A stretch of DNA of 55,145 nt from Frankia nepalensis. GTDB taxonomy: Bacteria > Actinomycetota > Actinomycetes > Frankiales > Frankiaceae. Location: contig NZ_JADWYU010000248.1 of NCBI RefSeq assembly GCF_016786325.1, forward strand, positions 1 to 55,145. Direction: 5' to 3'. A program made the translations under genes and the position numbers. This document shows, one piece after another, positions 1-55,145 of the stretch (positions within the stretch are counted from its first letter, which is position 1; the number at the start of each line of letters is the position of its first letter). The notes under the pieces were generated by a model. It did not search any database, had not been told where the DNA came from, and saw only the letters and a program-made list of their open reading frames with translations.

Positions 1-2
1 AC

Positions 3-146
3 GACGTCCTGCGTGGGATCCTCGCGGGGGAGTACCTCGTCATGCTCGGCCGGGACGACGCCGTGGCCACCCTGCGCTCCCGGGCTGAACGGTTCGGCGC
101 CGGCCAGAACCCGACCGAAGCGGGTCACGCCCTGTTGCCCACCTGA
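3..146 (+). CDS. C-terminal end of an unidentified protein, possibly an SDR (partial)
   Basis: An open frame enters from the left edge and ends at the TGA at 144-146, giving the last 47 residues of a protein. The tail reads DVLRGILAGEYLVMLGRDDA and ends AGHALLPT. A segment of the type 'V..GI.AGE.LV' near the C-terminus is common in short-chain dehydrogenases, so an SDR is the best guess. No catalytic motif is inside the window, so the identity is weak. The codons show the G/C third-position bias of the neighbouring real genes. Confidence 0.4.
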   Translation, partial: DVLRGILAGEYLVMLGRDDAVATLRSRAERFGAGQNPTEAGHALLPT

Positions 147-384
147 CGGGCATCCGCGCACGGCGACGGCAGCCGAAACCCCGTCGCCGACAGATGGGAT
201 CACCGAGCCTGGTGTTGGCGCCGTCGGCGCCAACAGCCGCTGTATCTGCCGCTGAATGCGATCCGCCGCGCGGCGCCGCCTGGCAGCAGGCCCATACCGA
301 GAGCGGCCGAACGAGGACCCGGGGTCTCGAGACCGAGGCGCGTTCCCTCAGCCCGGCGTGCGCCGGGGCCGTCAGCCGGCAGGA

Positions 385-1698
385 TCAGTCGATCCGGTCG
401 CCGCACCAGGTGTAGGCGGGGTTGGCGGCCGGGTCGGGGTTGGGCACGACGTCGAATCCGTTGGCGGTGTTGTTGATGCGTAGGAACACGTAGCACTGGG
501 AGATCTTGCCGAAGTTGGCTGTCAGGTCGATGGGCTTGGGCAGGAGCCCGCCGGCGTCGTAGTCGTCGACGGCGCGGAGGCGGTCGATGAACTCCTCGCG
601 GGTGGGGCAGGGTCCGGCGACGGCCAGTCCGTGCAGGAAGAGGTCGGTCTGGACGTAGGCGGTCAGGGCGATCTGGGTGCGCGGGTCGGCGATTTCTGGT
701 GCGTAGGCCGCCATGGCCGCGAGGTATCGCTCGTGCGCCGGGCCGCCGAGCTCGAACGGCACGAGGGAGAGGAACGTCGACACGGGCGGCCCGGCGGTGC
801 CGTAGAGGTGGAGCAGGGTGCTGTCGTAGCCGCCGGGGACGAGGACGACCTTGATCCGTGCACCTGAGGCCTGGACTGCCTGGAGGACTTTCGCCCAGTC
901 GTCCGGCCCGATGCCGCCGATCAGGACGTCCGCGCCCGAGTTCTTGATCGAGGCCGCGAGTTGCTGGACGCTGCCGACGGTCGGGTTGAAGATGAACGGC
1001 TGCGGGAGGATCCGGACGCCTACCTGCGCGGCTCCCTGCTCGATCTTGCGCGTGATGTCGGTCGCCGGTGCCAGGACGTCGGTCCTGATGACCGCCGCGG
1101 TGGTCCCGCCCTGGGCCTGGATGTAGCGGCCGAACGTGTCGACCGATCCGGCCTCGGTGATGGTGTAACCGGTGGTGAACATGTTGCGGTACCGCGTCCA
1201 GAGTGCCTCCGACGGCATGCCGGCGACGGGGACGCGCAGGTCCGCGAGGTACTGGGCGCTGCCGGAGGCGGCGAGCGTCGTCTCGAGGAGGCCGAAGACC
1301 TGTTCGTCCTCGACGAGTTCGTGCGCGGCCAGGCTGTTGCCGTCGGGTTCGCCGCGGTCGTCGCGCCACGTGTACTCGATCGTGCGGCCGTTGATGCCGC
1401 CGTCCGCGTTGGCCTGCTCGATCCGGGCCTGGACGCCGCTGCGCGCGGCGCGGAACGGCTCGCCGAGTACCCCGCTGTCGGGGTAGACCTGCCCCAGCTT
1501 GATCGACGTCGGACTGAACCCCGGCGTCGAGCAGTCCGTGCCCGTGTTGGAGGAACCCGTCGAGCCGCCGCACCCCGCCGCCGCGAGCAGCGCTGTCGAC
1601 ACCACGGCCGCGACCGTGCCGGACCGCCGGCCGCGCCGCGAGGAACCCGGTGCCACGCGGCTCGCCCGGCCGGTCCGGCCCGGTAAGGAAACCTGCAC
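385..1698 (-). CDS. ABC-type branched-chain amino acid/amide substrate-binding lipoprotein
   Basis: This is an extracytoplasmic solute-binding protein of the Leu/Ile/Val type (Peripla_BP_6 fold), about 437 residues. It starts with an arginine-rich n-region, a hydrophobic stretch and a lipobox-like LLAAAGC, so Cys43 is the likely lipidation site; a Gly/Ser/Thr linker follows. Fold hallmarks are a segment near residue 60 reading GQVYPDSG, then ARIEQANADGGINGRTIEY, and DVLIGGIGPDDW further on. I chose the GTG at 1698 because it gives a normal signal-peptide length and has a G-rich ribosome site upstream; an in-frame ATG at 1767 would add 23 residues. No permease or ATPase is adjacent, so it is an orphan receptor, perhaps serving the catabolic operons nearby. 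It is divergent from a TetR gene, with a candidate operator between them. Confidence 0.85.
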   Translation of the reverse strand: MQVSLPGRTGRASRVAPGSSRRGRRSGTVAAVVSTALLAAAGCGGSTGSSNTGTDCSTPGFSPTSIKLGQVYPDSGVLGEPFRAARSGVQARIEQANADGGINGRTIEYTWRDDRGEPDGNSLAAHELVEDEQVFGLLETTLAASGSAQYLADLRVPVAGMPSEALWTRYRNMFTTGYTITEAGSVDTFGRYIQAQGGTTAAVIRTDVLAPATDITRKIEQGAAQVGVRILPQPFIFNPTVGSVQQLAASIKNSGADVLIGGIGPDDWAKVLQAVQASGARIKVVLVPGGYDSTLLHLYGTAGPPVSTFLSLVPFELGGPAHERYLAAMAAYAPEIADPRTQIALTAYVQTDLFLHGLAVAGPCPTREEFIDRLRAVDDYDAGGLLPKPIDLTANFGKISQCYVFLRINNTANGFDVVPNPDPAANPAYTWCGDRID

Positions 1699-2352
1699 TG
1701 TTGGAACACCCCCATCCAAGCCCCGCGCCGGGTGGTCAGGCCCCACGGCCACGAGGTCTGTCGTCATCTCTTCGCTGATCTGGTCGTTCCGCTGTGCTCG
1801 GTGCCGTCGCCGCGGTGCCCGATCGCGGGGTCGACGGGAACACCGCCGGTACGGCGGGTCGCACGGAGCCGGGGCGCTCCGTGCCTGTTCGTGGAGTTGT
1901 CGGTTCGCTGGCCGACGGGTTCGCCGAACGGGAATCCGACGGACGGGCGTGGACATCGGAAGGCGACCGGCGGCGCTGTTCGGGGCGACAGCTGAGTGGA
2001 CGGGCACCCAGCCTTGCGATCCGCTGTGCATCGTAATGGAATGGAGTTGGGGCGCAACCAGGCGGGGAGGCGAACCTCGCCGGTAGTAGCGCTGAGGTGG
2101 TGAAGACCCGCCAGGCGAGCCCGTGTCGGCGGGCGCTCCCGCCAGCTCTGCTACCGCTTCCAGGTCGTGCCGCTCGGGATTCCTTGGTCCAGCCGCGTGC
2201 GGGCTGTCGCCCGGCCGGGCCGAGATCAGGCCCCGTGACCGACGGTCCCCGGGCCAGGGTGCCGGTGGACCTGAGGCTGAGAGCGGGGAGCTGGCAGTCA
2301 GGAACGATATGGTTCGCCTCGGATCGAATTGAGCGCAGGCAGGGGGATCTCG
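1699..2352. other. Divergent intergenic region between lipoprotein and TetR genes
   Basis: About 650 bases with no convincing gene. It must hold the promoters of the minus-strand lipoprotein and the plus-strand TetR gene. The only clear structure is the 23-bp inverted repeat at 2014-2036, annotated separately. Long open frames here are by-products of high GC and show no family features. Confidence 0.5.
2014..2036. promoter_or_regulatory. Candidate TetR operator, copy 1
   Basis: Inverted repeat with arms TTGCGAT and ATCGTAA (6 of 7 positions complementary) around the 9-base spacer CCGCTGTGC. It matches the site at 3031-3053 at 18 of 23 positions, including arm length and spacer length. It lies between the divergent lipoprotein and TetR genes. 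The symmetry, size and placement fit a dimeric TetR-family operator, most simply that of the TetR protein starting at 2353. Confidence 0.55.
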
Positions 2353-2982
2353 ATGGGTGGGGATTCCGCTCGTGGCCGGCCGCGGGATCCGCGGATCGAC
2401 GGGCTCGTGCTGGCGGCGACGCGTGACCTGTTGGCGCAGCGGGGTTTCGCCGAGACGACGATCCAGGCGGTGGCCCGGCAGACGGGTGTCGGCGCGTCCA
2501 CGATCTACCGCCGGTGGCCGTCGCGGATCGAGCTCATCGAGTCGGCGGTGTTTCCCGGTCTGGGGGTGCTCGACATCGCTCCTACCGGGGATGTGCGCGC
2601 CGACCTGCGCCGGTTCGTCGTCGCCTACCGCGAGTTGTTCGAGTCGCCGGCCGCTCGGGCCGGTGTCCCGGGTCTGCTCGCCGCCTACCAGGCGGAGCCG
2701 GAGCGGCACGGGACGCTGGTGGCCCGGGTGGGGCAGGATGTGCGGCCGGCCTTCCAGGCGACGCTCGCGGCCGCCGCTCCGGGCACGGTCGATCCGGCGG
2801 TGGATCCGGACACCGTGATGGACGTCCTGATCGGCGCCGCCGTGTACGACGCCTTCATCCGCCCGTTCACCGGTCGCGCGGCCGGCGCCGCCGCAGACCG
2901 GGCCGCTCAGGACGACCGCGTGTGCGATCTGCTCATGCGAGCGCTGCGGCCGGACGACGGTGACCGCGCTCCGGCCGGCTAG
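2353..2982 (+). CDS. TetR/AcrR family transcriptional regulator
   Basis: A one-component repressor of about 209 residues. The N-terminal helix-turn-helix spans roughly residues 14-60, with the typical order DGLVLAATRDLLAQRGFAET, TIQAVARQTGVGASTIYRRW and then an acidic helix. The rest is an all-helical ligand/dimerisation domain with no recognisable effector signature. The ATG at 2353 is chosen because AGGGGG lies 7 bases upstream; in-frame codons further 5' lack such a site. It is transcribed toward the dehydrogenase operon starting at 3097. Matching inverted repeats on both sides of it suggest that it controls itself, the lipoprotein and that operon. Confidence 0.9.
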   Translation: MGGDSARGRPRDPRIDGLVLAATRDLLAQRGFAETTIQAVARQTGVGASTIYRRWPSRIELIESAVFPGLGVLDIAPTGDVRADLRRFVVAYRELFESPAARAGVPGLLAAYQAEPERHGTLVARVGQDVRPAFQATLAAAAPGTVDPAVDPDTVMDVLIGAAVYDAFIRPFTGRAAGAAADRAAQDDRVCDLLMRALRPDDGDRAPAG

Positions 2983-3030
2983 CGCCGGGCGGTTACTCGG
3001 AGCGATTCGGGCGTCGGCGCCCCGCTCGCA

Positions 3031-3053
3031 TTACGATCCGACATGCTTCGTAA
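3031..3053. promoter_or_regulatory. Candidate TetR operator, copy 2
   Basis: Inverted repeat with arms TTACGAT and TTCGTAA (6 of 7 complementary) around the spacer CCGACATGC. It lies 43 bases before the start of the dehydrogenase gene and is a near copy of the site at 2014-2036. The immediate surroundings are AT-rich for this genome (TAATTTAAGTA), as expected of a promoter. Binding here would put the whole 3097-6452 operon under the upstream TetR protein. Confidence 0.55.
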
Positions 3054-3096
3054 TTTAAGTAGGCGGAACGTGGCCAGGCGAGGGAGAGGGGCGCGA

Positions 3097-4185
3097 ATGC
3101 GGGCGGCGGTGCTGCGGGATGGACGTGTCGAGGTCCGCGAGACGGCGGATCCGGTGCCGGGGCCGGGCCAGCTGCTGGCGCGGACGTTGTCGTGCGCGAT
3201 CTGCGCGTCGGACCTGCACTTCATGGACCACCCGGAGGGCGTGGCCGCCGACGACAGCGGCCTGTGGGACTACCACGCGGACCGGGACATCGTGATGGGC
3301 CACGAGTTCGTCGGCGAGATCGTCTCCTACGGTCCGGGCACCGAGGGGCGGCTGCCGGTCGGCACGCGCGTGACCAGCCTGCCGGTTCTCGTCGGGGCGG
3401 GGCCGGTGCGGATCATCGGGTGCAGCCCGGAGGCCCCCGGCGGGTTCGGCGAGCTGATGCTGCTGACCGAGTCGCTGGTGCGCGCGGTCCCCGAGCATGT
3501 CCCGTCGGATCAGGCGGCGCTGGCGGACGCGTTCGCGGTCGGTGAGTACTACGTGCGCCGCGCCGCGCTTGGTCCTCGGGACGTGCCTTTGGTGATCGGA
3601 GCGGGCGCGATCGGGCTGTCCGCGGTGGCGGCGCTGCGCCGCCGCGGCGTCGGCCCGATCCTCGTCGCGGACTACAACACCAGCCGGCTCGAGACCGCCA
3701 AGGCGTTGGGCGCGACCCACACGATCAGCCCGGCCGATCGGTCGCCGTACGACCTGTGGCGGGAGGTGGCGCTGGAGGGGCGGTCGGGCCGGCCGGCGTT
3801 CGGCGCGGCCGACCCGGAGGCGCCCCAGTGCGTGGTGTTCGAGTTCGTCGGGCTGCCGGGGGTGCTCGACGGGATCATTCAGGGGTGCGAGCGGGGCACC
3901 CGGATCCTGTCGGCGGGGGGTCCGCCGGAGGGCGACCGGATCTCGTCCATGGTGGCCAAGCGCAAGGGCGTCAACATCCAGTTCGGTGGCGGCCCGGATC
4001 CCGAGGACTGGTACGGCACGCTGGAGGCGATCTGCGCCGGCGGCCTGGACGTCAGCCCGGTCATCGGCCTGACGGTCGATCTCGACGGTGTCCCCGATGC
4101 CCTTCAGGTCGCCCGGCGCGCCGACGGCCCGGCCCGCATCATGATCCACCCTGCCGGTGACGCGGACCTCGGGGGGACCCGATGA
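3097..4185 (+). CDS. Zinc-dependent alcohol dehydrogenase family protein (MDR)
   Basis: A medium-chain dehydrogenase/reductase of about 362 residues, predicted to oxidise an alcohol or reduce a carbonyl with NAD(P). The catalytic zinc ligands are visible: Cys36 in CAICASDLH and the G68-H69-E70 motif. A Rossmann fold follows with VIGAGAIGLSAVAAL near residue 165. The usual four-cysteine structural-zinc lobe is absent, so it is a structural-zinc-less member. The start at ATG 3097 follows AGGGAGAGGGG. It is first of four tightly packed genes, and its stop overlaps the next ATG (ATGA). The operon context (SnoaL-like protein, beta-hydroxyacid dehydrogenase, SDR) suggests catabolism of a xenobiotic or terpenoid alcohol; the substrate is unknown. 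Confidence 0.85.
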   Translation: MRAAVLRDGRVEVRETADPVPGPGQLLARTLSCAICASDLHFMDHPEGVAADDSGLWDYHADRDIVMGHEFVGEIVSYGPGTEGRLPVGTRVTSLPVLVGAGPVRIIGCSPEAPGGFGELMLLTESLVRAVPEHVPSDQAALADAFAVGEYYVRRAALGPRDVPLVIGAGAIGLSAVAALRRRGVGPILVADYNTSRLETAKALGATHTISPADRSPYDLWREVALEGRSGRPAFGAADPEAPQCVVFEFVGLPGVLDGIIQGCERGTRILSAGGPPEGDRISSMVAKRKGVNIQFGGGPDPEDWYGTLEAICAGGLDVSPVIGLTVDLDGVPDALQVARRADGPARIMIHPAGDADLGGTR

Positions 4186-4751
4186 GCGACATGGCGGGCG
4201 ACGTGGCGGGCGACGCGGCGAGTCTCCAGCGGCAGCTCGCCGAGCTGCGGGAGACCGTGGCCGGCCTCGGCGCGCGGCTGCGGACGTTCGAGGACCAGGT
4301 GGCGATCAGCCAGCTCGTCGCCCGGTACGGGCCGGCCGTGGACAGCGGCTCCGCGACCGCCGCCGCCGAGCTGTGGGCCGAGGACGGAGTCTTCGAGGTG
4401 CCGCCGTACGCGGTCTGGACCGGGCACGACGAGATCGCCGGCATGGTCGACGGCGCCGGCCATCAGGGGCTCATCATGAACGGCTGCGCGCACGTGCTGA
4501 CCGCGCCGCTGGTCAAGGTCGACGGCGACGAGGCGCGCGCGTGGAACTACGCGCTCAACATCCGCTGGGACGCCGAGCGGGACCGGTTCTGGATCGCCCG
4601 GGCGTCCGCGAACAGCTGGTGGCTTCGGCGAGAGCCGGCCGGCTGGCGGGTCGCCCACCGGGTCAACCGCGGCCTCGACGGCTCACCGGAGCCGAGAGCC
4701 CTTTTCGAAGCCAGCACCCAGCCCTTCCGGGCGGGCAGCCAGCCCGCCTGA
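4182..4751 (+). CDS. SnoaL-like / nuclear transport factor 2 family protein
   Basis: A 189-residue protein whose central part has the NTF2-like cone fold typical of SnoaL_4 proteins: ISQLVARYGPAVDSG, then AELWAEDGVFEVPP, then a C-terminal strand NSWWLRREPAGWRVAHRVNR. Such proteins act as small isomerases, dehydratases or hydrolases, or only bind hydrophobic ligands. Residues about 13-40 form a probable coiled coil (SLQRQLAELRETVAGLGARL), an N-terminal extension seen in actinobacterial members. It is translationally coupled to the upstream dehydrogenase by an ATGA overlap. A 7-bp-arm hairpin (4730-4748, GGCGGGC/GCCCGCC) covers its last codons and could slow transcription into the next gene. 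Confidence 0.8.
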   Translation: MSDMAGDVAGDAASLQRQLAELRETVAGLGARLRTFEDQVAISQLVARYGPAVDSGSATAAAELWAEDGVFEVPPYAVWTGHDEIAGMVDGAGHQGLIMNGCAHVLTAPLVKVDGDEARAWNYALNIRWDAERDRFWIARASANSWWLRREPAGWRVAHRVNRGLDGSPEPRALFEASTQPFRAGSQPA

Positions 4752-4839
4752 ACCCGACATGCCAGGCCGCGACCCAAGCCGGGCTGACCGCGCGGCCACC
4801 AGGAACGATCCCGCGAGAACGACAGGAAAGGTGATCACG

Positions 4840-5703
4840 ATGTCGGACGCCGCCACCACGAGATCCGGTCCGGACGAGCGAGCGCCGGCGGCCGGCCCGG
4901 TGACCTTCGTGGGAGCCGGGCAGATGGGCGCGCCGATGGTCCAGCGCCTGCTGCGGGCGGGGGTGGACGTCACCCTCCATGCCCGCCGGCCCGAGGTCCG
5001 CCAGACCTTCACCGAACTGGGCGCGCACACGACCGCCTCGCTCGCGGACGCGGTGAAGGGCGCGGGTGTCGTCATCTCCTGCCTGTTCAACGAGAGCCAG
5101 GTCGAACAGGCGCTGCTTGCCCCGGACGGCCTGATCGCGTTGCTGGAGCCGGGCACCGTCCTGGTCTCGCACACCACCGTCGGGATCCGGCTGCTCGCCC
5201 GGGTCGACGAGGCCGCCACCGCGCGTGGCGTGTCGCTGCTGGACGCGCCGGTCAGCGGCGCCCCCGACGACATCCTCGCCGGACGCCTGACGATCCTCGC
5301 CGGCGGCGACCCCGCCGTCGTCGAGCGCGCGCGGCCCGCGCTGGAGACGTACGGCACGGTCCTGCCCACCGGGCCGACGGGCAGCGCCAGCCGGGTGAAG
5401 CTCGTCAACAACCTGCTGTTCACCGTCAACGTCCAGACGGCGGCCGCCGCCGCGGCGCTCGGCCAGCAGCTCGGCGTCGAGACGAAAGCGCTGTTCACCG
5501 CGCTGCAGCACTGCAGCGCCGCCACCCGCGCCATCGAGACCATGCGCGACGTCGGCTCCATCGAGCGCTACGCGGAACTGGGCGCGAAGTACCTGCGCAA
5601 GGACGTCGCCGCCGCGCTCGCCACCGCCGCCGAGGAGGGCGCCGACCCGGGTGTCCTCGCCTACACCGCCCACCACGGCCCCCTGCCCCTGACCGCCTCA
5701 TGA
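4840..5703 (+). CDS. NAD(P)-dependent beta-hydroxyacid dehydrogenase (3-hydroxyisobutyrate dehydrogenase family)
   Basis: About 287 residues. The N-terminal Rossmann domain carries VGAGQMGAPM (GxGxxG at residues 25-30). The substrate motif DAPVSGAPDDILAGRLTIL follows. The family's catalytic lysine is present as Lys187 in RVKLVNNLL, and the C-terminal helical domain is complete. The family oxidises 3-hydroxyacids or reduces short semialdehydes. ATG 4840 is chosen because AGGAAAGG lies 8 bases upstream. Third gene of the operon; its stop overlaps the next start (ATGA at 5700). Confidence 0.85.
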   Translation: MSDAATTRSGPDERAPAAGPVTFVGAGQMGAPMVQRLLRAGVDVTLHARRPEVRQTFTELGAHTTASLADAVKGAGVVISCLFNESQVEQALLAPDGLIALLEPGTVLVSHTTVGIRLLARVDEAATARGVSLLDAPVSGAPDDILAGRLTILAGGDPAVVERARPALETYGTVLPTGPTGSASRVKLVNNLLFTVNVQTAAAAAALGQQLGVETKALFTALQHCSAATRAIETMRDVGSIERYAELGAKYLRKDVAAALATAAEEGADPGVLAYTAHHGPLPLTAS

Positions 5704-6452
5704 GGCTGCACGGCAAGGTCGCGATCGTCACCGGAGCCGGCGGGGGAGTCGGGCGCGGCATCGCGCTCGCCCTCGCGGCCGAGGGCGCGGACCTGGTGCT
5801 CGCCGGCCGCACACCGGCCAGTCTCGACGACTGCCGACGCGAGATCGAGGCGCTGGGACGCCGCGCCCTCGGCGCCCGGTGTGACGTGGGAGTGGCCGAC
5901 GACCTCGGCGAGCTCGTCGCCGCGACGCTGCGGGAGTTCGGCCGTCTCGACGTCCTCGTGAACAACGCCGCGTTCGTGCCGCACGGAACCCTGCTGGAGA
6001 TCTCCGAGGACGACGTGGAGGCGGCGCTGCGCACGGGGCCGCTGGCCGCCCTGCGACTGATGAGGCTGTGCCATCCGCACCTGCGCGGCGGCGGGTCGAT
6101 CATCAACATCTCGTCCGCGGTGGCCGTCGCGCCGTCCTCGAACAACCGTGGCGTCTATGCCGCGGCGAAGGCCGCCCTGAACGCGATCTCCCGCACCGCG
6201 GCCAACGAGTGGGGACCCGACGGCATCCGGGTCAACGTCCTCATGCCGTTCGCCCGCACCGAGGCGCTCGACCGCTTCCTCGCGGACGAGCCCGACTACG
6301 CCGCGACCCTCACGTCCGGCGTCCCGCTCGGGCGCATCGGGGACCCGCGGGCCGACATCGGGGCCGCCGCGGTCTTCCTGGCCAGCTCGGAGTCCGGGTA
6401 CATCACCGGCGCGACGCTGCCCGTGGACGGCGGCCTCGCCTACATCCGCTGA
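5700..6452 (+). CDS. SDR family NAD(P)-dependent oxidoreductase
   Basis: A classical short-chain dehydrogenase of 250 residues. It shows the cofactor motif TGAGGGVGRG (about residues 11-20), the NNAA motif, the catalytic serine in IINISSAVAV, and Tyr153-Ala-Ala-Ala-Lys157. The C-terminus GYITGATLPVDGG is typical. Last gene of the four-gene operon starting at 3097, coupled to the previous gene through ATGA. It probably oxidises or reduces a hydroxy/keto intermediate. The convergent TetR gene ends about 100 bases downstream. Confidence 0.88.
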   Translation: MRLHGKVAIVTGAGGGVGRGIALALAAEGADLVLAGRTPASLDDCRREIEALGRRALGARCDVGVADDLGELVAATLREFGRLDVLVNNAAFVPHGTLLEISEDDVEAALRTGPLAALRLMRLCHPHLRGGGSIINISSAVAVAPSSNNRGVYAAAKAALNAISRTAANEWGPDGIRVNVLMPFARTEALDRFLADEPDYAATLTSGVPLGRIGDPRADIGAAAVFLASSESGYITGATLPVDGGLAYIR

Positions 6453-6549
6453 CGATCGCCGCACCTGGCCGCGAGGACCGCGACCGGTGCTGGTGGTGAC
6501 GTGCATCGAGCGTGGCGTGACCAGGCCGGCCAGCCTGGGTCAGGGCGGG

Positions 6550-7218
6550 TCAGGCTGGTGGGTGCGCGGCCGCCGGGCCGACACCGGCGGCGGCGCGGAG
6601 CAGCCGGGCCAGCCGGTCCATGAACGCCTGGTCGACGGGCATCCGTGTCACGCAGATCCGGGTGATCAGCGCCGACATCAGGCACTCGGCGAGCATCGAG
6701 GGGTCGGCGTCCGGGGCGATCTCGCCGCGGGCGACCGCCCGCCTGAAGGGTGCCACCACGAACGCCATGTCCCGGGCCGCGAGCTCGCTCAGGCCGGCGG
6801 TCAGCAACTCGTCGTTCGCGGTGACCCGGGTCTTGACGAGAGCGAGCGTCACCGGGTCGTTGAAGACCCGGACCAGGCCCGCGCAGAGCTGCTTCAGGTC
6901 CTCGTCCCAGCTTCCCTCGTCGGGCCGGGGCAGCGCGGCGGCCTCGGCGGCGACCAGCACATCACGCACCAGGTCGGCCTTGCTGGACCACTGCCGGTAC
7001 AGCGTGGTCTTGTGCACGCCCGCGGCGGCGGCGACGTCCTCGATCCGCAGCGCCTCGTACCCGACGGTCCCGAGCATCTCCCGGACCGTGCGGAACACGT
7101 CCCGGCGGACCCGATCGGTCAGTCCGCGGGGGCGGCCCCGGCGGCGCGGCGCGGCGGGGCCCGAGGGGGAGTCGCGGCCCGGCCGGGAGCCTGGCCTGTC
7201 GACCTCTGTCTCCGTCAT
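6550..7218 (-). CDS. TetR/AcrR family transcriptional regulator (TetR_C_11-like C-terminus)
   Basis: About 222 residues. A proline/arginine-rich N-terminal tail (RRRGRPRG) precedes a helix-turn-helix at about residues 35-80, with ALRIEDVAAAAGVHKTTLYR. The C-terminal part, with DPVTLALVKTRVTANDELL and ARGEIAPDADPSMLAECL, matches the common TetR ligand domain in which the acidic segment after 'RGE' is conserved. It is convergent with the SDR operon and reads away from the acyl-CoA dehydrogenase at 8058. Its promoter lies in the 840-base gap upstream. No clear target site was found. Confidence 0.88.
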   Translation of the reverse strand: MTETEVDRPGSRPGRDSPSGPAAPRRRGRPRGLTDRVRRDVFRTVREMLGTVGYEALRIEDVAAAAGVHKTTLYRQWSSKADLVRDVLVAAEAAALPRPDEGSWDEDLKQLCAGLVRVFNDPVTLALVKTRVTANDELLTAGLSELAARDMAFVVAPFRRAVARGEIAPDADPSMLAECLMSALITRICVTRMPVDQAFMDRLARLLRAAAGVGPAAAHPPA

Positions 7219-7780
7219 CGGCCCGCCATCCCCGCGCGCGCCCTTGCCCGCGCCTTGGCCTCCGCCCGTGCGCGGCGGGCTGGCGGCTCCGGCGCGGCGA
7301 CGGCGCGCGACGACCGTCCGCGCCCACGACCCCGCCCACGGCCCCGCCCGGACATGATCAACGCCAGACCTCCGTCGGGATGCGGGAGGCGACCATGCTA
7401 CCTACGGTGCCCCGGCCCCGGCGGGGACGGCCTCGTCGCCAGACGCCGCCCACCGGCCGGGGGTGTGACCGGCAGGCGCCGCCTGAGCCCGCGCGGCGGG
7501 CCAGTGGATTGAGGGTTGGTCGGAGGAATCTAGAACCCCATTTCATCTTGAGGGTGGGGTTGGTTTCTGGGTCGGCAGCGCAGGAGCGCGCTGGCGAGGT
7601 CACGTCCCGGCTGTCGCCGGTCGAACTCCTAATATAGGCTACTAGAAGTTGCATCTCGGTCGACCGGTGAGATCTGCGTGACCGGTTACGGGCCGGCCGG
7701 CAGGTGCGCCGTACGGCGATGCCGCCCGTCTGGCCGGCCGTGTCGCGCGGACGGCCGTCCGTGGCGGCCGGCCCGCGCGG

Positions 7781-7807
7781 CGCGGGTGGCGCGGGTGGCG
7801 CGGGTGG
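7781..7807. repeat. 9-bp tandem repeat, three copies
   Basis: The unit CGCGGGTGG occurs three times in direct succession within the noncoding stretch upstream of the FadE-type gene. It is probably a simple slippage expansion. No function is suggested. Confidence 0.7.
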
Positions 7808-7867
7808 CACCGAGGGTCTGGTGGCGCCCGTGGGCAGGGTCACGTTCGCGGCGGACGTCACTCTCGC

Positions 7868-7896
7868 TTGACTATCCTGAAACCCGGTTCTACGAA
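7868..7896 (+). promoter_or_regulatory. Candidate promoter of the FadE/KshA-like gene pair
   Basis: TTGACT is followed after 17 bases by TACGAA, a fair match to a housekeeping actinobacterial promoter (TTGACA-N17-TANNNT) apart from the last -10 base. It lies about 160 bases upstream of the GTG at 8058 and points toward it. Confidence 0.35.
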
Positions 7897-8057
7897 GATG
7901 ATGGAGAGACCCGCGTTCGCTGAGCGCGACCGCGGCGCGATGGGGGAGAGCGCCGAGGAGCTCGGCGGCGGCTGACCCGCCCCGCCCGGACCGAGCCGGT
8001 ACCGGACCGACCACCACGCCGATCGGCGACGGCCAGCGGCAGCGAGGAGAGCTTGAC

Positions 8058-10274
8058 GTGTCCATCGGCCTTGACGAGGACCACGCGGCGCTTGCCGACG
8101 CGGTCCGCGGGTTCGTCGCCCGGCACGCCCCGTCCGAGCGGGTCCGGGCCGGGTTCGCGGACTGGGTCGCCGGCGAGCTGCCCGACTACTGGCAGGGGAT
8201 CGTCGAGCAGGGGCTCACCTCGCTGCACCTGCCGGAGGAACACGGCGGCGCCGACGCCGGGCCGGTGGCGCTCGCCGTCGTCGTCGAGGAGGCCGCCCGC
8301 GGCCTGCTGCCCGGGCCGCTACTGCCCAGCCTGCTGACCAGCTCGGTGCTCGCCCGCCACGGCGGCGACCACCTGCGCAAGCGACTCCTGCCGGGGCTCG
8401 CGGCGGGTGCCACCGGCGCCACCGCCCTGTCGGTGGCCGGACTGTCCGCGACGGCGGTCGGCGACGGCGAGTACCGCGTGAGCGGCGGCGGCGACCCGGT
8501 GCTCGGCGCGGCCGGCGCCAGCCTGCTGCTGCTCGGTGCCGGCACCCAGGACGGCGGCGAGGTCTGGTTCGTCGCCGAGCCGGGCGCCGGCGGCGAGGGC
8601 GCCGCTGGCATCGAGGTGACCGCCGGCGGGCCGGTCGACCACACCCGGTCGGTGGGCACCGTCACGCTCACCGACGTCGTGGTGCGCGCGGACCAGCTGG
8701 TCCCGGTCACGTCCGCGCAGGTCCGGGCGCTCGCCGCGGTCCTGTTCGCCGCCGAGGCCGTCGGGCTCGCCCGCTGGTGCGTCCAGACCGGTGTGGCCTA
8801 CGCGAAGGTCCGCGAGCAGTTCGGCCGGCCGATCGGCTCGTTCCAGTCGATCAAGCACAAGTGTGCCCGGATGTTCGTCGACGTCGAGACCATGTCGGCG
8901 GCGGCCTGGGACGGCGCGCGGGCGCTCGGCGAGAGCGACGACCAGCTCGCCCTCGCCGCCGCCGGGGCGGCCGCCGTCTGCCTTCGGGGAGCGACCGACC
9001 TGGCGCTGGCGACGATCACGCTGCTGGGCGGCATCGGCTACACCTGGGAGCACGACACCCACCTCTACTGGCGCCGGGCGATGACCCTGGAGAACCTGCT
9101 CGGCCCGGCCGTCGGCTGGGAGCGCCACCTCGGCGAGCTGGTGCTCGGCCCGTCCGTGGACGCCGCGGCGCGTGCCTTCGACATCGACCTGTCCGACGCG
9201 GACCCGGCGTTTCGCGAGCGGGTCGCGGCGACCCTCGCCGAGGTCGCGGCGCTGCCGGCGGACGGGCCGGCGCGCCGGGCGCGGCTGGTCACCGAGGGGC
9301 TCGTCGTGCCGCACTACCCGAAGCCGTACGGCCTGGCCGCGAGCCCGGTCGAGCAACTGGTGATCCAGCAGGAGTACGAGCGCTCCACCGTGGCGCAGCC
9401 ACGGCTGATCATCGGCGACTGGGCGCTGCCGACGATCCTCACGTACGGCACGGACGAGCAGAAGGACTTCTTCGTCCCGGCGACGCTGCGCGGGGAGATC
9501 CTGTGGTGCCAGCTGTTCAGCGAGCCGGGCGCGGGCTCCGACCTGGCGGCGCTGTCCACCCGGGCGCGCAAGGTCGACGGCGGCTGGCGGCTGGACGGCC
9601 AGAAGGTCTGGACGTCGATGGCCAGCGAGGCGCACTACGGCATCTGTCTTGCCCGCACCGACCCGGACGCGCCGAAGCACAAGGGCATTTCGTACTTCCT
9701 CGTCGACATGACCGCGCCGGGCCTCCAGATCCGGCCGCTGCGGGAGGCGAACGGCGGCTACCTGTTCAACGAGGTGTTCTTCGACGACGTCTTCGTCCCG
9801 GACGACCGGCTCGTCGGCGAGGTCAACCAGGGCTGGGGGCTGGCCCGGACCACCCTGGGCAACGAGCGGGTCAGCATCAGCGGGATGCAGCACATCCCGG
9901 CCGACCTGCTCGAACTCGTCAGGTCGGCGCCGCTCGCGGCCACGTCGGGCGACGTGGTGCGCGAGCTCGGCGCGACGTTCGCCACCGCGCACGCGCTCGC
10001 CGCGCTCGGGATGCGTACCACCCTGCGCAGCCTGTCCGGCCTGCGCCCGGGCGCCGAGTCGAGCGTCTCCAAGGTGGCGTCGGGCACCCTGGTGACCTGG
10101 ATCGCCGAGCGGGCGATGCGCTGGTTCGGACCGGCCGCGGCGGTGGCCGACGGCCCGGCCGGGCAGCGTGTCCAGAAGTACCTGTCGGTGCCGCCGCAGC
10201 TCATCGGCGGCGGCACGGTCGAGATCCAGCTCAACGTCATCGCCGAGCGGATCCTCGGCCTTCCGCGCGGCTGA
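8058..10274 (+). CDS. Two-domain (fused) acyl-CoA dehydrogenase, FadE-type
   Basis: A 738-residue protein made of two acyl-CoA dehydrogenase units in tandem: roughly residues 1-370 and 380-738. The N-terminal unit contains REQFGRPIGSFQSIKHKCA and GGIGYTWEHDTHLYWRRA. The C-terminal unit contains WCQLFSEPGAGSDLAAL, LDGQKVWTSMA and IGGGTVEIQLNVIAERILGL. Tandem FadE proteins of 700-740 residues are well known in mycobacteria (FadE6, FadE22 and FadE34 types), where some act on sterol side chains. It introduces the alpha-beta double bond into an acyl-CoA using FAD. Start is GTG 8058, preceded by GAGGAG. A KshA-like oxygenase gene follows by 77 bases, which favours a steroid- or terpenoid-type substrate (inference). 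Confidence 0.88.
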   Translation: MSIGLDEDHAALADAVRGFVARHAPSERVRAGFADWVAGELPDYWQGIVEQGLTSLHLPEEHGGADAGPVALAVVVEEAARGLLPGPLLPSLLTSSVLARHGGDHLRKRLLPGLAAGATGATALSVAGLSATAVGDGEYRVSGGGDPVLGAAGASLLLLGAGTQDGGEVWFVAEPGAGGEGAAGIEVTAGGPVDHTRSVGTVTLTDVVVRADQLVPVTSAQVRALAAVLFAAEAVGLARWCVQTGVAYAKVREQFGRPIGSFQSIKHKCARMFVDVETMSAAAWDGARALGESDDQLALAAAGAAAVCLRGATDLALATITLLGGIGYTWEHDTHLYWRRAMTLENLLGPAVGWERHLGELVLGPSVDAAARAFDIDLSDADPAFRERVAATLAEVAALPADGPARRARLVTEGLVVPHYPKPYGLAASPVEQLVIQQEYERSTVAQPRLIIGDWALPTILTYGTDEQKDFFVPATLRGEILWCQLFSEPGAGSDLAALSTRARKVDGGWRLDGQKVWTSMASEAHYGICLARTDPDAPKHKGISYFLVDMTAPGLQIRPLREANGGYLFNEVFFDDVFVPDDRLVGEVNQGWGLARTTLGNERVSISGMQHIPADLLELVRSAPLAATSGDVVRELGATFATAHALAALGMRTTLRSLSGLRPGAESSVSKVASGTLVTWIAERAMRWFGPAAAVADGPAGQRVQKYLSVPPQLIGGGTVEIQLNVIAERILGLPRG

Positions 10275-10351
10275 CCGGTGACGCGACGTTCTCCGCTCTC
10301 CCCACCTCGGTTGCTCCCCCCATCTCGTTCGCTCCGTCCTGGAGGCAGCAC

Positions 10352-11440
10352 ATGACGATCCCCGGCGAGACCAGGGCCGGCCGGTCGAAACTGAACGGCG
10401 CGTACTCCACGACCGCGGTCACCGCCTCGGCCGGGGAGGATCTGGTCGGGTTGCCGATGCCGCAGCGGCCGGACACCCTCTACGACCTGTCCCGGCGTAC
10501 CCGGGTGCGCCGGGAGTCGGGGCCGCGGTTCCCGTTCCCGATTCCGAACGGCTGGTTCGTCGTGGCCACCGCCGACGAGATCGAGCCGGGTCGGACGAAG
10601 TCGCTGTTCTACTTCGGCAAGGATCTGGTGCTGTTCCGCGGCACCGACGGCACGCCGTATCTGTTCGACGCCTACTGCCCGCATCTGGGCGCGAACCTGG
10701 GTGTCGGTGGGAAGGTCGTGGACGGCAGCCTGCAGTGCCCGTTTCATGGCTGGCGGTTCGACGGCGCGAGCGGTGCCTGTGTCGAGGTGCCCTACGACGA
10801 CAATCCCTACATCCCGAAGACGGCCACCGCGCGTTCCTACCCGGTGGTCGAGCGCAACCACATGATCTGGGCGTGGCACCACCTGGAGCGGGCGGAGCCG
10901 ACCTACGAGGTGCCCGAGGTGGCGGAGTTCCACGACGACGACTGGCTGCCGATCGTGGTCAAGGACTTCGAGATCGCGACCTGCTGCCAGGAGATGACGG
11001 AGAACAACGTCGACTGGCCGCACTTCATGTACGTCCACGGCACCCCAGCGATCCCGGAGGAGGAGTTCCACACCGACGGCCACTACAAGCGCACCGTCGG
11101 GATGAACGGCAACTTCGTGCGCGAGGGCTTCGGCCTGGGCCTGGGCGTGCTGCGGGTGAAGGGCTACACCACGTTCCTGTCGTCGACGACGCCGATCGAC
11201 GAGGAGAACGTGCACGTCCGGTGGATCTTCACCTCGCCGAAGTCGCTCGGCGAGAACGCGGCCGAGAAGGCGTCGCGCAGCTTCACGGCCGCCGTCAGCC
11301 AGGACCTGCCGATCTGGGAGAACAAGATCTTCAAGGACCCGCCCGTGCTGCGGCCGGCCGAGAAGGCCATCACCGAGCAGCGCCGCTGGTGCCAGCAGTT
11401 CTACTCCTGGCCGGCTGGCACCAACGCGAAGAAGCGCTGA
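10352..11440 (+). CDS. Rieske non-heme iron oxygenase, KshA-like
   Basis: A 362-residue oxygenase subunit. The Rieske [2Fe-2S] site is C109-P-H111 and C129-P-F-H132. The mononuclear iron site is in ENNVDWPHFMYVHG, with D221, H224 and H229. Spacing and overall length fit the 3-ketosteroid 9-alpha-hydroxylase oxygenase (KshA) group of Rieske enzymes, which need a separate reductase; none is encoded in the window. ATG 10352 is preceded by GGAGG. It follows the two-domain FadE gene on the same strand, so the pair may be co-transcribed. The hydroxylated substrate is probably polycyclic, but this is inference. Confidence 0.85.
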   Translation: MTIPGETRAGRSKLNGAYSTTAVTASAGEDLVGLPMPQRPDTLYDLSRRTRVRRESGPRFPFPIPNGWFVVATADEIEPGRTKSLFYFGKDLVLFRGTDGTPYLFDAYCPHLGANLGVGGKVVDGSLQCPFHGWRFDGASGACVEVPYDDNPYIPKTATARSYPVVERNHMIWAWHHLERAEPTYEVPEVAEFHDDDWLPIVVKDFEIATCCQEMTENNVDWPHFMYVHGTPAIPEEEFHTDGHYKRTVGMNGNFVREGFGLGLGVLRVKGYTTFLSSTTPIDEENVHVRWIFTSPKSLGENAAEKASRSFTAAVSQDLPIWENKIFKDPPVLRPAEKAITEQRRWCQQFYSWPAGTNAKKR

Positions 11441-11463
11441 CACCGGCCGGCAACCCGAAGCGG

Positions 11464-12760
11464 CGGCGCGGGCGCCTCAGGCCGCCGGCCGCGGCGGCGC
11501 GCCGGTCGCGGTGGCTGGGCCGGCTGCGCCAGGAGCACGCGAACCTCGACCTGGCGCTCGGCCACTGCGCCGCCGCGGAGGACGGCGACGCCGGGCTGGA
11601 GCTGGCCGGTTCGCTGCGCCGCTACTGGGTCGCCGACGGGCGGTTCGCCGAGGGCCAGCGCTGGCTGACCACCTTCCTCGATCAGACCGAGGGTGAGGAG
11701 CCCCACCGCCTCCACGCCCTGCACACCGCGGGCTGGCTGGCCGCGATGCGCGGCGACCTCGCCGCCGCCGAACGGCTGCGGCGGGACTGCGCCGCGCTGC
11801 TCGCCGCCCACGGGGGACTCGCGGCCCACGGGGGAAAGGACGGCCATCGGGCGCTCATAGCGCAGCTCGACGGGCTCGGCGCGCTTTACGCCGGCAGGCC
11901 GGGCGCGGTCGAGGCCCTGACGCCCGCCCTGGCCGAGTTCCGCCGGGAAGGCGACCTCGACCATCTCCAGCAGACCCTGTCGCTGCTCATGCTCGCGGTC
12001 GCGTTCGGCGGTGCCCCCCGCGAACAGTGGTGCCTCCGAGAACAGTGGTGCCCCCGCGAACGTGGAGGACTACCACCGGGAGTGGATCGCCATCTCGGAG
12101 CTGCTGGATTCACCGCGGCCGCGGTCGTTCGCCGACTGGGCCTACTCGATCGCCACCTGGCACGCCGGCGACGCGCGCCGAGCCCGCGAGATCACCCGCT
12201 CGACGCTCGCCGGCGGGCGCGACCAGCAGGACCACCTGGGCTCCGTCCTGCTGCTGGAGGCCGCGGCCTGGTTCGAGAGCAGCCTCGACGAGCACCCCAC
12301 GGCCGCCCTGCTGCTCGGCGCGGCGGATCGCCTGTGGAAGCAGATGGAAACCTCTACCGCCGCGCTCCCCGGCCTGTTCCGGTGCCGCCAACGCGCCGAG
12401 GCCGCCACCCGCCGGTCTCTCGGACCGAGGGCGTTCCACACGGCCTGGGCTCGGGGCACGGCCCTGGCCGTGGACGAGGCCTGCGACTTCGCCGTCACCG
12501 GCGTGGGTGCCCGCGTGGCGGCGCCCGCTGGCACCGCCACCAGCGGCCAGACGGTGATCACTCCGCTGACGCGCCGGGAACGCCAGGTCGCCGACCTGCT
12601 CGCCCGCGGCCTGAGCAACAAGGACATCGCGACCGCCCTGATGATCTCCGCCCGGACCGTCGAGACGCACGTCCAGCAGATCCTCAACAAACTCGGTCTC
12701 CGCTCCCGCGCCCGGGTAGCCGCCTGGCTCGCCGCCCAGCCCGCCTACTCCACACCATGA
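11464..12760 (+). pseudogene. Decayed LuxR-family regulator (AfsR/LAL-like helical region plus LuxR HTH)
   Basis: Two adjacent frames together read as the C-terminal half of a large ATPase-type LuxR regulator. The first frame (homology from about 11512) has WLGRLRQEHANLDLALGHC and then LAGSLRRYWVADGRFAEGQR, typical of the helical repeats after the NB-ARC domain. The second frame (to 12760) has EDYHREWIAISELL and ends in a complete LuxR helix-turn-helix with LTRRERQVADLLARGLSNK and TARTVETHV-type spacing (about 12568-12732). The N-terminal P-loop ATPase is missing, no start codon with a ribosome site is visible, and the frame changes at a short tandem repeat (12011-12064). It is therefore probably dead, although the HTH part could be expressed separately from the ATG-less second frame. 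Confidence 0.75.
12011..12064. repeat. Imperfect tandem repeat at the frameshift of the LuxR remnant
   Basis: Three units of 19, 18 and 17 bases, each beginning GTGCC and containing GAACAGTG or GAACGTG. The unequal lengths move the reading frame between the two halves of the LuxR-type remnant. It looks like slipped-strand duplication followed by indels. Confidence 0.65.
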
Positions 12761-13032
12761 GGATCTCCACGACCGCCGCTGGCCCCGCCAGGGTTCGCCC
12801 TGTCTCGACGCCGAACATGACTTGCCGCCAGAATTGAATGTCCTGGCCTGAGATGTCCACTTGGAACCGCATTCAAGCGCCATAACCAGCGTGGGCCGGT
12901 GTATTACCAGCGGAGCGGTTTGTGGATTGTGGGATGCTGTGCGCGGTAGGTAGATTTTTCCGCGCGCGTTACCGTGGAAGTGGCAGTGTTGGAGCCGAAA
13001 AACGGTCGAATACATAAGAAGTTCGCGGACTA

Positions 13033-14841
13033 ATGATCGATCGGAAGGCATCGGTGGAGCTGGCGCGGCGGCGACGCGGCTCGTCCTCGGTGGCGTTGGC
13101 GCGGGCACGGGAGCGGTTCTTCGAGGCTGGCGCCGGCGACCCGTCCGGTGTGCGTGGCCTTGTCCTCCGTTCGTGGGCACGGGCCCGCGAGCTCGCGGTG
13201 CCGGCGGATCTCTCCGATGCCCGGTATGTGGGCGTGGAGCCGGACTGCCCGCTGGTGCGCGCCGCGCGCCCAGTGCTGTGCTCGTCGGTCGAGCCCCTCC
13301 GGGAGGCGGCGGTCGTCGCCGTCCTCGCGGACGCGAACGGGCTGCTGCGCTTCCACATCGGTGGTGATCCCGCGTTCGAGCGGCGGATGGCGGACGAGGG
13401 GGCGGTGGCCCTCGGGTTCGACTTCTCGGAGTCCACGATCGGAACGAACGGGATCGGCACGGCGCTGACGTTGCGGCGCCCGGTTCTCGTCGACGGAGCC
13501 GAGCACTACTCCGAGATCGGAGCGGCCTTCTCGTGCGGCGCGGCCCCTGTCCGCGATCCGGTCAGCGGGGAGATCGTGGGCCTGGTCAACTTCACCTGTC
13601 CCGCGCGGGAGTCGAGTCCGCTCCTGCTGGCGATGGCGAGTTCCGCGGCGGTACAGGTCGAACGGGAGCTGCTCGTGACGGCGGACCGGGGTGACCTGGC
13701 GGTGCTCGCCTGCTCCGATGATCCCGCGGCGCTGCGGGCACTGATGCTCGCCGAGCGACGGCGGCACGCGCTTAGGGAGCACCTGTACCAGATCATGACG
13801 CGCGCGGCGGCGATGGACGTCGGGTGCCTGCTCACGCAGATCATGGAGCTGGCGGCCGTGGTCTTCCCGGTCGAGGCCGTATGGGTGCTGGACGGGCAGG
13901 ACTCCGGGGTGTTGCGGGTGGCGGCCGTCTGGGGCGACGTCGTTTCCAGCGCCGTCGGCGCCCAGCTCTCGTCGGACGTCGCCGCGGCGGTGCTGCGGAC
14001 CGCCATCCGCGAGCAGGACGCGGCCGCGCCGAACCGACGGTCGAGCGTGCCGCTTCCCGGACAGCTGCGGATGGCGGGCTCCTGGTTGGCGGTGGCGGCC
14101 GGTGACGGCGGTCTACCGGTCGGTTCACCGCTCGGCTCGCGGTGGGCGCGGCCCCTGGCCCCCGCCATGCCACCACCCGCGGCCGACGCGACGCCGCCCG
14201 CGCCGGGTCGATGCGTCGTGGTGGCGGCGCTGGGGCCAGCGGTCGCAAGCGAGGGCCAGCGCGCGGCCGCGAAGGGCCTGCTCGCCGAGATCGCCGACGC
14301 CTGTGCCAGCGCCTGCCGGTTCGAGGAGGTCAGCCGGCAGGCGGCCAGTGACGCGCTGACCGGCCTGCCCAACCGGCGCCGTTTCCTCCAGGCGGCGCAG
14401 GCGGCGTTCCTCCACTGCCGCGCCCACGGGCGCCCGATGGCCGCTCTCATGATTGACATCGACCGGTTCAAACGGGTCAACGACACGTTCGGCCATGCCA
14501 CGGGTGACCGGGTGCTCGTCGAGGTGGCGGCGCGCATCCAGGCCGCTCTTGCGCCCGACGACGCGGTGGGCAGGATCGGCGGCGAGGAGATCGCCGTGAT
14601 CAGCCTCGTACCGTCCGCGGACGCGTGGGCGCTGGCTGAACGGCTGCGCCGCGCGGTCGCCGCCGTCGAACTGACCACCCCTGGCGGAACGCTCACCGTG
14701 ACCGCCAGCGTGGGAGTCGCGTGCCTCACGAGGCATGACGAGCACCTGCCCGACCTGCTCGACCGCGCCGACCAGGCGCTGTACGCGGCCAAGAACTCCG
14801 GGCGCGACCGGGTCGCCGAGGCACCGGTACCCACCGTCTGA
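13033..14841 (+). CDS. GAF-GAF-GGDEF protein, putative diguanylate cyclase with AcoR-like sensor region
   Basis: A 602-residue cytoplasmic protein. Residues about 25-215 resemble the sensory N-terminus of AcoR/DhaR-type activators: RSWARARELAVPADLSDARY, the GAF hallmark FDFSESTIGTNGIGTAL and FSCGAAPVRDPVSGEIVG. A second, divergent GAF-like region spans about 245-400. A GGDEF domain follows (about 430-595), with DALTGLPNRRRF, IDIDRFKRVNDTFGHATGD and the active-site loop G516-G-E-E-I. GGEEF variants are usually active, so c-di-GMP synthesis is likely; the final Ile is unusual. The inhibitory I-site Arg of RxxD is Ala (A-P-D-D), so product inhibition is probably lost. No transmembrane segment. 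It stands alone, with gaps on both sides. Confidence 0.85.
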   Translation: MIDRKASVELARRRRGSSSVALARARERFFEAGAGDPSGVRGLVLRSWARARELAVPADLSDARYVGVEPDCPLVRAARPVLCSSVEPLREAAVVAVLADANGLLRFHIGGDPAFERRMADEGAVALGFDFSESTIGTNGIGTALTLRRPVLVDGAEHYSEIGAAFSCGAAPVRDPVSGEIVGLVNFTCPARESSPLLLAMASSAAVQVERELLVTADRGDLAVLACSDDPAALRALMLAERRRHALREHLYQIMTRAAAMDVGCLLTQIMELAAVVFPVEAVWVLDGQDSGVLRVAAVWGDVVSSAVGAQLSSDVAAAVLRTAIREQDAAAPNRRSSVPLPGQLRMAGSWLAVAAGDGGLPVGSPLGSRWARPLAPAMPPPAADATPPAPGRCVVVAALGPAVASEGQRAAAKGLLAEIADACASACRFEEVSRQAASDALTGLPNRRRFLQAAQAAFLHCRAHGRPMAALMIDIDRFKRVNDTFGHATGDRVLVEVAARIQAALAPDDAVGRIGGEEIAVISLVPSADAWALAERLRRAVAAVELTTPGGTLTVTASVGVACLTRHDEHLPDLLDRADQALYAAKNSGRDRVAEAPVPTV

Positions 14842-15171
14842 CCAGATCGGGCGAGCCCGGTGATGCTCGGGTGATCCGGCGCCGCCGGGAAGACCGGTGG
14901 GGATGGACCCGCCTCACTCGCTCACAGGCGCGTCGCGTGGGCTCGGGGACATGCCCGGGTCAGTGGGGTGGCTGGTCAGTGGGCCAAGGCGAGCACGGCG
15001 GGCCGACCTGTGGGTGGATGACGTCGGTGTCCCGACGGCCGCCATACCAACCTGTGGCTGATCGTCGAACACCGCGATCGTCACCCTCCCGGGAGAGCGC
15101 CGGCTCGCCACGAGGGCGCGATCCCCTTGTGATCACGGCGGGGCGAGCGCGGCGCCCGGAGGAGGGAAACG
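14842..15171. other. Intergenic region between GGDEF and cyclase-family genes
   Basis: About 330 bases without a recognisable gene, hairpin or strong promoter. The AGGAGG-like sequence at its right end is the ribosome site of the next gene. Confidence 0.5.
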
Positions 15172-16086
15172 ATGAGTACCGATTTCCGCACGGTTGGCCG
15201 TGAACTGTCGAACTGGGGGCGTTGGGGGGCGGACGACGAACTCGGCACCCTGAATCTGATCACGCCGGCCCACGTCGCCGCGGCGGCGGCGCTGGCGCGG
15301 ACGGGGCGCGTGTTCGATCTGGGATACACCCTCTCGTCGAGCGGTCCGCAGATCGGGTTAGGCGGCCGGGTGAACCCCGTCCACCTCATGTCGATGACCG
15401 GGCAGTCCGCGTACCCCGACGGCGGCGGGTTCGCCGACGACTTCATCTTCATGCCGCTGCAGTGCGCGACGCAGTGGGACGGCCTCGCGCACGTCTTCTA
15501 CGACGGCTTCTGCTACAACAACGTGCCCGCCTCGTCGATCACCGCGCGGGGCGCCGACAGGCTCGCGATCGACCGGCTGGCGCGCGGCGTCATCGGGCGG
15601 GGCGTGCTCGTGGACGTCGCGCGCCTGCGCGGCGTCGACTGCCTGACTCCGGATCACGGGATCGGCCCGGACGAACTCGACGCGGCTCTCGACCGCCAGG
15701 GAGTGACACTGGAGCCGGGCAGCATCCTGCTCGTCCGGACCGGGTGGACGCGGAAGTTCACCGAAGGCTCGGCCGCCGCGTTCATGGGCGCAGAACCCGG
15801 ACTCACTCTGGAATGCTGCCGATGGCTCCGTGAGCACGACGTCGCGGCCCTCGCCGCCGACAACTGGGCGGTCGAGCGGTATCCGAGCGGGGACCCGAAC
15901 GCCATCATGCCCGTGCACTACGTCCTTATCCGCGACCTGGGAATGACGCTCGGCGAGATGTTCGACCTGGAGGCGCTCGCCGCGGACTGCGCGGCGGACG
16001 GTGTCTACGAGTTCCTCCTGTGCGCGCCCGTGCTCAAGGTCGCGAACGGCGTCGGCACGCCCCTCAACCCCCTGGCGGTGAAATAG
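15172..16086 (+). CDS. Cyclase family protein (PF04199, kynurenine formamidase-like metal hydrolase)
   Basis: A 304-residue protein of the metal-dependent cyclase/kynurenine formamidase superfamily. The metal-site region reads QCATQWDGLAHVFYDG (residues 97-112), the longer-subfamily version of the HxGTHxDxPxH motif. In it Asp103 and His107 are retained, while the first histidine-glycine is replaced. Also typical are the N-terminal LSNWGRWGADDELGTLNLIT and LEPGSILLVRTGW. It probably hydrolyses an amide, ester or lactone. Start ATG follows GGAGGG. It has no close partner genes, so its pathway is unclear. Confidence 0.85.
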   Translation: MSTDFRTVGRELSNWGRWGADDELGTLNLITPAHVAAAAALARTGRVFDLGYTLSSSGPQIGLGGRVNPVHLMSMTGQSAYPDGGGFADDFIFMPLQCATQWDGLAHVFYDGFCYNNVPASSITARGADRLAIDRLARGVIGRGVLVDVARLRGVDCLTPDHGIGPDELDAALDRQGVTLEPGSILLVRTGWTRKFTEGSAAAFMGAEPGLTLECCRWLREHDVAALAADNWAVERYPSGDPNAIMPVHYVLIRDLGMTLGEMFDLEALAADCAADGVYEFLLCAPVLKVANGVGTPLNPLAVK

Positions 16087-16303
16087 CGCCGGTCCGTCGC
16101 CGGCCCCGCTCATGATCGGTCCGGTGGGCCGGTTCTCCTGCCGACGCGGGGGACTGCCCGAGGAGGAGCGGATCTGCCGCGACCGGTGTCGGCGCTATCG
16201 TCGGAAAGTGGCCGGTCTGGGGCGATCTGTGGCCGAATGACTAGACTGTTCTCACCATGGGGGCGGCAGCGGAAGTCGGGCGGCAGGGCCCCGGGGGCGC
16301 TCG

Positions 16304-18163
16304 GTGATCGTTGACCGGGAGCGGGTGGAGAAGGCCCTGCCCGGCTACCACGTCGCCGAGCGGTTGGGGTCCGGAGCGTACGGGCTCGTGCTGGCCGGCG
16401 AGCATCTGCGGATGGGCCGTCCTGTCGCGATCAAGGTGATGGACGCCGAAGGCGCGGAAGATTCGACGGACAGCTTTGGCGCCGAGGCGCGGGTGCTGGC
16501 GACGTTGGACCACCCCCATGTGCTGCGCGCGCACGACTACGTCGAGGCCGAGGGCCTGTGCCTCGTGGTGATGGAACTGCTGGCGGGCGGCACGCTGACC
16601 GACCGGCAGGAGGGCATCGGGCCGGAGCAGGCGTGCGCGGTGGGGCTGGCCGTGGCGGATGCGTTGGCGCACGCGCACGGTCGCGGGGTGCTGCACCGCG
16701 ACATCAAGCCCAGCAACATCCTGTTCGCCGCCGACGGCACGCCCAAGGTCAGCGACTTTGGACTCGCGAAGCTGCTCGAGGGGTCGGCGGCCACCGCCAG
16801 CCGGATGGTGGGCACCCCGCTGTACATGGCGCCGGAACAGATCCAGGGCGGCCGGCTGGGGCCGGGAACCGACCTGTACGGGCTGGGGATGGTGCTCTAC
16901 CGGCTGCTGGCCGGCCGGCCGCCGTTCGATCCGACACTGCCGGCGCCGGCGTTGTGGTACCAGCATTCGACCGAACCACCGCCGCCCATGACCGGTGTGG
17001 ACCCCCGGCTCGCCGCCGTGGTTCTCCGCGCGTTGGCGAAATCCCCCGACGACCGGCACCCGGATGCCACCGCGTTCGCGCTCGACCTCGCGCACGCCGC
17101 CGCCCAGGCCCTCGGCCCCGGCTGGACCGCCCGTGCCGGGCTGCCGCTGCATCTCGACGACGCCGTCCGCCGTGCCGCCGACGATCCCCGGGACGGACCG
17201 GCGAGCGAGCCGAGCACCCCGGCTTCCCCCGAGACATCCCAGCCCGTCGCCGCGCAGGCAACCGAGCCCGCGTCGCCGGTCCCGCCGCGACGGTCCCCGG
17301 CACCCGTGCCTCCGGCGCCTCCGGCGGCCAATGCGACCGAGCCGGTCGTCGGACCGTCGTCGTCGTCAATGCTCCTGCCGCTGTCGACGGAAGCGGACCT
17401 AAAAGCGGGCATCGCCAAAGGCGGCCGGCGGCGCGGAGCGCGGCTGGCCGCGGTCTGCGCGGTCGTGGTGGCCGTCCTCGCGATACCGGTGGGGCTGTTC
17501 GGCTCCGGCTTCCTGTCCGGAGGTGATCAGTCGGCGGCGAAGGGCGGAGCCGGTCTCGTCGGCGGCGCGAGTCCCGAGGCCGCTCGGGCGACGCCCATCT
17601 CGGAAACGGCGGACCGGTCCGGCACCCCCACCGCGCTCGGCACATCGACCGCCGCGGCTTCGAGCAGCGCTCAGCCACAGACCGCTGCCCCCTCGGTCGT
17701 CACGTCCGGGGCCGCGTCGACCAGGCCGAGCTCGCCATCCAGCCCGGGCCAGGCAGGATCCACGGGCCAGGCGGGACCCACCGGGCAGGCGGGACCCGCA
17801 AGCCAGGCAGGGCCCGCGGGCCCGGAAAACGACCCGGAATATCAGCCGGGCTCGGAGGTCGGCGTTCCCGGCTGCGCCGGCTGGTTGGACTACGCCGGCC
17901 TTCTCTACGGAGCGCTCTCCGCCGGAGCCGCCTCCTGCGCCGCCGACATCACCACCACCGACGAGGCCCACGGAGCCGAGCCCTCGACCGTCCGCCTCAC
18001 GGCGGCGAACCATACCGGCGCGGACTCCAAGCCGGAGTACATGCTCGCCTTCGGCTACTACAAGTACTCCGTGCGGATCTGCGTCTGGAATCAGAACGAC
18101 CCCGCCGGCAGGCGATGCTCCGCGGTGTACGTCGACACCCAGGGAAAAATCTCCCGGAGATGA
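16304..18163 (+). CDS. Membrane-anchored Ser/Thr protein kinase (PknB-like), single transmembrane segment
   Basis: A 619-residue Hanks-type kinase. Catalytic domain about residues 12-270: G-loop LGSGAYGLVLAG, AIKVMD lysine, HRDIKPSN with catalytic Asp133, DFGLAKL and the activation end GTPLYMAPEQI. A Pro/Ala/Ser-rich linker leads to one transmembrane helix (about 381-403). Outside the membrane there is a low-complexity Ser/Thr/Pro/Gly stalk with GQAGPTGQAGP-type repeats. A C-terminal globular domain of about 100 residues follows, with four cysteines (GCAGW, SCAAD, ICVWN, RCSAV) that could form disulfides. No PASTA repeats. Starts with GTG. The extracellular domain is not one I recognise; it presumably senses an external signal. 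Confidence 0.9.
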   Translation: MIVDRERVEKALPGYHVAERLGSGAYGLVLAGEHLRMGRPVAIKVMDAEGAEDSTDSFGAEARVLATLDHPHVLRAHDYVEAEGLCLVVMELLAGGTLTDRQEGIGPEQACAVGLAVADALAHAHGRGVLHRDIKPSNILFAADGTPKVSDFGLAKLLEGSAATASRMVGTPLYMAPEQIQGGRLGPGTDLYGLGMVLYRLLAGRPPFDPTLPAPALWYQHSTEPPPPMTGVDPRLAAVVLRALAKSPDDRHPDATAFALDLAHAAAQALGPGWTARAGLPLHLDDAVRRAADDPRDGPASEPSTPASPETSQPVAAQATEPASPVPPRRSPAPVPPAPPAANATEPVVGPSSSSMLLPLSTEADLKAGIAKGGRRRGARLAAVCAVVVAVLAIPVGLFGSGFLSGGDQSAAKGGAGLVGGASPEAARATPISETADRSGTPTALGTSTAAASSSAQPQTAAPSVVTSGAASTRPSSPSSPGQAGSTGQAGPTGQAGPASQAGPAGPENDPEYQPGSEVGVPGCAGWLDYAGLLYGALSAGAASCAADITTTDEAHGAEPSTVRLTAANHTGADSKPEYMLAFGYYKYSVRICVWNQNDPAGRRCSAVYVDTQGKISRR

Positions 18164-18219
18164 CCCGGCTGTTCGCCGGCGAGCACGGGTAGCCGCGCGC
18201 TCGCGGGGTGTGCCGTCGA

Positions 18220-18852
18220 TCAGTCGGGCGGGTCCTGGCCGCCGGTCGGGACCGGCCAGTCGCCGCCCAGGAACATGAGCAGCACGCCGACGAGGTCGGT
18301 CATCCCGTCGACGTCGACGTCGGCGCCCACCAGCGCCATGACCCCGAGGCCGAAGAACGCCGACGCGGCGACCTGGGCGACGAGGTCGAGGGGCAGGAGC
18401 CCGGCCATCGGAGAGTCGGCCAGCAGCAGCTCGACGACCTCGCGGGTGAAGGCGAACGCCTGGTCCGTCCCTTCCCGGACCCGGGCCGCCAGCAGCGGGG
18501 AGTCGATCGCGCCCACCACCAGCTCGAGCAGGGCGCGGGACTCGGGATGGGCGAACTCGTCGCGGACCGCCTGGGCGAACGCCGTGGGAAGCCCGGATCT
18601 CGGCACGTCGACCGCGGCCCGCAGGCGGGCGATGCGCCGGTCCAGGCAGGTGGCGAACACCTCGGTGAGCAGGTCGTCCATCGACCCGAAGTGGTAGAAC
18701 ACCCCGCCGGGCGCCACCCCCGCGCGCTGGGCCACGGCTCGCGCGCTGGTGCCGGAGAACCCCAGCTCCGCCAGCGAGCCGACGGTCGCGTCGAGGATCG
18801 CTCCGCGAGTCTCTCCCCGGCTGTCGCCTCGCTTGGGCCCAGAACGCGCCAT
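18220..18852 (-). CDS. TetR/AcrR family transcriptional regulator
   Basis: A 210-residue repressor. The helix-turn-helix occupies about residues 14-60, with FSGTSARAVAQRAGVAPGG and VFYHFGSMDDLL. The C-terminal helical region (FAQAVRDEFAHPESRALLEL, VGAIDSPLLAARVREG) resembles the BetI-type ligand domain. It is divergent from the BchE-like radical-SAM gene. A perfect 22-bp palindrome lies 29 bases from its own start and 45 bases from the other, so it almost certainly controls both. Confidence 0.9.
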   Translation of the reverse strand: MARSGPKRGDSRGETRGAILDATVGSLAELGFSGTSARAVAQRAGVAPGGVFYHFGSMDDLLTEVFATCLDRRIARLRAAVDVPRSGLPTAFAQAVRDEFAHPESRALLELVVGAIDSPLLAARVREGTDQAFAFTREVVELLLADSPMAGLLPLDLVAQVAASAFFGLGVMALVGADVDVDGMTDLVGVLLMFLGGDWPVPTGGQDPPD

Positions 18853-18880
18853 CGCCCCAGTCTATTGGTCCTGACCAGTC

Positions 18881-18902
18881 GGTTTGACCAACTGGTCAAA
18901 CC
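18881..18902. promoter_or_regulatory. Perfect palindromic operator between TetR and BchE-like genes
   Basis: Arms GGTTTGACCA and TGGTCAAACC are exact reverse complements around the dinucleotide AC. It sits between two divergent starts (18852 minus, 18948 plus), as expected for an autoregulatory TetR operator. It overlaps the -35 element of the plus-strand promoter, so binding should block transcription. Confidence 0.8.
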
Positions 18903-18912
18903 TACCTACGAT
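18884..18912 (+). promoter_or_regulatory. Promoter of the BchE-like gene
   Basis: TTGACC (18884-18889), a 17-base spacer and TACGAT (18907-18912) match the housekeeping sigma consensus at both boxes. The -10 box ends 35 bases before the ATG at 18948. The -35 box lies inside the palindromic operator. Confidence 0.65.
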
Positions 18913-18947
18913 CTCCGCGATCCCCCAGGGCTCTCGGAGGTCTGCTC

Positions 18948-20423
18948 ATGCGGACGATGCTGATCAATCCGCCCTATCAGACGATCACGAACAGATGGGG
19001 AGTAGGGCACCAGGTTCCGCTCGGCCTGCTCCTGGTCGGCGGCGGCCTGGTGGACCACGGCCACGAGGTGTCGCTCCTCGACGCGGAGGCGATGCGGCTG
19101 AGCTGCGCGCAGGTGGCGGCGGAAGTGCGCCGCCGAAAGCCGGACGTGGTGATGACCGGCCATGCCGGGAGCACCCCGGCGCACCCGGTGTGCATGGAGA
19201 TGTTCGAGGCAATCAGGCAGGTATCGCCGGGAGTGACCTGCGTCTACGGCGGCGTCTTTCCCACCTACCACGACGAGCAGGTGTTACGACGCCACCGTGC
19301 CGTGGACGTCGTGGTGCGGGGTGAAGGCGAGGCGACGGCCGTCGCGCTACTCAACGCTCTCCAGGATGATTCCCGGGACGGCCACGACGCCCTGGCCGGC
19401 GTCGAAGGCCTCACCTACCGGTCGGTCGACGGGATCGTCCGCACACCCGACCGGTCCGCGATCCCCGACCTCGACGAATACCGCGCCGCCTGGGAGCTGA
19501 TCGACGACTGGGACAGGTACGAGTGCTTCGGCCGCGGGCGCGCGGCCATCGTTCAGTTCTCCCGCGGCTGCCCGCACCGGTGCACCTACTGCGGCCAACA
19601 CGGGTTCTGGAAACGCTGGCGCCACCGTGACCCCTCGGCCCTGGTGGACGAGATCGCCTGGTTGCACGACGAGCACGGCATTCGCTTCGTCACGTTCGCG
19701 GACGAGAACCCCACCACGCTCGGCGACGTGTGGACGTCGTTCCTCGACGCGATGGCGCGGCGCGACGTCGACGTGACCTTCTTCGCGACGATCCGCGCCA
19801 CCGACGTCGTACGCGCGGCAGACCGGCTCGACCTGTGGCACAAGGCCGGGCTGCGCTACGTGCTCCTGGGCATCGACACCACCGATCCCGCCGTCCTTGC
19901 GCAGGTACGCAAGCGCTCGTCCACCCGCGACGACTTCGAGGCCTGCCGGCTGCTGCGAGAACACGGCATCCACAGCATCATCGGCCACGTCGTCGGCCTG
20001 GGCGACGAGAAACGCGCGGATCTCCGCCGCGCACGACAGGCGCTCGCGAGATATGACGGCGACTACCTCAACGCCATGTACGCCACGCCGCACAGCTGGA
20101 CGTCCTTCGCGCGGGAACAGGAGCAGCGAAGGGTCGTGCAGGAAGACCAGCGACGCTGGGACTATCGCCATCAGGTGCTCGAACAGCGGCACCTGCGACC
20201 CTGGCACCTGTTCGCGGCGGTGAAATGGCTGGAACTGAGCTTCCATCTGCGTCCCCGCCGGCTACGTCGCCTGTTCCTCGTACGCGACCCCACCGAACGC
20301 AAGGAGGCCTGGTGGACCGCGCGCCACACCGGCCTGGTGTGGCTGGCCGAGATCCTCGATTTCGTGCGCAACGTGCGGTTCTCCCACCAGCCGCGGCCAC
20401 TGAGCCAATGGCCGGAGCGATGA
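18948..20423 (+). CDS. Cobalamin-binding radical SAM protein, BchE-like
   Basis: A 491-residue protein. The N-terminal 150 residues form a B12-binding-like Rossmann domain (MLINPPY, VPLGLLLVGGGLVDHGHEV, DVVVRGEGEATAVALL). The radical SAM cluster motif is C208-PHR-C212-TY-C215. The C-terminus reads ATPHSWTSFAREQEQR, then VVQEDQRRWDYRHQVLEQ and LRPWHLFAAVKWLELSF. This pattern is characteristic of BchE, the oxygen-independent Mg-protoporphyrin monomethyl ester cyclase. No other bacteriochlorophyll gene is present and the organism does not look phototrophic, so a different substrate is likely. It is expected to act in the cytosol, with SAM and base-off cobalamin. It stands alone behind a TetR-type operator, so expression is ligand-inducible. 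Confidence 0.85.
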   Translation: MRTMLINPPYQTITNRWGVGHQVPLGLLLVGGGLVDHGHEVSLLDAEAMRLSCAQVAAEVRRRKPDVVMTGHAGSTPAHPVCMEMFEAIRQVSPGVTCVYGGVFPTYHDEQVLRRHRAVDVVVRGEGEATAVALLNALQDDSRDGHDALAGVEGLTYRSVDGIVRTPDRSAIPDLDEYRAAWELIDDWDRYECFGRGRAAIVQFSRGCPHRCTYCGQHGFWKRWRHRDPSALVDEIAWLHDEHGIRFVTFADENPTTLGDVWTSFLDAMARRDVDVTFFATIRATDVVRAADRLDLWHKAGLRYVLLGIDTTDPAVLAQVRKRSSTRDDFEACRLLREHGIHSIIGHVVGLGDEKRADLRRARQALARYDGDYLNAMYATPHSWTSFAREQEQRRVVQEDQRRWDYRHQVLEQRHLRPWHLFAAVKWLELSFHLRPRRLRRLFLVRDPTERKEAWWTARHTGLVWLAEILDFVRNVRFSHQPRPLSQWPER

Positions 20424-20505
20424 GAACCCTGGCCCCCGTCCACCGAGCCATCACAAGATGGTCTCCGTCTCGAACAGCCGGGAGGGATCCAGCCCCGCGA
20501 GCCGC

Positions 20506-21429
20506 TCAGGCCTCGTCGATACCGGCCCGCCGCGCCTCGGCGCGATACCGGCCCGGTGGCGTGGCTCGGGCCCGGCTGAACGCGCGGCTGAAGGCGTAGA
20601 CCGAGGTGTAGCCGACGGAGTGCGCGATCGTCTCCAGGCTGTCGTCGCCGTCGCGCAGGCGTCGCGCGGCGAGGTCGAGCCGCCAGCGGGTGAGATAGGC
20701 GCCCGGCGTGTCGCCGGTCACCGTCCGGAAACGCCGGGTGAGTGTCGCGCGGGACACCGCGATCTCGCGGGCGAGCGCCTCGGTGGTCCACGCCCGGGCC
20801 GGGTCGCGGTGCAGCGCGGCGACCGCGGCGCCGACCAGCGGGTCGCGCAACGCGCCGAACACCGAGGGGCGGGCGCCCGGCGGCTCGCCGGCGAGCCAGG
20901 CCCGCAGGAGCTGCACGAGCAGGATGTCGACGAGCCGGTCGAGGACGACGGACGTCGCGACCTGCTCCGCCTGGGCGAGCTCGTGGCCGAGCAGGCGGAC
21001 CGTCGCCTCCAGCCCCGGGCCGCCGGCCCGCCCGTCGATGTGCACCACCGCGGGCAGCAGCGCGAACGGCTGGCTCGACGCCACCGGGTCGTGCTCGTAG
21101 TGCGCGCACAGGACGTGCGTGCGGACCGGGCCGGCGCCGATGCGCACCGTCCCCGGCCCGGCCTGTTCGTACCCGTCGGGCCTGCCGGCCGCCGCGCGCG
21201 CCACCGCGGCCGGATCGCTGCCGAGCGCGTGCGCCGCGCCGCGGGGGAGGAGAAGCACGTCGCCGGGCAGAAGCTGGCGCGGCGGCTCGCCGAACCTGGC
21301 CAGCCACGCGGTACCGGCGGTGACGGCGTGGAACGCGGCCCCCGCGCTGGGAGCCGCCCACCAGCCCCAGTCGTCGCCGGCCTCGATCCGGGCGCCGAGG
21401 ACTCCGCGTACGCCGGAGACCGCGAGCAT
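20506..21429 (-). CDS. AraC family transcriptional regulator (cupin_6 N-terminal domain)
   Basis: A 307-residue activator-type regulator. The N-terminal half is a cupin sensor (WGWWAAPSAGAAFHAVTAG, LLPGDVLLLPRGAAHALGSD, TVRIGAGPVRTHVLCAHYEHD). The C-terminal AraC double helix-turn-helix spans about residues 205-300, with AWTTEALAREIAVSRATLTR and LETIAHSVGYTSVYAFSRAF. In-frame codons upstream of ATG 21429 read G-I-D-I-L-S-D, which matches the usual family N-terminus. The real start may therefore be a rare codon slightly upstream, since no ATG or GTG is available there. It is divergent from an SDR gene, which is its likely target. Confidence 0.88.
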   Translation of the reverse strand: MLAVSGVRGVLGARIEAGDDWGWWAAPSAGAAFHAVTAGTAWLARFGEPPRQLLPGDVLLLPRGAAHALGSDPAAVARAAAGRPDGYEQAGPGTVRIGAGPVRTHVLCAHYEHDPVASSQPFALLPAVVHIDGRAGGPGLEATVRLLGHELAQAEQVATSVVLDRLVDILLVQLLRAWLAGEPPGARPSVFGALRDPLVGAAVAALHRDPARAWTTEALAREIAVSRATLTRRFRTVTGDTPGAYLTRWRLDLAARRLRDGDDSLETIAHSVGYTSVYAFSRAFSRARATPPGRYRAEARRAGIDEA

Positions 21430-21475
21430 GTCGGAGAGGATGTCGATACCCGGCAGCGTACCTGAATGACGCAGA

Positions 21476-21489
21476 CAGATATGGATCTG
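21476..21489. promoter_or_regulatory. Short inverted repeat between AraC and SDR genes
   Basis: CAGAT and ATCTG arms flank ATGG in the roughly 100-base divergent promoter region. It could be part of a regulator site. The arms are short and AraC proteins often bind direct repeats, so this is weak. Confidence 0.25.
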
Positions 21490-21539
21490 GCGCTGTTACG
21501 CATCCACAGCCGCATTCGATGCCGCCTACCGTGAGCTTC

Positions 21540-22238
21540 ATGAACCTGACCGGCAGCACCGCACTGATCACCGGCGCCAACCGAGGGCTGGGGCGCCACT
21601 TCGCCCAGCAGCTCCTCGAACGCGGCGCGGCCAAGGTCTACGCCACCGCCAGGACACCCGAGACGATCGACCTGCCGGGAGTCCACGTCCTGCGCCTCGA
21701 CGTGACCGACCCGGCGTCCGTCGCCGCCGCCGCGTCCGTCGCCACCGATGTCACGCTCCTGGTCAACAACGCCGGCGTCTCGACCGCGACGAACCTCGTC
21801 ACCGGCGACCTCGCCCGCGTCCGCCAGGAACTCGACACCAACTTCTACGGCCCGCTCGCGATGATCCGCGCCTTCGCGCCCGTCCTGGCCGCGAACGGCG
21901 GCGGCGCCGTCCTCAACGTGCTGTCCCGGCTCTCGTGGCTGTCGTACGACGGCGCCAACGCCTACGCCGCCTCGAAGGCGGCGGCGTGGAGCCTGACCAA
22001 CGGGGCACGCCTCGAGCTCGCGCGGCAGGGAACCCAGGTCACCGGCGTCGTCCTCAGCTCGACGGACACCGACATGATGGCCGGCTGGGACATTCCCAAG
22101 AACGACCCGGCCGACGTCGTGCGCGCGGCGCTCGACGGCCTCGAAGCCGGCGCGCTCGAAGTCCTGGCGGACCAGGAGTCGATCGACGCCAAGGCGGCCC
22201 TCAGCGCCGACCCCGCCGAGGTGTACGCCCTGGCTTAG
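21540..22238 (+). CDS. SDR family oxidoreductase
   Basis: A short-chain dehydrogenase of about 232 residues with TGANRGLGRH, LVNNAG, a serine segment VLNVLSRLSWL and YAASKAAAW (Tyr-x-x-x-Lys). The C-terminal region (DVVRAALDGLEAGALEVLAD) is typical of small actinobacterial SDRs that act on aldehydes or ketones. ATG 21540 gives the normal family N-terminus (MNLTGSTALITGA); an in-frame ATG at 21519 would add seven residues. Neither has a strong ribosome site. It is divergent from the AraC gene and probably regulated by it. Confidence 0.88.
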   Translation: MNLTGSTALITGANRGLGRHFAQQLLERGAAKVYATARTPETIDLPGVHVLRLDVTDPASVAAAASVATDVTLLVNNAGVSTATNLVTGDLARVRQELDTNFYGPLAMIRAFAPVLAANGGGAVLNVLSRLSWLSYDGANAYAASKAAAWSLTNGARLELARQGTQVTGVVLSSTDTDMMAGWDIPKNDPADVVRAALDGLEAGALEVLADQESIDAKAALSADPAEVYALA

Positions 22239-22326
22239 CCGCTGGTGGCCCGCCGACGAGCCGCGTCAACCCATCTCGCCATCGCCGCCTCGCTGCCTCC
22301 GCCGAGGGGCGGGCCGGCTGGGGCGG

Positions 22327-23190
22327 CTACCCGTCGCCCAGGGCCGCGGCTACGGATTCGGACAGCGGGGTCGACGGGCGGCCGATGAGCGTGCGCAGGT
22401 CGTCGGTCACGGTCGCCAGCGCGCCTTCGGCGATGCGCAGGTCGGCGTCGACGAGCAGCTCGGCGAGGTAGCCGGGCAGGCCGGCGCCGGTGAGGATGGC
22501 GGTGTACTCGCTCGCGGACAGGTTCTGGTAGCCGATCGCGCGACCGGTCCGCGCCGACAGTTCGGCCGCGAGTTCCGGCAGGTTCCACGCGGTGTCCCCG
22601 GTGAGCTCGTAGACGCGGCCGGCGTGCCCGGGTGTGGTGAGCACGGCCGCCGCGGCGGTGGCGAAGTCGGCTCGGCTCGCCGAGGCGATCCGGCCCTGGC
22701 CGGCGCCACCGACCAGGGCGCCGAGCTGGACGGCGGTCGGCAGCGCCGCCGTGTGGTTCTCGGTGTACCAGCCGTTGCGGAGAATCACCGAGGGCAGGCC
22801 CGTGGTGGCGATCGCCTTCTCGGTCGCCCGGTGTATCTCGGCGAGCCGCAGCGGGCTCGTGTCCGCCTGGACGATCGAGGTGTACGCGAGCAGCCCGACC
22901 CCGGCCTCCGCGGCGGCGTCGACGACGGCGTGGTGCTGGGCGAGGCGCGCGTCGTCGGGGCCGACGGATGAGATGAACAGCAGCTTGTCGGCGCCGGCGA
23001 ACGCCCCTGGCAGGGTCCGAGGCTGCTCGTAGTCCGCGACGCGGATCTCGACGCCGCTCGTGGCGAGGTCCGCCGCGCGCGCACGGTCGCGGACGACGGC
23101 GGCGATCCCCGCCGCGGGCACGGCGCGGCTCAGCAGGTCCGCGATCACGAGCCGGCCGAGGTGGCCGGTGGCTCCGGTGACGACGATCAT
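22327..23190 (-). CDS. NmrA-like NAD(P)-binding protein (QOR2-type SDR)
   Basis: An atypical/extended SDR of 287 residues with the N-terminal motif VTGATGHLGRLV (TGATGxxG), LLFISSVGPDD, HHAVVDAAAEAGVGLLAYTS, and ILRNGWYTEN. These match the NmrA/HSCARG group and especially the E. coli QOR2-type NADPH:quinone oxidoreductases. The Tyr-x-x-x-Lys triad is not used in this group. It is divergent from an HxlR regulator with an exact inverted repeat in between, the classic arrangement for redox- or quinone-responsive HxlR regulation. Confidence 0.88.
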   Translation of the reverse strand: MIVVTGATGHLGRLVIADLLSRAVPAAGIAAVVRDRARAADLATSGVEIRVADYEQPRTLPGAFAGADKLLFISSVGPDDARLAQHHAVVDAAAEAGVGLLAYTSIVQADTSPLRLAEIHRATEKAIATTGLPSVILRNGWYTENHTAALPTAVQLGALVGGAGQGRIASASRADFATAAAAVLTTPGHAGRVYELTGDTAWNLPELAAELSARTGRAIGYQNLSASEYTAILTGAGLPGYLAELLVDADLRIAEGALATVTDDLRTLIGRPSTPLSESVAAALGDG

Positions 23191-23307
23191 CGTGACTCCT
23201 CTCGATGGCTCGCCCAGGGCCGCCGTGGATCACGGCACGGGACGTGGCGACCACGGCGCGTTCGAGGACGCCGGGGCGAGCAGGTCAGAAGCGGATGCCG
23301 GCCAGGT

Positions 23308-23332
23308 TTGCACTTTCAAATCGAAAGTGCAA
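23308..23332. promoter_or_regulatory. Inverted-repeat operator between QOR2-like and HxlR genes
   Basis: Exact 10-bp arms TTGCACTTTC and GAAAGTGCAA around the 5-base spacer AAATC. It is 51 bases before the HxlR start and 118 bases from the divergent NmrA-like gene. Size and symmetry fit a dimeric winged-helix regulator. Confidence 0.75.
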
Positions 23333-23382
23333 CCCATTGAACAGTGCTTCCCTGGGGGAGGGATGGATGGTAGGGTCGATCG

Positions 23383-23847
23383 ATGGCCAATTCGACGGCG
23401 CCCGAGGCCGAGGCCGGGACCGGCGCGGCGCGCGACGAGGACAGCGCGTTCGACGCGCTGGCGTTTGACGTGTTCGCGCAGGGCTGCCCCTCGCGGTCGA
23501 TCCTCGAGCACGTCACCGGCCGGTGGGGCGCGCTCGTACTCGGTGGGCTGGCCGAGGGCCCGATGCGGTTCAACGGACTGCGTCGGCGGGTCAGCGGGGT
23601 GAGCGAGAAGATGCTGGCTCAGGCGCTGCACGCCCTGGAACGCGACGGATTCGTCAGCCGCGACGTGCAGTCGACCATCCCCCCGCGCGTCGAGTACGCG
23701 CTCACCGACCTCGGCCGCGAGACCGCCGCCGTGCTGCGCACGCTCGTCAACCTCATCGAGTCCAGGGCTGTCGAGGTGCTCGCCGCGCAGGAACGCTACG
23801 ACGCGGCGCGCGGCGCGGCGGCGCGCCCCGAGCCTGGACCCGGATGA
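23383..23847 (+). CDS. HxlR family winged-helix transcriptional regulator
   Basis: A 154-residue regulator. The HxlR core runs from about residue 33: the conserved GCPSRSILEHVTGRWG with Cys35, FNGLRRRVSGVSEKMLAQAL (recognition helix region) and the wing-like RVEYALTDLGRE. In HxlR proteins such as HypR, YodB and QorR the N-terminal cysteine senses quinones, aldehydes or disulfide stress. That fits the divergent quinone-reductase-like partner. It carries an extra acidic N-terminal tail of about 30 residues. AGGG lies 8 bases before the ATG. Confidence 0.9.
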   Translation: MANSTAPEAEAGTGAARDEDSAFDALAFDVFAQGCPSRSILEHVTGRWGALVLGGLAEGPMRFNGLRRRVSGVSEKMLAQALHALERDGFVSRDVQSTIPPRVEYALTDLGRETAAVLRTLVNLIESRAVEVLAAQERYDAARGAAARPEPGPG

Positions 23848-24040
23848 GCGCCCGCGTGCTCCTCGGTACCTGATCGGCACGGGGTCGGGAGTTACCGCGG
23901 GCGTTCGCCAGCAGGTTCACCTGTCGCCGTTCCGAGCCTTCTCCCGGCGTGCTCGGTCAGATGATCTAGGCCCGTGGCCGCTTCGATCAGAGGGAAACCT
24001 CGCGACCGGTGACGGGGGCGGCCCCGACAGGCGCCTGGTC

Positions 24041-24137
24041 ATGACCCGTGGGGTGTTCGACCCTGATCCCAGGCGCCATGGTGCCGAGAACGTCCTTGTC
24101 CGGCACCACAGCTCATGGCCCGATTCCAGGACCGGAC
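24041..24137. repeat. Intergenic hairpin repeat, copy 1
   Basis: Begins ATGACCCGTGGGGTG and ends with CATGGCCCGATTCCAGGACC plus flank. Inside is a stem with arms TGGTGCCG and CGGCACCA around 14 bases. It aligns along its whole length with copy 2 at 24238-24335. It could be a member of a dispersed intergenic repeat family. Confidence 0.65.
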
Positions 24138-24237
24138 AGGAGGAGGGGCATCCCGGGCGAACGGCCGGCGCTACGCCCCCGAGTCCACCGAACCAGCAGG
24201 CAGTACGGCGTTGCCCCACCCCTGGTCGCGGCGAGGC

Positions 24238-24335
24238 ATGACCTGTGGGGTGTCCCATCCGTGATCCCAGCGGCTGTGGTGCCGAATGCCGTCTCGTCTG
24301 GCACCACAGCACATGGCCCGATCCCAGGACCGGCC
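24238..24335. repeat. Intergenic hairpin repeat, copy 2
   Basis: Begins ATGACCTGTGGGGTG and ends with CATGGCCCGATCCCAGGACC plus flank. The stem has arms CTGTGGTGCC and GGCACCACAG, so it is longer than that of copy 1 outward, but its inner pair is lost. The loop sequences differ from copy 1 while the stem is kept, which suggests selection on pairing. Confidence 0.65.
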
Positions 24336-24446
24336 AGCCACCAGCGATGTCCCATCGCCCCATGTGACCGGCCAGCGCCGGACCTCGGAACTACGGTTCG
24401 ACGGTTCGACTGACCCGCGAGTCTGACTGACCCGCGAGCGGCGCGA

Positions 24447-25397
24447 TCACGTCGTCTGACCACCAGCCCGCGCGAGGTCGACCACGGCCGCGTGGGTCCT
24501 GGCGCGCGCCTCGTGCCACTGCGCCCTGGTGGCGCGCACGACCTCGGCGACCGTGGTGACGGCGTGGACGCCGGAGACGGTGTGGCCCGCGCTGCCGAAC
24601 CCTGGGAGCAGGCTCGCCGCGACCCCGTTCGGGGCGGTGCCGAGGGTGATGTCGTCGAGACGGGCGTCGACGACCGCCTGCCGCCACTCGGGGGAGGCTC
24701 CGCTCTCCTCGGTGGCGATGAACTTGGTGCCCATGTAACCGAGGTCGTAGCCGAGGACGGTGGCGGCCCACAGGGCGGTGCCGTCGCTGATCCCGCCGGC
24801 GAGGACGAGCGGTCCTGGGTAGAAGTGGCGCACGGCGCGGGCGAAGGCGAACGGGTTCGCCGAGCCGGTGTGCCCGCCGGCACCGGCGGACAGCAGCACC
24901 AGGCCGTCGGCCCCGGCCACGGCCGCCTTCTCGGCATGGGCGACGGAGGCGACGTCGACGAGGACGCGGCAGCCGGCCTGGTGGAGCGGGTCGATGACCG
25001 GAACCGGGTTGCCCACGCTGGTGATCACGATGCCGACGCCGCGGCGGACGATGGTGGCCAGGTCGTCGTCGAGGCGCCGGTTGACGCGGTGCACGATCAG
25101 GTTGGCCGCGACCGGGCCGGGTGACGGCGCGTCGGGCCGGCCGGACGCGGCCCGCACGGAGGCGGTGATCTCGTCGAGCCACTCGTCGAGTTCGGCGCTC
25201 GAGCGGCAGTTGCTGGTGGGGAAGGCTCCGATGATGCCGGCCGCGCACGCGGCGGACACGAGGGCCGGTGTCGACACCCGGGTCATCGGCGCGGCGATCA
25301 GTGGCACGGTGAGCCGGTCGAACGGGCCGGGGCCTGGCGGCGCGGCGCCCAGTTCCGCGGGGGCGGCCGAGGTGGGGCCCGACCCGGTGGGGCTCAT
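24447..25397 (-). CDS. Nitronate monooxygenase / 2-nitropropane dioxygenase family flavoprotein
   Basis: A 316-residue FMN TIM-barrel protein. It shows PLIAAPMTRVSTPALVSAAC and IGAFPTSNCRSSAELDEWL at the N-terminus. It has GADGLVLLSAGAGGHTG with the AGGHTG flavin/active-site motif, and VLAGGISDGTALWAATVLGY and YMGTKFIATEES typical of the family. The family oxidises nitronates, and some members are FabK-like enoyl reductases. Its ATG overlaps the stop of the upstream ligase remnant (ATGA), and it is the last gene of the minus-strand operon starting at 27475. In CoA-pathway operons such proteins may remove toxic propionate 3-nitronate or reduce an enoyl-CoA; which applies here is unknown. Confidence 0.85.
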   Translation of the reverse strand: MSPTGSGPTSAAPAELGAAPPGPGPFDRLTVPLIAAPMTRVSTPALVSAACAAGIIGAFPTSNCRSSAELDEWLDEITASVRAASGRPDAPSPGPVAANLIVHRVNRRLDDDLATIVRRGVGIVITSVGNPVPVIDPLHQAGCRVLVDVASVAHAEKAAVAGADGLVLLSAGAGGHTGSANPFAFARAVRHFYPGPLVLAGGISDGTALWAATVLGYDLGYMGTKFIATEESGASPEWRQAVVDARLDDITLGTAPNGVAASLLPGFGSAGHTVSGVHAVTTVAEVVRATRAQWHEARARTHAAVVDLARAGGQTT

Positions 25398-25993
25398 CGG
25401 GACGCCACCTGGCGGGTCGGGTCGTTCTCGGCGGCGTGCCGGTCGGCGGCCCACTGCCGCAGCACGCCCTTGGAGATCTTGTCGAGGGTCACCCGCGGCA
25501 GGTCGGGGACGACGTACGCGGCGCGGGGGACCTTGAAGTCGGCGAGCCGCTGGCGGCAGACGGCGATGATGGCCTCCTCCAGGGCGGCCTCGTCCAGGGC
25601 GGCCTGGCCGGCGTCCGCGGTGACGGTGACGAACGCGACGGCGACCTCGCCGCGGACCGAATCCTTGCGTGCGACGACCGCGGCCTCCCGGACGCCCGGC
25701 ACCGAGGCGACGACGCGTTCGATCTCCGCCGCCGCCACGTTCTCGCCGCTGACCTTGAGCATGTCCTTGGCCCGCTCGGCGAACCTCAGCGCCCCGCCGG
25801 GCAGGACGGTCACCCGGTCGCCGGTGCGCAGCCAGCCGTCGTCGCCGAAGGCCTCGGCGGTGGCGGCCGGGTCGCCGACGTACCCGGCGAACAGCGACAG
25901 GCCGCACACACCGCCGAGGAACGGGTGCTCGCCGTCGCGCCGGACGCGTTCGTCCAGCAGGGAGGTCATGTCCATGCCCAGGAACGGGTGCAT
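25394..25993 (-). pseudogene. Acyl-CoA ligase with large internal deletion (N-terminal 30 residues joined to C-terminal domain)
   Basis: Reads as a 199-residue protein, about 40% of a normal adenylate-forming ligase. The start MHPFLGMDMTSLLDERVRRD continues to GEHPFL, matching the N-terminus of caiC-like actinobacterial ligases. The next residues GLSLFAGYVGDPAATAEAF and GWLRTGDRVTVLPGG belong near residue 380 of such enzymes. The rest is a complete C-terminal lid: AERAKDMLKVSGENVAAAEI, FKVPR and the lysine segment TLDKISKGVLRQW. The AMP-binding core and the SGTTGxPK loop are gone, yet the frame is intact and still couples to the next gene by ATGA. Full adenylation activity is impossible. A tandem repeat lies over the 5' end. 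Confidence 0.75.
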
Positions 25994-26018
25994 GGGTGGC
26001 AGCGTGATTCCTAAGGCC

Positions 26019-26085
26019 GTGTCCATCGTCAGGCGGTTTCCATCGTCAGGCGGTGTCCATCATCGAGCGGTGTCCATCGTCGCGG
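26019..26085. repeat. 17-bp tandem repeat, about four copies, at the 5' end of the ligase remnant
   Basis: Units of the form GTGTCCATCGTCAGGCG repeat at 17-base intervals (26019, 26036, 26053, 26070) with a few substitutions. On the coding (minus) strand each unit brings an ATGGACAC or ATGGAAAC, so several spaced ATG codons precede the ligase remnant; only one of three frames is open. Confidence 0.75.
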
Positions 26086-26200
26086 TGCCCCCTGTCGTCG
26101 GTCGTGGCGATTCGTGGGAGACAGTTGATCCGTCGAGACACGTGATCTTTGGAGGCGTTCCGCGACCTCGGCGACGACATCGGGATTGCGCCCACGTGGG

Positions 26201-26950
26201 TCAGTGGCCGGTCCACCTGGGTGGTCGGCGCTCGAAGAAGGCGGCGAGGCCTTCGGCGAGGTCCGCGGTCTTCAGTAGGCCGGCATGGGCGGCGTCGCTG
26301 TGCGCCCAGCTGGCGGTCTCGTCGGGGGACACCTCCCGGCGGGCGGTGTCCAGCGCGGCGCGGACGGCGAGCGGCGCGTTCGCGATGACCCGGTCGGCCA
26401 GGGCGAGCGCGCCCGCGAGAGCCTCGCCCGGCTCGGTCACGAGGTTGACGAAGCCGAGGCGCTCGGCGCGTTCGGCGGTGAGGTTGTCGCCGGTCGCGAG
26501 CATCTCGTAGGCGACGTTGCGCGGGAGCGCCGTGGTGATCCGGAATGCGCCGCCGAAGTCCGGCATCAGGCCGCGCTTCACCTCGGGCAGGCCGAACTGG
26601 GCGGTGCGGGCCGCGACGACCATGTCACAGCACAGGACGAGTTCGACGCCGCCGCCGAGCGCCAGGCCCTCGACCGCGGCGATCAGCGGCTTGGTCCGCC
26701 GCCGGTGGATCAGTCCGACCAGGCCACCGCGCTCGGTCGGCTCGCCCGGCCCGCTGGCCAGGTCGGCGCCGGCGGAGAACACCCGCGTCCCGCCGGTCAG
26801 GATGCCGCACCACAGCTCGGGGTCGTCCTCCAGGGTGTTCATCGCCGCGTCGATGCCGGCCGTGACGGCCGCGTTGAGCGCGTTGCGTTTCTCCTCCCGG
26901 TCGATCCGGACGACGAGGATCCGGCCCTGCCGGCTCAGCTCCACGCTCAC
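26201..26950 (-). CDS. Enoyl-CoA hydratase/isomerase family protein (crotonase)
   Basis: A 249-residue crotonase with both catalytic acids of classical enoyl-CoA hydratases. One glutamate is in GGGVELVLCCD and one in FGLPEVKRGLMP, corresponding to Glu144 and Glu164 of the rat enzyme. The oxyanion-hole segment is FSAGADLASG. It should hydrate 2-enoyl-CoAs to 3-hydroxyacyl-CoAs. The start is GTG at 26950. It lies 39 bases after the PPOX gene and upstream of the ligase remnant, in a minus-strand operon. Confidence 0.88.
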   Translation of the reverse strand: MSVELSRQGRILVVRIDREEKRNALNAAVTAGIDAAMNTLEDDPELWCGILTGGTRVFSAGADLASGPGEPTERGGLVGLIHRRRTKPLIAAVEGLALGGGVELVLCCDMVVAARTAQFGLPEVKRGLMPDFGGAFRITTALPRNVAYEMLATGDNLTAERAERLGFVNLVTEPGEALAGALALADRVIANAPLAVRAALDTARREVSPDETASWAHSDAAHAGLLKTADLAEGLAAFFERRPPRWTGH

Positions 26951-26989
26951 CGTGCTACTCCACCTCTCGAGTGCCGCGCTGGACGGCGG

Positions 26990-27475
26990 TCAGCGGCCGA
27001 TCTTGCGGTGGTCCCAGGAGGCGATCTTCTCCGGGACGAGGCGCAGCCAGGCATGCCGGCCGTCGTGGTACATCGACCCGTCCGGGTTGGCGATGTACTT
27101 GCCGGCGAACAGCCGCTCGGGTGTCGCCAGTTCGGGCTCGTCGGTCTTTCCGGTGCGGGGCGTCTCGCCGACCTGCTCAAAGCGGCCGCGCAGCTCCACG
27201 CCGTGCAGTTCGCCGAAGTCGCCGCCGGCGTCGACGACGACGGCGGCGCGCGGGTCGCGCAGCACGTCGGCCCAGCGCTGGCTGCGCACGATCGAGTAGA
27301 GCCACAGGGCGGTGCCGTCCCAGACGTACCAGAGCGGGCTGACGTGCGGCGACCCGCTGGCCGTGAGCGTCGCCACCCGGCACACCTGCTGTTCGGTCAG
27401 CAGCGCGTCGACCTCCTCGCCACTCAGGGCGATCCTGCGCCCCCGCCGCTGGGTGTCGATCAGTTCGGACCGCAT
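26990..27475 (-). CDS. Pyridoxamine 5'-phosphate oxidase-like (split-barrel, FMN/F420) protein
   Basis: A 161-residue split beta-barrel protein. Visible features are LLTEQQVCRVATLTASGSPH, VSPLWYVWDGTALWLYSIV, RSQRWADVLRDPRAAVVVD and RGRFEQVGE. These are the usual strands of PPOX/F420-binding reductases in actinobacteria. The cofactor (FMN, F420 or haem) cannot be told from sequence alone. ATG 27475 is preceded by GGAGG. It is the first gene of the operon that continues with crotonase, ligase remnant and nitronate monooxygenase-like protein. Confidence 0.82.
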   Translation of the reverse strand: MRSELIDTQRRGRRIALSGEEVDALLTEQQVCRVATLTASGSPHVSPLWYVWDGTALWLYSIVRSQRWADVLRDPRAAVVVDAGGDFGELHGVELRGRFEQVGETPRTGKTDEPELATPERLFAGKYIANPDGSMYHDGRHAWLRLVPEKIASWDHRKIGR

Positions 27476-27848
27476 GACGCCTCCATGCTCACGACCGCTG
27501 GATGCAGGGACACCGGTGCTGGTTCCGGCCGGCTCGGCGTGGCCTGACGTGATCGCCACCCGCCGATCGCAGACGAGACTTCCTGCCTCTCGGGTCCCTG
27601 TCTTGAGACTGCCGGCAAACTTTGTCTCGCTATGCCGTGGGGCAGGTCTACCATCTCGGTCAGTGCGGACACAAGGCCAGGGCAGATGGATCTTGTTTCG
27701 GGGGGCGGGCGGCGGGCACCGTTCGCCCACGGGGCGTCCCGCGCGCTCCGCCCCCAAGACGCGGCCCAAAGATCCGGCCCGACCGTGCCGAGTGTGCGCG
27801 GCGGGTCGGTGAGAACTGGTTCCCGAGCGGATGCGAGATGAACGCGTG
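27476..27848. other. Divergent intergenic region upstream of PPOX and TetR genes
   Basis: About 370 bases without a gene. It contains TTTGTCTCGC at 27621-27630, one half of the TTTGTCTAGACAAA palindrome found at three places further right, with the same AAC before it as at 30741. The other half is not conserved, so a functional site is doubtful. Confidence 0.35.
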
Positions 27849-28550
27849 ATGGCCGAGCCCACCGAGGCGTTGACCCTGGTCACGGGTGACGACGCGCATC
27901 GGCGAATGCACCAGGCGCGCCTGGACGAGGCGTTGGGCCGTCTCCTGGGCCGCGAAGTGATCGATGCCGCCGCGCTCACGGTCGAGGGGATCGCCCGCGA
28001 GGCGGGCGTGGGCCGGGCGACCGCCTACCGCTACCTGGGTGATCGCAACGGGCTCGCCAGCCATGTGATCGTGATTCTGGCGAGGCGGCACGCCGCCGGG
28101 GTGGCGACCGCGATGGCCGGATCCTCCCACGCCGTCGGCAAGCTGGAGGAGGGCTGGGCGTACGGAGCGCGGGAGCTGCCGCGGATCCGGTCGGCGCTGA
28201 ACGCGTTGCGCGAGTCGTGGTTCGACGACGCGGTCCGGATGATGCTCGCCGACGTCACCATCCCGATCCTGCGCGACGGTCAGGATCTCGGGCAGATCCG
28301 TCGGGATGTTCCCGTCGACGAGATCACCGAGTGGCTGGAGAGCCAGACTCGACTGCTGCTTACGTGGACCTTCGACGAGGCCGCTGCCCGCCGGTGGTTT
28401 CGGCGGTTCGTCGCGCCCGGCCTGCGGCCGGCGCCAGAAGGCGGTGCCCTGTCCGTCGAGCTGACAACCGCGCTCGACACCGCCCAGCAACAGCTTCTCT
28501 CCCTCGCGCGAACCCTCGACGAGCTCCGCCACACCCCGCCCGAGGCATAG
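27849..28550 (+). CDS. TetR/AcrR family transcriptional regulator
   Basis: About 233 residues. HTH at about residues 20-70: LDEALGRLLGREVIDAAALT, VEGIAREAGVGRATAYRYL and GDRNGLASHV. The helical C-terminus includes LPRIRSALNALRESWFDDAV and WLESQTRLLLTWTFDEAAAR. ATG 27849 begins MAEPTEAL; an in-frame ATG at 27831 adds six residues and has a slightly better G-rich upstream sequence, so the start is uncertain. It is convergent with the GntR gene and divergent from the PPOX operon, which is the most likely target. Confidence 0.85.
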   Translation: MAEPTEALTLVTGDDAHRRMHQARLDEALGRLLGREVIDAAALTVEGIAREAGVGRATAYRYLGDRNGLASHVIVILARRHAAGVATAMAGSSHAVGKLEEGWAYGARELPRIRSALNALRESWFDDAVRMMLADVTIPILRDGQDLGQIRRDVPVDEITEWLESQTRLLLTWTFDEAAARRWFRRFVAPGLRPAPEGGALSVELTTALDTAQQQLLSLARTLDELRHTPPEA

Positions 28551-28689
28551 AAGCCCGAGCCAGGGGCGCCCAAGGCACGGACGTCGACGACCGCGCGGCG
28601 CGGCTGGTCCAGGACGCCGGCCGACTCGCGACGGCTCGACGGTTCGAGCGCTCGCGGCTGGGAGCATGCGGGCTGCCGGGGCGGCGGGG

Positions 28690-29373
28690 TCAGAGCCGGG
28701 TAGAGATCTGGTAGCGGTCGGCCGGGTGGGTGTGGATGCCGACGCTGGCCAGGTGGCCGTCGCGGTCGTAGTGACGCCGTGTGATCACCAGGGCGGCCGA
28801 CGCGGAGTCGGCCCCCAGCGCGCGGGCCATCTCGTCGGTGAGCAGGGCGGCCGAGATGATCTGTTCGACCGGCTTGCCGGCGAGGTCCTCGGCCTGGAAG
28901 CTGACCCGGAGGATCTTGTCGTGTGGCAGGTCGGCTCGTAGGTACTGTTCACTCCAGCAGACCGGTATGTCGTCGCCGCGCCGGGTCCTGGCCCCGCGGA
29001 CGACGAACCACGGCGAGCCCTCGTCGGCGCCGACGCGGCGGGCGGTGTCGGCGTCGAGAAGGATCTCCGCCGAGGTCGGATGGACGATGCGCGTCTCGAC
29101 CGCGAGCGCGAGGATGTCCTCGGCGGACCGGGCGAACGGCTGGTAGTCCGCGACGGGCCTGGCCGCCACGACGGTGGTCCCCGCCCCTGGCCTGCGGCTG
29201 ACCAGTCCGAGCTCCTCGAGCCGTCGCAGCGCGCGCCGCACCGTCTCCCGGGCCAGACCGTGCGTCGCGCACAACTGCTCCTCGGTGGGGAACCGGCTTC
29301 CCACCGGGTAGGTGCCGTCGGCGATCCCGGTCAGCAGCTCCTCGGTCAGCACCCGGTGTCGCGGCGCCGCCAC
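28690..29373 (-). CDS. GntR family transcriptional regulator with UTRA domain (HutC subfamily)
   Basis: A 227-residue regulator. The N-terminal winged HTH has VLTEELLTGIADGTYPVGSR, FPTEEQLCATHGLARETVRR and ALRRLEELGLVSRRPGAGT. The C-terminal UTRA ligand domain (about residues 85-225) includes SPWFVVRGARTRRGDDIPVC and VEQIISAALLTDEMARALG. HutC-type regulators bind palindromes whose centre is often GTCTAGAC, as with the DasR site. Exact TTTGTCTAGACAAA palindromes occur before the divergent kinase gene and before the acyl-CoA dehydrogenase. It is therefore the best candidate to control the 29577-35420 operon, with an acyl-CoA or hydroxyacid as effector (inference). Confidence 0.9.
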   Translation of the reverse strand: MAAPRHRVLTEELLTGIADGTYPVGSRFPTEEQLCATHGLARETVRRALRRLEELGLVSRRPGAGTTVVAARPVADYQPFARSAEDILALAVETRIVHPTSAEILLDADTARRVGADEGSPWFVVRGARTRRGDDIPVCWSEQYLRADLPHDKILRVSFQAEDLAGKPVEQIISAALLTDEMARALGADSASAALVITRRHYDRDGHLASVGIHTHPADRYQISTRL

Positions 29374-29530
29374 GCTTCATCCTTCCTCGGCCGCCTGGCC
29401 GGTACCCGCCGTGTGCGCGGCCGGTGCTGTGTCTGTGGACTGTATGCCCGCCTCGGCCGGACCGCGCTGATCGCCGCCGGGCTGTGGCTGGCACGTTCGC
29501 TGCCACCAGGCTATCTTGCCTTCGACGTGT

Positions 29531-29544
29531 TTTGTCTAGACAAA
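29531..29544. promoter_or_regulatory. GntR/UTRA operator, site 1
   Basis: Perfect palindrome TTTGTCTAGACAAA in the divergent promoter region between the GntR gene and the kinase gene, 32 bases before the kinase start. The same sequence occurs at 30746-30759 and, with changes at the edges, at 38621-38634. Confidence 0.8.
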
Positions 29545-29576
29545 GCGTCCCGATGTCGTCGCGAGGTGGGAGCGCC

Positions 29577-30569
29577 GTGACCGGACTGCTCGATGTCGAC
29601 CGGCTCGCGGGCTGGCTCGACGCGCGGGGCCTCGAGCCCGGCCTGCCGATCGCGGCGGCGCCGCTGACCGGCGGCAGGTCCAACGTCATGTTCACGATCG
29701 ACCGGGGCGAGCGGAGGTGGGTTCTGCGCCGGCCGGCGGCCGTCGCCGTGGACGGCGCCGACGCCGGGATGCGCCGCGAGTACCGCATCCTCGCTGCCCT
29801 GGGCGGCACCGGCGTACCGCATCCGGGAGTCGTCGCCCTGTGCGAGGACCCGGCCGTGCTTGGCCCCGTCTTCTACCTCATGGAGCGGCTCGACGGCGTG
29901 GTTCTCGTGCCGCCGCCGGCGCCGCTGGACACCGACACGGGCCGGGCCGAGGTTGCTCGTTCGATGGCCGAGTCGCTCGCTCGGCTGCACGCCGTCGACT
30001 GGCGGGGCCGCGGCCTTGGCGACCTGGGGCGGCCGGAGGGCTTCCACGAGCGGCAGACCAGCCGCTGGATTCGCCAGCTGCGGTCCTACGAGGGCCGGGA
30101 GCTCCCCGGCGTCGACGCGGTGACCGCCTGGCTGCGCGCCCACCTGCCGGCGTCGTTCACTCCGACGCTCATGCACGGGGACTACCACATGCTCAACGTG
30201 CTGATCGCGCCGGATCCACCGGGTCGCGTCGTCGCGATCCTCGACTGGGAGACCGCGACCATCGGCGACCCGCTGCTCGACCTGGCCGGGTTCTGCGAGG
30301 TCTGGAGCACCTCGCTGGGCGACCGGTGGGGAACCGCCGACCAACTCGTCGCGTGGTACTCGGGCGTGGCGGGCCACCTCGTGGGCGACCTCAAGATGGA
30401 CGACCTGACCTACCACCGTGTCCTCTACAACTTCCGGCTCGCGGTGTTGCTCGAAGGGATCTACCAGCGTTCGCTGCGGGACCCCACCCGCGCCGCCATG
30501 GAGGACATCGGGCAACGGGCCGGCTGGAACCTCGACCGCGCCCGGGATCTCGTCCGCTCGAGCGGGTAG
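29577..30569 (+). CDS. APH-fold acyl-CoA kinase, LvaA/ACAD10-kinase-like phosphotransferase
   Basis: A 330-residue phosphotransferase of the aminoglycoside/choline kinase fold. It shows LTGGRSNVMFTID, YLMERLDG, the Brenner-type catalytic motif LMHGDYHMLNVLI (His200-Gly-Asp202, Asn) and the metal-binding ILDWETATIGDP (Asp223). The family next to ACAD11-type dehydrogenases includes Pseudomonas LvaA and the kinase domain of human ACAD10/11, which phosphorylate 4-hydroxyacyl-CoAs. An antibiotic-resistance role is unlikely given the neighbours. GTG 29577 is preferred because GAGGTGGGAG precedes it; an upstream ATG at 29553 lacks a ribosome site and lies 9 bases from the operator. The ACAD11-type gene follows after 205 bases. 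Confidence 0.85.
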   Translation: MTGLLDVDRLAGWLDARGLEPGLPIAAAPLTGGRSNVMFTIDRGERRWVLRRPAAVAVDGADAGMRREYRILAALGGTGVPHPGVVALCEDPAVLGPVFYLMERLDGVVLVPPPAPLDTDTGRAEVARSMAESLARLHAVDWRGRGLGDLGRPEGFHERQTSRWIRQLRSYEGRELPGVDAVTAWLRAHLPASFTPTLMHGDYHMLNVLIAPDPPGRVVAILDWETATIGDPLLDLAGFCEVWSTSLGDRWGTADQLVAWYSGVAGHLVGDLKMDDLTYHRVLYNFRLAVLLEGIYQRSLRDPTRAAMEDIGQRAGWNLDRARDLVRSSG

Positions 30570-30745
30570 GGGCAAAGCCCGGCGGCGTGCCGTGCCGGCG
30601 CCGCCGGCCGCCAGGCAGCGGTGCGCGGCCGCGGCGCAGGCCATGGTGGCTGGCCGGCGGTCTCCGGCGGCGTTGGCCGCGTCGGCTGGGCCGGGGCCGG
30701 CTCTGCCGCGGCTCCTGGTTGCGCCCCGTCCACCGGCTCGCTAAC

Positions 30746-30759
30746 TTTGTCTAGACAAA
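30746..30759. promoter_or_regulatory. GntR/UTRA operator, site 2
   Basis: Second perfect TTTGTCTAGACAAA palindrome, ending 15 bases before the ATG of the ACAD11-type gene and directly next to its AAGGGG ribosome site. Binding here would overlap the transcription start or block elongation. It implies that the genes from 30775 onward have their own controlled promoter. Confidence 0.8.
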
Positions 30760-30774
30760 CTAAGGGGTCGATCG

Positions 30775-32061
30775 ATGATCAGCTTTGAGGTGGACCCAGC
30801 GCTGGCGGCCGAGCTCGCCTGGATCCGGGAGTTCGTCGCCACCGAGATCGAGCCGCTCGACCTCGCGTTCGGCGACGAGGAGGTCGTCTACGACAAGGCG
30901 CACCCGGTGCACGACCGCTACCTGCGTCCCCTGCAGGAGCGGGTGCGCGAGCGCGGGCTGTGGTCGTGTCACCTGACGCGTGAGTTCGGCGGCCAGGGCT
31001 ACGGGCAGGTCCAGCTCGCGCTGATGAACGAGATCCTGGGTCGCTCGGCATTCGCGCCGACCGTCTTCGGCTGCCAGGCGCCGGACTCCGGCAACGCGGA
31101 GATCCTTGCCCACTACGGCACCCTCGACCAGCGGGAGCGCTATCTCAAGCCGCTGCTCGACGGGGAGATCTCGTCCTGTTACGCGATGACCGAGCCGCAG
31201 GGCGGGGCGGACCCGGCGCTGTTCACGACCCGGGCCGCGCGGGACGGCGACCGCTGGGTGATCGACGGGGAGAAGTGGTTCTCCTCCAGCTTCGAGAAGG
31301 CCGCGTTCACCATCGTCATGGCCGTCACCAACCCGGACGTGCCCGTCTACCAGGGAACGTCGATGTTCCTCGTCCCGGCGGGAACCCCCGGGCTCGAGGT
31401 GATCCGGCGTACCGGACTGGGCTACGACGCCGAGGGCACAGGCAACCACCCCTATGTGCGCTACGACGGGGTCGCCGTGCCGGCGGAGAACCTGCTCGGG
31501 GGCGAGGGGCAGGCGTTCGTCATCGCCCAGACCCGGCTCGGCGGCGGCCGGCTGCACCACGCGATGCGCACGGTCGGCGCGGTCGCCCGCTGCCTGGACA
31601 TGCTGTGTGAACGCGCGCTGAGCCGGACCACCCAGGGCGAGCTGCTGGCGCGCAAGCAGCTGACCCAGCAGAAGATCGCGGAAGCCTGGGTCGAGCTGAC
31701 CCAGTTCCGCCTGCAGGTGCTGCACGCCGCCTGGTGCGTCGACACCCACGGGGCGAAGGCGGCCCGGCGGGAGATCGCCGGAGTCAAGGTCGCGACGCCG
31801 AAGGTGTACCACAACGCGGTGCTGCGCACGATGCACGCGCACGGCGCCCTCGGGATCTCCAACGAGATGCCGCTGGCCCGCATGCTGCTTGGTTCGGTGG
31901 CGCTCGGGATCGCCGACGGGCCTACCGAGGTCCATCAGGCCACCCTCGCGCGTGACGTCCTCAAGGAGCATCGCCCCAGCGAGGGCGCCTGGCCCAGCGA
32001 GCATCTTCCGGCGCGCCGCCAGGCCGCCCGTGCCCGCTACGCGAGCCTCGTGGAGGGGTGA
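30775..32061 (+). CDS. ACAD10/11-type acyl-CoA dehydrogenase family protein
   Basis: A 428-residue flavoprotein. Signatures shared with ACAD10/ACAD11 rather than ordinary beta-oxidation enzymes are GCQAPDSGNAEILAHYG (Gln101-Asn107), SCYAMTEPQGGADPALFTT, IDGEKWFSS and RLGGGRLHHAMRTVGAVAR. The end reads LGIADGPTEVHQATLAR, in which Asp381 takes the place of the canonical catalytic Glu of the 'YEGT' loop. ACAD11-type enzymes turn 4-phosphoacyl-CoA, made by the partner kinase, into an enoyl-CoA by eliminating phosphate. The kinase gene lies directly upstream. The ligase, SDR and reductase genes follow with 1-nt or overlapping junctions. Confidence 0.88.
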   Translation: MISFEVDPALAAELAWIREFVATEIEPLDLAFGDEEVVYDKAHPVHDRYLRPLQERVRERGLWSCHLTREFGGQGYGQVQLALMNEILGRSAFAPTVFGCQAPDSGNAEILAHYGTLDQRERYLKPLLDGEISSCYAMTEPQGGADPALFTTRAARDGDRWVIDGEKWFSSSFEKAAFTIVMAVTNPDVPVYQGTSMFLVPAGTPGLEVIRRTGLGYDAEGTGNHPYVRYDGVAVPAENLLGGEGQAFVIAQTRLGGGRLHHAMRTVGAVARCLDMLCERALSRTTQGELLARKQLTQQKIAEAWVELTQFRLQVLHAAWCVDTHGAKAARREIAGVKVATPKVYHNAVLRTMHAHGALGISNEMPLARMLLGSVALGIADGPTEVHQATLARDVLKEHRPSEGAWPSEHLPARRQAARARYASLVEG

Positions 32062-32062
32062 C

Positions 32063-33610
32063 GTGGTCTATCCGGGCTTATACGCGAGGACCGCGCCGGA
32101 CCGGCCGGCGGTCGTCATGGCCGCCGGCGGCGAGCGCGTCACCTACGCGCAGCTGGACGCGAGGTCCACCCAGCTGGCGCGGCTGCTGGCCGCGCGCGGC
32201 CTGAAGGTGGGCGACACGGTCGCGATCCTGGCCGAGAACCACCCGCGCTACTTCGAGGTGTACTGGGCGGCGAAGCGGTCCGGCCTGTATCTCACGGCGA
32301 TCAACCGCTACCTCGCCCCGGCCGAGGCCGCCTACATCATCGAGGACTCCGGCACGAAGGCGCTCGTCACCTCGGCCGCGCTGGCGGGCACCGCGGCCGA
32401 GGCGGCCGCGATGGTGCCCGGTCTCGGATGCCGGCTCATCCTGGACGGCGAGCTGGCCGGGTTCGAGCCGTACGAGGCCGCGCTGGCCACCCAGCCCGCC
32501 ACGCCGCTGGACGACGAGCCGCGCGGCGAGGTGATGCTCTACTCGTCGGGCACGACCGGCCGGCCGAAGGGCATCCGCCGTCCGCTGACCGGGCGGAGCG
32601 TCGACGATCCCGAGGGTGCCGGCACGTCCCTGCTGGAGCGGGCCGTGTTCGGGATGGACGAGACGTCGGTCTACCTGTGCCCGACACCGCTGTACCACGC
32701 GGCGGGGCTGCAGTGGTCGGCCGGCGTGCACGAGCTGGGCGGCACCCTCGTCGTGCTGGAGAAGTTCGACGCCGAGGGCATGCTCGCGGTGATCGAGCGC
32801 GAGCGGGTCAGCCATACCCAGGTCGTCCCGACGATGCTCGTCCGTGTGCTCAAGCTGCCCGGCGAGCGGCGGCTGCGGTATGACCTGTCGAGCCTGCGCC
32901 GTGTGATCCACTCGGCGGCCCCGTGCCCGCCCGACGTCAAACGGGCCATGATCGACTGGCTTGGCCCGATCGTGGACGAGTACTACGCGAGTACCGAGGG
33001 CGCCGGCCTGTCCTATATCGGTGCCGCCGACTGGCTGAGTCACCCCGGCTCCGTCGGGCGGCCGCTGGTCGGCGTCCCGCACGTGTGCGCCGACGACGGC
33101 GCCGAACTGCCGGCCGGCGAGCCGGGGCTGCTCTACTTCGAGCAGCCTGCCGCCTCCTTCTCCTACCACGGCGATCCGGAGAAGACCCGGTCCAGCCGCC
33201 ACCCGGTCCACCCGAACTGGATCGCGGTCGGCGACGTCGGCTATCTGGACGACGAGGGCTACCTCTATCTCACCGACCGCAAGAGCTTCATGATCATATC
33301 GGGTGGGGTGAACATCTACCCGGCCGAGATCGAGGCCTGCCTGGTGATGCACCCGCTGGTCGCCGACGTCGCGGTCTTCGGCCTGCCCGACCCCGAGATG
33401 GGCGAGTACGTGCACGCCGTCGTGCAGCCCGCCCCTGGGGTCGCGCCGTCGCCGGAGCTCGCCGAACAGCTGCGCGCCCACGCCCGCGACGCCCTCGCCC
33501 ACTACAAGGTCCCGCGGGTCGTCAGCTTCCGCGACGAGCTGCCCAGGATGCCCACCGGGAAGCTGGCGAAGGGCGTGCTGCACGACGAGTACCGCAAGGA
33601 CGGATCGTGA
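32063..33610 (+). CDS. AMP-dependent acyl-CoA synthetase/ligase
   Basis: A 515-residue adenylate-forming enzyme that activates a carboxylic acid to its CoA thioester using ATP. Core motifs are YSSGTTGRPKGIRR (P-loop-like A3), YYASTEGAG (A5), GDVGYLDDEGYLYLTDR (A7/A8 hinge), SGGVNIYPAEIEA and the lysine loop RMPTGKLAKGVL (A10). Start GTG 32063 lies one base after the upstream stop, and GGAGGGG in the dehydrogenase tail is its ribosome site. Its stop overlaps the next GTG start (GTGA). In an lva-like reading it corresponds to LvaE, which makes the 4-oxo- or 4-hydroxyacyl-CoA; the real substrate is unknown. Confidence 0.9.
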   Translation: MVYPGLYARTAPDRPAVVMAAGGERVTYAQLDARSTQLARLLAARGLKVGDTVAILAENHPRYFEVYWAAKRSGLYLTAINRYLAPAEAAYIIEDSGTKALVTSAALAGTAAEAAAMVPGLGCRLILDGELAGFEPYEAALATQPATPLDDEPRGEVMLYSSGTTGRPKGIRRPLTGRSVDDPEGAGTSLLERAVFGMDETSVYLCPTPLYHAAGLQWSAGVHELGGTLVVLEKFDAEGMLAVIERERVSHTQVVPTMLVRVLKLPGERRLRYDLSSLRRVIHSAAPCPPDVKRAMIDWLGPIVDEYYASTEGAGLSYIGAADWLSHPGSVGRPLVGVPHVCADDGAELPAGEPGLLYFEQPAASFSYHGDPEKTRSSRHPVHPNWIAVGDVGYLDDEGYLYLTDRKSFMIISGGVNIYPAEIEACLVMHPLVADVAVFGLPDPEMGEYVHAVVQPAPGVAPSPELAEQLRAHARDALAHYKVPRVVSFRDELPRMPTGKLAKGVLHDEYRKDGS

Positions 33611-34356
33611 CGGGACCATCGTTGCGGCTCGACGGGAAGGTCGCGCTGGTCACCGGCGCCAGCCGCGGGCTGGGCCGGGCCATCGCGCTCGGGTTCGCCG
33701 CCGCCGGCGCCGACGTGGTCGTGTCCAGCCGCACGGACCAGGCGTGCGAACCGGTGGCCACCGAGATCCGCCGCCAGGGGCGCCGGGCGCTCGCGGTGGG
33801 CGCGCACGTCGGCGACTGGGGCGACTGCGAGCGGCTGGTCGACCGGGCCGTCGGCGAGCTCGGCCGGCTCGACGTGCTGGTGAACAACGCCGGCATCGCG
33901 CCCGTGCCGCCGTCGCTGGCCGGCGTCACCGAGGCGCTGTTCGACAAGACGGTCGCGGTCAACCTCAAGGGGCCGCTGCGCCTGACGGGACTCGCGGGCC
34001 CGCGCCTGCCACCGGGCGGATCCGTGATCAACATCAGCTCGAAGGCCTCGACGCACCCCACGCCGCACACCGTCGTCTACGCGGCGGCGAAGGCAGGGCT
34101 GAACGCGCTGACCGTCGCCGCCGCCCAGGAGCTCGGGCCCAGGGGCGTGCGGGTCGACGCGATCGTCTGCGGCTCGTTCCACACCGACAGCTTCGACCGC
34201 TCGATCCCGACGCCCGAGCTCGCCGAGCAGTTCGCCGCCCGGATCGCGCTCGGCCGGATCGCCACGCCCGACGAGATCGTCGGGACGGCGCTGTTCCTCG
34301 CGTCGGACGCGTCGTCCTACATGACCGGCGCGCTGCTGACGCTGGACGGAGGATGA
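33607..34356 (+). CDS. SDR family oxidoreductase (LvaD-like position)
   Basis: A classical SDR of 249 residues: [33 protein letters not shown] and YAAAKAGLN, ending SYMTGALLTLDGG. GTG 33607 overlaps the ligase stop; its own stop overlaps an ATG of the next gene. In the levulinate pathway an SDR reduces the 4-oxoacyl-CoA to 4-hydroxyacyl-CoA; it could equally oxidise a 3-hydroxyacyl-CoA after phosphate elimination. The tight coupling means it works with the ligase and the ACAD11-type enzyme. Confidence 0.88.
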   Translation: MTGPSLRLDGKVALVTGASRGLGRAIALGFAAAGADVVVSSRTDQACEPVATEIRRQGRRALAVGAHVGDWGDCERLVDRAVGELGRLDVLVNNAGIAPVPPSLAGVTEALFDKTVAVNLKGPLRLTGLAGPRLPPGGSVINISSKASTHPTPHTVVYAAAKAGLNALTVAAAQELGPRGVRVDAIVCGSFHTDSFDRSIPTPELAEQFAARIALGRIATPDEIVGTALFLASDASSYMTGALLTLDGG

Positions 34357-34358
34357 TC

Positions 34359-35420
34359 ATGACATCGACGGCTACCCCGGCCGAGGACACGGTGCGCGCT
34401 GTCGTCTGCACTGAGCTGACCGGCGAGGACGCGCTGGAGGTGCGCGACCGGCCCCGCGCGCCGCTCGGGCCGCGCGCGGTCCGGATCGCGGTCCGGGCCG
34501 CGTCGGTGAACTACCCGGACGTCCTGATGATCCGTGGCCAGTACCAGGCCCGGACGGAGCCGCCGTTCGTGCCGGGGACCGAGGCCGCCGGCGACATCGT
34601 CGAGGTGGGAGCCGAGGTGACCGGGCTCGCCGTCGGCGACCGGGTCCTGTCGGTCGTCGGCGTCGGGGCCTTCGCGACCGAGGCCGTCGTCACGCCGCCG
34701 TGGCAGCAGGTCCACCGGATCCCCGACGCGATGCCCTACGACGAGGCCGCCGCGTTCGACATCACCTACGGCACCGCGTACCACGGGCTGATCGGCCGCG
34801 GCGGGCTCGTGGCCGGCGAGTCGGTGCTGGTCACCGGGGCGAGCGGCGGCTGCGGGTCGGCCGCGGTCCAGGTGGCCAAGGCCGCCGGCGCCCGGGTGCT
34901 GGCGGTCGCCGGCGGCGCCGAGAAGACCGCCCTCGTCCGGGAGCTCGGCGCGGACGCCGCCTTCGACCACCGCGAGCTCGACCCGGCCGACCCGAAGGCG
35001 CTCTCGGCCCTGGTGCGCCAGCACACCGGCGGCCAAGGGGTCGACGTCGTGTTCGACACCGTCGGGGGCGCCGACATCCGCGAGCCGCTGCGCGCGCTCG
35101 CCTGGAACGGGCGGTACCTGGCGATCGGGTTCGCGGGTGGGATACCCACCGTGAGCGTCAACCAGACGATCCTCAAGTGCATCTCGATCATCGGCGTCGC
35201 CTACGGCATGTCCGCCCTTCACGACCCGGCGGCCAACGCACGGGACATGAAGGCGCTGTTCGACTGGTACCGCGAGGGCAAGGTCCGGCCGTCCATCGGG
35301 CATCGGTACCCCCTGGCGGAGGCGGCCGAGGCGCTGCGGGTCGTGCGGCAGCGACGGGTTCTCGGCAAGGTCGTCATCGAGATGCCGTCGGACGTGAGCA
35401 GCCCGGCGGCCGGGCGGTGA
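34359..35420 (+). CDS. NADPH:quinone oxidoreductase-like MDR enzyme (zinc-less)
   Basis: A 353-residue medium-chain reductase of the quinone oxidoreductase/enoyl reductase group without zinc ligands. Visible are VRAASVNYPDVLMIRGQYQ, PFVPGTEAAGDIVEVGAEV, the cofactor loop VLVTGASGGCGSAAVQVAKA, and FDTVGGADIREPLRALAWNG. Family members reduce quinones, 2-enoyl-CoAs or enones using NADPH. ATG 34359 is chosen because GGAGG is 6 bases upstream; ATG 34353 overlaps the SDR stop but is too close to that site. It is last in the 30775-35420 operon. A 2-enoyl-CoA reductase step after phosphate elimination would be plausible. Confidence 0.88.
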   Translation: MTSTATPAEDTVRAVVCTELTGEDALEVRDRPRAPLGPRAVRIAVRAASVNYPDVLMIRGQYQARTEPPFVPGTEAAGDIVEVGAEVTGLAVGDRVLSVVGVGAFATEAVVTPPWQQVHRIPDAMPYDEAAAFDITYGTAYHGLIGRGGLVAGESVLVTGASGGCGSAAVQVAKAAGARVLAVAGGAEKTALVRELGADAAFDHRELDPADPKALSALVRQHTGGQGVDVVFDTVGGADIREPLRALAWNGRYLAIGFAGGIPTVSVNQTILKCISIIGVAYGMSALHDPAANARDMKALFDWYREGKVRPSIGHRYPLAEAAEALRVVRQRRVLGKVVIEMPSDVSSPAAGR

Positions 35421-35452
35421 GCGTGGACGGCGTGGCGGCGCCCGGCCCCGCC

Positions 35453-35494
<42 letters not shown>

Positions 35495-35529
35495 CGGGCG
35501 GGCCGGGGGGCGCCGGGGATCTCGCGCGG

Positions 35530-36447
35530 TCAGCGGCGCGGGAGGTCCAGCAACTCGGCCGCTTCGGGGCTCGACGCGACCGGCCGGCCGACGGCCTTGC
35601 ACAACGCGACCGCCTCGGTGACCAGCTCGACGTTCGTCGGCTGGCGCTGTCCGCCGTAGAACTCGACGCCGAGGTGCAGGTGGCCGCCGCGCTCGAGGGC
35701 GAGGCGCGCGACGTCGGCGGCGACCACGTCGCCACCGACGACCGACACCGCCCAGGGCAGCGGCCGGTCGCCCAGGATCTCCAGGTAGGCGTCGAGCGCG
35801 GCCGCGGTGGGCGGGAGCCCGAACGGGGCGCCGATGAGCCCGCGCTCCGTCGAGAAGTACAGCTTGATCATCGCTCCCTGGGGCAGCCGGCCCGCGTCCC
35901 ACCAGGCCAGCGTCGTGCGCAGCCACCCCGGCTCGTAGATGGCGATGCTCGGGCCGAGCGCGTGCTCCCGGCAGATGCCGAACGCATGGGCGATCGCGTC
36001 GTAGGAGTTTCGGTACACGAACCCGCCGGTCGGAATCCCGTCGGGGCCGCGTCCCCCGAGGTTCACCGAGCCCGGGTCGACGATGGCGATGCGCAGCAGC
36101 CCGGACTCCGCGAGCGGGACCTGGTGGTCATAGCCGATCTCGCCGCCCGGGCCGGGATTCACGGTGGGGTAGATCAGCGCCTCGGGCCGTGCCGCTAGCA
36201 CCGGCCGCCACCCCCGCAGGTACCGCTCCGCGGCGACCGCGTCGGGGCCGAAGGTGTCGACATGGTTGTGGATGATGGCGGCGCCGGCATCGAGGCAGGC
36301 GATCGCGTCGGCCGCGATCTCCTCCGGGGAGATCGGCACGTTCGGGTTCTGTGCCTTCCCGACGGATCCGTTGATCGCCGCCTCGATGATCACTGGGCCT
36401 GGTGGGGCCGGGGGAGCCCAGGAACGGGACGGTGATGTCGACGCCAC
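35530..36447 (-). CDS. BKACE (3-keto-5-aminohexanoate cleavage enzyme) family protein, DUF849
   Basis: A 305-residue TIM-barrel enzyme. BKACE proteins condense a beta-keto acid with acetyl-CoA and cleave it to acetoacetate and a CoA ester, using zinc. Family signs are VIIEAAINGSVGKAQNPNVP, the metal-binding IIHNHVDTFG, YPTVNPGPGGEIGYDH, and WAVSVVGGDV followed by GGHLHLGVEFY. GTG 36447 is preferred because GGAAAGAGGAAG precedes it; longer versions would add unrelated residues. It lies 189 bases downstream of the amidohydrolase on the same strand and may share its GntR-type control. Confidence 0.87.
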   Translation of the reverse strand: MASTSPSRSWAPPAPPGPVIIEAAINGSVGKAQNPNVPISPEEIAADAIACLDAGAAIIHNHVDTFGPDAVAAERYLRGWRPVLAARPEALIYPTVNPGPGGEIGYDHQVPLAESGLLRIAIVDPGSVNLGGRGPDGIPTGGFVYRNSYDAIAHAFGICREHALGPSIAIYEPGWLRTTLAWWDAGRLPQGAMIKLYFSTERGLIGAPFGLPPTAAALDAYLEILGDRPLPWAVSVVGGDVVAADVARLALERGGHLHLGVEFYGGQRQPTNVELVTEAVALCKAVGRPVASSPEAAELLDLPRR

Positions 36448-36636
36448 TGCTTCCTCTTTCCCTGGTGGTGTTTCCGGACCTCGTCCGCGACAGGGCCGTG
36501 GCTGATCTCCGGCCCTCCGATCCCTGGCCTCCGACGCGCCGCGCGGCGACCGGGTGAGCGACGGCCAAGCGCGGACCGCCATGCGCGGACGGCCGCGGAA
36601 GGCGCGGCACGTCGGCGTCGTGTGGCGGTCCGCCGC

Positions 36637-38376
36637 TCACGCCCGGTGGGCCGCCGTGGCGGGATTGCGTACCAGCCGTCCCGGAAGCGCGCCCGTCGGT
36701 TCACCGTCGCGGTAGGTGACGGCGCCGCTGACCATGGTGAGCGCGTAGCCCTCCGCCTTCTGGACGAGCCGGCGGCCGCCCGCGGGCAGGTCCCGGACCG
36801 CGACGGGCCGGTGCAGCCGGAGGGCGTCGTAGTCGATGACGTTGAGGTCGGCCTTGAACCCGGGCGCGAGCAGGCCACGGTCGCGCAGCCCGACGGTCTC
36901 GGCGTTTGGCCTGGTAAGCAGCCGGACCGCCTCCTGCACCGGGATCCTCGGGCCTCGGGTGCGGTCGCGGGTCCAGTGGGTGAGCAGGGTCGTCGGGTAG
37001 CTTCCGTCGCTGATCGTGCCGTAGTGCGCGCCGCCGTCGCCGAGGCCGACGACGGTGTGCGGGTCCCGCAGAAGAAGGCGGACCGGCTCGAGGCTGTCGC
37101 TCTGGTAGTTGGTGGCCGGCAGGAGGAACGCGGCGAGCCCGCCGCTGTCGACGATCGTGTCGTAGATCAGCTCGCGGGGGGTGATTCCCCGAGCCGCCGC
37201 GAGCGCGCCCATCGTCCTGTCGGGCGTCGGCTCGTAGTCGGGCACCTCGGCCATGAGGTAAAGCGCGGCGTCCTGGCTGGCGAAGTACTGGAAGACGGGG
37301 TTGGGGTGTTCGGGCCGCTCGGACAGGATCCGTGCCCGACGGTCCGGGGCACGCATGGCCTCGACGCGCTCGGGCAGCGGCAGGTCGCCGATCTGCTGGT
37401 AGCTCGGGTTGAAGACGAAGGGATGGAAGGAGAAGTCGAGCCCGAGGACGACTCCCACCGGGCGGGGGAAGACCTGCCCGCGGATCGGCGGGAGACCGTC
37501 GCGGTCCTGCGCGGCCAGCGCGTCGAGGTAGCGCTGGTGGTGGTCCGGGAAGTGCTGCGAGCTCATGAGCGAGAAGGACAGTGGCCCGCCCGAGGTCATG
37601 GTCAGCCGTCGGAACAGCGCCACCTCCGCGAGGGGGTCGTGCGCGCCCTGGCTGCCGATGAGCTGGAGCACGCCCGCGCCGGCCTGGCGCAGGCCACGCG
37701 CCAGCGCGTGCAGTTCGGCCTCGTCGGCCCCGACCGTCGGCGCCAGGTCACCTTCGGGGGTTCGGTGGCCGATGCTGCGGGAGGTGCTGACCCCCATGGC
37801 GCCGGCCGTCACCGCCTCGGCGACGATGCGCGTCATCTCGTCGAGGTCGCCCGGCGTTGGCGCCTCCCGGTTCGCCCCGCGCTCTCCCATGACATGCACG
37901 CGGACCGCCGCGTGCGGGAGCTGCGACGCGAAGTCCATGTCGGCCGCGCGATCGGCCAGCACCGACAGGTACTCCGGGTAGGTCTCCCAGGTCCAGGGCA
38001 GACCTTCCGCCATGACGATCTCGGGGATGTCCTCGACGCCCTCCAGGACCTTGACCAGCAGCTCGCGATGGTGCGGGCTGCAGGGAGCGAAACCGACGCC
38101 GCAGTTGCCCATCACGGCGGTGGTGACGCCGTGACTCGACGACGGCGACAGGCGGTGCTCCCAGGTGATCTGACCGTCGTAGTGGGTGTGGATGTCCACG
38201 AATCCCGGCGTCACCAGCTTGTCCCGCGCGTCGGTCTCGACGTCGCCGGCGCCTTCGACCCGGCCGACCGCGACGATTCTGCCGTCCCTGATCGCGACAT
38301 CGCCCTCGAACAGCTCGCCGCCGCTGCCATCCGCGATCGTCCCGTTACGGATCACGTGGTCGAAATTCGGTGCCAT
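36637..38376 (-). CDS. Amidohydrolase family protein, N-acyl-D-amino acid deacylase-like
   Basis: A 579-residue metal-dependent hydrolase of the D-aminoacylase/dihydroorotase-like amidohydrolase group. The first metal site is D61-I-H63-T-H65-Y-D-G. Further family segments are VMGNCGVGFAPC (with the cysteine metal ligand of D-aminoacylases), VRVHVMGERGANREAP, STSRSIGHRTPEG, and HTVVGLGDGGAHYGTISDG near the C-terminus. It should hydrolyse an N-acyl or cyclic amide bond. Upstream at 38621-38634 is a near copy of the TTTGTCTAGACAAA operator. It could therefore release the carboxylic acid that the CoA ligase at 32063 then activates (inference). Confidence 0.87.
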   Translation of the reverse strand: MAPNFDHVIRNGTIADGSGGELFEGDVAIRDGRIVAVGRVEGAGDVETDARDKLVTPGFVDIHTHYDGQITWEHRLSPSSSHGVTTAVMGNCGVGFAPCSPHHRELLVKVLEGVEDIPEIVMAEGLPWTWETYPEYLSVLADRAADMDFASQLPHAAVRVHVMGERGANREAPTPGDLDEMTRIVAEAVTAGAMGVSTSRSIGHRTPEGDLAPTVGADEAELHALARGLRQAGAGVLQLIGSQGAHDPLAEVALFRRLTMTSGGPLSFSLMSSQHFPDHHQRYLDALAAQDRDGLPPIRGQVFPRPVGVVLGLDFSFHPFVFNPSYQQIGDLPLPERVEAMRAPDRRARILSERPEHPNPVFQYFASQDAALYLMAEVPDYEPTPDRTMGALAAARGITPRELIYDTIVDSGGLAAFLLPATNYQSDSLEPVRLLLRDPHTVVGLGDGGAHYGTISDGSYPTTLLTHWTRDRTRGPRIPVQEAVRLLTRPNAETVGLRDRGLLAPGFKADLNVIDYDALRLHRPVAVRDLPAGGRRLVQKAEGYALTMVSGAVTYRDGEPTGALPGRLVRNPATAAHRA

Positions 38377-38763
38377 CTAGCCCGCCTCCCAGGCGTTCCG
38401 TGCCTGCTCCGACCGACGGTCCCCCCCCACACGGGGAGGACCCCCAGATCCCGCGCGTGGGGCACGTCCACGCCACGCGCTTCGCGCTCTTCCTCGTCCG
38501 GCCCGGGTCAGCGTTCCGCCAGGACGCCGATCATCACCGTGGTCCTGCTCGGTGGTCGCGACCCGCGGGCCGGGCCCGGCGCCGAGCGGGATGGGTCATC
38601 TGACAGGCGGTACGGCGTGATCTGTCTAGACAAAATAACGTCCTCGCGTGTCCTACGCCACAGGTTGGCCGGGACGCGGTCGTTCCCGCCTCTCGGAACG
38701 GAACGCGCCCACCTCGGCAACGGCCGGCCCCCCGCGACGCCCTTTCACCTGTGGGACGCCCCT
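38377..38763. other. Intergenic region upstream of the amidohydrolase
   Basis: About 390 bases without a gene. It holds a strong G/C hairpin at 38418-38442 (arms GGTCCCCCCC and GGGGAGGACC) in the presumed leader of the amidohydrolase transcript, and the GntR-type palindrome at 38621-38634. Confidence 0.5.
38621..38634. promoter_or_regulatory. GntR/UTRA operator, site 3 (degenerate)
   Basis: The 10-bp core TGTCTAGACA is a perfect palindrome and identical to the centre of sites 1 and 2. The full 14-mer differs from TTTGTCTAGACAAA in one edge base of the left arm (TCTG). It is 245 bases upstream of the amidohydrolase start, the only gene it could control by position. Confidence 0.65.
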
Positions 38764-40692
38764 TCAGCGCAGGACGTAGTCCGCCGGGTTCGGCGCGCGG
38801 GTGAGACGCCAGTAGTCGTAGAGGTTGAACGGCCAGTTCTGCGCGATGCGTCCCTTGCCGTTGCGGTACCAGGTGTGCACGTCGGAGACGCCCCAGGCGC
38901 GCTCGTCGGTGGCGGCGTCGATCCACTCGTTGTAGCGGTCGTGGGCCTCGGGCCGGCAGTCCAGGGAGGCGGCGTCCCGCGCGAGCAGCAGGCCCACGCA
39001 CTCGGTGATGTAGCGGGCGGCGCACTCGGAGAAGTAGATGATGCTGCCGTTGACCACGATGTTCGTGTTCGGCCCGTACATGAGAAAGAGATTCGGGAAA
39101 CGGGGCACCGTGATCCCGAGGTGAGCGCGGGCGTCCCCGTCCCACCAGTCGTGCAGGTCCAGGCCGCCCGCGCCGACGACGCGCATCGGAGTCAGGAAAC
39201 GGGACGCCTGGAAACCGGTTCCGTAGACGATGACGTCGTGGTCGACGTGCCGGCCGTCGGCCAGCTGGATCCCCGACGGGGTGATCCGTCCGATCTCGGC
39301 GGTCTCCAGAGTGACGTCCGGGCGTTGCAGGGTGGCCGCGTAGCGACCGCTGTCCGGGATCATGCGTTTCGCGCCGTAGAAATGGGTGGGCAGCACCTTG
39401 GCGCGCAACGCCGGATCGGGGAACACGGCCTCGTACCAGGCCGTCAGCCGGCGCCGGGCCAGGTCGTTGACGGCGCTGACCGAGTTGTTGGAGCGGTCCC
39501 AGCGGGGATCCACGATGGTCTGCGGGAGTGTGCCTTCCTGGAGGCGTCCGAAGGTGGTCAGCCGGTCCCAGCGGGCGTAGTCGGGCACGTGCCGCAGCAG
39601 CCAGTTGATCTCGGCGGGCAGGTCGTCGTGATAGTTCGGGACCGGCAGCAGCCAGGGCGCGGTCCGCTGGTAGACGGTCAGCCGCGCGGCCCGTTCGGCC
39701 AGCGGGGGAACGAACTGGACGGCGCTCGCGCCGGTGCCGATGACCGCGACGCGCCGTCCGGTGACGTCGATGTCATGCCGCCAGCGGGCCGAGTGGAAGT
39801 ACGGCCCGCCGAAGCTGTCGATCCCCTCGATGTCCGGCAGGCTTGGGCGGTTGAGCTGGCCGACGGCGCTGACGACGGCGTTCGCCTCGTGGGTGCGCTC
39901 GGCGCCGGACGCGTCGCGCAGGCGCAGCGCCCAGCGGCTGGTCTGGTCGTTCCACCGGGCCTCGACGACCTCCGTGCCAAGGCTGATCAGCTCGGCGAGC
40001 CCGAACTCGTCGGCGCAGCTTCGGAAGTAGTCGAGCAGGACTGGCTGCGTGGAGTTGAACTGAGGCCAGTGGCCGGTCTGGGCGAACGAGTAGCTGTAGA
40101 GGTGGTTGGGCACGTCGACGCGGCAGCCGGGGTAGGAGTTCTCGAGCCACGTCCCCCCGAGGTCGGTGTTCTTCTCGAAGACGCGCACGTCGACGCCGGC
40201 CTGACGCAACCGGTGCGCGGCGACGAGGCCGGACATCCCCGCGCCGATAACGGCGACGGAGAACCGCCGGCGCGGCGCCGTGGTGGCCACCCGCCATCGC
40301 GGCGCCCGAAGGTCGCCGCCAAGGGCCAGCTCCTCTTGGAGCAGTTCGAGGTAGTCGTCGTCGACGGCGGCGGGCGCGACGACGAACTCGACCAGCGCGC
40401 GCAGTTGCTTGGGATCCGGCTCGACGGGCGGCGGGCAGCGGCGGTCGCGATAACGAATCAGCGCGTCGGCGGCCGAAAGGCGTGCCCTGGCCGCGGTCTC
40501 GGACGGGTAGCCGTAGTCCGGCGGCATCCACGGTAATGCCGGATCGGGCCGGATGTCGTCGGATAACAGGTCGTACTCGCCGGTGAGCTGCGCGACCGCG
40601 GCGAGAAGCGGCGCCACCGGGGCCTGGGCGGCCTGAGCCCGGATGGTGGCGTCGTCAGCGTCGATGTCCTCGCGGGTGAAGTCCAGGCGCAT
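38764..40692 (-). CDS. Flavin-containing monooxygenase, Baeyer-Villiger type
   Basis: A 642-residue class B flavoprotein monooxygenase. The FAD motif is VIGAGMSGLVAAHRL, the second Rossmann motif for NADPH is VIGTGASAVQFV, and the Baeyer-Villiger fingerprint F-x-G-x3-H-x3-W is present exactly as FGGPYFHSARW. About 150 residues precede the FAD domain, like the long-N-terminus group. It would insert oxygen next to a ketone to give an ester or lactone. ATG 40692 (MRLDFTREDI) is preferred over a GTG at 40743 because that GTG lies inside the palindromic operator boxes. It is divergent from a TetR gene, its likely repressor. Confidence 0.88.
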   Translation of the reverse strand: MRLDFTREDIDADDATIRAQAAQAPVAPLLAAVAQLTGEYDLLSDDIRPDPALPWMPPDYGYPSETAARARLSAADALIRYRDRRCPPPVEPDPKQLRALVEFVVAPAAVDDDYLELLQEELALGGDLRAPRWRVATTAPRRRFSVAVIGAGMSGLVAAHRLRQAGVDVRVFEKNTDLGGTWLENSYPGCRVDVPNHLYSYSFAQTGHWPQFNSTQPVLLDYFRSCADEFGLAELISLGTEVVEARWNDQTSRWALRLRDASGAERTHEANAVVSAVGQLNRPSLPDIEGIDSFGGPYFHSARWRHDIDVTGRRVAVIGTGASAVQFVPPLAERAARLTVYQRTAPWLLPVPNYHDDLPAEINWLLRHVPDYARWDRLTTFGRLQEGTLPQTIVDPRWDRSNNSVSAVNDLARRRLTAWYEAVFPDPALRAKVLPTHFYGAKRMIPDSGRYAATLQRPDVTLETAEIGRITPSGIQLADGRHVDHDVIVYGTGFQASRFLTPMRVVGAGGLDLHDWWDGDARAHLGITVPRFPNLFLMYGPNTNIVVNGSIIYFSECAARYITECVGLLLARDAASLDCRPEAHDRYNEWIDAATDERAWGVSDVHTWYRNGKGRIAQNWPFNLYDYWRLTRAPNPADYVLR

Positions 40693-40715
40693 GCCCGCAA
40701 CTATCGCACGAGGTT

Positions 40716-40749
40716 CGGACGCCTGTCCTATAGTCTCGGACACGTGTCC
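40716..40749. promoter_or_regulatory. Two TetR operator boxes CGGAC-N3-TGTCC, 21 bp apart
   Basis: Box 1 CGGACGCCTGTCC (40716-40728) and box 2 CGGACACGTGTCC (40737-40749) start exactly 21 bases apart, two helical turns. Box 2 extends to a perfect 14-bp palindrome (40737-40750). TATAGT lies between them and could be a -10 element. They separate the monooxygenase (minus) from the TetR gene (plus). Confidence 0.65.
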
Positions 40750-40820
40750 GGATCGAAGGTGGATACCGGGTGTGGGATACCGGACGTGGGATGCCGAGCG
40801 TGGAATGAGGAGAGCGCGGG

Positions 40821-41492
40821 ATGACCGGCGCGCCGGAGGCGACCTGGACAGGTGAGGATTCGGGGCAGCGGATCGAGGAACTCGCCGCGACGCAGCGGTG
40901 GTCGCCCAACCAGCAGGCCGCGCGCTCGCGTCTCGCGCTCGCCGCCGCCCGCCTGGTCGCGCGCTCCGGTCCGACCGCGTGCACGATCCGGGCCGTCGCC
41001 GAGGAGGCCGGCCTGACGAAGAGCACCGTCCACTACTACGTCGACGACGCCGACGAACTGGTCGACCTCGCCGTGCTGACCTACCTGCGGCAGTTCGCCG
41101 CCCAGACGCGGCGCGGCTGCGACGAGGCGCCCGACGGACCCGAGGCGCTGTGCGTCCTGGTGCGGACCTTCCTGGGCCGCGGCGCGCGGACGATCCAACT
41201 CGGTGAGGCGGTCTGGCTGCACAACCCGATCATCTGGAGCGCCTACCTCACGCACGCCTGGCCGCGTGGCGCCCGCGCCGCGCTGCTCGCCTGTTTCGAG
41301 ACCTTCCGCGAGCTGTTCGAGGCGACGCTGGCCCGCTGCGGGGTCGACGACCCCGCCGAACAAGCCCGTGCGCTGCACCTGTACCTGCTGGGCGTCGTGC
41401 AGCTCAACATCGTCCAGCCGCTGCCCCAGGCGGAGGTGGCGCGGGCCGTCACTGCCCTGACGGGTGTACCCGTCGCCCCGGCCCGCTGCTGA
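40821..41492 (+). CDS. TetR/AcrR family transcriptional regulator
   Basis: A 223-residue regulator. HTH at about residues 33-80 with ARSRLALAAARLVARSGPTA, CTIRAVAEEAGLTKSTVHYY and VDDADELVDLAV. The C-terminal helices, with WLHNPIIWSAYLTHAWPRGA, show no known effector motif. It is divergent from the Baeyer-Villiger-type monooxygenase with paired operator boxes between them. Its leader contains short repeats of a GTGGGAT-type unit (about 40766-40806). Confidence 0.88.
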   Translation: MTGAPEATWTGEDSGQRIEELAATQRWSPNQQAARSRLALAAARLVARSGPTACTIRAVAEEAGLTKSTVHYYVDDADELVDLAVLTYLRQFAAQTRRGCDEAPDGPEALCVLVRTFLGRGARTIQLGEAVWLHNPIIWSAYLTHAWPRGARAALLACFETFRELFEATLARCGVDDPAEQARALHLYLLGVVQLNIVQPLPQAEVARAVTALTGVPVAPARC

Positions 41493-41510
41493 CGAGGCCC
41501 GCCGCGGAGC

Positions 41511-43499
41511 TCAGCGTCCTGACCGGGGTGGCCCGAGACGGCGCAGCGCGGCGGCGAGGTCGCCCAGGTGCCTCGAGACCGGGCCCACGGTCAACAGGCC
41601 GCTACCCGCCCCCGCCAGCTCCGCCGCCGCGGGGGTGAGCTCGCGCTGGGCACGCTCCATCGTCTCCCGGTCGCCGACGGAGATGGCCGCCTGGGCGGTG
41701 AGGCACCACAGGGCCTCGAACAGCAGGTCGCGGGGCGGGTCCGGGACCTTTCGCAGCGCCGCGGCGGCCTCCTCGCGGCGGCCCTCGGCCAGCAGCGTGT
41801 GGGGGCGAGCCCACGGCTCGTAGGGTCCCCAGTCGGTGAGCGCGTCGGCGCTGGCGGGCAGCGCGTGTTCCACCCGCGTGCACAGCAGCGCGAGCGGCAG
41901 CAGGCCGTGCTCCAGTCCCGGCATGCCGGCGCCTTCCAGCCGCGCGGCGGCGTCGCGGTAGGCCGCCGCTATCTCGGCCGTCGCTGGCGGGCGGGTCGCG
42001 GCGAGCCGCAGGGCCGCGTACCACTGGGTGAAGACCCCCACCAGCGGCAGTTCGTGGCGTTCGGCCAGGCGGTCCGCGGCGCTCGCGTGCTGGTCGGCCG
42101 TGAGGAAGTCCCCGAGCGCGCCGCGCGCCTGGAGCCGGATGAGGTGGCCGAGTACCTCGAAGGTGGCCAGGCCGTGGCGCGCGGACAGCGCGACCAGCTC
42201 GGCGCCGATCTCGTCCCGGCGCGGCGCCAGACCCGCGCGGTGGAAGGTCTGCATGAACACGGCGTTCAGCGCGAACGCCAACGCCCGCGGGTCGTCCAGG
42301 CGGCGGGCGATCTCCTCCGCCTGCCGGGCGGCCTCGGGCCCGCGGGCCGCGCGGGTGCCGCGCGACTCCAGGGCGATCGTGGCCAGCAGCCGCGCCCGGG
42401 CCGCCTCGTGCCCGCCGGGTGGGAGCGCGCTCAGGGCACGCTCCGCCGCGGCGATCACCTGCGCGGCCTGTTCCGGCTCGTCGACGCGCGTCCAGATCGC
42501 CGGGACGTCGTAGGCACCGATCAGGCGGGCGGTCAGTTCCGCGTCGCCCAGCTCGTCGGCCGCCGCGATCGCCGCCACCCGGTGCCGGCGGGCCGCCTGA
42601 AGGCCGCCACCCCCGGTCACGGCGAGGTCGCGCAGGAGACCCACCGTCGACTCCAGGCGTGCCCGCGCCCCGGAGGGCACGGCGCGGTCGTAGGCCGCCG
42701 CCGTCTGCGCCCACACCCGCCCCGTCGCGCCGCCCGGCTGGGGGTCGAGGTGGGCGGCGTGGCGCAGGATGTCCGCCTCCAGGCCGCGCAGTCCCGGGCC
42801 TGGATCGACCCCGAGCTGCTCGGCGAGCAGCGCGCGCGCTCGGCGAAGGACCGCCAGCGCGTCCGCCTGGCGGCCGGCGCGGTACAGCGCCAGGGCGAGC
42901 AGGCGCCAGGCGTCCTCACGCCAGGGATGCTCGGCCACGTGCGCATCCAGGTCCGCCGCCGCCTCGGCGGCCAGGCCCAGCGCCAGGCGGGCCTCGGCCT
43001 GCCGCTCGACCGCGTGAAGTCGCAGGTCCGCGAGCCGGGAGCGCTCCGCGCGGGCCCAGGGCTGATCGGCGAACTCGGCGTAGGCGGGCCCGCGCCAGCA
43101 CTCCAGCGCCCGCGCGAGCCGTGGGAACCCGTCCGTGGGCGGCAGTGTCGCGGCGGCGGCCACCTCCTGCTCGAAGCGCCAGGCGTCCACCGCGTGCTGC
43201 TCGGCGCGCAGCGCGTACCCCGGCCCCTCGGTCACCAGCAGCCGGGCCGGGGCGCGGGGTGGGCGCCCCGGTTCCAGGGCGCGGCGCAGCGCGGCCACGA
43301 AGGTGCGCACCGCGCCCACCGCTTCCGGCGGCGGATTCGTCCACAGGTCTTCGACGAGGCGGGAGACCGGCACGACGCGCCGCCGGGCGATGATCAGCCG
43401 GGCCAGCACCGCGCGGTGTCGAGGCCCTTTCAGGGCGATGGCGTCCCCGGCGTCGTCCCAGGCCACCACCGGCCCCAGCACGCCGAACAGGACCTGCAC
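41511..43499 (-). CDS. BTAD/SARP-like transcriptional regulator with TPR-type helical C-terminus
   Basis: A 662-residue regulator. Residues 1-100 form an OmpR-like winged helix (FGVLGPVVAWDDAGDAIALK, AVLARLIIARRRVVPVSRLV, and a wing ending GPGYALRA). Residues about 105-255 are the bacterial transcriptional activation domain (ALECWRGPAYAEFADQPWAR, HPWREDAWRLLALALYRAGR, VDPGPGLRGLEADILR). The rest is alpha-helical, TPR-like and alanine-rich; no NB-ARC ATPase is present, unlike AfsR. It is divergent from the haloacetate-dehalogenase-like hydrolase gene, the nearest candidate target. Confidence 0.88.
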   Translation of the reverse strand: MQVLFGVLGPVVAWDDAGDAIALKGPRHRAVLARLIIARRRVVPVSRLVEDLWTNPPPEAVGAVRTFVAALRRALEPGRPPRAPARLLVTEGPGYALRAEQHAVDAWRFEQEVAAAATLPPTDGFPRLARALECWRGPAYAEFADQPWARAERSRLADLRLHAVERQAEARLALGLAAEAAADLDAHVAEHPWREDAWRLLALALYRAGRQADALAVLRRARALLAEQLGVDPGPGLRGLEADILRHAAHLDPQPGGATGRVWAQTAAAYDRAVPSGARARLESTVGLLRDLAVTGGGGLQAARRHRVAAIAAADELGDAELTARLIGAYDVPAIWTRVDEPEQAAQVIAAAERALSALPPGGHEAARARLLATIALESRGTRAARGPEAARQAEEIARRLDDPRALAFALNAVFMQTFHRAGLAPRRDEIGAELVALSARHGLATFEVLGHLIRLQARGALGDFLTADQHASAADRLAERHELPLVGVFTQWYAALRLAATRPPATAEIAAAYRDAAARLEGAGMPGLEHGLLPLALLCTRVEHALPASADALTDWGPYEPWARPHTLLAEGRREEAAAALRKVPDPPRDLLFEALWCLTAQAAISVGDRETMERAQRELTPAAAELAGAGSGLLTVGPVSRHLGDLAAALRRLGPPRSGR

Positions 43500-43623
43500 C
43501 CCTGACCGCCCTTTCCGGGGCGCCGCCCCGCGGTCACGGTAGCGCGCTCATCCGATGCTCATCCGCGCTCGGCACCCTGAAGACGTCTGATCACCTCCGG
43601 TCACCGCGAAAAGGAGCGGAATC

Positions 43624-44502
43624 ATGGCACCTGTCATCGCGACCTTCGACTATCGGCGTGTCCCCGTCGCCGCCGGCGTGTCCCTCAACGCGGCCGTCGG
43701 CGGTTCGGGCCCGCCGATCGTGCTGCTGCACGGCTTTCCGCAGACCCACCTGATGTGGCGGCACGTCGCCGCCGACCTCGCCACCGACCACACCGTGATC
43801 TGCCCCGACCTGCGCGGTTACGGCGCCAGCGACAAACCCGCCGAGACCGACGGCACCGCCTACGCCAAGCGCACGATGGCCGCCGACATCGTCGCCCTGG
43901 CCCGCGCGCTCGGGCACGAGCGCTTCGCGCTGGCCGGGCACGACCGCGGCGCCCTGGTCGCCTTCCGCGCCGGACTCGACCACCCCGAGGCGGTCACCCA
44001 CCTCGCCTGCCTCGACGTGCTCCCCACCCTGGACATGTGGGAGGTGATGCGCGGTGTCACCGCCGCCGTGGGCTTCCACCTCTACCTCATGGCCCAGCCC
44101 CCGACCCTGCCCGAACAGATGATCCTGGCCGCGCCGGACGTGTTCTTCGGGCACTTCCTCGACATCTGGACCAACGACCCGCGGGCCCTTCCCGCCGACG
44201 TCCGCGCCGCCTACCTGGACGCCAGCCGCGCCGCGGTGCCCTCGATCGTGGCCGACTACCGGGCCTCCGCCGGCGTGGACGTCGACCATGACCGGGTCGA
44301 CCGCGCCAGCGGCAGACGGCTGCGGATGCCGGTCACCGTGCTCCAGCAGGACTGGGGCACAGCACTCGGCTTCGACGCCGCAGCGCTGTGGGGCGCCTGG
44401 GCCCCCGACCTGCGGCACACCACGGTCGCCTGCGGCCATTTCATGGCCGAAGAGGCCCCCGCCGACATAAGCAAGGCGTTGCGAGACCTCCTTACCCGTT
44501 GA
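43624..44502 (+). CDS. Alpha/beta hydrolase, haloacetate dehalogenase / epoxide hydrolase-like
   Basis: A 292-residue alpha/beta hydrolase. The oxyanion segment is LLHGFPQTHLMWRHVA, then CPDLRGYGASDKP. The nucleophile elbow AGHDRGA carries Asp107 instead of serine, and the late histidine is in VACGHFMAEEAP. An Asp nucleophile is characteristic of haloacetate dehalogenases and epoxide hydrolases. The middle part (LDVLPTLDMWEVM, YRASAGVDVDHDRVD) resembles fluoroacetate dehalogenase-type proteins. AAGGAG precedes the ATG. It likely cleaves a carbon-halogen or epoxide bond; the substrate cannot be read from sequence. Confidence 0.87.
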   Translation: MAPVIATFDYRRVPVAAGVSLNAAVGGSGPPIVLLHGFPQTHLMWRHVAADLATDHTVICPDLRGYGASDKPAETDGTAYAKRTMAADIVALARALGHERFALAGHDRGALVAFRAGLDHPEAVTHLACLDVLPTLDMWEVMRGVTAAVGFHLYLMAQPPTLPEQMILAAPDVFFGHFLDIWTNDPRALPADVRAAYLDASRAAVPSIVADYRASAGVDVDHDRVDRASGRRLRMPVTVLQQDWGTALGFDAAALWGAWAPDLRHTTVACGHFMAEEAPADISKALRDLLTR

Positions 44503-44731
44503 ACGGGTCGAGACCGCGGCCCGAAGTGGCCGCCGCGGGCGGCCGCCAAAAGGATCCTCGGGTATCTCCGCCAGATTCGCTGCCCCTCGTGGTCAACTCG
44601 CCGTTACCACCGAATGCGCGCCGGTCTCCTTGTTTTCGTGTCAGTTCCGGCTCGCCAAGCCAGCCACCAGCGTCATGACTCGGTGTGGATGTGCTCTGGG
44701 CCGGTCCGCGTCGGTCTGGCAGGCTGTGAGC

Positions 44732-47485
44732 GTGGTCTCGGGGGAGGACTTGGCCGGCCCGCTACCCGCGCGGGTGGATTTTTTCGTGTCCTACACCGGT
44801 GCCGACGAGGCGTGGGCGACCTGGGTGGCCGCCGCGCTGGAGAAGTCCGGCAAGACCGTCGCCGTGCAGGTGTGGGACTCTCCGGCCGGGGAGAACTTCG
44901 TCGTCTGGATCAACGAGCAGATGGCGGCCGCCGGGCGGACGGTCGCCCTCTGCTCGCCCGCCTACTTCGACTCCCACTGGTGCACCCAGGAATGGACCGG
45001 GGCGCTGGCCGGCAGGAAACTGATCCCGCTGCGGGTCGCCGACTGCCCGATGCCCCCGGTGCTGGCCACCATCTCCTACCGGGACCTGCACGGCGTCGAC
45101 GAGGACACCGCCCGGCGGCGGCTGTTGGAGGCCACCGGGCTGGCCAGGACAGCCCGGGTCTCCGCCGGGTTTCCCGGCGCAGCGCCGACGCCCGGGGGCG
45201 CGGCGGATGGCACACCGTTCCCAGGCCGACAACCCGCGATCTTCAACGTGCCCCCGCGGCTGCGGTACTTCACCGGTCGCCAGGATCTGCTCGACCGGCT
45301 GCGGGCCGGACGCGCGCGGGGCTCACCAATGGCGATCACCGCTCTGCGCGGCCTCGGCGGCGTCGGCAAGACCCAGCTCGTGATCGAGTACGCCCACCGG
45401 TACGCGGCCGCGTTCGACCTGGTCTGGTGGGTCGAGGCCGAGCAGGCCGCCCTGGTCGGCGAGCGTCTCGCCGACCTCGCGGGCCGGCTCGGCCTGCCCA
45501 CGACCGGGCGGGTGCCCGAGGACGCGCGGGCCGCGCTGGACGCCCTGCGTCGCCGGGAGCGGTGGCTGATGGTGTTCGACAACGCCGAAGACCCGGACGC
45601 GCTGCGACCCTGGCTGCCAGGCGGGCCCGGCCAGGTGATCGTCACGTCGCGGAACCCGGCCTGGGGTGGGCTCGCCGCGCCCCTCGACGTCGACGTGTTG
45701 CCCCGCGTCGAGGCTGTCGCGTTGCTGGCCCGCCGCGCGCCGGACATCGACCCGCGGGCCGCGGACGCGCTCGCCGCCGAGCTCGGCGACCTCCCGCTCG
45801 CCCTCGAACAGGCTGCCGCCTACCTGGAGACCACTGGCCTTTCTCCGGCTGACTATCTGACGAGGTTCCGCGCCCGCCGCCCCGAGATGCTCCGCCGGGG
45901 CCGCGACCTGGCCCATGGCGGCAACCTCGACACCGTCTGGTCGCTGGCCCTGGACCGGCTGCGCGCCCAGGCGCCGGCCGCCGTGGCGCTGCTGGACATC
46001 TGCGCCCACCTCGGACCCGAACCCATCCCCCTGGCCCTGTTCAGGCGACCTGTCAGGCACCACCGGTGGGCCAGGCGCAGGCCCGTCCTCGCGCCCGAGG
46101 AACTCGACGACACCATCGGCGCGGTCCTGGCCTACTCCCTGGCCCGTCGCTTCGGGGACACCATCGCGCTGCACCGGCTGGTCGCGGCTGTCATGCGTGC
46201 CCACCAACCCCCCGACCGGCACGAGAAGGCCGCCGCGACCGCGCGGGCACTGCTGGTGGCCCACCGGCCCGCCCACGACGTGGAGGACCCGGCCGGCTGG
46301 CCGGTCTGGGCCGCGCTGGCGCCCCTGGTTCTCACCGCCCCCGCGCTGCGCCCCGACGAACCGGGCACCGACATCGGCGGCGGGGCCCGCGGGCTGCTGG
46401 CCGAGGCCGGCATGTATCTCTTCGCCCGAGGCGACGTCCGCGCCGCCCACACCCTCACCGCCGCCCTGTACCAGCAGTGGAAGACCATCCTGGGTAGTGA
46501 TCACCCCGACACCCTGAACTCGGCGACCACCCTCGCCGCCGTCCTGCTCGTGCTCGGGGAGTACCAGGCCGCCCGGACCGTGGCCGAGGACATCCTGGCG
46601 CGGTGCCGCCGGATGGTCGGCGACGACCACCCCGCCACCCTGGGCTCGGCGCACGGCGTCGCCTTCACCCTGTACCTGCTCGGGGACTACCGTGCCGCCC
46701 GGGACCTCGACGAGGACACCCGGACGCGCTGGCGCCGTCTCCTCGGCGACGACCACCCCGACACGCTGCGCACGGCGAACAACCTCGCCGCCGACCTGTG
46801 CGCTCTCGGGGAACACCAGGCCGCCCGAACCCTCGCCGAGGACACCTTGGCCCGCTACCGCCGGGTTCTCGGCGACGACCACCCCCACACCCTGGACTCG
46901 GCGATCACCCTCGCCGTCGCCCTGCACCAGCTCGGGGAGTACCAGGCCGCCCGCGAACTGAACGAGGACACGCTGGCCCGCCACCGCCGTCTCCTCGGCG
47001 ACGACCACTACGACACCCTGCGTTCGGCGACCAATCTCGCCGCCGACCTGCGCATGCTCGGGGAGTACCAGGCCGCCCGGGGACTGAACGAGGACACCCT
47101 GGCCCGCCACCGCCGCATCCTCGGCGACGACCACCCCTTCACCTTGCGCTCGGCGAACAACCTCGCCGCCGACCTGCGCGCGCTCGACGACCACCGGGCC
47201 GCCCGCTCTCTCGACGAGGACACCCTGGGCCGCCACCGCCGGGTACTCGGTGACGACCATCCCCACACCCTGGACTCGATGAACAATCTCGCCGCCGACC
47301 TGCGCGCCCTCGGGGACCACCGGGCCGCCCGATCCCTCGACGAGGACACGTTGACTCGCCGCCGCCGTGTCCTCGGCGACGACCATCCCGACACCCTGCG
47401 TTCGGCGACCGCCCTCGCCAGCGACCTGCGCCTGCTTGGCGAGGGCCAGGCCGCGCGGGAGTGGGAGGACTTCGCCCGCCGGTGA
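44732..47485 (+). CDS. TIR / NB-ARC / TPR STAND protein
   Basis: A 917-residue three-part protein. The TIR domain (about residues 10-140) begins VDFFVSYTGADEAWATWV and contains CSPAYFDSHWCTQEW; Glu87 of WCTQEW matches the catalytic Glu of TIR NADases. The NB-ARC/STAND ATPase (about 175-450) has FTGRQDLLDRL, P-loop GLGGVGKTQLV (Lys213), Walker B RWLMVFDNAED, VIVTSRN and DLPLALEQAAAYL. Residues 588-917 are eight kinesin-light-chain-like TPRs of exactly 42 residues (GDDHPDTLRSA...). STAND proteins usually sense through the repeats, oligomerise and trigger the N-terminal effector; similar proteins occur in actinobacterial defence and in FxSxx-COOH peptide systems. No such peptide gene is visible nearby. 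GTG 44732 is chosen for its upstream AGGC; the start is uncertain. Confidence 0.88.
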   Translation: MVSGEDLAGPLPARVDFFVSYTGADEAWATWVAAALEKSGKTVAVQVWDSPAGENFVVWINEQMAAAGRTVALCSPAYFDSHWCTQEWTGALAGRKLIPLRVADCPMPPVLATISYRDLHGVDEDTARRRLLEATGLARTARVSAGFPGAAPTPGGAADGTPFPGRQPAIFNVPPRLRYFTGRQDLLDRLRAGRARGSPMAITALRGLGGVGKTQLVIEYAHRYAAAFDLVWWVEAEQAALVGERLADLAGRLGLPTTGRVPEDARAALDALRRRERWLMVFDNAEDPDALRPWLPGGPGQVIVTSRNPAWGGLAAPLDVDVLPRVEAVALLARRAPDIDPRAADALAAELGDLPLALEQAAAYLETTGLSPADYLTRFRARRPEMLRRGRDLAHGGNLDTVWSLALDRLRAQAPAAVALLDICAHLGPEPIPLALFRRPVRHHRWARRRPVLAPEELDDTIGAVLAYSLARRFGDTIALHRLVAAVMRAHQPPDRHEKAAATARALLVAHRPAHDVEDPAGWPVWAALAPLVLTAPALRPDEPGTDIGGGARGLLAEAGMYLFARGDVRAAHTLTAALYQQWKTILGSDHPDTLNSATTLAAVLLVLGEYQAARTVAEDILARCRRMVGDDHPATLGSAHGVAFTLYLLGDYRAARDLDEDTRTRWRRLLGDDHPDTLRTANNLAADLCALGEHQAARTLAEDTLARYRRVLGDDHPHTLDSAITLAVALHQLGEYQAARELNEDTLARHRRLLGDDHYDTLRSATNLAADLRMLGEYQAARGLNEDTLARHRRILGDDHPFTLRSANNLAADLRALDDHRAARSLDEDTLGRHRRVLGDDHPHTLDSMNNLAADLRALGDHRAARSLDEDTLTRRRRVLGDDHPDTLRSATALASDLRLLGEGQAAREWEDFARR
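46493..47485 (+). repeat. Eight 126-bp tandem repeats encoding TPR units
   Basis: Units start at 46493, 46619, 46745, 46871, 46997, 47123, 47249 and 47375, always with GG(T/C) and mostly GACGACCAC after it; the last is cut by the stop. The exact 126-bp period and high DNA identity suggest recent duplication or gene conversion among units. This makes it a place for copy-number change. Confidence 0.9.
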
Positions 47486-47719
47486 CCTTGGCTTCTTGAC
47501 CGCTCAGAACGCCCAGTGGTAGGTCTGTTCGGGCGTTTGGGCAAGTGCCCAACGGGCTGGCGGTGTCACGTCCCGCACGACGCCGGCGGCGCACGACGGT
47601 TTCGCGACGGAAGGCCGCGGGCGCGGTACGCACCGAGCCGTTTCCCAGGGAGTGGCCGGCGTGTGACACCCGTCCTGACCGGCCGTGACCGACGCTGGAC
47701 CAGCCTGACAGGAGGAACG

Positions 47720-48553
47720 ATGGCCGTCACCTTCACCAAGCTCGGTGCCCAGGTCGGAGTCGAGATCACGGGTCTGTCCGGCCACGAGCTGGTCGACCAG
47801 AAGATCGCCGTGCAATGCCAGGCGGCGCTGGCGCGGTACGGGGTCGTGGTCTACCGCGAGGTCCACATCGGCGACGCCGATCTCGTCGCCTTCAGCCGGA
47901 TGCTGGGCACGGTCGTCGTCGCGCCGATGGGCGGCGACAGCACCTACCCGGAGATCTCCGCGATCAGCCTCGACCCGGCCCAGAGCACCCTGGCCGCCTA
48001 CCGGCGGGGAACGTTCTTCTGGCACATCGACGGGGTGACCGACGAGGTCCCGCAGAAGGCGACCCTGCTCACCGCCCGCCAGGTCGCCGACAGCGGCGGC
48101 GACACCGAGTTCGCCAGCACCTACGCCGCCTACGAGGCGCTGACCGACGCCGAGAAGGACGAGTACGCCAACCTGCGCGTGCTGCACACGTTCACGGCGT
48201 CGCAGCTGCTGGCCAACCCGGACCCGACGCCGAAGCAGCGGGCGGCCTGGGAGCGGGCGCCGTCACGGGTGCAGCCGCTGGTCTGGACCCGCGGCAACGG
48301 CCGCAGGTCCCTGCTGGTGGGCGCCACGACCGACCACGTCGTGGGCATGGCGGCGGACGAGAGCCGGGCCCTGCTCGACCGCCTCCTGGAATGGTCGACG
48401 CAGCCGCGCTTCACGCTGCGCCACCAGTGGCGCCAGGGAGACCTGGTCGTCTGGGACAACACGGGGATGCTGCACCGGGCGCAGCCCTACACCGCGCAGT
48501 CCCGCCGGCTCATGCACCGCACCACGCTGGTCGGCGAGGAGACGGTGGCCTGA
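47720..48553 (+). CDS. TauD/TfdA family Fe(II)/2-oxoglutarate dioxygenase
   Basis: A 277-residue dioxygenase that hydroxylates or desaturates a small molecule with oxygen and 2-oxoglutarate. The iron triad is W101-H102-I-D104 (HxD) and distal His252 in GMLHRAQPY; the 2-oxoglutarate Arg is in SRRLMHRTT. The N-terminus TFTKLGAQVGVEITGLSG is typical of TfdA-like proteins. ATG 47720 is preceded by GGAGG, so upstream in-frame codons are ignored. It lies alone between the TIR protein and an SDR on the other strand. Confidence 0.9.
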   Translation: MAVTFTKLGAQVGVEITGLSGHELVDQKIAVQCQAALARYGVVVYREVHIGDADLVAFSRMLGTVVVAPMGGDSTYPEISAISLDPAQSTLAAYRRGTFFWHIDGVTDEVPQKATLLTARQVADSGGDTEFASTYAAYEALTDAEKDEYANLRVLHTFTASQLLANPDPTPKQRAAWERAPSRVQPLVWTRGNGRRSLLVGATTDHVVGMAADESRALLDRLLEWSTQPRFTLRHQWRQGDLVVWDNTGMLHRAQPYTAQSRRLMHRTTLVGEETVA

Positions 48554-48605
48554 GAACCCGCCGCCGGAGGGCGTGCGGGCCCGGCCGGGCGGGCCCGCGC
48601 GGCCG

Positions 48606-49391
48606 TCAGGGAAACCGGCCCAGCCCGGCGAGGAACGGCTGGGTGCGGGCGATCACGCCGGTCATCGTCGCCGGGTCGCCGGTGCACAGGATGTAGGCCG
48701 TCTCGGTGATCAGACCGATGTCCTCGGTCTCCTCCTTGGCCAGGTCGAGAGTGCCGGCACCCGGTGTGGCCACCGGGTTCGACGGCGCCGCGGCGTTGAC
48801 AGCGATGTTGGCGCCGTACAGCTCGGCGGCGAGGCTCAGGGTCAGGCGGTTGAGCGCGGCCTTCACCGTCCCGTACATGCCGAAGCCGGCGTCGGTGTCG
48901 AACGGCGAGAAGGGCGGCCCGGACGGGTGGTCACCGCCGACCGACGTCAGGTTGAGCACCCAGCCCCGCCCGCGCTCGCGCATCGCCGGCACCGCGAGCT
49001 GCGTGAGATGCAAGGGCGCGACGACGTGCATCTCCATCATCAGGCGGGCGCGGCGCGGCGGGAAGGTGTCCAGCGGCCGCAGGAAGGTCACGGCGGCGTT
49101 GTTGACGAGGATGTCCGGGGCGCCGACCTGGGCCGTGACCTCCTCGAACAGCCTGGCGCGGTCCTCGTCGCGGGATAAGTCGGCCTGGACGGCGATGGCC
49201 GCGCCGCCGGCCGCCCGGATCTCCTCGCGGGTCTCGCGCAGCGAGCCGGTGTACTTCGGGTCGGGCTCCAGCGTCCGCGCCGTGATCGCGACGGTGGCGC
49301 CCTCGGCGGCCAGCCGCTGCGCGATCGCCTTGCCCAGCCCACGGCTGGCGCCCGTGACGAGCGCGACCTTTCCCGCGCATCCGCTGCTCAA
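48606..49391 (-). CDS. SDR family oxidoreductase
   Basis: A classical SDR of 261 residues with TGASRGLGKAIAQRL, DILVNNAAV, VLNLTSVGG and MYGTVKAALN (Tyr-x-x-x-Lys). The C-terminus (DIGLITETAYILCTGDPATM, TGVIARTQPFL) resembles SDRs found beside ACAD11-type genes. The start is TTG at 49391, with AAGGAG 6 bases upstream. It is divergent by 42 bases from the second APH-fold kinase, so they probably share a promoter region and a pathway. Confidence 0.87.
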   Translation of the reverse strand: MSSGCAGKVALVTGASRGLGKAIAQRLAAEGATVAITARTLEPDPKYTGSLRETREEIRAAGGAAIAVQADLSRDEDRARLFEEVTAQVGAPDILVNNAAVTFLRPLDTFPPRRARLMMEMHVVAPLHLTQLAVPAMRERGRGWVLNLTSVGGDHPSGPPFSPFDTDAGFGMYGTVKAALNRLTLSLAAELYGANIAVNAAAPSNPVATPGAGTLDLAKEETEDIGLITETAYILCTGDPATMTGVIARTQPFLAGLGRFP

Positions 49392-49433
49392 CGACGCTCC
49401 TTGTGACCCCGGGGGACGGCGACACTAAGCACC

Positions 49434-50414
49434 ATGGCCGGACGTGACATCGAGTTCAACCTTTTGACGGACCGCCTCGCCCCGGCGGGGGTGCGGGATG
49501 TGCGCGCGCTGGCGGGGGGCGCCTCGAGCCTGACCTACGCCGGGTCGATCGGCGCGCGGCGGGTGGTGGTGAAGGTGGCGCCGCCGGGGGTCGCGCCCGT
49601 GCGCAACCGCGACGTGCTGCGCCAGGCCCGGGTGCTGCGCGCGCTGGCCCCGACGGCGGTGGCGGTCCCCGAGGTCGTGTGGGAGGACCCGGGCGACCCG
49701 CCGGAGGTACCCCCGCTGTTCGTCATGTCCTTCGTCGAGGGGACCTCGCTGGAGCCGCTGTTCGACCGTGGGGACGGTCGGGAGCCCGCGGCGGTGGTCG
49801 CCGAGCGCCTGCGCGCGGCCGCCCGCGCGCTGGCCGTCCTGCACCGTCTCGACCCGGGGGCGCTCGGGCTCGCCGCGGAGCCGCTGGTGAGCCCGGGGGT
49901 CGAGGTCGACCGCTGGTGCCGGCCGCTGGAGACCGTCGACGCGGCCCTCGTCCCCGGCTGGGCCGCGGTTGCCGCGGCGCTGCGCGCCGGCGAGCCGCCG
50001 GCCCTGGCGCCCGCCCTGGTGCACGGGGACTTCCGCCTGGGCAACCTGCTCGCCGACGGTCCGGACGTCACCGCGGTCGTCGACTGGGAGATCTGGTCGG
50101 TGGGGGATCCCCGCACCGACCTCGGCTGGTTCCTCGTCAACGCCGACGCGGCGACGTACCGCCGCGCGACGGCCTACACGGGGCTGCTTCCGGGGCCCGA
50201 CGACCTCGCGGCGGCCTACGCGCGGGCGCTCGGCCGCGACGTGCCGGACCTGGCCTGGTTCCAGGCCCTGGCCTGTTTCAAGTCGGCGGCCACGTGGTCG
50301 CTGATCGTGAAGCACAACCGCCGGGCCGCCGAGCCCGACCCGGCGCTCGAGGAGATGGCCGCGACCCTGCCCCATCTGCTGGAGCGCGCGCGGCACTTCC
50401 TCGACCGGCGCTGA
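49434..50414 (+). CDS. APH-fold phosphotransferase, second LvaA/ACAD10-kinase-like protein
   Basis: A 326-residue kinase-fold protein with LAGGASSLTYAGSIGARRVV (nucleotide loop), FVMSFVEGTSLEPL, LVHGDFRLGNLLA (His197-Gly-Asp199, Asn) and VVDWEIWSVGDPRTDLGW (Asp217). HGDFRLxN followed by DWE.x.xGDPxxDL is the signature of the ACAD10/11-associated kinase group. It ends about 115 bases before the end of the convergent ACAD11-type gene. By analogy it phosphorylates a hydroxyacyl-CoA. Confidence 0.85.
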   Translation: MAGRDIEFNLLTDRLAPAGVRDVRALAGGASSLTYAGSIGARRVVVKVAPPGVAPVRNRDVLRQARVLRALAPTAVAVPEVVWEDPGDPPEVPPLFVMSFVEGTSLEPLFDRGDGREPAAVVAERLRAAARALAVLHRLDPGALGLAAEPLVSPGVEVDRWCRPLETVDAALVPGWAAVAAALRAGEPPALAPALVHGDFRLGNLLADGPDVTAVVDWEIWSVGDPRTDLGWFLVNADAATYRRATAYTGLLPGPDDLAAAYARALGRDVPDLAWFQALACFKSAATWSLIVKHNRRAAEPDPALEEMAATLPHLLERARHFLDRR

Positions 50415-50528
50415 TCCTCGACCGGCGCTGATCCTTCCGAGGGCCCTCGGGCCGGCGCCGCGACGGCGGCGGCCCGCCGGGACCCACGCCAGGACCGCGC
50501 GAGGAACGCGTCAGGCCGCCGGCGGGGC

Positions 50529-51824
50529 TCAGACGCGGGGGATGCCCGCCAGCCGGTCGGCGAACTTGGCCTCCGCCGCCGCGCGCAGCCGCAGCAGGTG
50601 CTCGGAGGGGAACAGGTCCGGTGCCGGCTTGTAGTTCTTCAGGAGCTGGCGCGCCAGCGTCACCTTGTGCACCTCGGTCGGCCCGTCGGCGAGGCCGAGC
50701 ACGAACGACTCCACGAGATGCGCCACGAAGGGCATCTCGTGGGTCGTGCCCAGCGAGCCGTGAAGCTGCAGGGCGCGCGCGGACACGTCGTGCAGCACCT
50801 TCTGCATCATGGCCTTCACGGCCGAGATGTCGGCGCGCACCTTCTGGTAGTCGTCGAACTGGTCGATCTTCCAGGCCGTGTGCATGGTGAGCAGGCGGAA
50901 AGCCTCGATCTCCGTCCACGAGTCGGCGACCATCTCCTGGACCATCTGCTTGTTGCCGAGCAGCTCGCCCTGGGTGTACCGCGAGACGGCCCGTTCGCAG
51001 ATCATGTCGAAGATGCGGCGGACGAGGCCCACGGTGCGCATCGCGTGGTGGATCCGCCCGCCGCCGAGGCGGGTCTGGGCGACGGCGAAGGCGCCTCCGC
51101 GCGGGCCGAGCATGTGGTCGTCCGGCACGCGCACGTTCTCGTAGCGGACGTAGCCCTCCCGGCCGCCGCCGAGCGGCTGGTAGCCGAGGCCGACGTCGCG
51201 CAGCACGTTGACGCCCGGTGTCCCGCCCGGGATGACGAACATCGTGTGCCGCTCGTACGGCGGGGCGTCCGGGTCGGTCACCGCCATGACGATGATGAAC
51301 GCCGCCATCGACGCGAACGACGAGAACCATTTCTCGCCGTTGATGACCCACTCGTCGCCGTCCCGGACGGCCTGAGTGGTGAACACCTTGGGGTCGGCGC
51401 CGCCCTGCGGCTCCGTCATCGAGAAACAGGACACGATGCGGTTGTCGAGTAACGGCTCCAGGTACCGCTTCTTCAGGTCCGGCGTGCCGTAGCGGGCGAG
51501 GATCTCGCTGTTTCCCGAGTCCGGCGCCTGGGACCCGAACACGATCGGCGCGCATTCCGAGCGCCCGAGTATCTCGTTCAGCAGCGCGAGCTTCACCTGA
51601 CCGTAGCCGGGGCCGCCCAGATGCGGCCCGAGATGCGTCGCCCACAGGCCACGCTCCTTGACGACCTTCTGGAGCGGCGGGATCAGGGCCTGGCGGACCG
51701 GGTCACCCAGATCATGGGACTCCCGGATGACGAGGTCGATCGGCTCGCACTCCTCCCGGACGAACGCCTCCGCCCACGCCAGCTGCTCGGCGTACTCGGG
51801 GTCCGTCGAGAAGTCCCACGCCAT
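50529..51824 (-). CDS. ACAD10/11-type acyl-CoA dehydrogenase family protein, second copy
   Basis: A 431-residue flavoprotein closely similar to the one at 30775. It shares GSQAPDSGNSEILARYG, SCFSMTEPQGGADPKVFTT, INGEKWFSS, TRLGGGRIHHAMRTVGLVRR and LGLADGPTEVHKVTLARQLL, with Asp again in place of the canonical catalytic Glu. It presumably eliminates phosphate from the product of the neighbouring kinase. ATG 51824 is preceded by AAGGGA. It is divergent from the SDR/thiolase/crotonase operon at 51925. Confidence 0.88.
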   Translation of the reverse strand: MAWDFSTDPEYAEQLAWAEAFVREECEPIDLVIRESHDLGDPVRQALIPPLQKVVKERGLWATHLGPHLGGPGYGQVKLALLNEILGRSECAPIVFGSQAPDSGNSEILARYGTPDLKKRYLEPLLDNRIVSCFSMTEPQGGADPKVFTTQAVRDGDEWVINGEKWFSSFASMAAFIIVMAVTDPDAPPYERHTMFVIPGGTPGVNVLRDVGLGYQPLGGGREGYVRYENVRVPDDHMLGPRGGAFAVAQTRLGGGRIHHAMRTVGLVRRIFDMICERAVSRYTQGELLGNKQMVQEMVADSWTEIEAFRLLTMHTAWKIDQFDDYQKVRADISAVKAMMQKVLHDVSARALQLHGSLGTTHEMPFVAHLVESFVLGLADGPTEVHKVTLARQLLKNYKPAPDLFPSEHLLRLRAAAEAKFADRLAGIPRV

Positions 51825-51856
51825 CGGCCGTCCCTTTCGATCGCGGTCGCAACGAG

Positions 51857-51870
51857 TTGACAGTGCTGTC
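51857..51870. promoter_or_regulatory. TTGACA box overlapping a small inverted repeat
   Basis: A perfect -35-like TTGACA (51857-51862) overlaps the inverted repeat GACAG-TG-CTGTC (51859-51870) in the 100-base divergent region between the ACAD11-type gene and the SDR operon. No good -10 box follows at 17 bases (CAGGGT at 18). It is a plausible regulated promoter. Confidence 0.35.
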
Positions 51871-51924
51871 CGAAGCCGAGCAGGGTCAAGCTGCTCGCGA
51901 ACTCGTCGGCGGAACGGAGCGGAG

Positions 51925-52821
51925 ATGACCCCAGCGTTAGGTGTCTGCGACGGGCGGGTGTGCGTCGTCACCGGTGCCGGGCGAGGGCTCGGGCGCGAGT
52001 ACGCGCTGTCCCTGGCGCGGCACGGCGCGCGGGTCGTCGTCAACGACCTGGGCGGCGGCCGCGACGGGACCGGCGCCGACTCCGGGCCGGCGAGCGAGGT
52101 CGTCGCCGAGATCCGGTCGTTCGGCGGGCAGGCCGCGGCGAACACCGACGACGTGAGCTCGTGGGAGGGGGCGGCCCGGCTCGTCGCGCAGGCCGTGGAG
52201 ACCTTCGGCGGGCTGGACGTGCTGGTCAACAACGCCGGCATCCTGCGTGACCGGATGCTGTTCTCGATGTCCGAGCAGGAATGGGACGCGGTGATCAAGG
52301 TGCACCTCAAGGGCACCTTCGCGCCCAGCCACCACGCGGCGGCCTACTGGCGGGCCCGGTCCAAGGCGGGGGAGACGAACGACGCCCGCCTGATCAACAC
52401 CACCTCGGTGTCCGGGCTCTACGCCAATCCGGGCCAGGGCAACTACGGCGCGGCCAAGGCGGGCATCGCCGCGTTCACCCAGATCGCCGCGCAGGAGCTG
52501 GCCCGCTATGGCGTCACGGTGAACGCGATCGCGCCCGGCGCGCTGACCCGGCTCACCGGCGGCCTGGAGATCAGCGACGAGATCCGGGCCCGCTTCGCGC
52601 CGAGTTGGGTCGCCCCGGTGCTGACCTGGCTCGCCTCGCCCGACTCCGCGGACGTCACCGGCCAGGTCATCGAGTCCTCCGGACTGGTGCTCGCGGTGGC
52701 CGAAGGCTGGCACCGCGGGCCCTCCACGGACCCGGTGGACAGCCCGGAGAAGGTGGGCGCCGCCGTGCGCCAGCTACTGGCCGACGCCCGCCCGCGCACG
52801 CTGTTCCACGAGGTGAACTGA
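51925..52821 (+). CDS. SDR, multifunctional-enzyme-2-like 3-hydroxyacyl-CoA dehydrogenase
   Basis: A 298-residue SDR of the type found in the N-terminal part of peroxisomal multifunctional enzyme 2 and in actinobacterial beta-oxidation. It shows [70 protein letters not shown] and NYGAAKAGI. The GGGRDG-to-GAD insertion and 'NAGILRD' favour a 3-hydroxyacyl-CoA substrate. ATG 51925 follows GGAGCGGAG. It is first of a plus-strand operon with thiolase and crotonase, divergent from the ACAD11-type gene. It would provide the 3-keto intermediate for the thiolase. Confidence 0.88.
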
Positions 52822-52825
52822 CGCC

Positions 52826-54055
52826 GTGGCCGACGCCTGGATCCTCGACGCGGTCCGCACCCCCCGGGGCAGGGGGCGCCCGACCGGCGCCCTGCACGGC
52901 GTGCACCCGCAGGAGCTGCTCGCGCAGTGCCTGCGCGCCGTCGCCGAGCGGGTCGGCTTCGACCCCGTGGACGTCGACGACGTCGTGGCCGGCAACGGGA
53001 TGCTCAGCGGCGACCACGGCGACTGCATCGCCCGGCTGAGCGCGCTGCTCGCCGGCTGGCCGCGGACCGTTCCCGGGATGACCCTCAACCGGTTCTGCGG
53101 GTCCGGCCTGCAGGCGGTCACCGTCGCCGCGGCGGGCGTGCGCGGCGGCGGGCAGAACCTCGTGGTCGCCGGCGGCGTCGAGTCGATGTCGCGCTGGGGC
53201 CTGGCCGCCGGCTCGGTGACCATCGACGGCCACAACCCCGCCTTCCGCGAGCGCTACGCCACCGTGCCGCAGGGGGTCTCCGCCGACCTCATCGCCACGC
53301 TGGAGGGCTTCGGCCGCCGCGACGTCGACGCGTTCGCCGCCGAGAGCCAGCGCCGCGCGGCCCAGGCCATCGGCGAAGGCCGCTTCGAGCGCGGCATCAT
53401 CCCCGTCACCGGTCCTGGCGGCGAGGTCCTGCTGGCCCGGGACGAGCACCCGCGCCCGGGAACCACGGCGGAAGGGCTGGCCGGCCTGCGCCCCGCGTTC
53501 GCCGAGATGGGCGCGGCGCGCCCGGAGGGCGACGCGCGCAGCTACGACGAGCTCTGCCAGGCGCGCTATCCCCAGGCCGGGCCCATCAGCCATGTCCACC
53601 ACGCCGGCAACTCCTCCGGTGTCGTGGACGGGGCCGCCGCCGTGGTCGTGGCCTCGGAGGGCTGGGCGCGCGCGAACGGGGCCGCGCCCCGGGCCCGCGT
53701 GCGGGCCACGGCGGCCGTCGGGTCCGAGCCCGTCATCATGCTGACCGCGCCGGGCCCCGCCGCCGAGCGGTGCCTGGCCCTGGCCGGCATGAGCGCGGCC
53801 GACATCGACCTGTGGGAGATCAACGAGGCGTTCGCGGCGGTGCCGCTGAAGACCATGCGCGACCTCGGCCTTGACCACGACAAGGTCAACGTCAACGGCG
53901 GCGCCATCGCGCTGGGACACCCGATCGGGGCGACCGGCGCGATGCTGCTCGGAACGCTGCTCGACGAGCTCGAACGCCGCGACCTGGCCACGGGCCTGGT
54001 CACCATCTGCACTGGCGGCGGCATGGGCACCGCCGCGATCGTCGAGAGGCTCTGA
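52826..54055 (+). CDS. Thiolase family protein (acetyl-CoA acyltransferase)
   Basis: A 409-residue thiolase that cleaves 3-ketoacyl-CoA. The nucleophilic Cys91 is in [11 protein letters not shown]. The other catalytic elements are [26 protein letters not shown] (His) and the second cysteine in [15 protein letters not shown] 52826 lies four bases after the SDR stop. It completes a beta-oxidation cassette with the SDR upstream and the crotonase downstream. Confidence 0.92.
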
Positions 54056-54057
54056 CG

Positions 54058-54183
54058 ATGACCGGCGAGACGGCAGGCGGCGAGGCGGCAGGGGGTCACG
54101 CGGCGGGGGGTAGCGCGGCGGGGAGTGAGACGGCGGAGGGTGAGACGGCGGGGCGCGCGGCGGCGGCGCCGGGGTGGCGATGA
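54058..54183 (+). CDS. Possible 41-residue Gly/Ala-rich small protein or leader peptide
   Basis: An ATG two bases after the thiolase stop opens a 41-codon frame whose TGA overlaps the ATG of the crotonase (ATGA). It begins MTGETAGG, nearly the same as the crotonase start MTGETTTA, and then runs in Gly/Ala/Glu-rich repeats such as [16 protein letters not shown]. It may be a coupling leader, or an expanded duplication of the crotonase 5' end. No family is recognisable. Confidence 0.4.
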
Positions 54184-54974
54184 CCGGCGAGACGACGACG
54201 GCGGTCGAGCTCGAGACGCCGGCGCCAGGAACCGCCGTACTGCGGCTCAACCGCCCCCGGCGGCTCAACGCCATCGACGAGGTCATGCTGGGCGAGCTGA
54301 CCGAGACCTGCGCGCGCCTCGCCGCCGACGCCGAGACCCGGGTGGTCGTGCTGACCGGCGCGGGCCGCGGTTTCTGCTCGGGCCTCGACGTCCGGGACTT
54401 CGGGCCGAGCCTGCCGGAGGCGTCCGCCCCGGCCATCGACCGGCTGCGCTTCCAGGAACGCATGGCCGGCCTGCCGGGGGCGCTGCGCGCGCTGCCGCAG
54501 CCGGTGATCGCCGCTGTCAACGGCCCCGCCGTCGGCGGCGGGATGGCGCTGTGCCTGGCGGCCGATCTGCGGGTGTGCGCCGCGTCGGCGACCTTCGCCA
54601 ACGCGGCGATCCAGCTCGGGCTCTCGGGCGCCGAGATGGGCATGAGCTACTACCTGCCCCGGATCGTCGGCCTGACGGTCGCCGCCGACTGGATGCTCAC
54701 CGGGCGTACCGTCACCGCGCACGAGGCCCACCACGCCGGCCTGGTCAGCGCCGTCGTCGAGGACGACCGGCTGCTGGAGCACGCCCTGGACCTGGCCGCG
54801 CGGATCGCCGGGCACTCCGCGCTCGGCGTCCAGCTGACGAAGCGGGCGCTGCAGGCGAACACCGACGCGCCCAGCTTCGCCGCGGCTCTCGAGATCGAGA
54901 ACCGCAACCAGCTGATCACCCATGCCACCGACGAGGCCGCCGCGGAGCGCGCGAAATGGGCGGGCAGAGCCTGA
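54180..54974 (+). CDS. Crotonase (enoyl-CoA hydratase/isomerase) family protein lacking both canonical glutamates
   Basis: A 264-residue crotonase: [20 protein letters not shown], oxyanion segment [31 protein letters not shown] and [20 protein letters not shown]. The positions of Glu144 and Glu164 of classical hydratases are Ala (GGGMA and ANAAIQ). A Glu in SGAEMG is the only nearby acid. It may therefore be an isomerase, hydrolase or other crotonase reaction rather than a standard hydratase. The start at ATG 54180 overlaps the small frame upstream. Last gene of the operon from 51925. Confidence 0.85.
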
Positions 54975-55038
54975 CCAGCGGACCCCGCCAGGCGCGCACG
55001 GCGCGGCTGCCTCGGCCGCGCCCGGGGCGGGGCCCGGG

Positions 55039-55071
55039 CGCCCCCCCCCGGGCCCCCCGGGGGGGGGGGGC
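55039..55071. repeat. G/C homopolymer tracts near the right edge
   Basis: C9 (55041-55049), C6 (55053-55058) and G12 (55059-55070) lie close together between the crotonase end and the partial gene at the edge. They resemble the G7-C-G28 tract at 35453-35488 and could be assembly noise. Confidence 0.75.
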
Positions 55072-55074
55072 GAC

Positions 55075-55145
55075 GCCCGGGAACTCGAGCCGGTCGGGGC
55101 CGGTCACGACGACGTGGCGCAGCGTCTCGAGGTCGGCGCTGACCG
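55075..55145 (-). CDS. Partial gene at right edge, possibly an acyl-CoA ligase (fragment)
   Basis: On the minus strand the last bases read VSADLETLRHVVVTGPDRLE and then FPGV. 'LRHVVVTG...FPG' is common in the middle of FadD/4-coumarate-type ligases. The frame is lost in the homopolymer tract at 55039-55071, so the gene is truncated by the window edge and probably damaged by that tract. The identity is tentative. Confidence 0.3.

Follow-up and report, generated by a model that had tools for sequence, protein, structure and literature searches.

A probable GntR/HutC-controlled regulon for 4-oxo and 4-hydroxy acids around an ACAD11-like kinase-dehydrogenase pair in Frankia nepalensis

The 55,145-nucleotide stretch of the Frankia nepalensis genome analyzed here (NZ_JADWYU010000248.1; "the window") probably carries, as judged from sequence, a GntR/HutC-regulated catabolic regulon that channels carboxylic acids with a 4-oxo or 4-hydroxy group into beta-oxidation. 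At its centre lies the pairing of a 4-hydroxyacyl-CoA kinase with a phosphate-eliminating ACAD, a predicted assignment that is well supported by sequence since both the substrate residues of ACAD11 and the catalytic residues of its kinase are kept. A first-pass annotation had described the locus as an lva/ACAD11-like module of five genes, all of which (5/5) were recovered in the ORF check, together with the four motifs it had quoted (HGDYHMLN, DWE, QAPDSGN and RLGGGRLHHAMRTVG) in the predicted proteins. The genes, all on the forward strand, encode the kinase (29577-30569, with an alternative in-frame ATG at 29553), the ACAD10/11-like ACAD (30775-32061), a CoA ligase (32063-33610), an SDR (33607-34356) and an MDR (34353-35420). 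The close packing of the last three agrees with the earlier description, as the ligase gene starts 1 base past the ACAD stop and the ligase/SDR and SDR/MDR genes overlap by 4 bases each. The kinase had further been said to be directly followed by the ACAD, and while this order is correct, the two genes are not contiguous but separated by a 205-base gap with an exact copy of the palindrome described below. That annotation did not mention the GntR gene, three operator-like sites, a possibly linked operon with amidohydrolase and BKACE genes, or another kinase-ACAD pair that the window holds (49434-51824).

By sequence, the ACAD (Pfam Acyl-CoA_dh) is closest among PDB entries to 4hr3, a putative ACAD of Mycobacterium abscessus (1e-79), and to ACAD11 (2wbi and 8v3u; 6e-73), with ordinary ACADs following only after a gap (2e-42), so that its best homologue is not an ordinary FadE. 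Its predicted model (pLDDT 87.7) likewise has 4hr3 and ACAD11 as top fold matches. The residues reported to handle 4-phosphoacyl-CoA in ACAD11 are P463 of the human enzyme and R626, R631, H634, R637 and the base D753 of the mouse enzyme, in which Ala or Leu at R626, H634 or R637 was described as most disruptive for the ACAD step (PMC12440821). In the alignment all of them are retained, as P103, R254, R259, H262, R265 and D381, and H261 also belongs to the signature set. Homology to mouse R626-R637 would make the stretch Q252-R265 (QTRLGGGRLHHAMR; 31528-31569, forward strand) the phosphate-binding helix, and homology to mouse D753 (PMC12440821) would make D381 (31915-31917, forward strand) the catalytic base, where the three conventional ACADs in the alignment have Glu. 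Among 102 ACAD rows, gathered by likeness to the window proteins, the signature reads PRRHHRD in 94 and PRRTHRD in 4 (LvaC type), one row is incomplete, and the three conventional ACADs are without a PRRHHRD-type pattern.

In a quick tree with a single mouse row, the ACAD groups with ACAD10/11 and LvaC apart from the three conventional ACADs (SH-aLRT 93, with long outgroup branches). It does not fall into either of these clades, and sits in a third one of 34 sampled rows (SH-aLRT 100, compared with 99 for the ACAD10/11-type group and 94 for the union of the two). Mouse ACAD11 shares 39% identity with the Frankia ACAD, LvaC types share 32-33%, and a Burkholderia arboris protein, assumed to be kin of the B. 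pseudomallei enzymes assayed in PMC11342911, shares 41%. As such, the earlier label holds for the residues of the chemistry, and fails for membership in the LvaC or ACAD10/11 clades. In the open-licence literature we found no activity report for the third clade and no paper on it or on actinobacterial members. A plain FadE dehydrogenase was rejected on the signature residues and the clade placement, and we propose that the protein is a 4-phosphoacyl-CoA lyase with a redox-active FAD.

The kinase, a proposed 4-hydroxyacyl-CoA kinase of APH fold, is led in sequence comparisons with the PDB by 3dxp, an APH-fold protein of Ralstonia that, like 4hr3, bears a "putative" title (5e-44), 9o56 (3e-43) and the kinase domain of ACAD11 (1e-32). 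Rv3168 (5e-6), antibiotic kinases for macrolides and aminoglycosides (at least 5e-5) and the 25-hydroxysteroid kinase (1e-4) form the next tier, so its best homologues by sequence are not antibiotic kinases. Its motif residues are R67-E68, R159, H200-G201-D202, N207 and D223-W224-E225, of which D202, N207 and R159 align with D220, N225 and R176 of ACAD11, described as two catalytic residues and a modelled CoA contact, respectively (PMC12440821). The R86 of that paper was not placed by PDB numbering; also retained is R67, the Arg preceding the alphaC Glu. Equivalents of R159 and R67 are missing from both Pseudomonas LvaA-type kinases compared (n = 2) and are thus not universal in the group. An alignment to ACAD11, which had been suggested as a check, hence finds the diagnostic residues of both proteins kept, and these support the kinase and phosphate-eliminating ACAD that had been predicted.

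The predicted kinase model (pLDDT 92.0) matches 3dxp best, followed by Rv3168 and, at ranks 3-5, the 25-hydroxysteroid kinase (9fsg, 9ft5), whereas antibiotic kinases make up most of the best 50 matches listed behind these first five. An antibiotic-resistance kinase was nonetheless rejected, as the sequence scores of such kinases in the PDB are 5e-5 or worse and the NCBIfam scores lie far below cut-offs. From our point of view, it is most improbable that an ordinary FadE-type dehydrogenase merely stands beside an unrelated antibiotic- or choline-kinase-like neighbour: Pfam does assign the two proteins just to APH, besides a weak hit to EcKL, and to Acyl-CoA_dh, but the signature residues, the Asp base, the clade placement and the consistent pairing of such genes in the genome (8/8, see below) all disfavour it. 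One could also imagine, as an unlikely alternative, that the substrate of the kinase is a different lipid alcohol, for example a tertiary one, and that the ACAD eliminates phosphate elsewhere on a branched or cyclic acyl-CoA. This would fit the amidohydrolase and BKACE genes nearby and a gene in the neighbourhood that we take, by its motif, to be of Baeyer-Villiger type. It would also fit the fold search, in which the ACAD11 kinase (8v3v) is not among the best 50 matches listed and the 25-hydroxysteroid kinase, reported to serve an ATP-dependent dehydration (PMC8449060), ranks high. Against it, 3dxp comes first by both sequence and fold, the sequence score of the ACAD11 kinase domain far exceeds that of the 25-hydroxysteroid kinase, and R159, the counterpart of the modelled CoA contact, is kept.

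For the preferred kinase-lyase pathway, the ligase would form the CoA ester, the MDR would saturate any conjugated double bond present in the substrate, the SDR would reduce the 4-oxoacyl-CoA to the 4-hydroxyacyl-CoA, and the kinase would phosphorylate the 4-hydroxy group with ATP, with D202 as catalytic base. D381 of the ACAD would then remove the alpha proton while a hydride passes from C3 to FAD, the phosphate, bound by R254, H262 and R265, would depart to leave a 2,4-dienoyl-CoA, and return of the hydride to C5 would give an ordinary 2-enoyl-CoA, so that the reaction would involve neither net oxidation nor ETF. General beta-oxidation, perhaps with the BKACE protein, would complete the breakdown.

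The ligase is an AMP-binding acyl-CoA ligase of FadD4/PRK13390-like type (657 and 630 bits, under both cut-offs) and would, by analogy, fill the role of LvaE. The MDR is of the quinone reductase/enoyl reductase type and PIG3-like (TIGR02824 2e-65, 221 bits, with 297 required), and is proposed to reduce a conjugated enone or enoate. For the SDR, a classical type with the motifs TGASRGLG and YAAAK, we propose the part of LvaD, namely that of a 4-oxoacyl-CoA reductase, but it could as well act at C3. The kinase-ACAD chemistry would then stand, with the SDR serving as a 3-hydroxyacyl-CoA dehydrogenase after the lyase and the substrates being 4-hydroxy acids, e.g. lactone-derived ones, with no 4-oxo acids among them. 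We consider this version of the pathway possible, if rather doubtful. The SDR is just 36-40% identical to the SDRs of three Pseudomonas loci bearing DUF6285, the NCBIfam family that it matches best, glucose 1-dehydrogenase, is a general one, and SDRs also occur in a Burkholderia ACAD10/11-type cluster, all of which would agree with action at C3. A step preceding phosphorylation is, however, where LvaD was placed in P. putida (PMC6692424), and it fits the genomes in which kinase and ACAD are split, where the SDR adjoins the kinase in 7/7 cases.

These cases come from 12 genomes with an ACAD orthologue, seven of which have the kinase (55-60% identity) away from the ACAD; in the split MAG genomes, kinase and SDR (68-70%) adjoin on short loci of 3.4-4.0 kb. 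In the other five, the best kinase reaches 37-47% only. Since kinase and SDR stay together in these seven MAG genomes even without the ACAD alongside, the recurrent core seems to consist of kinase, ACAD and SDR, with ligase and MDR being variable: among three orthologous cassettes, the MDR occurs in one only (genome G019, where an orthologue with 82% identity follows the SDR) and the ligase stands beside the core in 0/3. The additional enoyl/quinone reductase that had been pointed out is hence present here, but it is not a constant part of orthologous cassettes. On a Rhodococcus rhodochrous plasmid, an MDR-type gene also follows kinase, ACAD and SDR. In 32/80 loci, an SDR of at least 45% identity is found no more than 3 kb from the ACAD. 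As kinase, ACAD and SDR recur while ligase and MDR vary, a single lva-like operon as the unit was rejected.

Within the genome of F. nepalensis, eight of nine ACAD matches (at 1e-30) carry the signature, and all eight adjoin one of the 14 kinase matches at 62-1164 bases, match to match. Five of these kinase-paired ACADs belong to the third clade, and another ACAD of the genome (L011) falls in the LvaC clade. ACAD and kinase distances correlate in a Mantel test that ignores species kinship (r 0.63 for 47 hand-chosen pairs; 0.77 for 39 without KIN2-type pairs; 0.61 when thinned to 27; p 0.0001 each). By strict identity, order-wide co-occurrence is mixed. Of 118 genomes from a single order, 4 have a kinase of at least 50%, 3 an ACAD of at least 65% and 2 have both. 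In the survey of loci, only 2 of the 26 with the closest ACADs (at least 66%), many on short contigs, have a kinase within 10 kb. At loose cut-offs, 55/65 ACAD-bearing versus 28/53 other genomes of that order have a kinase match, as counted by eye from two tables and uncorrected for genome size or kinship. On AT-richer loci the gene finder was weak, with no genes called for L016 and L018 and few for L036, L107 and L109.

The Frankia locus, as judged from its genes, is no lva operon, because its regulator is a HutC-type GntR protein, a DUF6285 match is missing and the ACAD lies outside the LvaC clade. Like lvaABCDE of P. putida KT2440, it has separate kinase, ACAD, SDR and ligase genes and the same predicted chemistry; ligase and SDR do stand in one operon, which says little since both are general enzyme families. 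It differs by the order kinase-ACAD-ligase-SDR, as the first-pass annotation had noticed, by the added MDR, by a GntR-UTRA neighbour in place of the sigma-54 PrpR-like LvaR, by the distant ACAD and by the absence of a permease among the ten neighbouring genes scanned. The small protein LvaB (PF19802/DUF6285), which had been noted as lacking, has 0 matches in the 10.73-Mb assembly (96.8% complete), whereas one Pseudomonas locus of lva order has a DUF6285 gene placed after the kinase and before the ACAD. LvaB is, however, not an absolute criterion, as P. citronellolis had no lvaB homologue in the region analyzed in PMC6692424. With mammalian ACAD10/ACAD11 and their Burkholderia relatives, the locus shares the phospho-substrate residues, the Asp base and the catalytic and CoA-contact residues of the kinase. 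Unlike in those proteins, the two functions reside in two proteins, whose genes are kept apart by a stop codon, 205 bases and an operator-like site, and the ACAD belongs to a separate clade and to an operon with ligase, SDR and MDR.

Divergent from the kinase gene lies a gene for a HutC-type regulator of the GntR family (28690-29373, reverse strand; Pfam GntR HTH 5e-15 and UTRA 2e-14; NCBIfam HutC 6e-27, with 94.5 bits below the cut-off of 220). Orthologues stand at the orthologous cassettes of G019 (86%), F. gtarii (65%) and Rhodococcus OK519 (47%). An operator-like palindrome, TTTGTCTAGACAAA, is found before the kinase (29531-29544, about 157 bases from the GntR start), in a second exact copy before the ACAD (30746-30759) and in a third copy with 1 mismatch (38621-38634) about 245 bases upstream of the start of an amidohydrolase gene. 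The latter encodes an Amidohydrolase_3 family protein (36637-38376, reverse strand; Pfam 3e-54) and forms an operon with a gene for a BKACE (beta-keto acid cleavage enzyme) family protein (35530-36582, reverse strand; 1e-45). This palindrome before the kinase, the ACAD and the amidohydrolase-BKACE operon is new in this analysis.

With up to 3 mismatches, the window holds three palindrome sites against 0.03 expected from shuffles, and with up to 1 mismatch the whole 10.73-Mb assembly holds three places, all in the window (reversed control: 0); at 2 mismatches the count in the genome is background-like (4 versus 3 for the control). Its core GTCTAGAC occurs five times in 1.56 Mb of related loci, and four of these stand at orthologous cassettes or, in the case of L035, precede an ACAD orthologue that is on its own; the operator-like sites at the Rhodococcus cassette and L035 have 2 mismatches. 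The palindrome fits the HutC consensus NyGTMTAKACNy given in PMC4494728, and since HTH, UTRA domain and matching palindromes at candidate target promoters are all present, the protein would belong to the GntR/HutC regulators with operators. NagR and DasR share the HTH and UTRA domains and this consensus with it, and differ in that the Frankia sites are flanked by TTT/AAA and the predicted targets are acyl-CoA genes. We propose that the GntR/HutC protein is the repressor of the regulon, and that it would sit on TTTGTCTAGACAAA at the three promoters and dissociate once a pathway compound occupies its UTRA domain. The dedicated operon that had been suggested thus stands as regards ligase and SDR, and is amended by the GntR gene, the operator-like sites and, perhaps, another operon linked to it.

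The amidohydrolase-BKACE operon is possibly linked to the kinase-ACAD cassette. The association of such genes with the ACAD is weak, with amidohydrolase, BVMO and BKACE genes within 10 kb of it in 3/80, 3/80 and 0/80 loci, respectively. In Rhodococcus OK519, a 1-mismatch site with transporter genes around it is no more than a lead: an amidohydrolase gene (48%) points at the site and has its 3' end about 2.2 kb away, and a BVMO-like gene (34%) lies beyond. F. gtarii has two operator-like sites, with 1 and 2 mismatches, flanked by transporter genes that diverge from each other; luciferase-like monooxygenases and a 63% relative of the ligase are encoded downstream.

How 4-hydroxy acids are handled in mammals and Pseudomonas was settled only in papers from 2017 to 2025, and the locus points to a large, separate branch in bacteria that does likewise, perhaps with other substrates and without LvaB. 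We lean slightly towards the view that the ACAD represents a third phosphate-eliminating branch that has multiplied in environmental bacteria, each copy with its own kinase and often an SDR, and that this is a general bacterial route round gamma-substituents. If so, phosphorylation and elimination would serve many acids, such as terpenoid, lactone, oxylipin and ring-cleavage products, and not levulinate specially, and substrate-specific circuits such as the GntR regulon would control individual copies. As the regulator has a ligand domain and its palindrome is rare and exactly placed, it would offer a handle on the inducer and so on the substrate. The third clade further offers two-protein systems in which an unusual FAD reaction without net oxidation may be studied.

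The region 28690-35420 comprises a GntR-UTRA regulator gene on the minus strand followed by five plus-strand genes that encode, in this order, an APH-fold kinase (29577-30569), an ACAD (30775-32061), a CoA ligase, an SDR and an MDR, the last four being tightly spaced with a 1-base gap or 4-base overlaps. The kinase and ACAD motifs named in the first-pass annotation (HGDYHMLN, DWE, QAPDSGN and the ACAD signature) were all verified in the sequence. The assembly holding the contig (10.73 Mb in 398 contigs, 96.8% complete) encodes five such ligases in all, that of the cassette included (E 1e-110). Directly after the MDR gene, at 35453-35488, seven G and one C precede a run of 28 G, a stretch that may have arisen through an error of sequencing or assembly.

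In comparison with PDB sequences, the window ACAD is much closer to ACAD11 than to ordinary ACADs, and its model, built from 22 aligned relatives (pLDDT 87.7), has 4hr3 and ACAD11 as top fold matches. For mouse ACAD11, the available text of two studies ascribes binding of the phosphorylated substrate to R626, H634 and R637, and also names R631, the base D753 and a proline to which the enlarged cavity is attributed (PMC12440821, PMC11342911). The equivalents in the window ACAD are R254, H262, R265, R259, D381 and P103, none of which varies across the 22-row alignment; residues were assigned by motif, the numbers of the ACAD11 PDB chain being here those of the paper minus one. The active-site residues of ACAD10/11 and LvaC are present. 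The resulting signature PRRHHRD, which includes H261, occurs in 94 of 102 ACAD rows (PRRTHRD in four, one truncated, three conventional ACADs without the pattern), a count that reflects constancy inside the group and gives no independent support, since the rows were picked by their likeness to the query. They consist of 99 rows from loci similar to the window ACADs (matches >110 bits, frames >300 aa; 13 loci with repeats or only other matches were dropped), mouse ACAD11 and two window rows, one of which, the second window ACAD, duplicates a locus row.

The window kinase is closest in sequence to 3dxp, 9o56 and the ACAD11 kinase domain among PDB entries, and in fold to 3dxp, followed by Rv3168 and a 25-hydroxysteroid kinase; the ACAD11 kinase was absent among the best 50 fold matches listed for its model. 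It retains the catalytic D202 and N207, DWE, and R159, the counterpart of ACAD11 R176, for which the accessible part of one report gives a modelled CoA contact (PMC12440821). An R159 equivalent is missing from both Pseudomonas LvaA-type kinases of the compared set. The sequence file of 3dxp says putative acyl-CoA dehydrogenase and its title aminoglycoside phosphotransferase; the former label perhaps stems from likeness to the ACAD10/11 kinase domain.

When 47 ACADs were placed in a quick maximum-likelihood tree, whose outgroup branches are long, three groups bore the signature, namely (i) an LvaC group of three Pseudomonas proteins and one from the own genome (SH-aLRT 98); (ii) an ACAD10/11 group with mouse, Burkholderia, Bosea, two own-genome and one Actinocorallia protein (SH-aLRT 99); and (iii) a third group of 34 rows that contains both window ACADs and three more from the own genome (SH-aLRT 100, branch 1.1). 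The latter two unite at SH-aLRT 94. For the third group, no biochemically described enzyme was found among the open-licence papers surveyed. Four metagenome-assembled records (L028-L030, L071) titled Bifidobacterium breve or Klebsiella pneumoniae carry ACADs near uncultured actinobacterial or gammaproteobacterial ones, and these titles look wrong.

Nine ACAD matches at 1e-30 or better were found in the own genome, eight of them with the signature, and all eight adjoin a kinase match (62-1164 bases apart, match to match). The ninth lacks both the signature and a kinase match on its contig, at the end of which it sits; six of the 14 kinase matches have no signature ACAD alongside. One of the eight (L011, C155:41197-45306) is an LvaC-clade ACAD adjoining a kinase and an SDR, whose HH pair begins with Thr in place of His and which has one TGA inside the matched stretch. 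The second window pair consists of a kinase (49434-50414, plus strand) converging with a signature-bearing ACAD (50529-51824, minus strand), next to genes that we named by eye as SDR, thiolase and enoyl-CoA hydratase. Its kinase is of a different type, with the alphaC Glu changed to Gln and the R176 equivalent gone. This Gln is common to 29 rows of the compared kinases, and the second window kinase lies in a 29-row clade of the kinase tree (two rows being this same gene), the two sets having been compared by number and not row by row. As the second window ACAD groups with that of L008, whose kinase belongs to still another type, kinase and ACAD may have exchanged partners.

The ACAD orthologue is sporadic, occurring in three of 35 family genomes including the own one (E 1e-180). 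The relative G019 (ACAD 93% identical) has GntR, palindrome, kinase, ACAD, SDR and MDR without the ligase; Frankia gtarii (an ACAD 85% identical) has palindrome, ACAD, SDR, kinase and GntR; and Rhodococcus sp. OK519 has GntR and kinase, an alcohol-dehydrogenase-like gene (by eye), palindrome, SDR-like and cyclase-like genes, ACAD and SDR. The order kinase-ACAD-SDR-MDR recurs on a Rhodococcus rhodochrous plasmid with a kinase of another type, and kinase-ACAD-SDR on a Massilia plasmid. A kinase lies within 10 kb at 45 of the 54 loci with ACADs below 66% identity, and at only two of the 26 (among 80) with at least 66%, many on short contigs. As the latter count seemed to speak against pairing, 12 of these 26 genomes were searched for kinases, and all 12 had matches. 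In seven, the best kinase (55-60% identical) lies outside the stretch taken around the ACAD and always adjoins an SDR of 68-70% identity; in the other five it reaches only 37-47%. In G079 and G090, the two genomes with both genes placed, kinase and ACAD are on different contigs. Three of the seven kinases join the window kinase in the kinase tree (7 rows, SH-aLRT 100), and ACAD and kinase distances are correlated. The window cassette is real, beyond chance.

The palindrome TTTGTCTAGACAAA lies upstream of the kinase gene (29531) and of the ACAD gene (30746), and a copy that differs at one position precedes an amidohydrolase-BKACE operon (38621). These are its only three places in the whole assembly at up to one mismatch (reversed control 0); at two mismatches, genome and control are alike (4 vs 3). 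The other cassettes carry it with no (G019), one (F. gtarii) or two mismatches (OK519 and L035). Across related loci totalling 1.56 Mb, GTCTAGAC occurs five times, four of them at these sites. It matches the consensus NyGTMTAKACNy given for HutC regulators in the accessible portion of PMC4494728, and the adjoining regulator is of this class. Given the one operator-like site, amidohydrolase and BKACE are possibly linked to the cassette. Adjoining the amidohydrolase is what we take, by motif, to be a Baeyer-Villiger-type flavoprotein (38764-40743, minus strand); similar genes occur at L074, L087, L092 (which has an amidohydrolase relative as well) and L124 in Rhodococcus. At L123 of F. gtarii (C111:28000-43500), two operator-like sites lie between divergently oriented transporter genes of the branched-chain type, and the genes around them encode luciferase-like monooxygenases, a P450 and a ligase related to that of the cassette (63%). 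This locus is a candidate for a module of the regulon that serves uptake and oxidation.

Pseudomonas locus L108 shows the lva order, with a presumed LvaR-like gene (named from likeness to a table in the available part of PMC6692424), kinase, a 118-aa gene at the position of the DUF6285 match, ACAD, SDR and ligase. The window system departs from the lva operon in three respects (no DUF6285 match in the genome, a GntR-UTRA regulator in place of LvaR, an ACAD outside the LvaC group), and from ACAD10/ACAD11 proper in two (kinase and ACAD as separate proteins, an ACAD outside the ACAD10/11 group). By homology, kinase-lyase chemistry is very likely at the window cassette, and a 4-oxo or 4-hydroxy substrate class is likely. 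The route would lead from ligase via SDR, kinase and ACAD to beta-oxidation, with redox-neutral FAD chemistry at the ACAD, as proposed for ACAD10 in the available text of PMC11342911. The SDR could act at C3 instead, and any role of the MDR is a guess. The window ACAD lies in a large clade for which the open-licence papers surveyed yielded no biochemistry.
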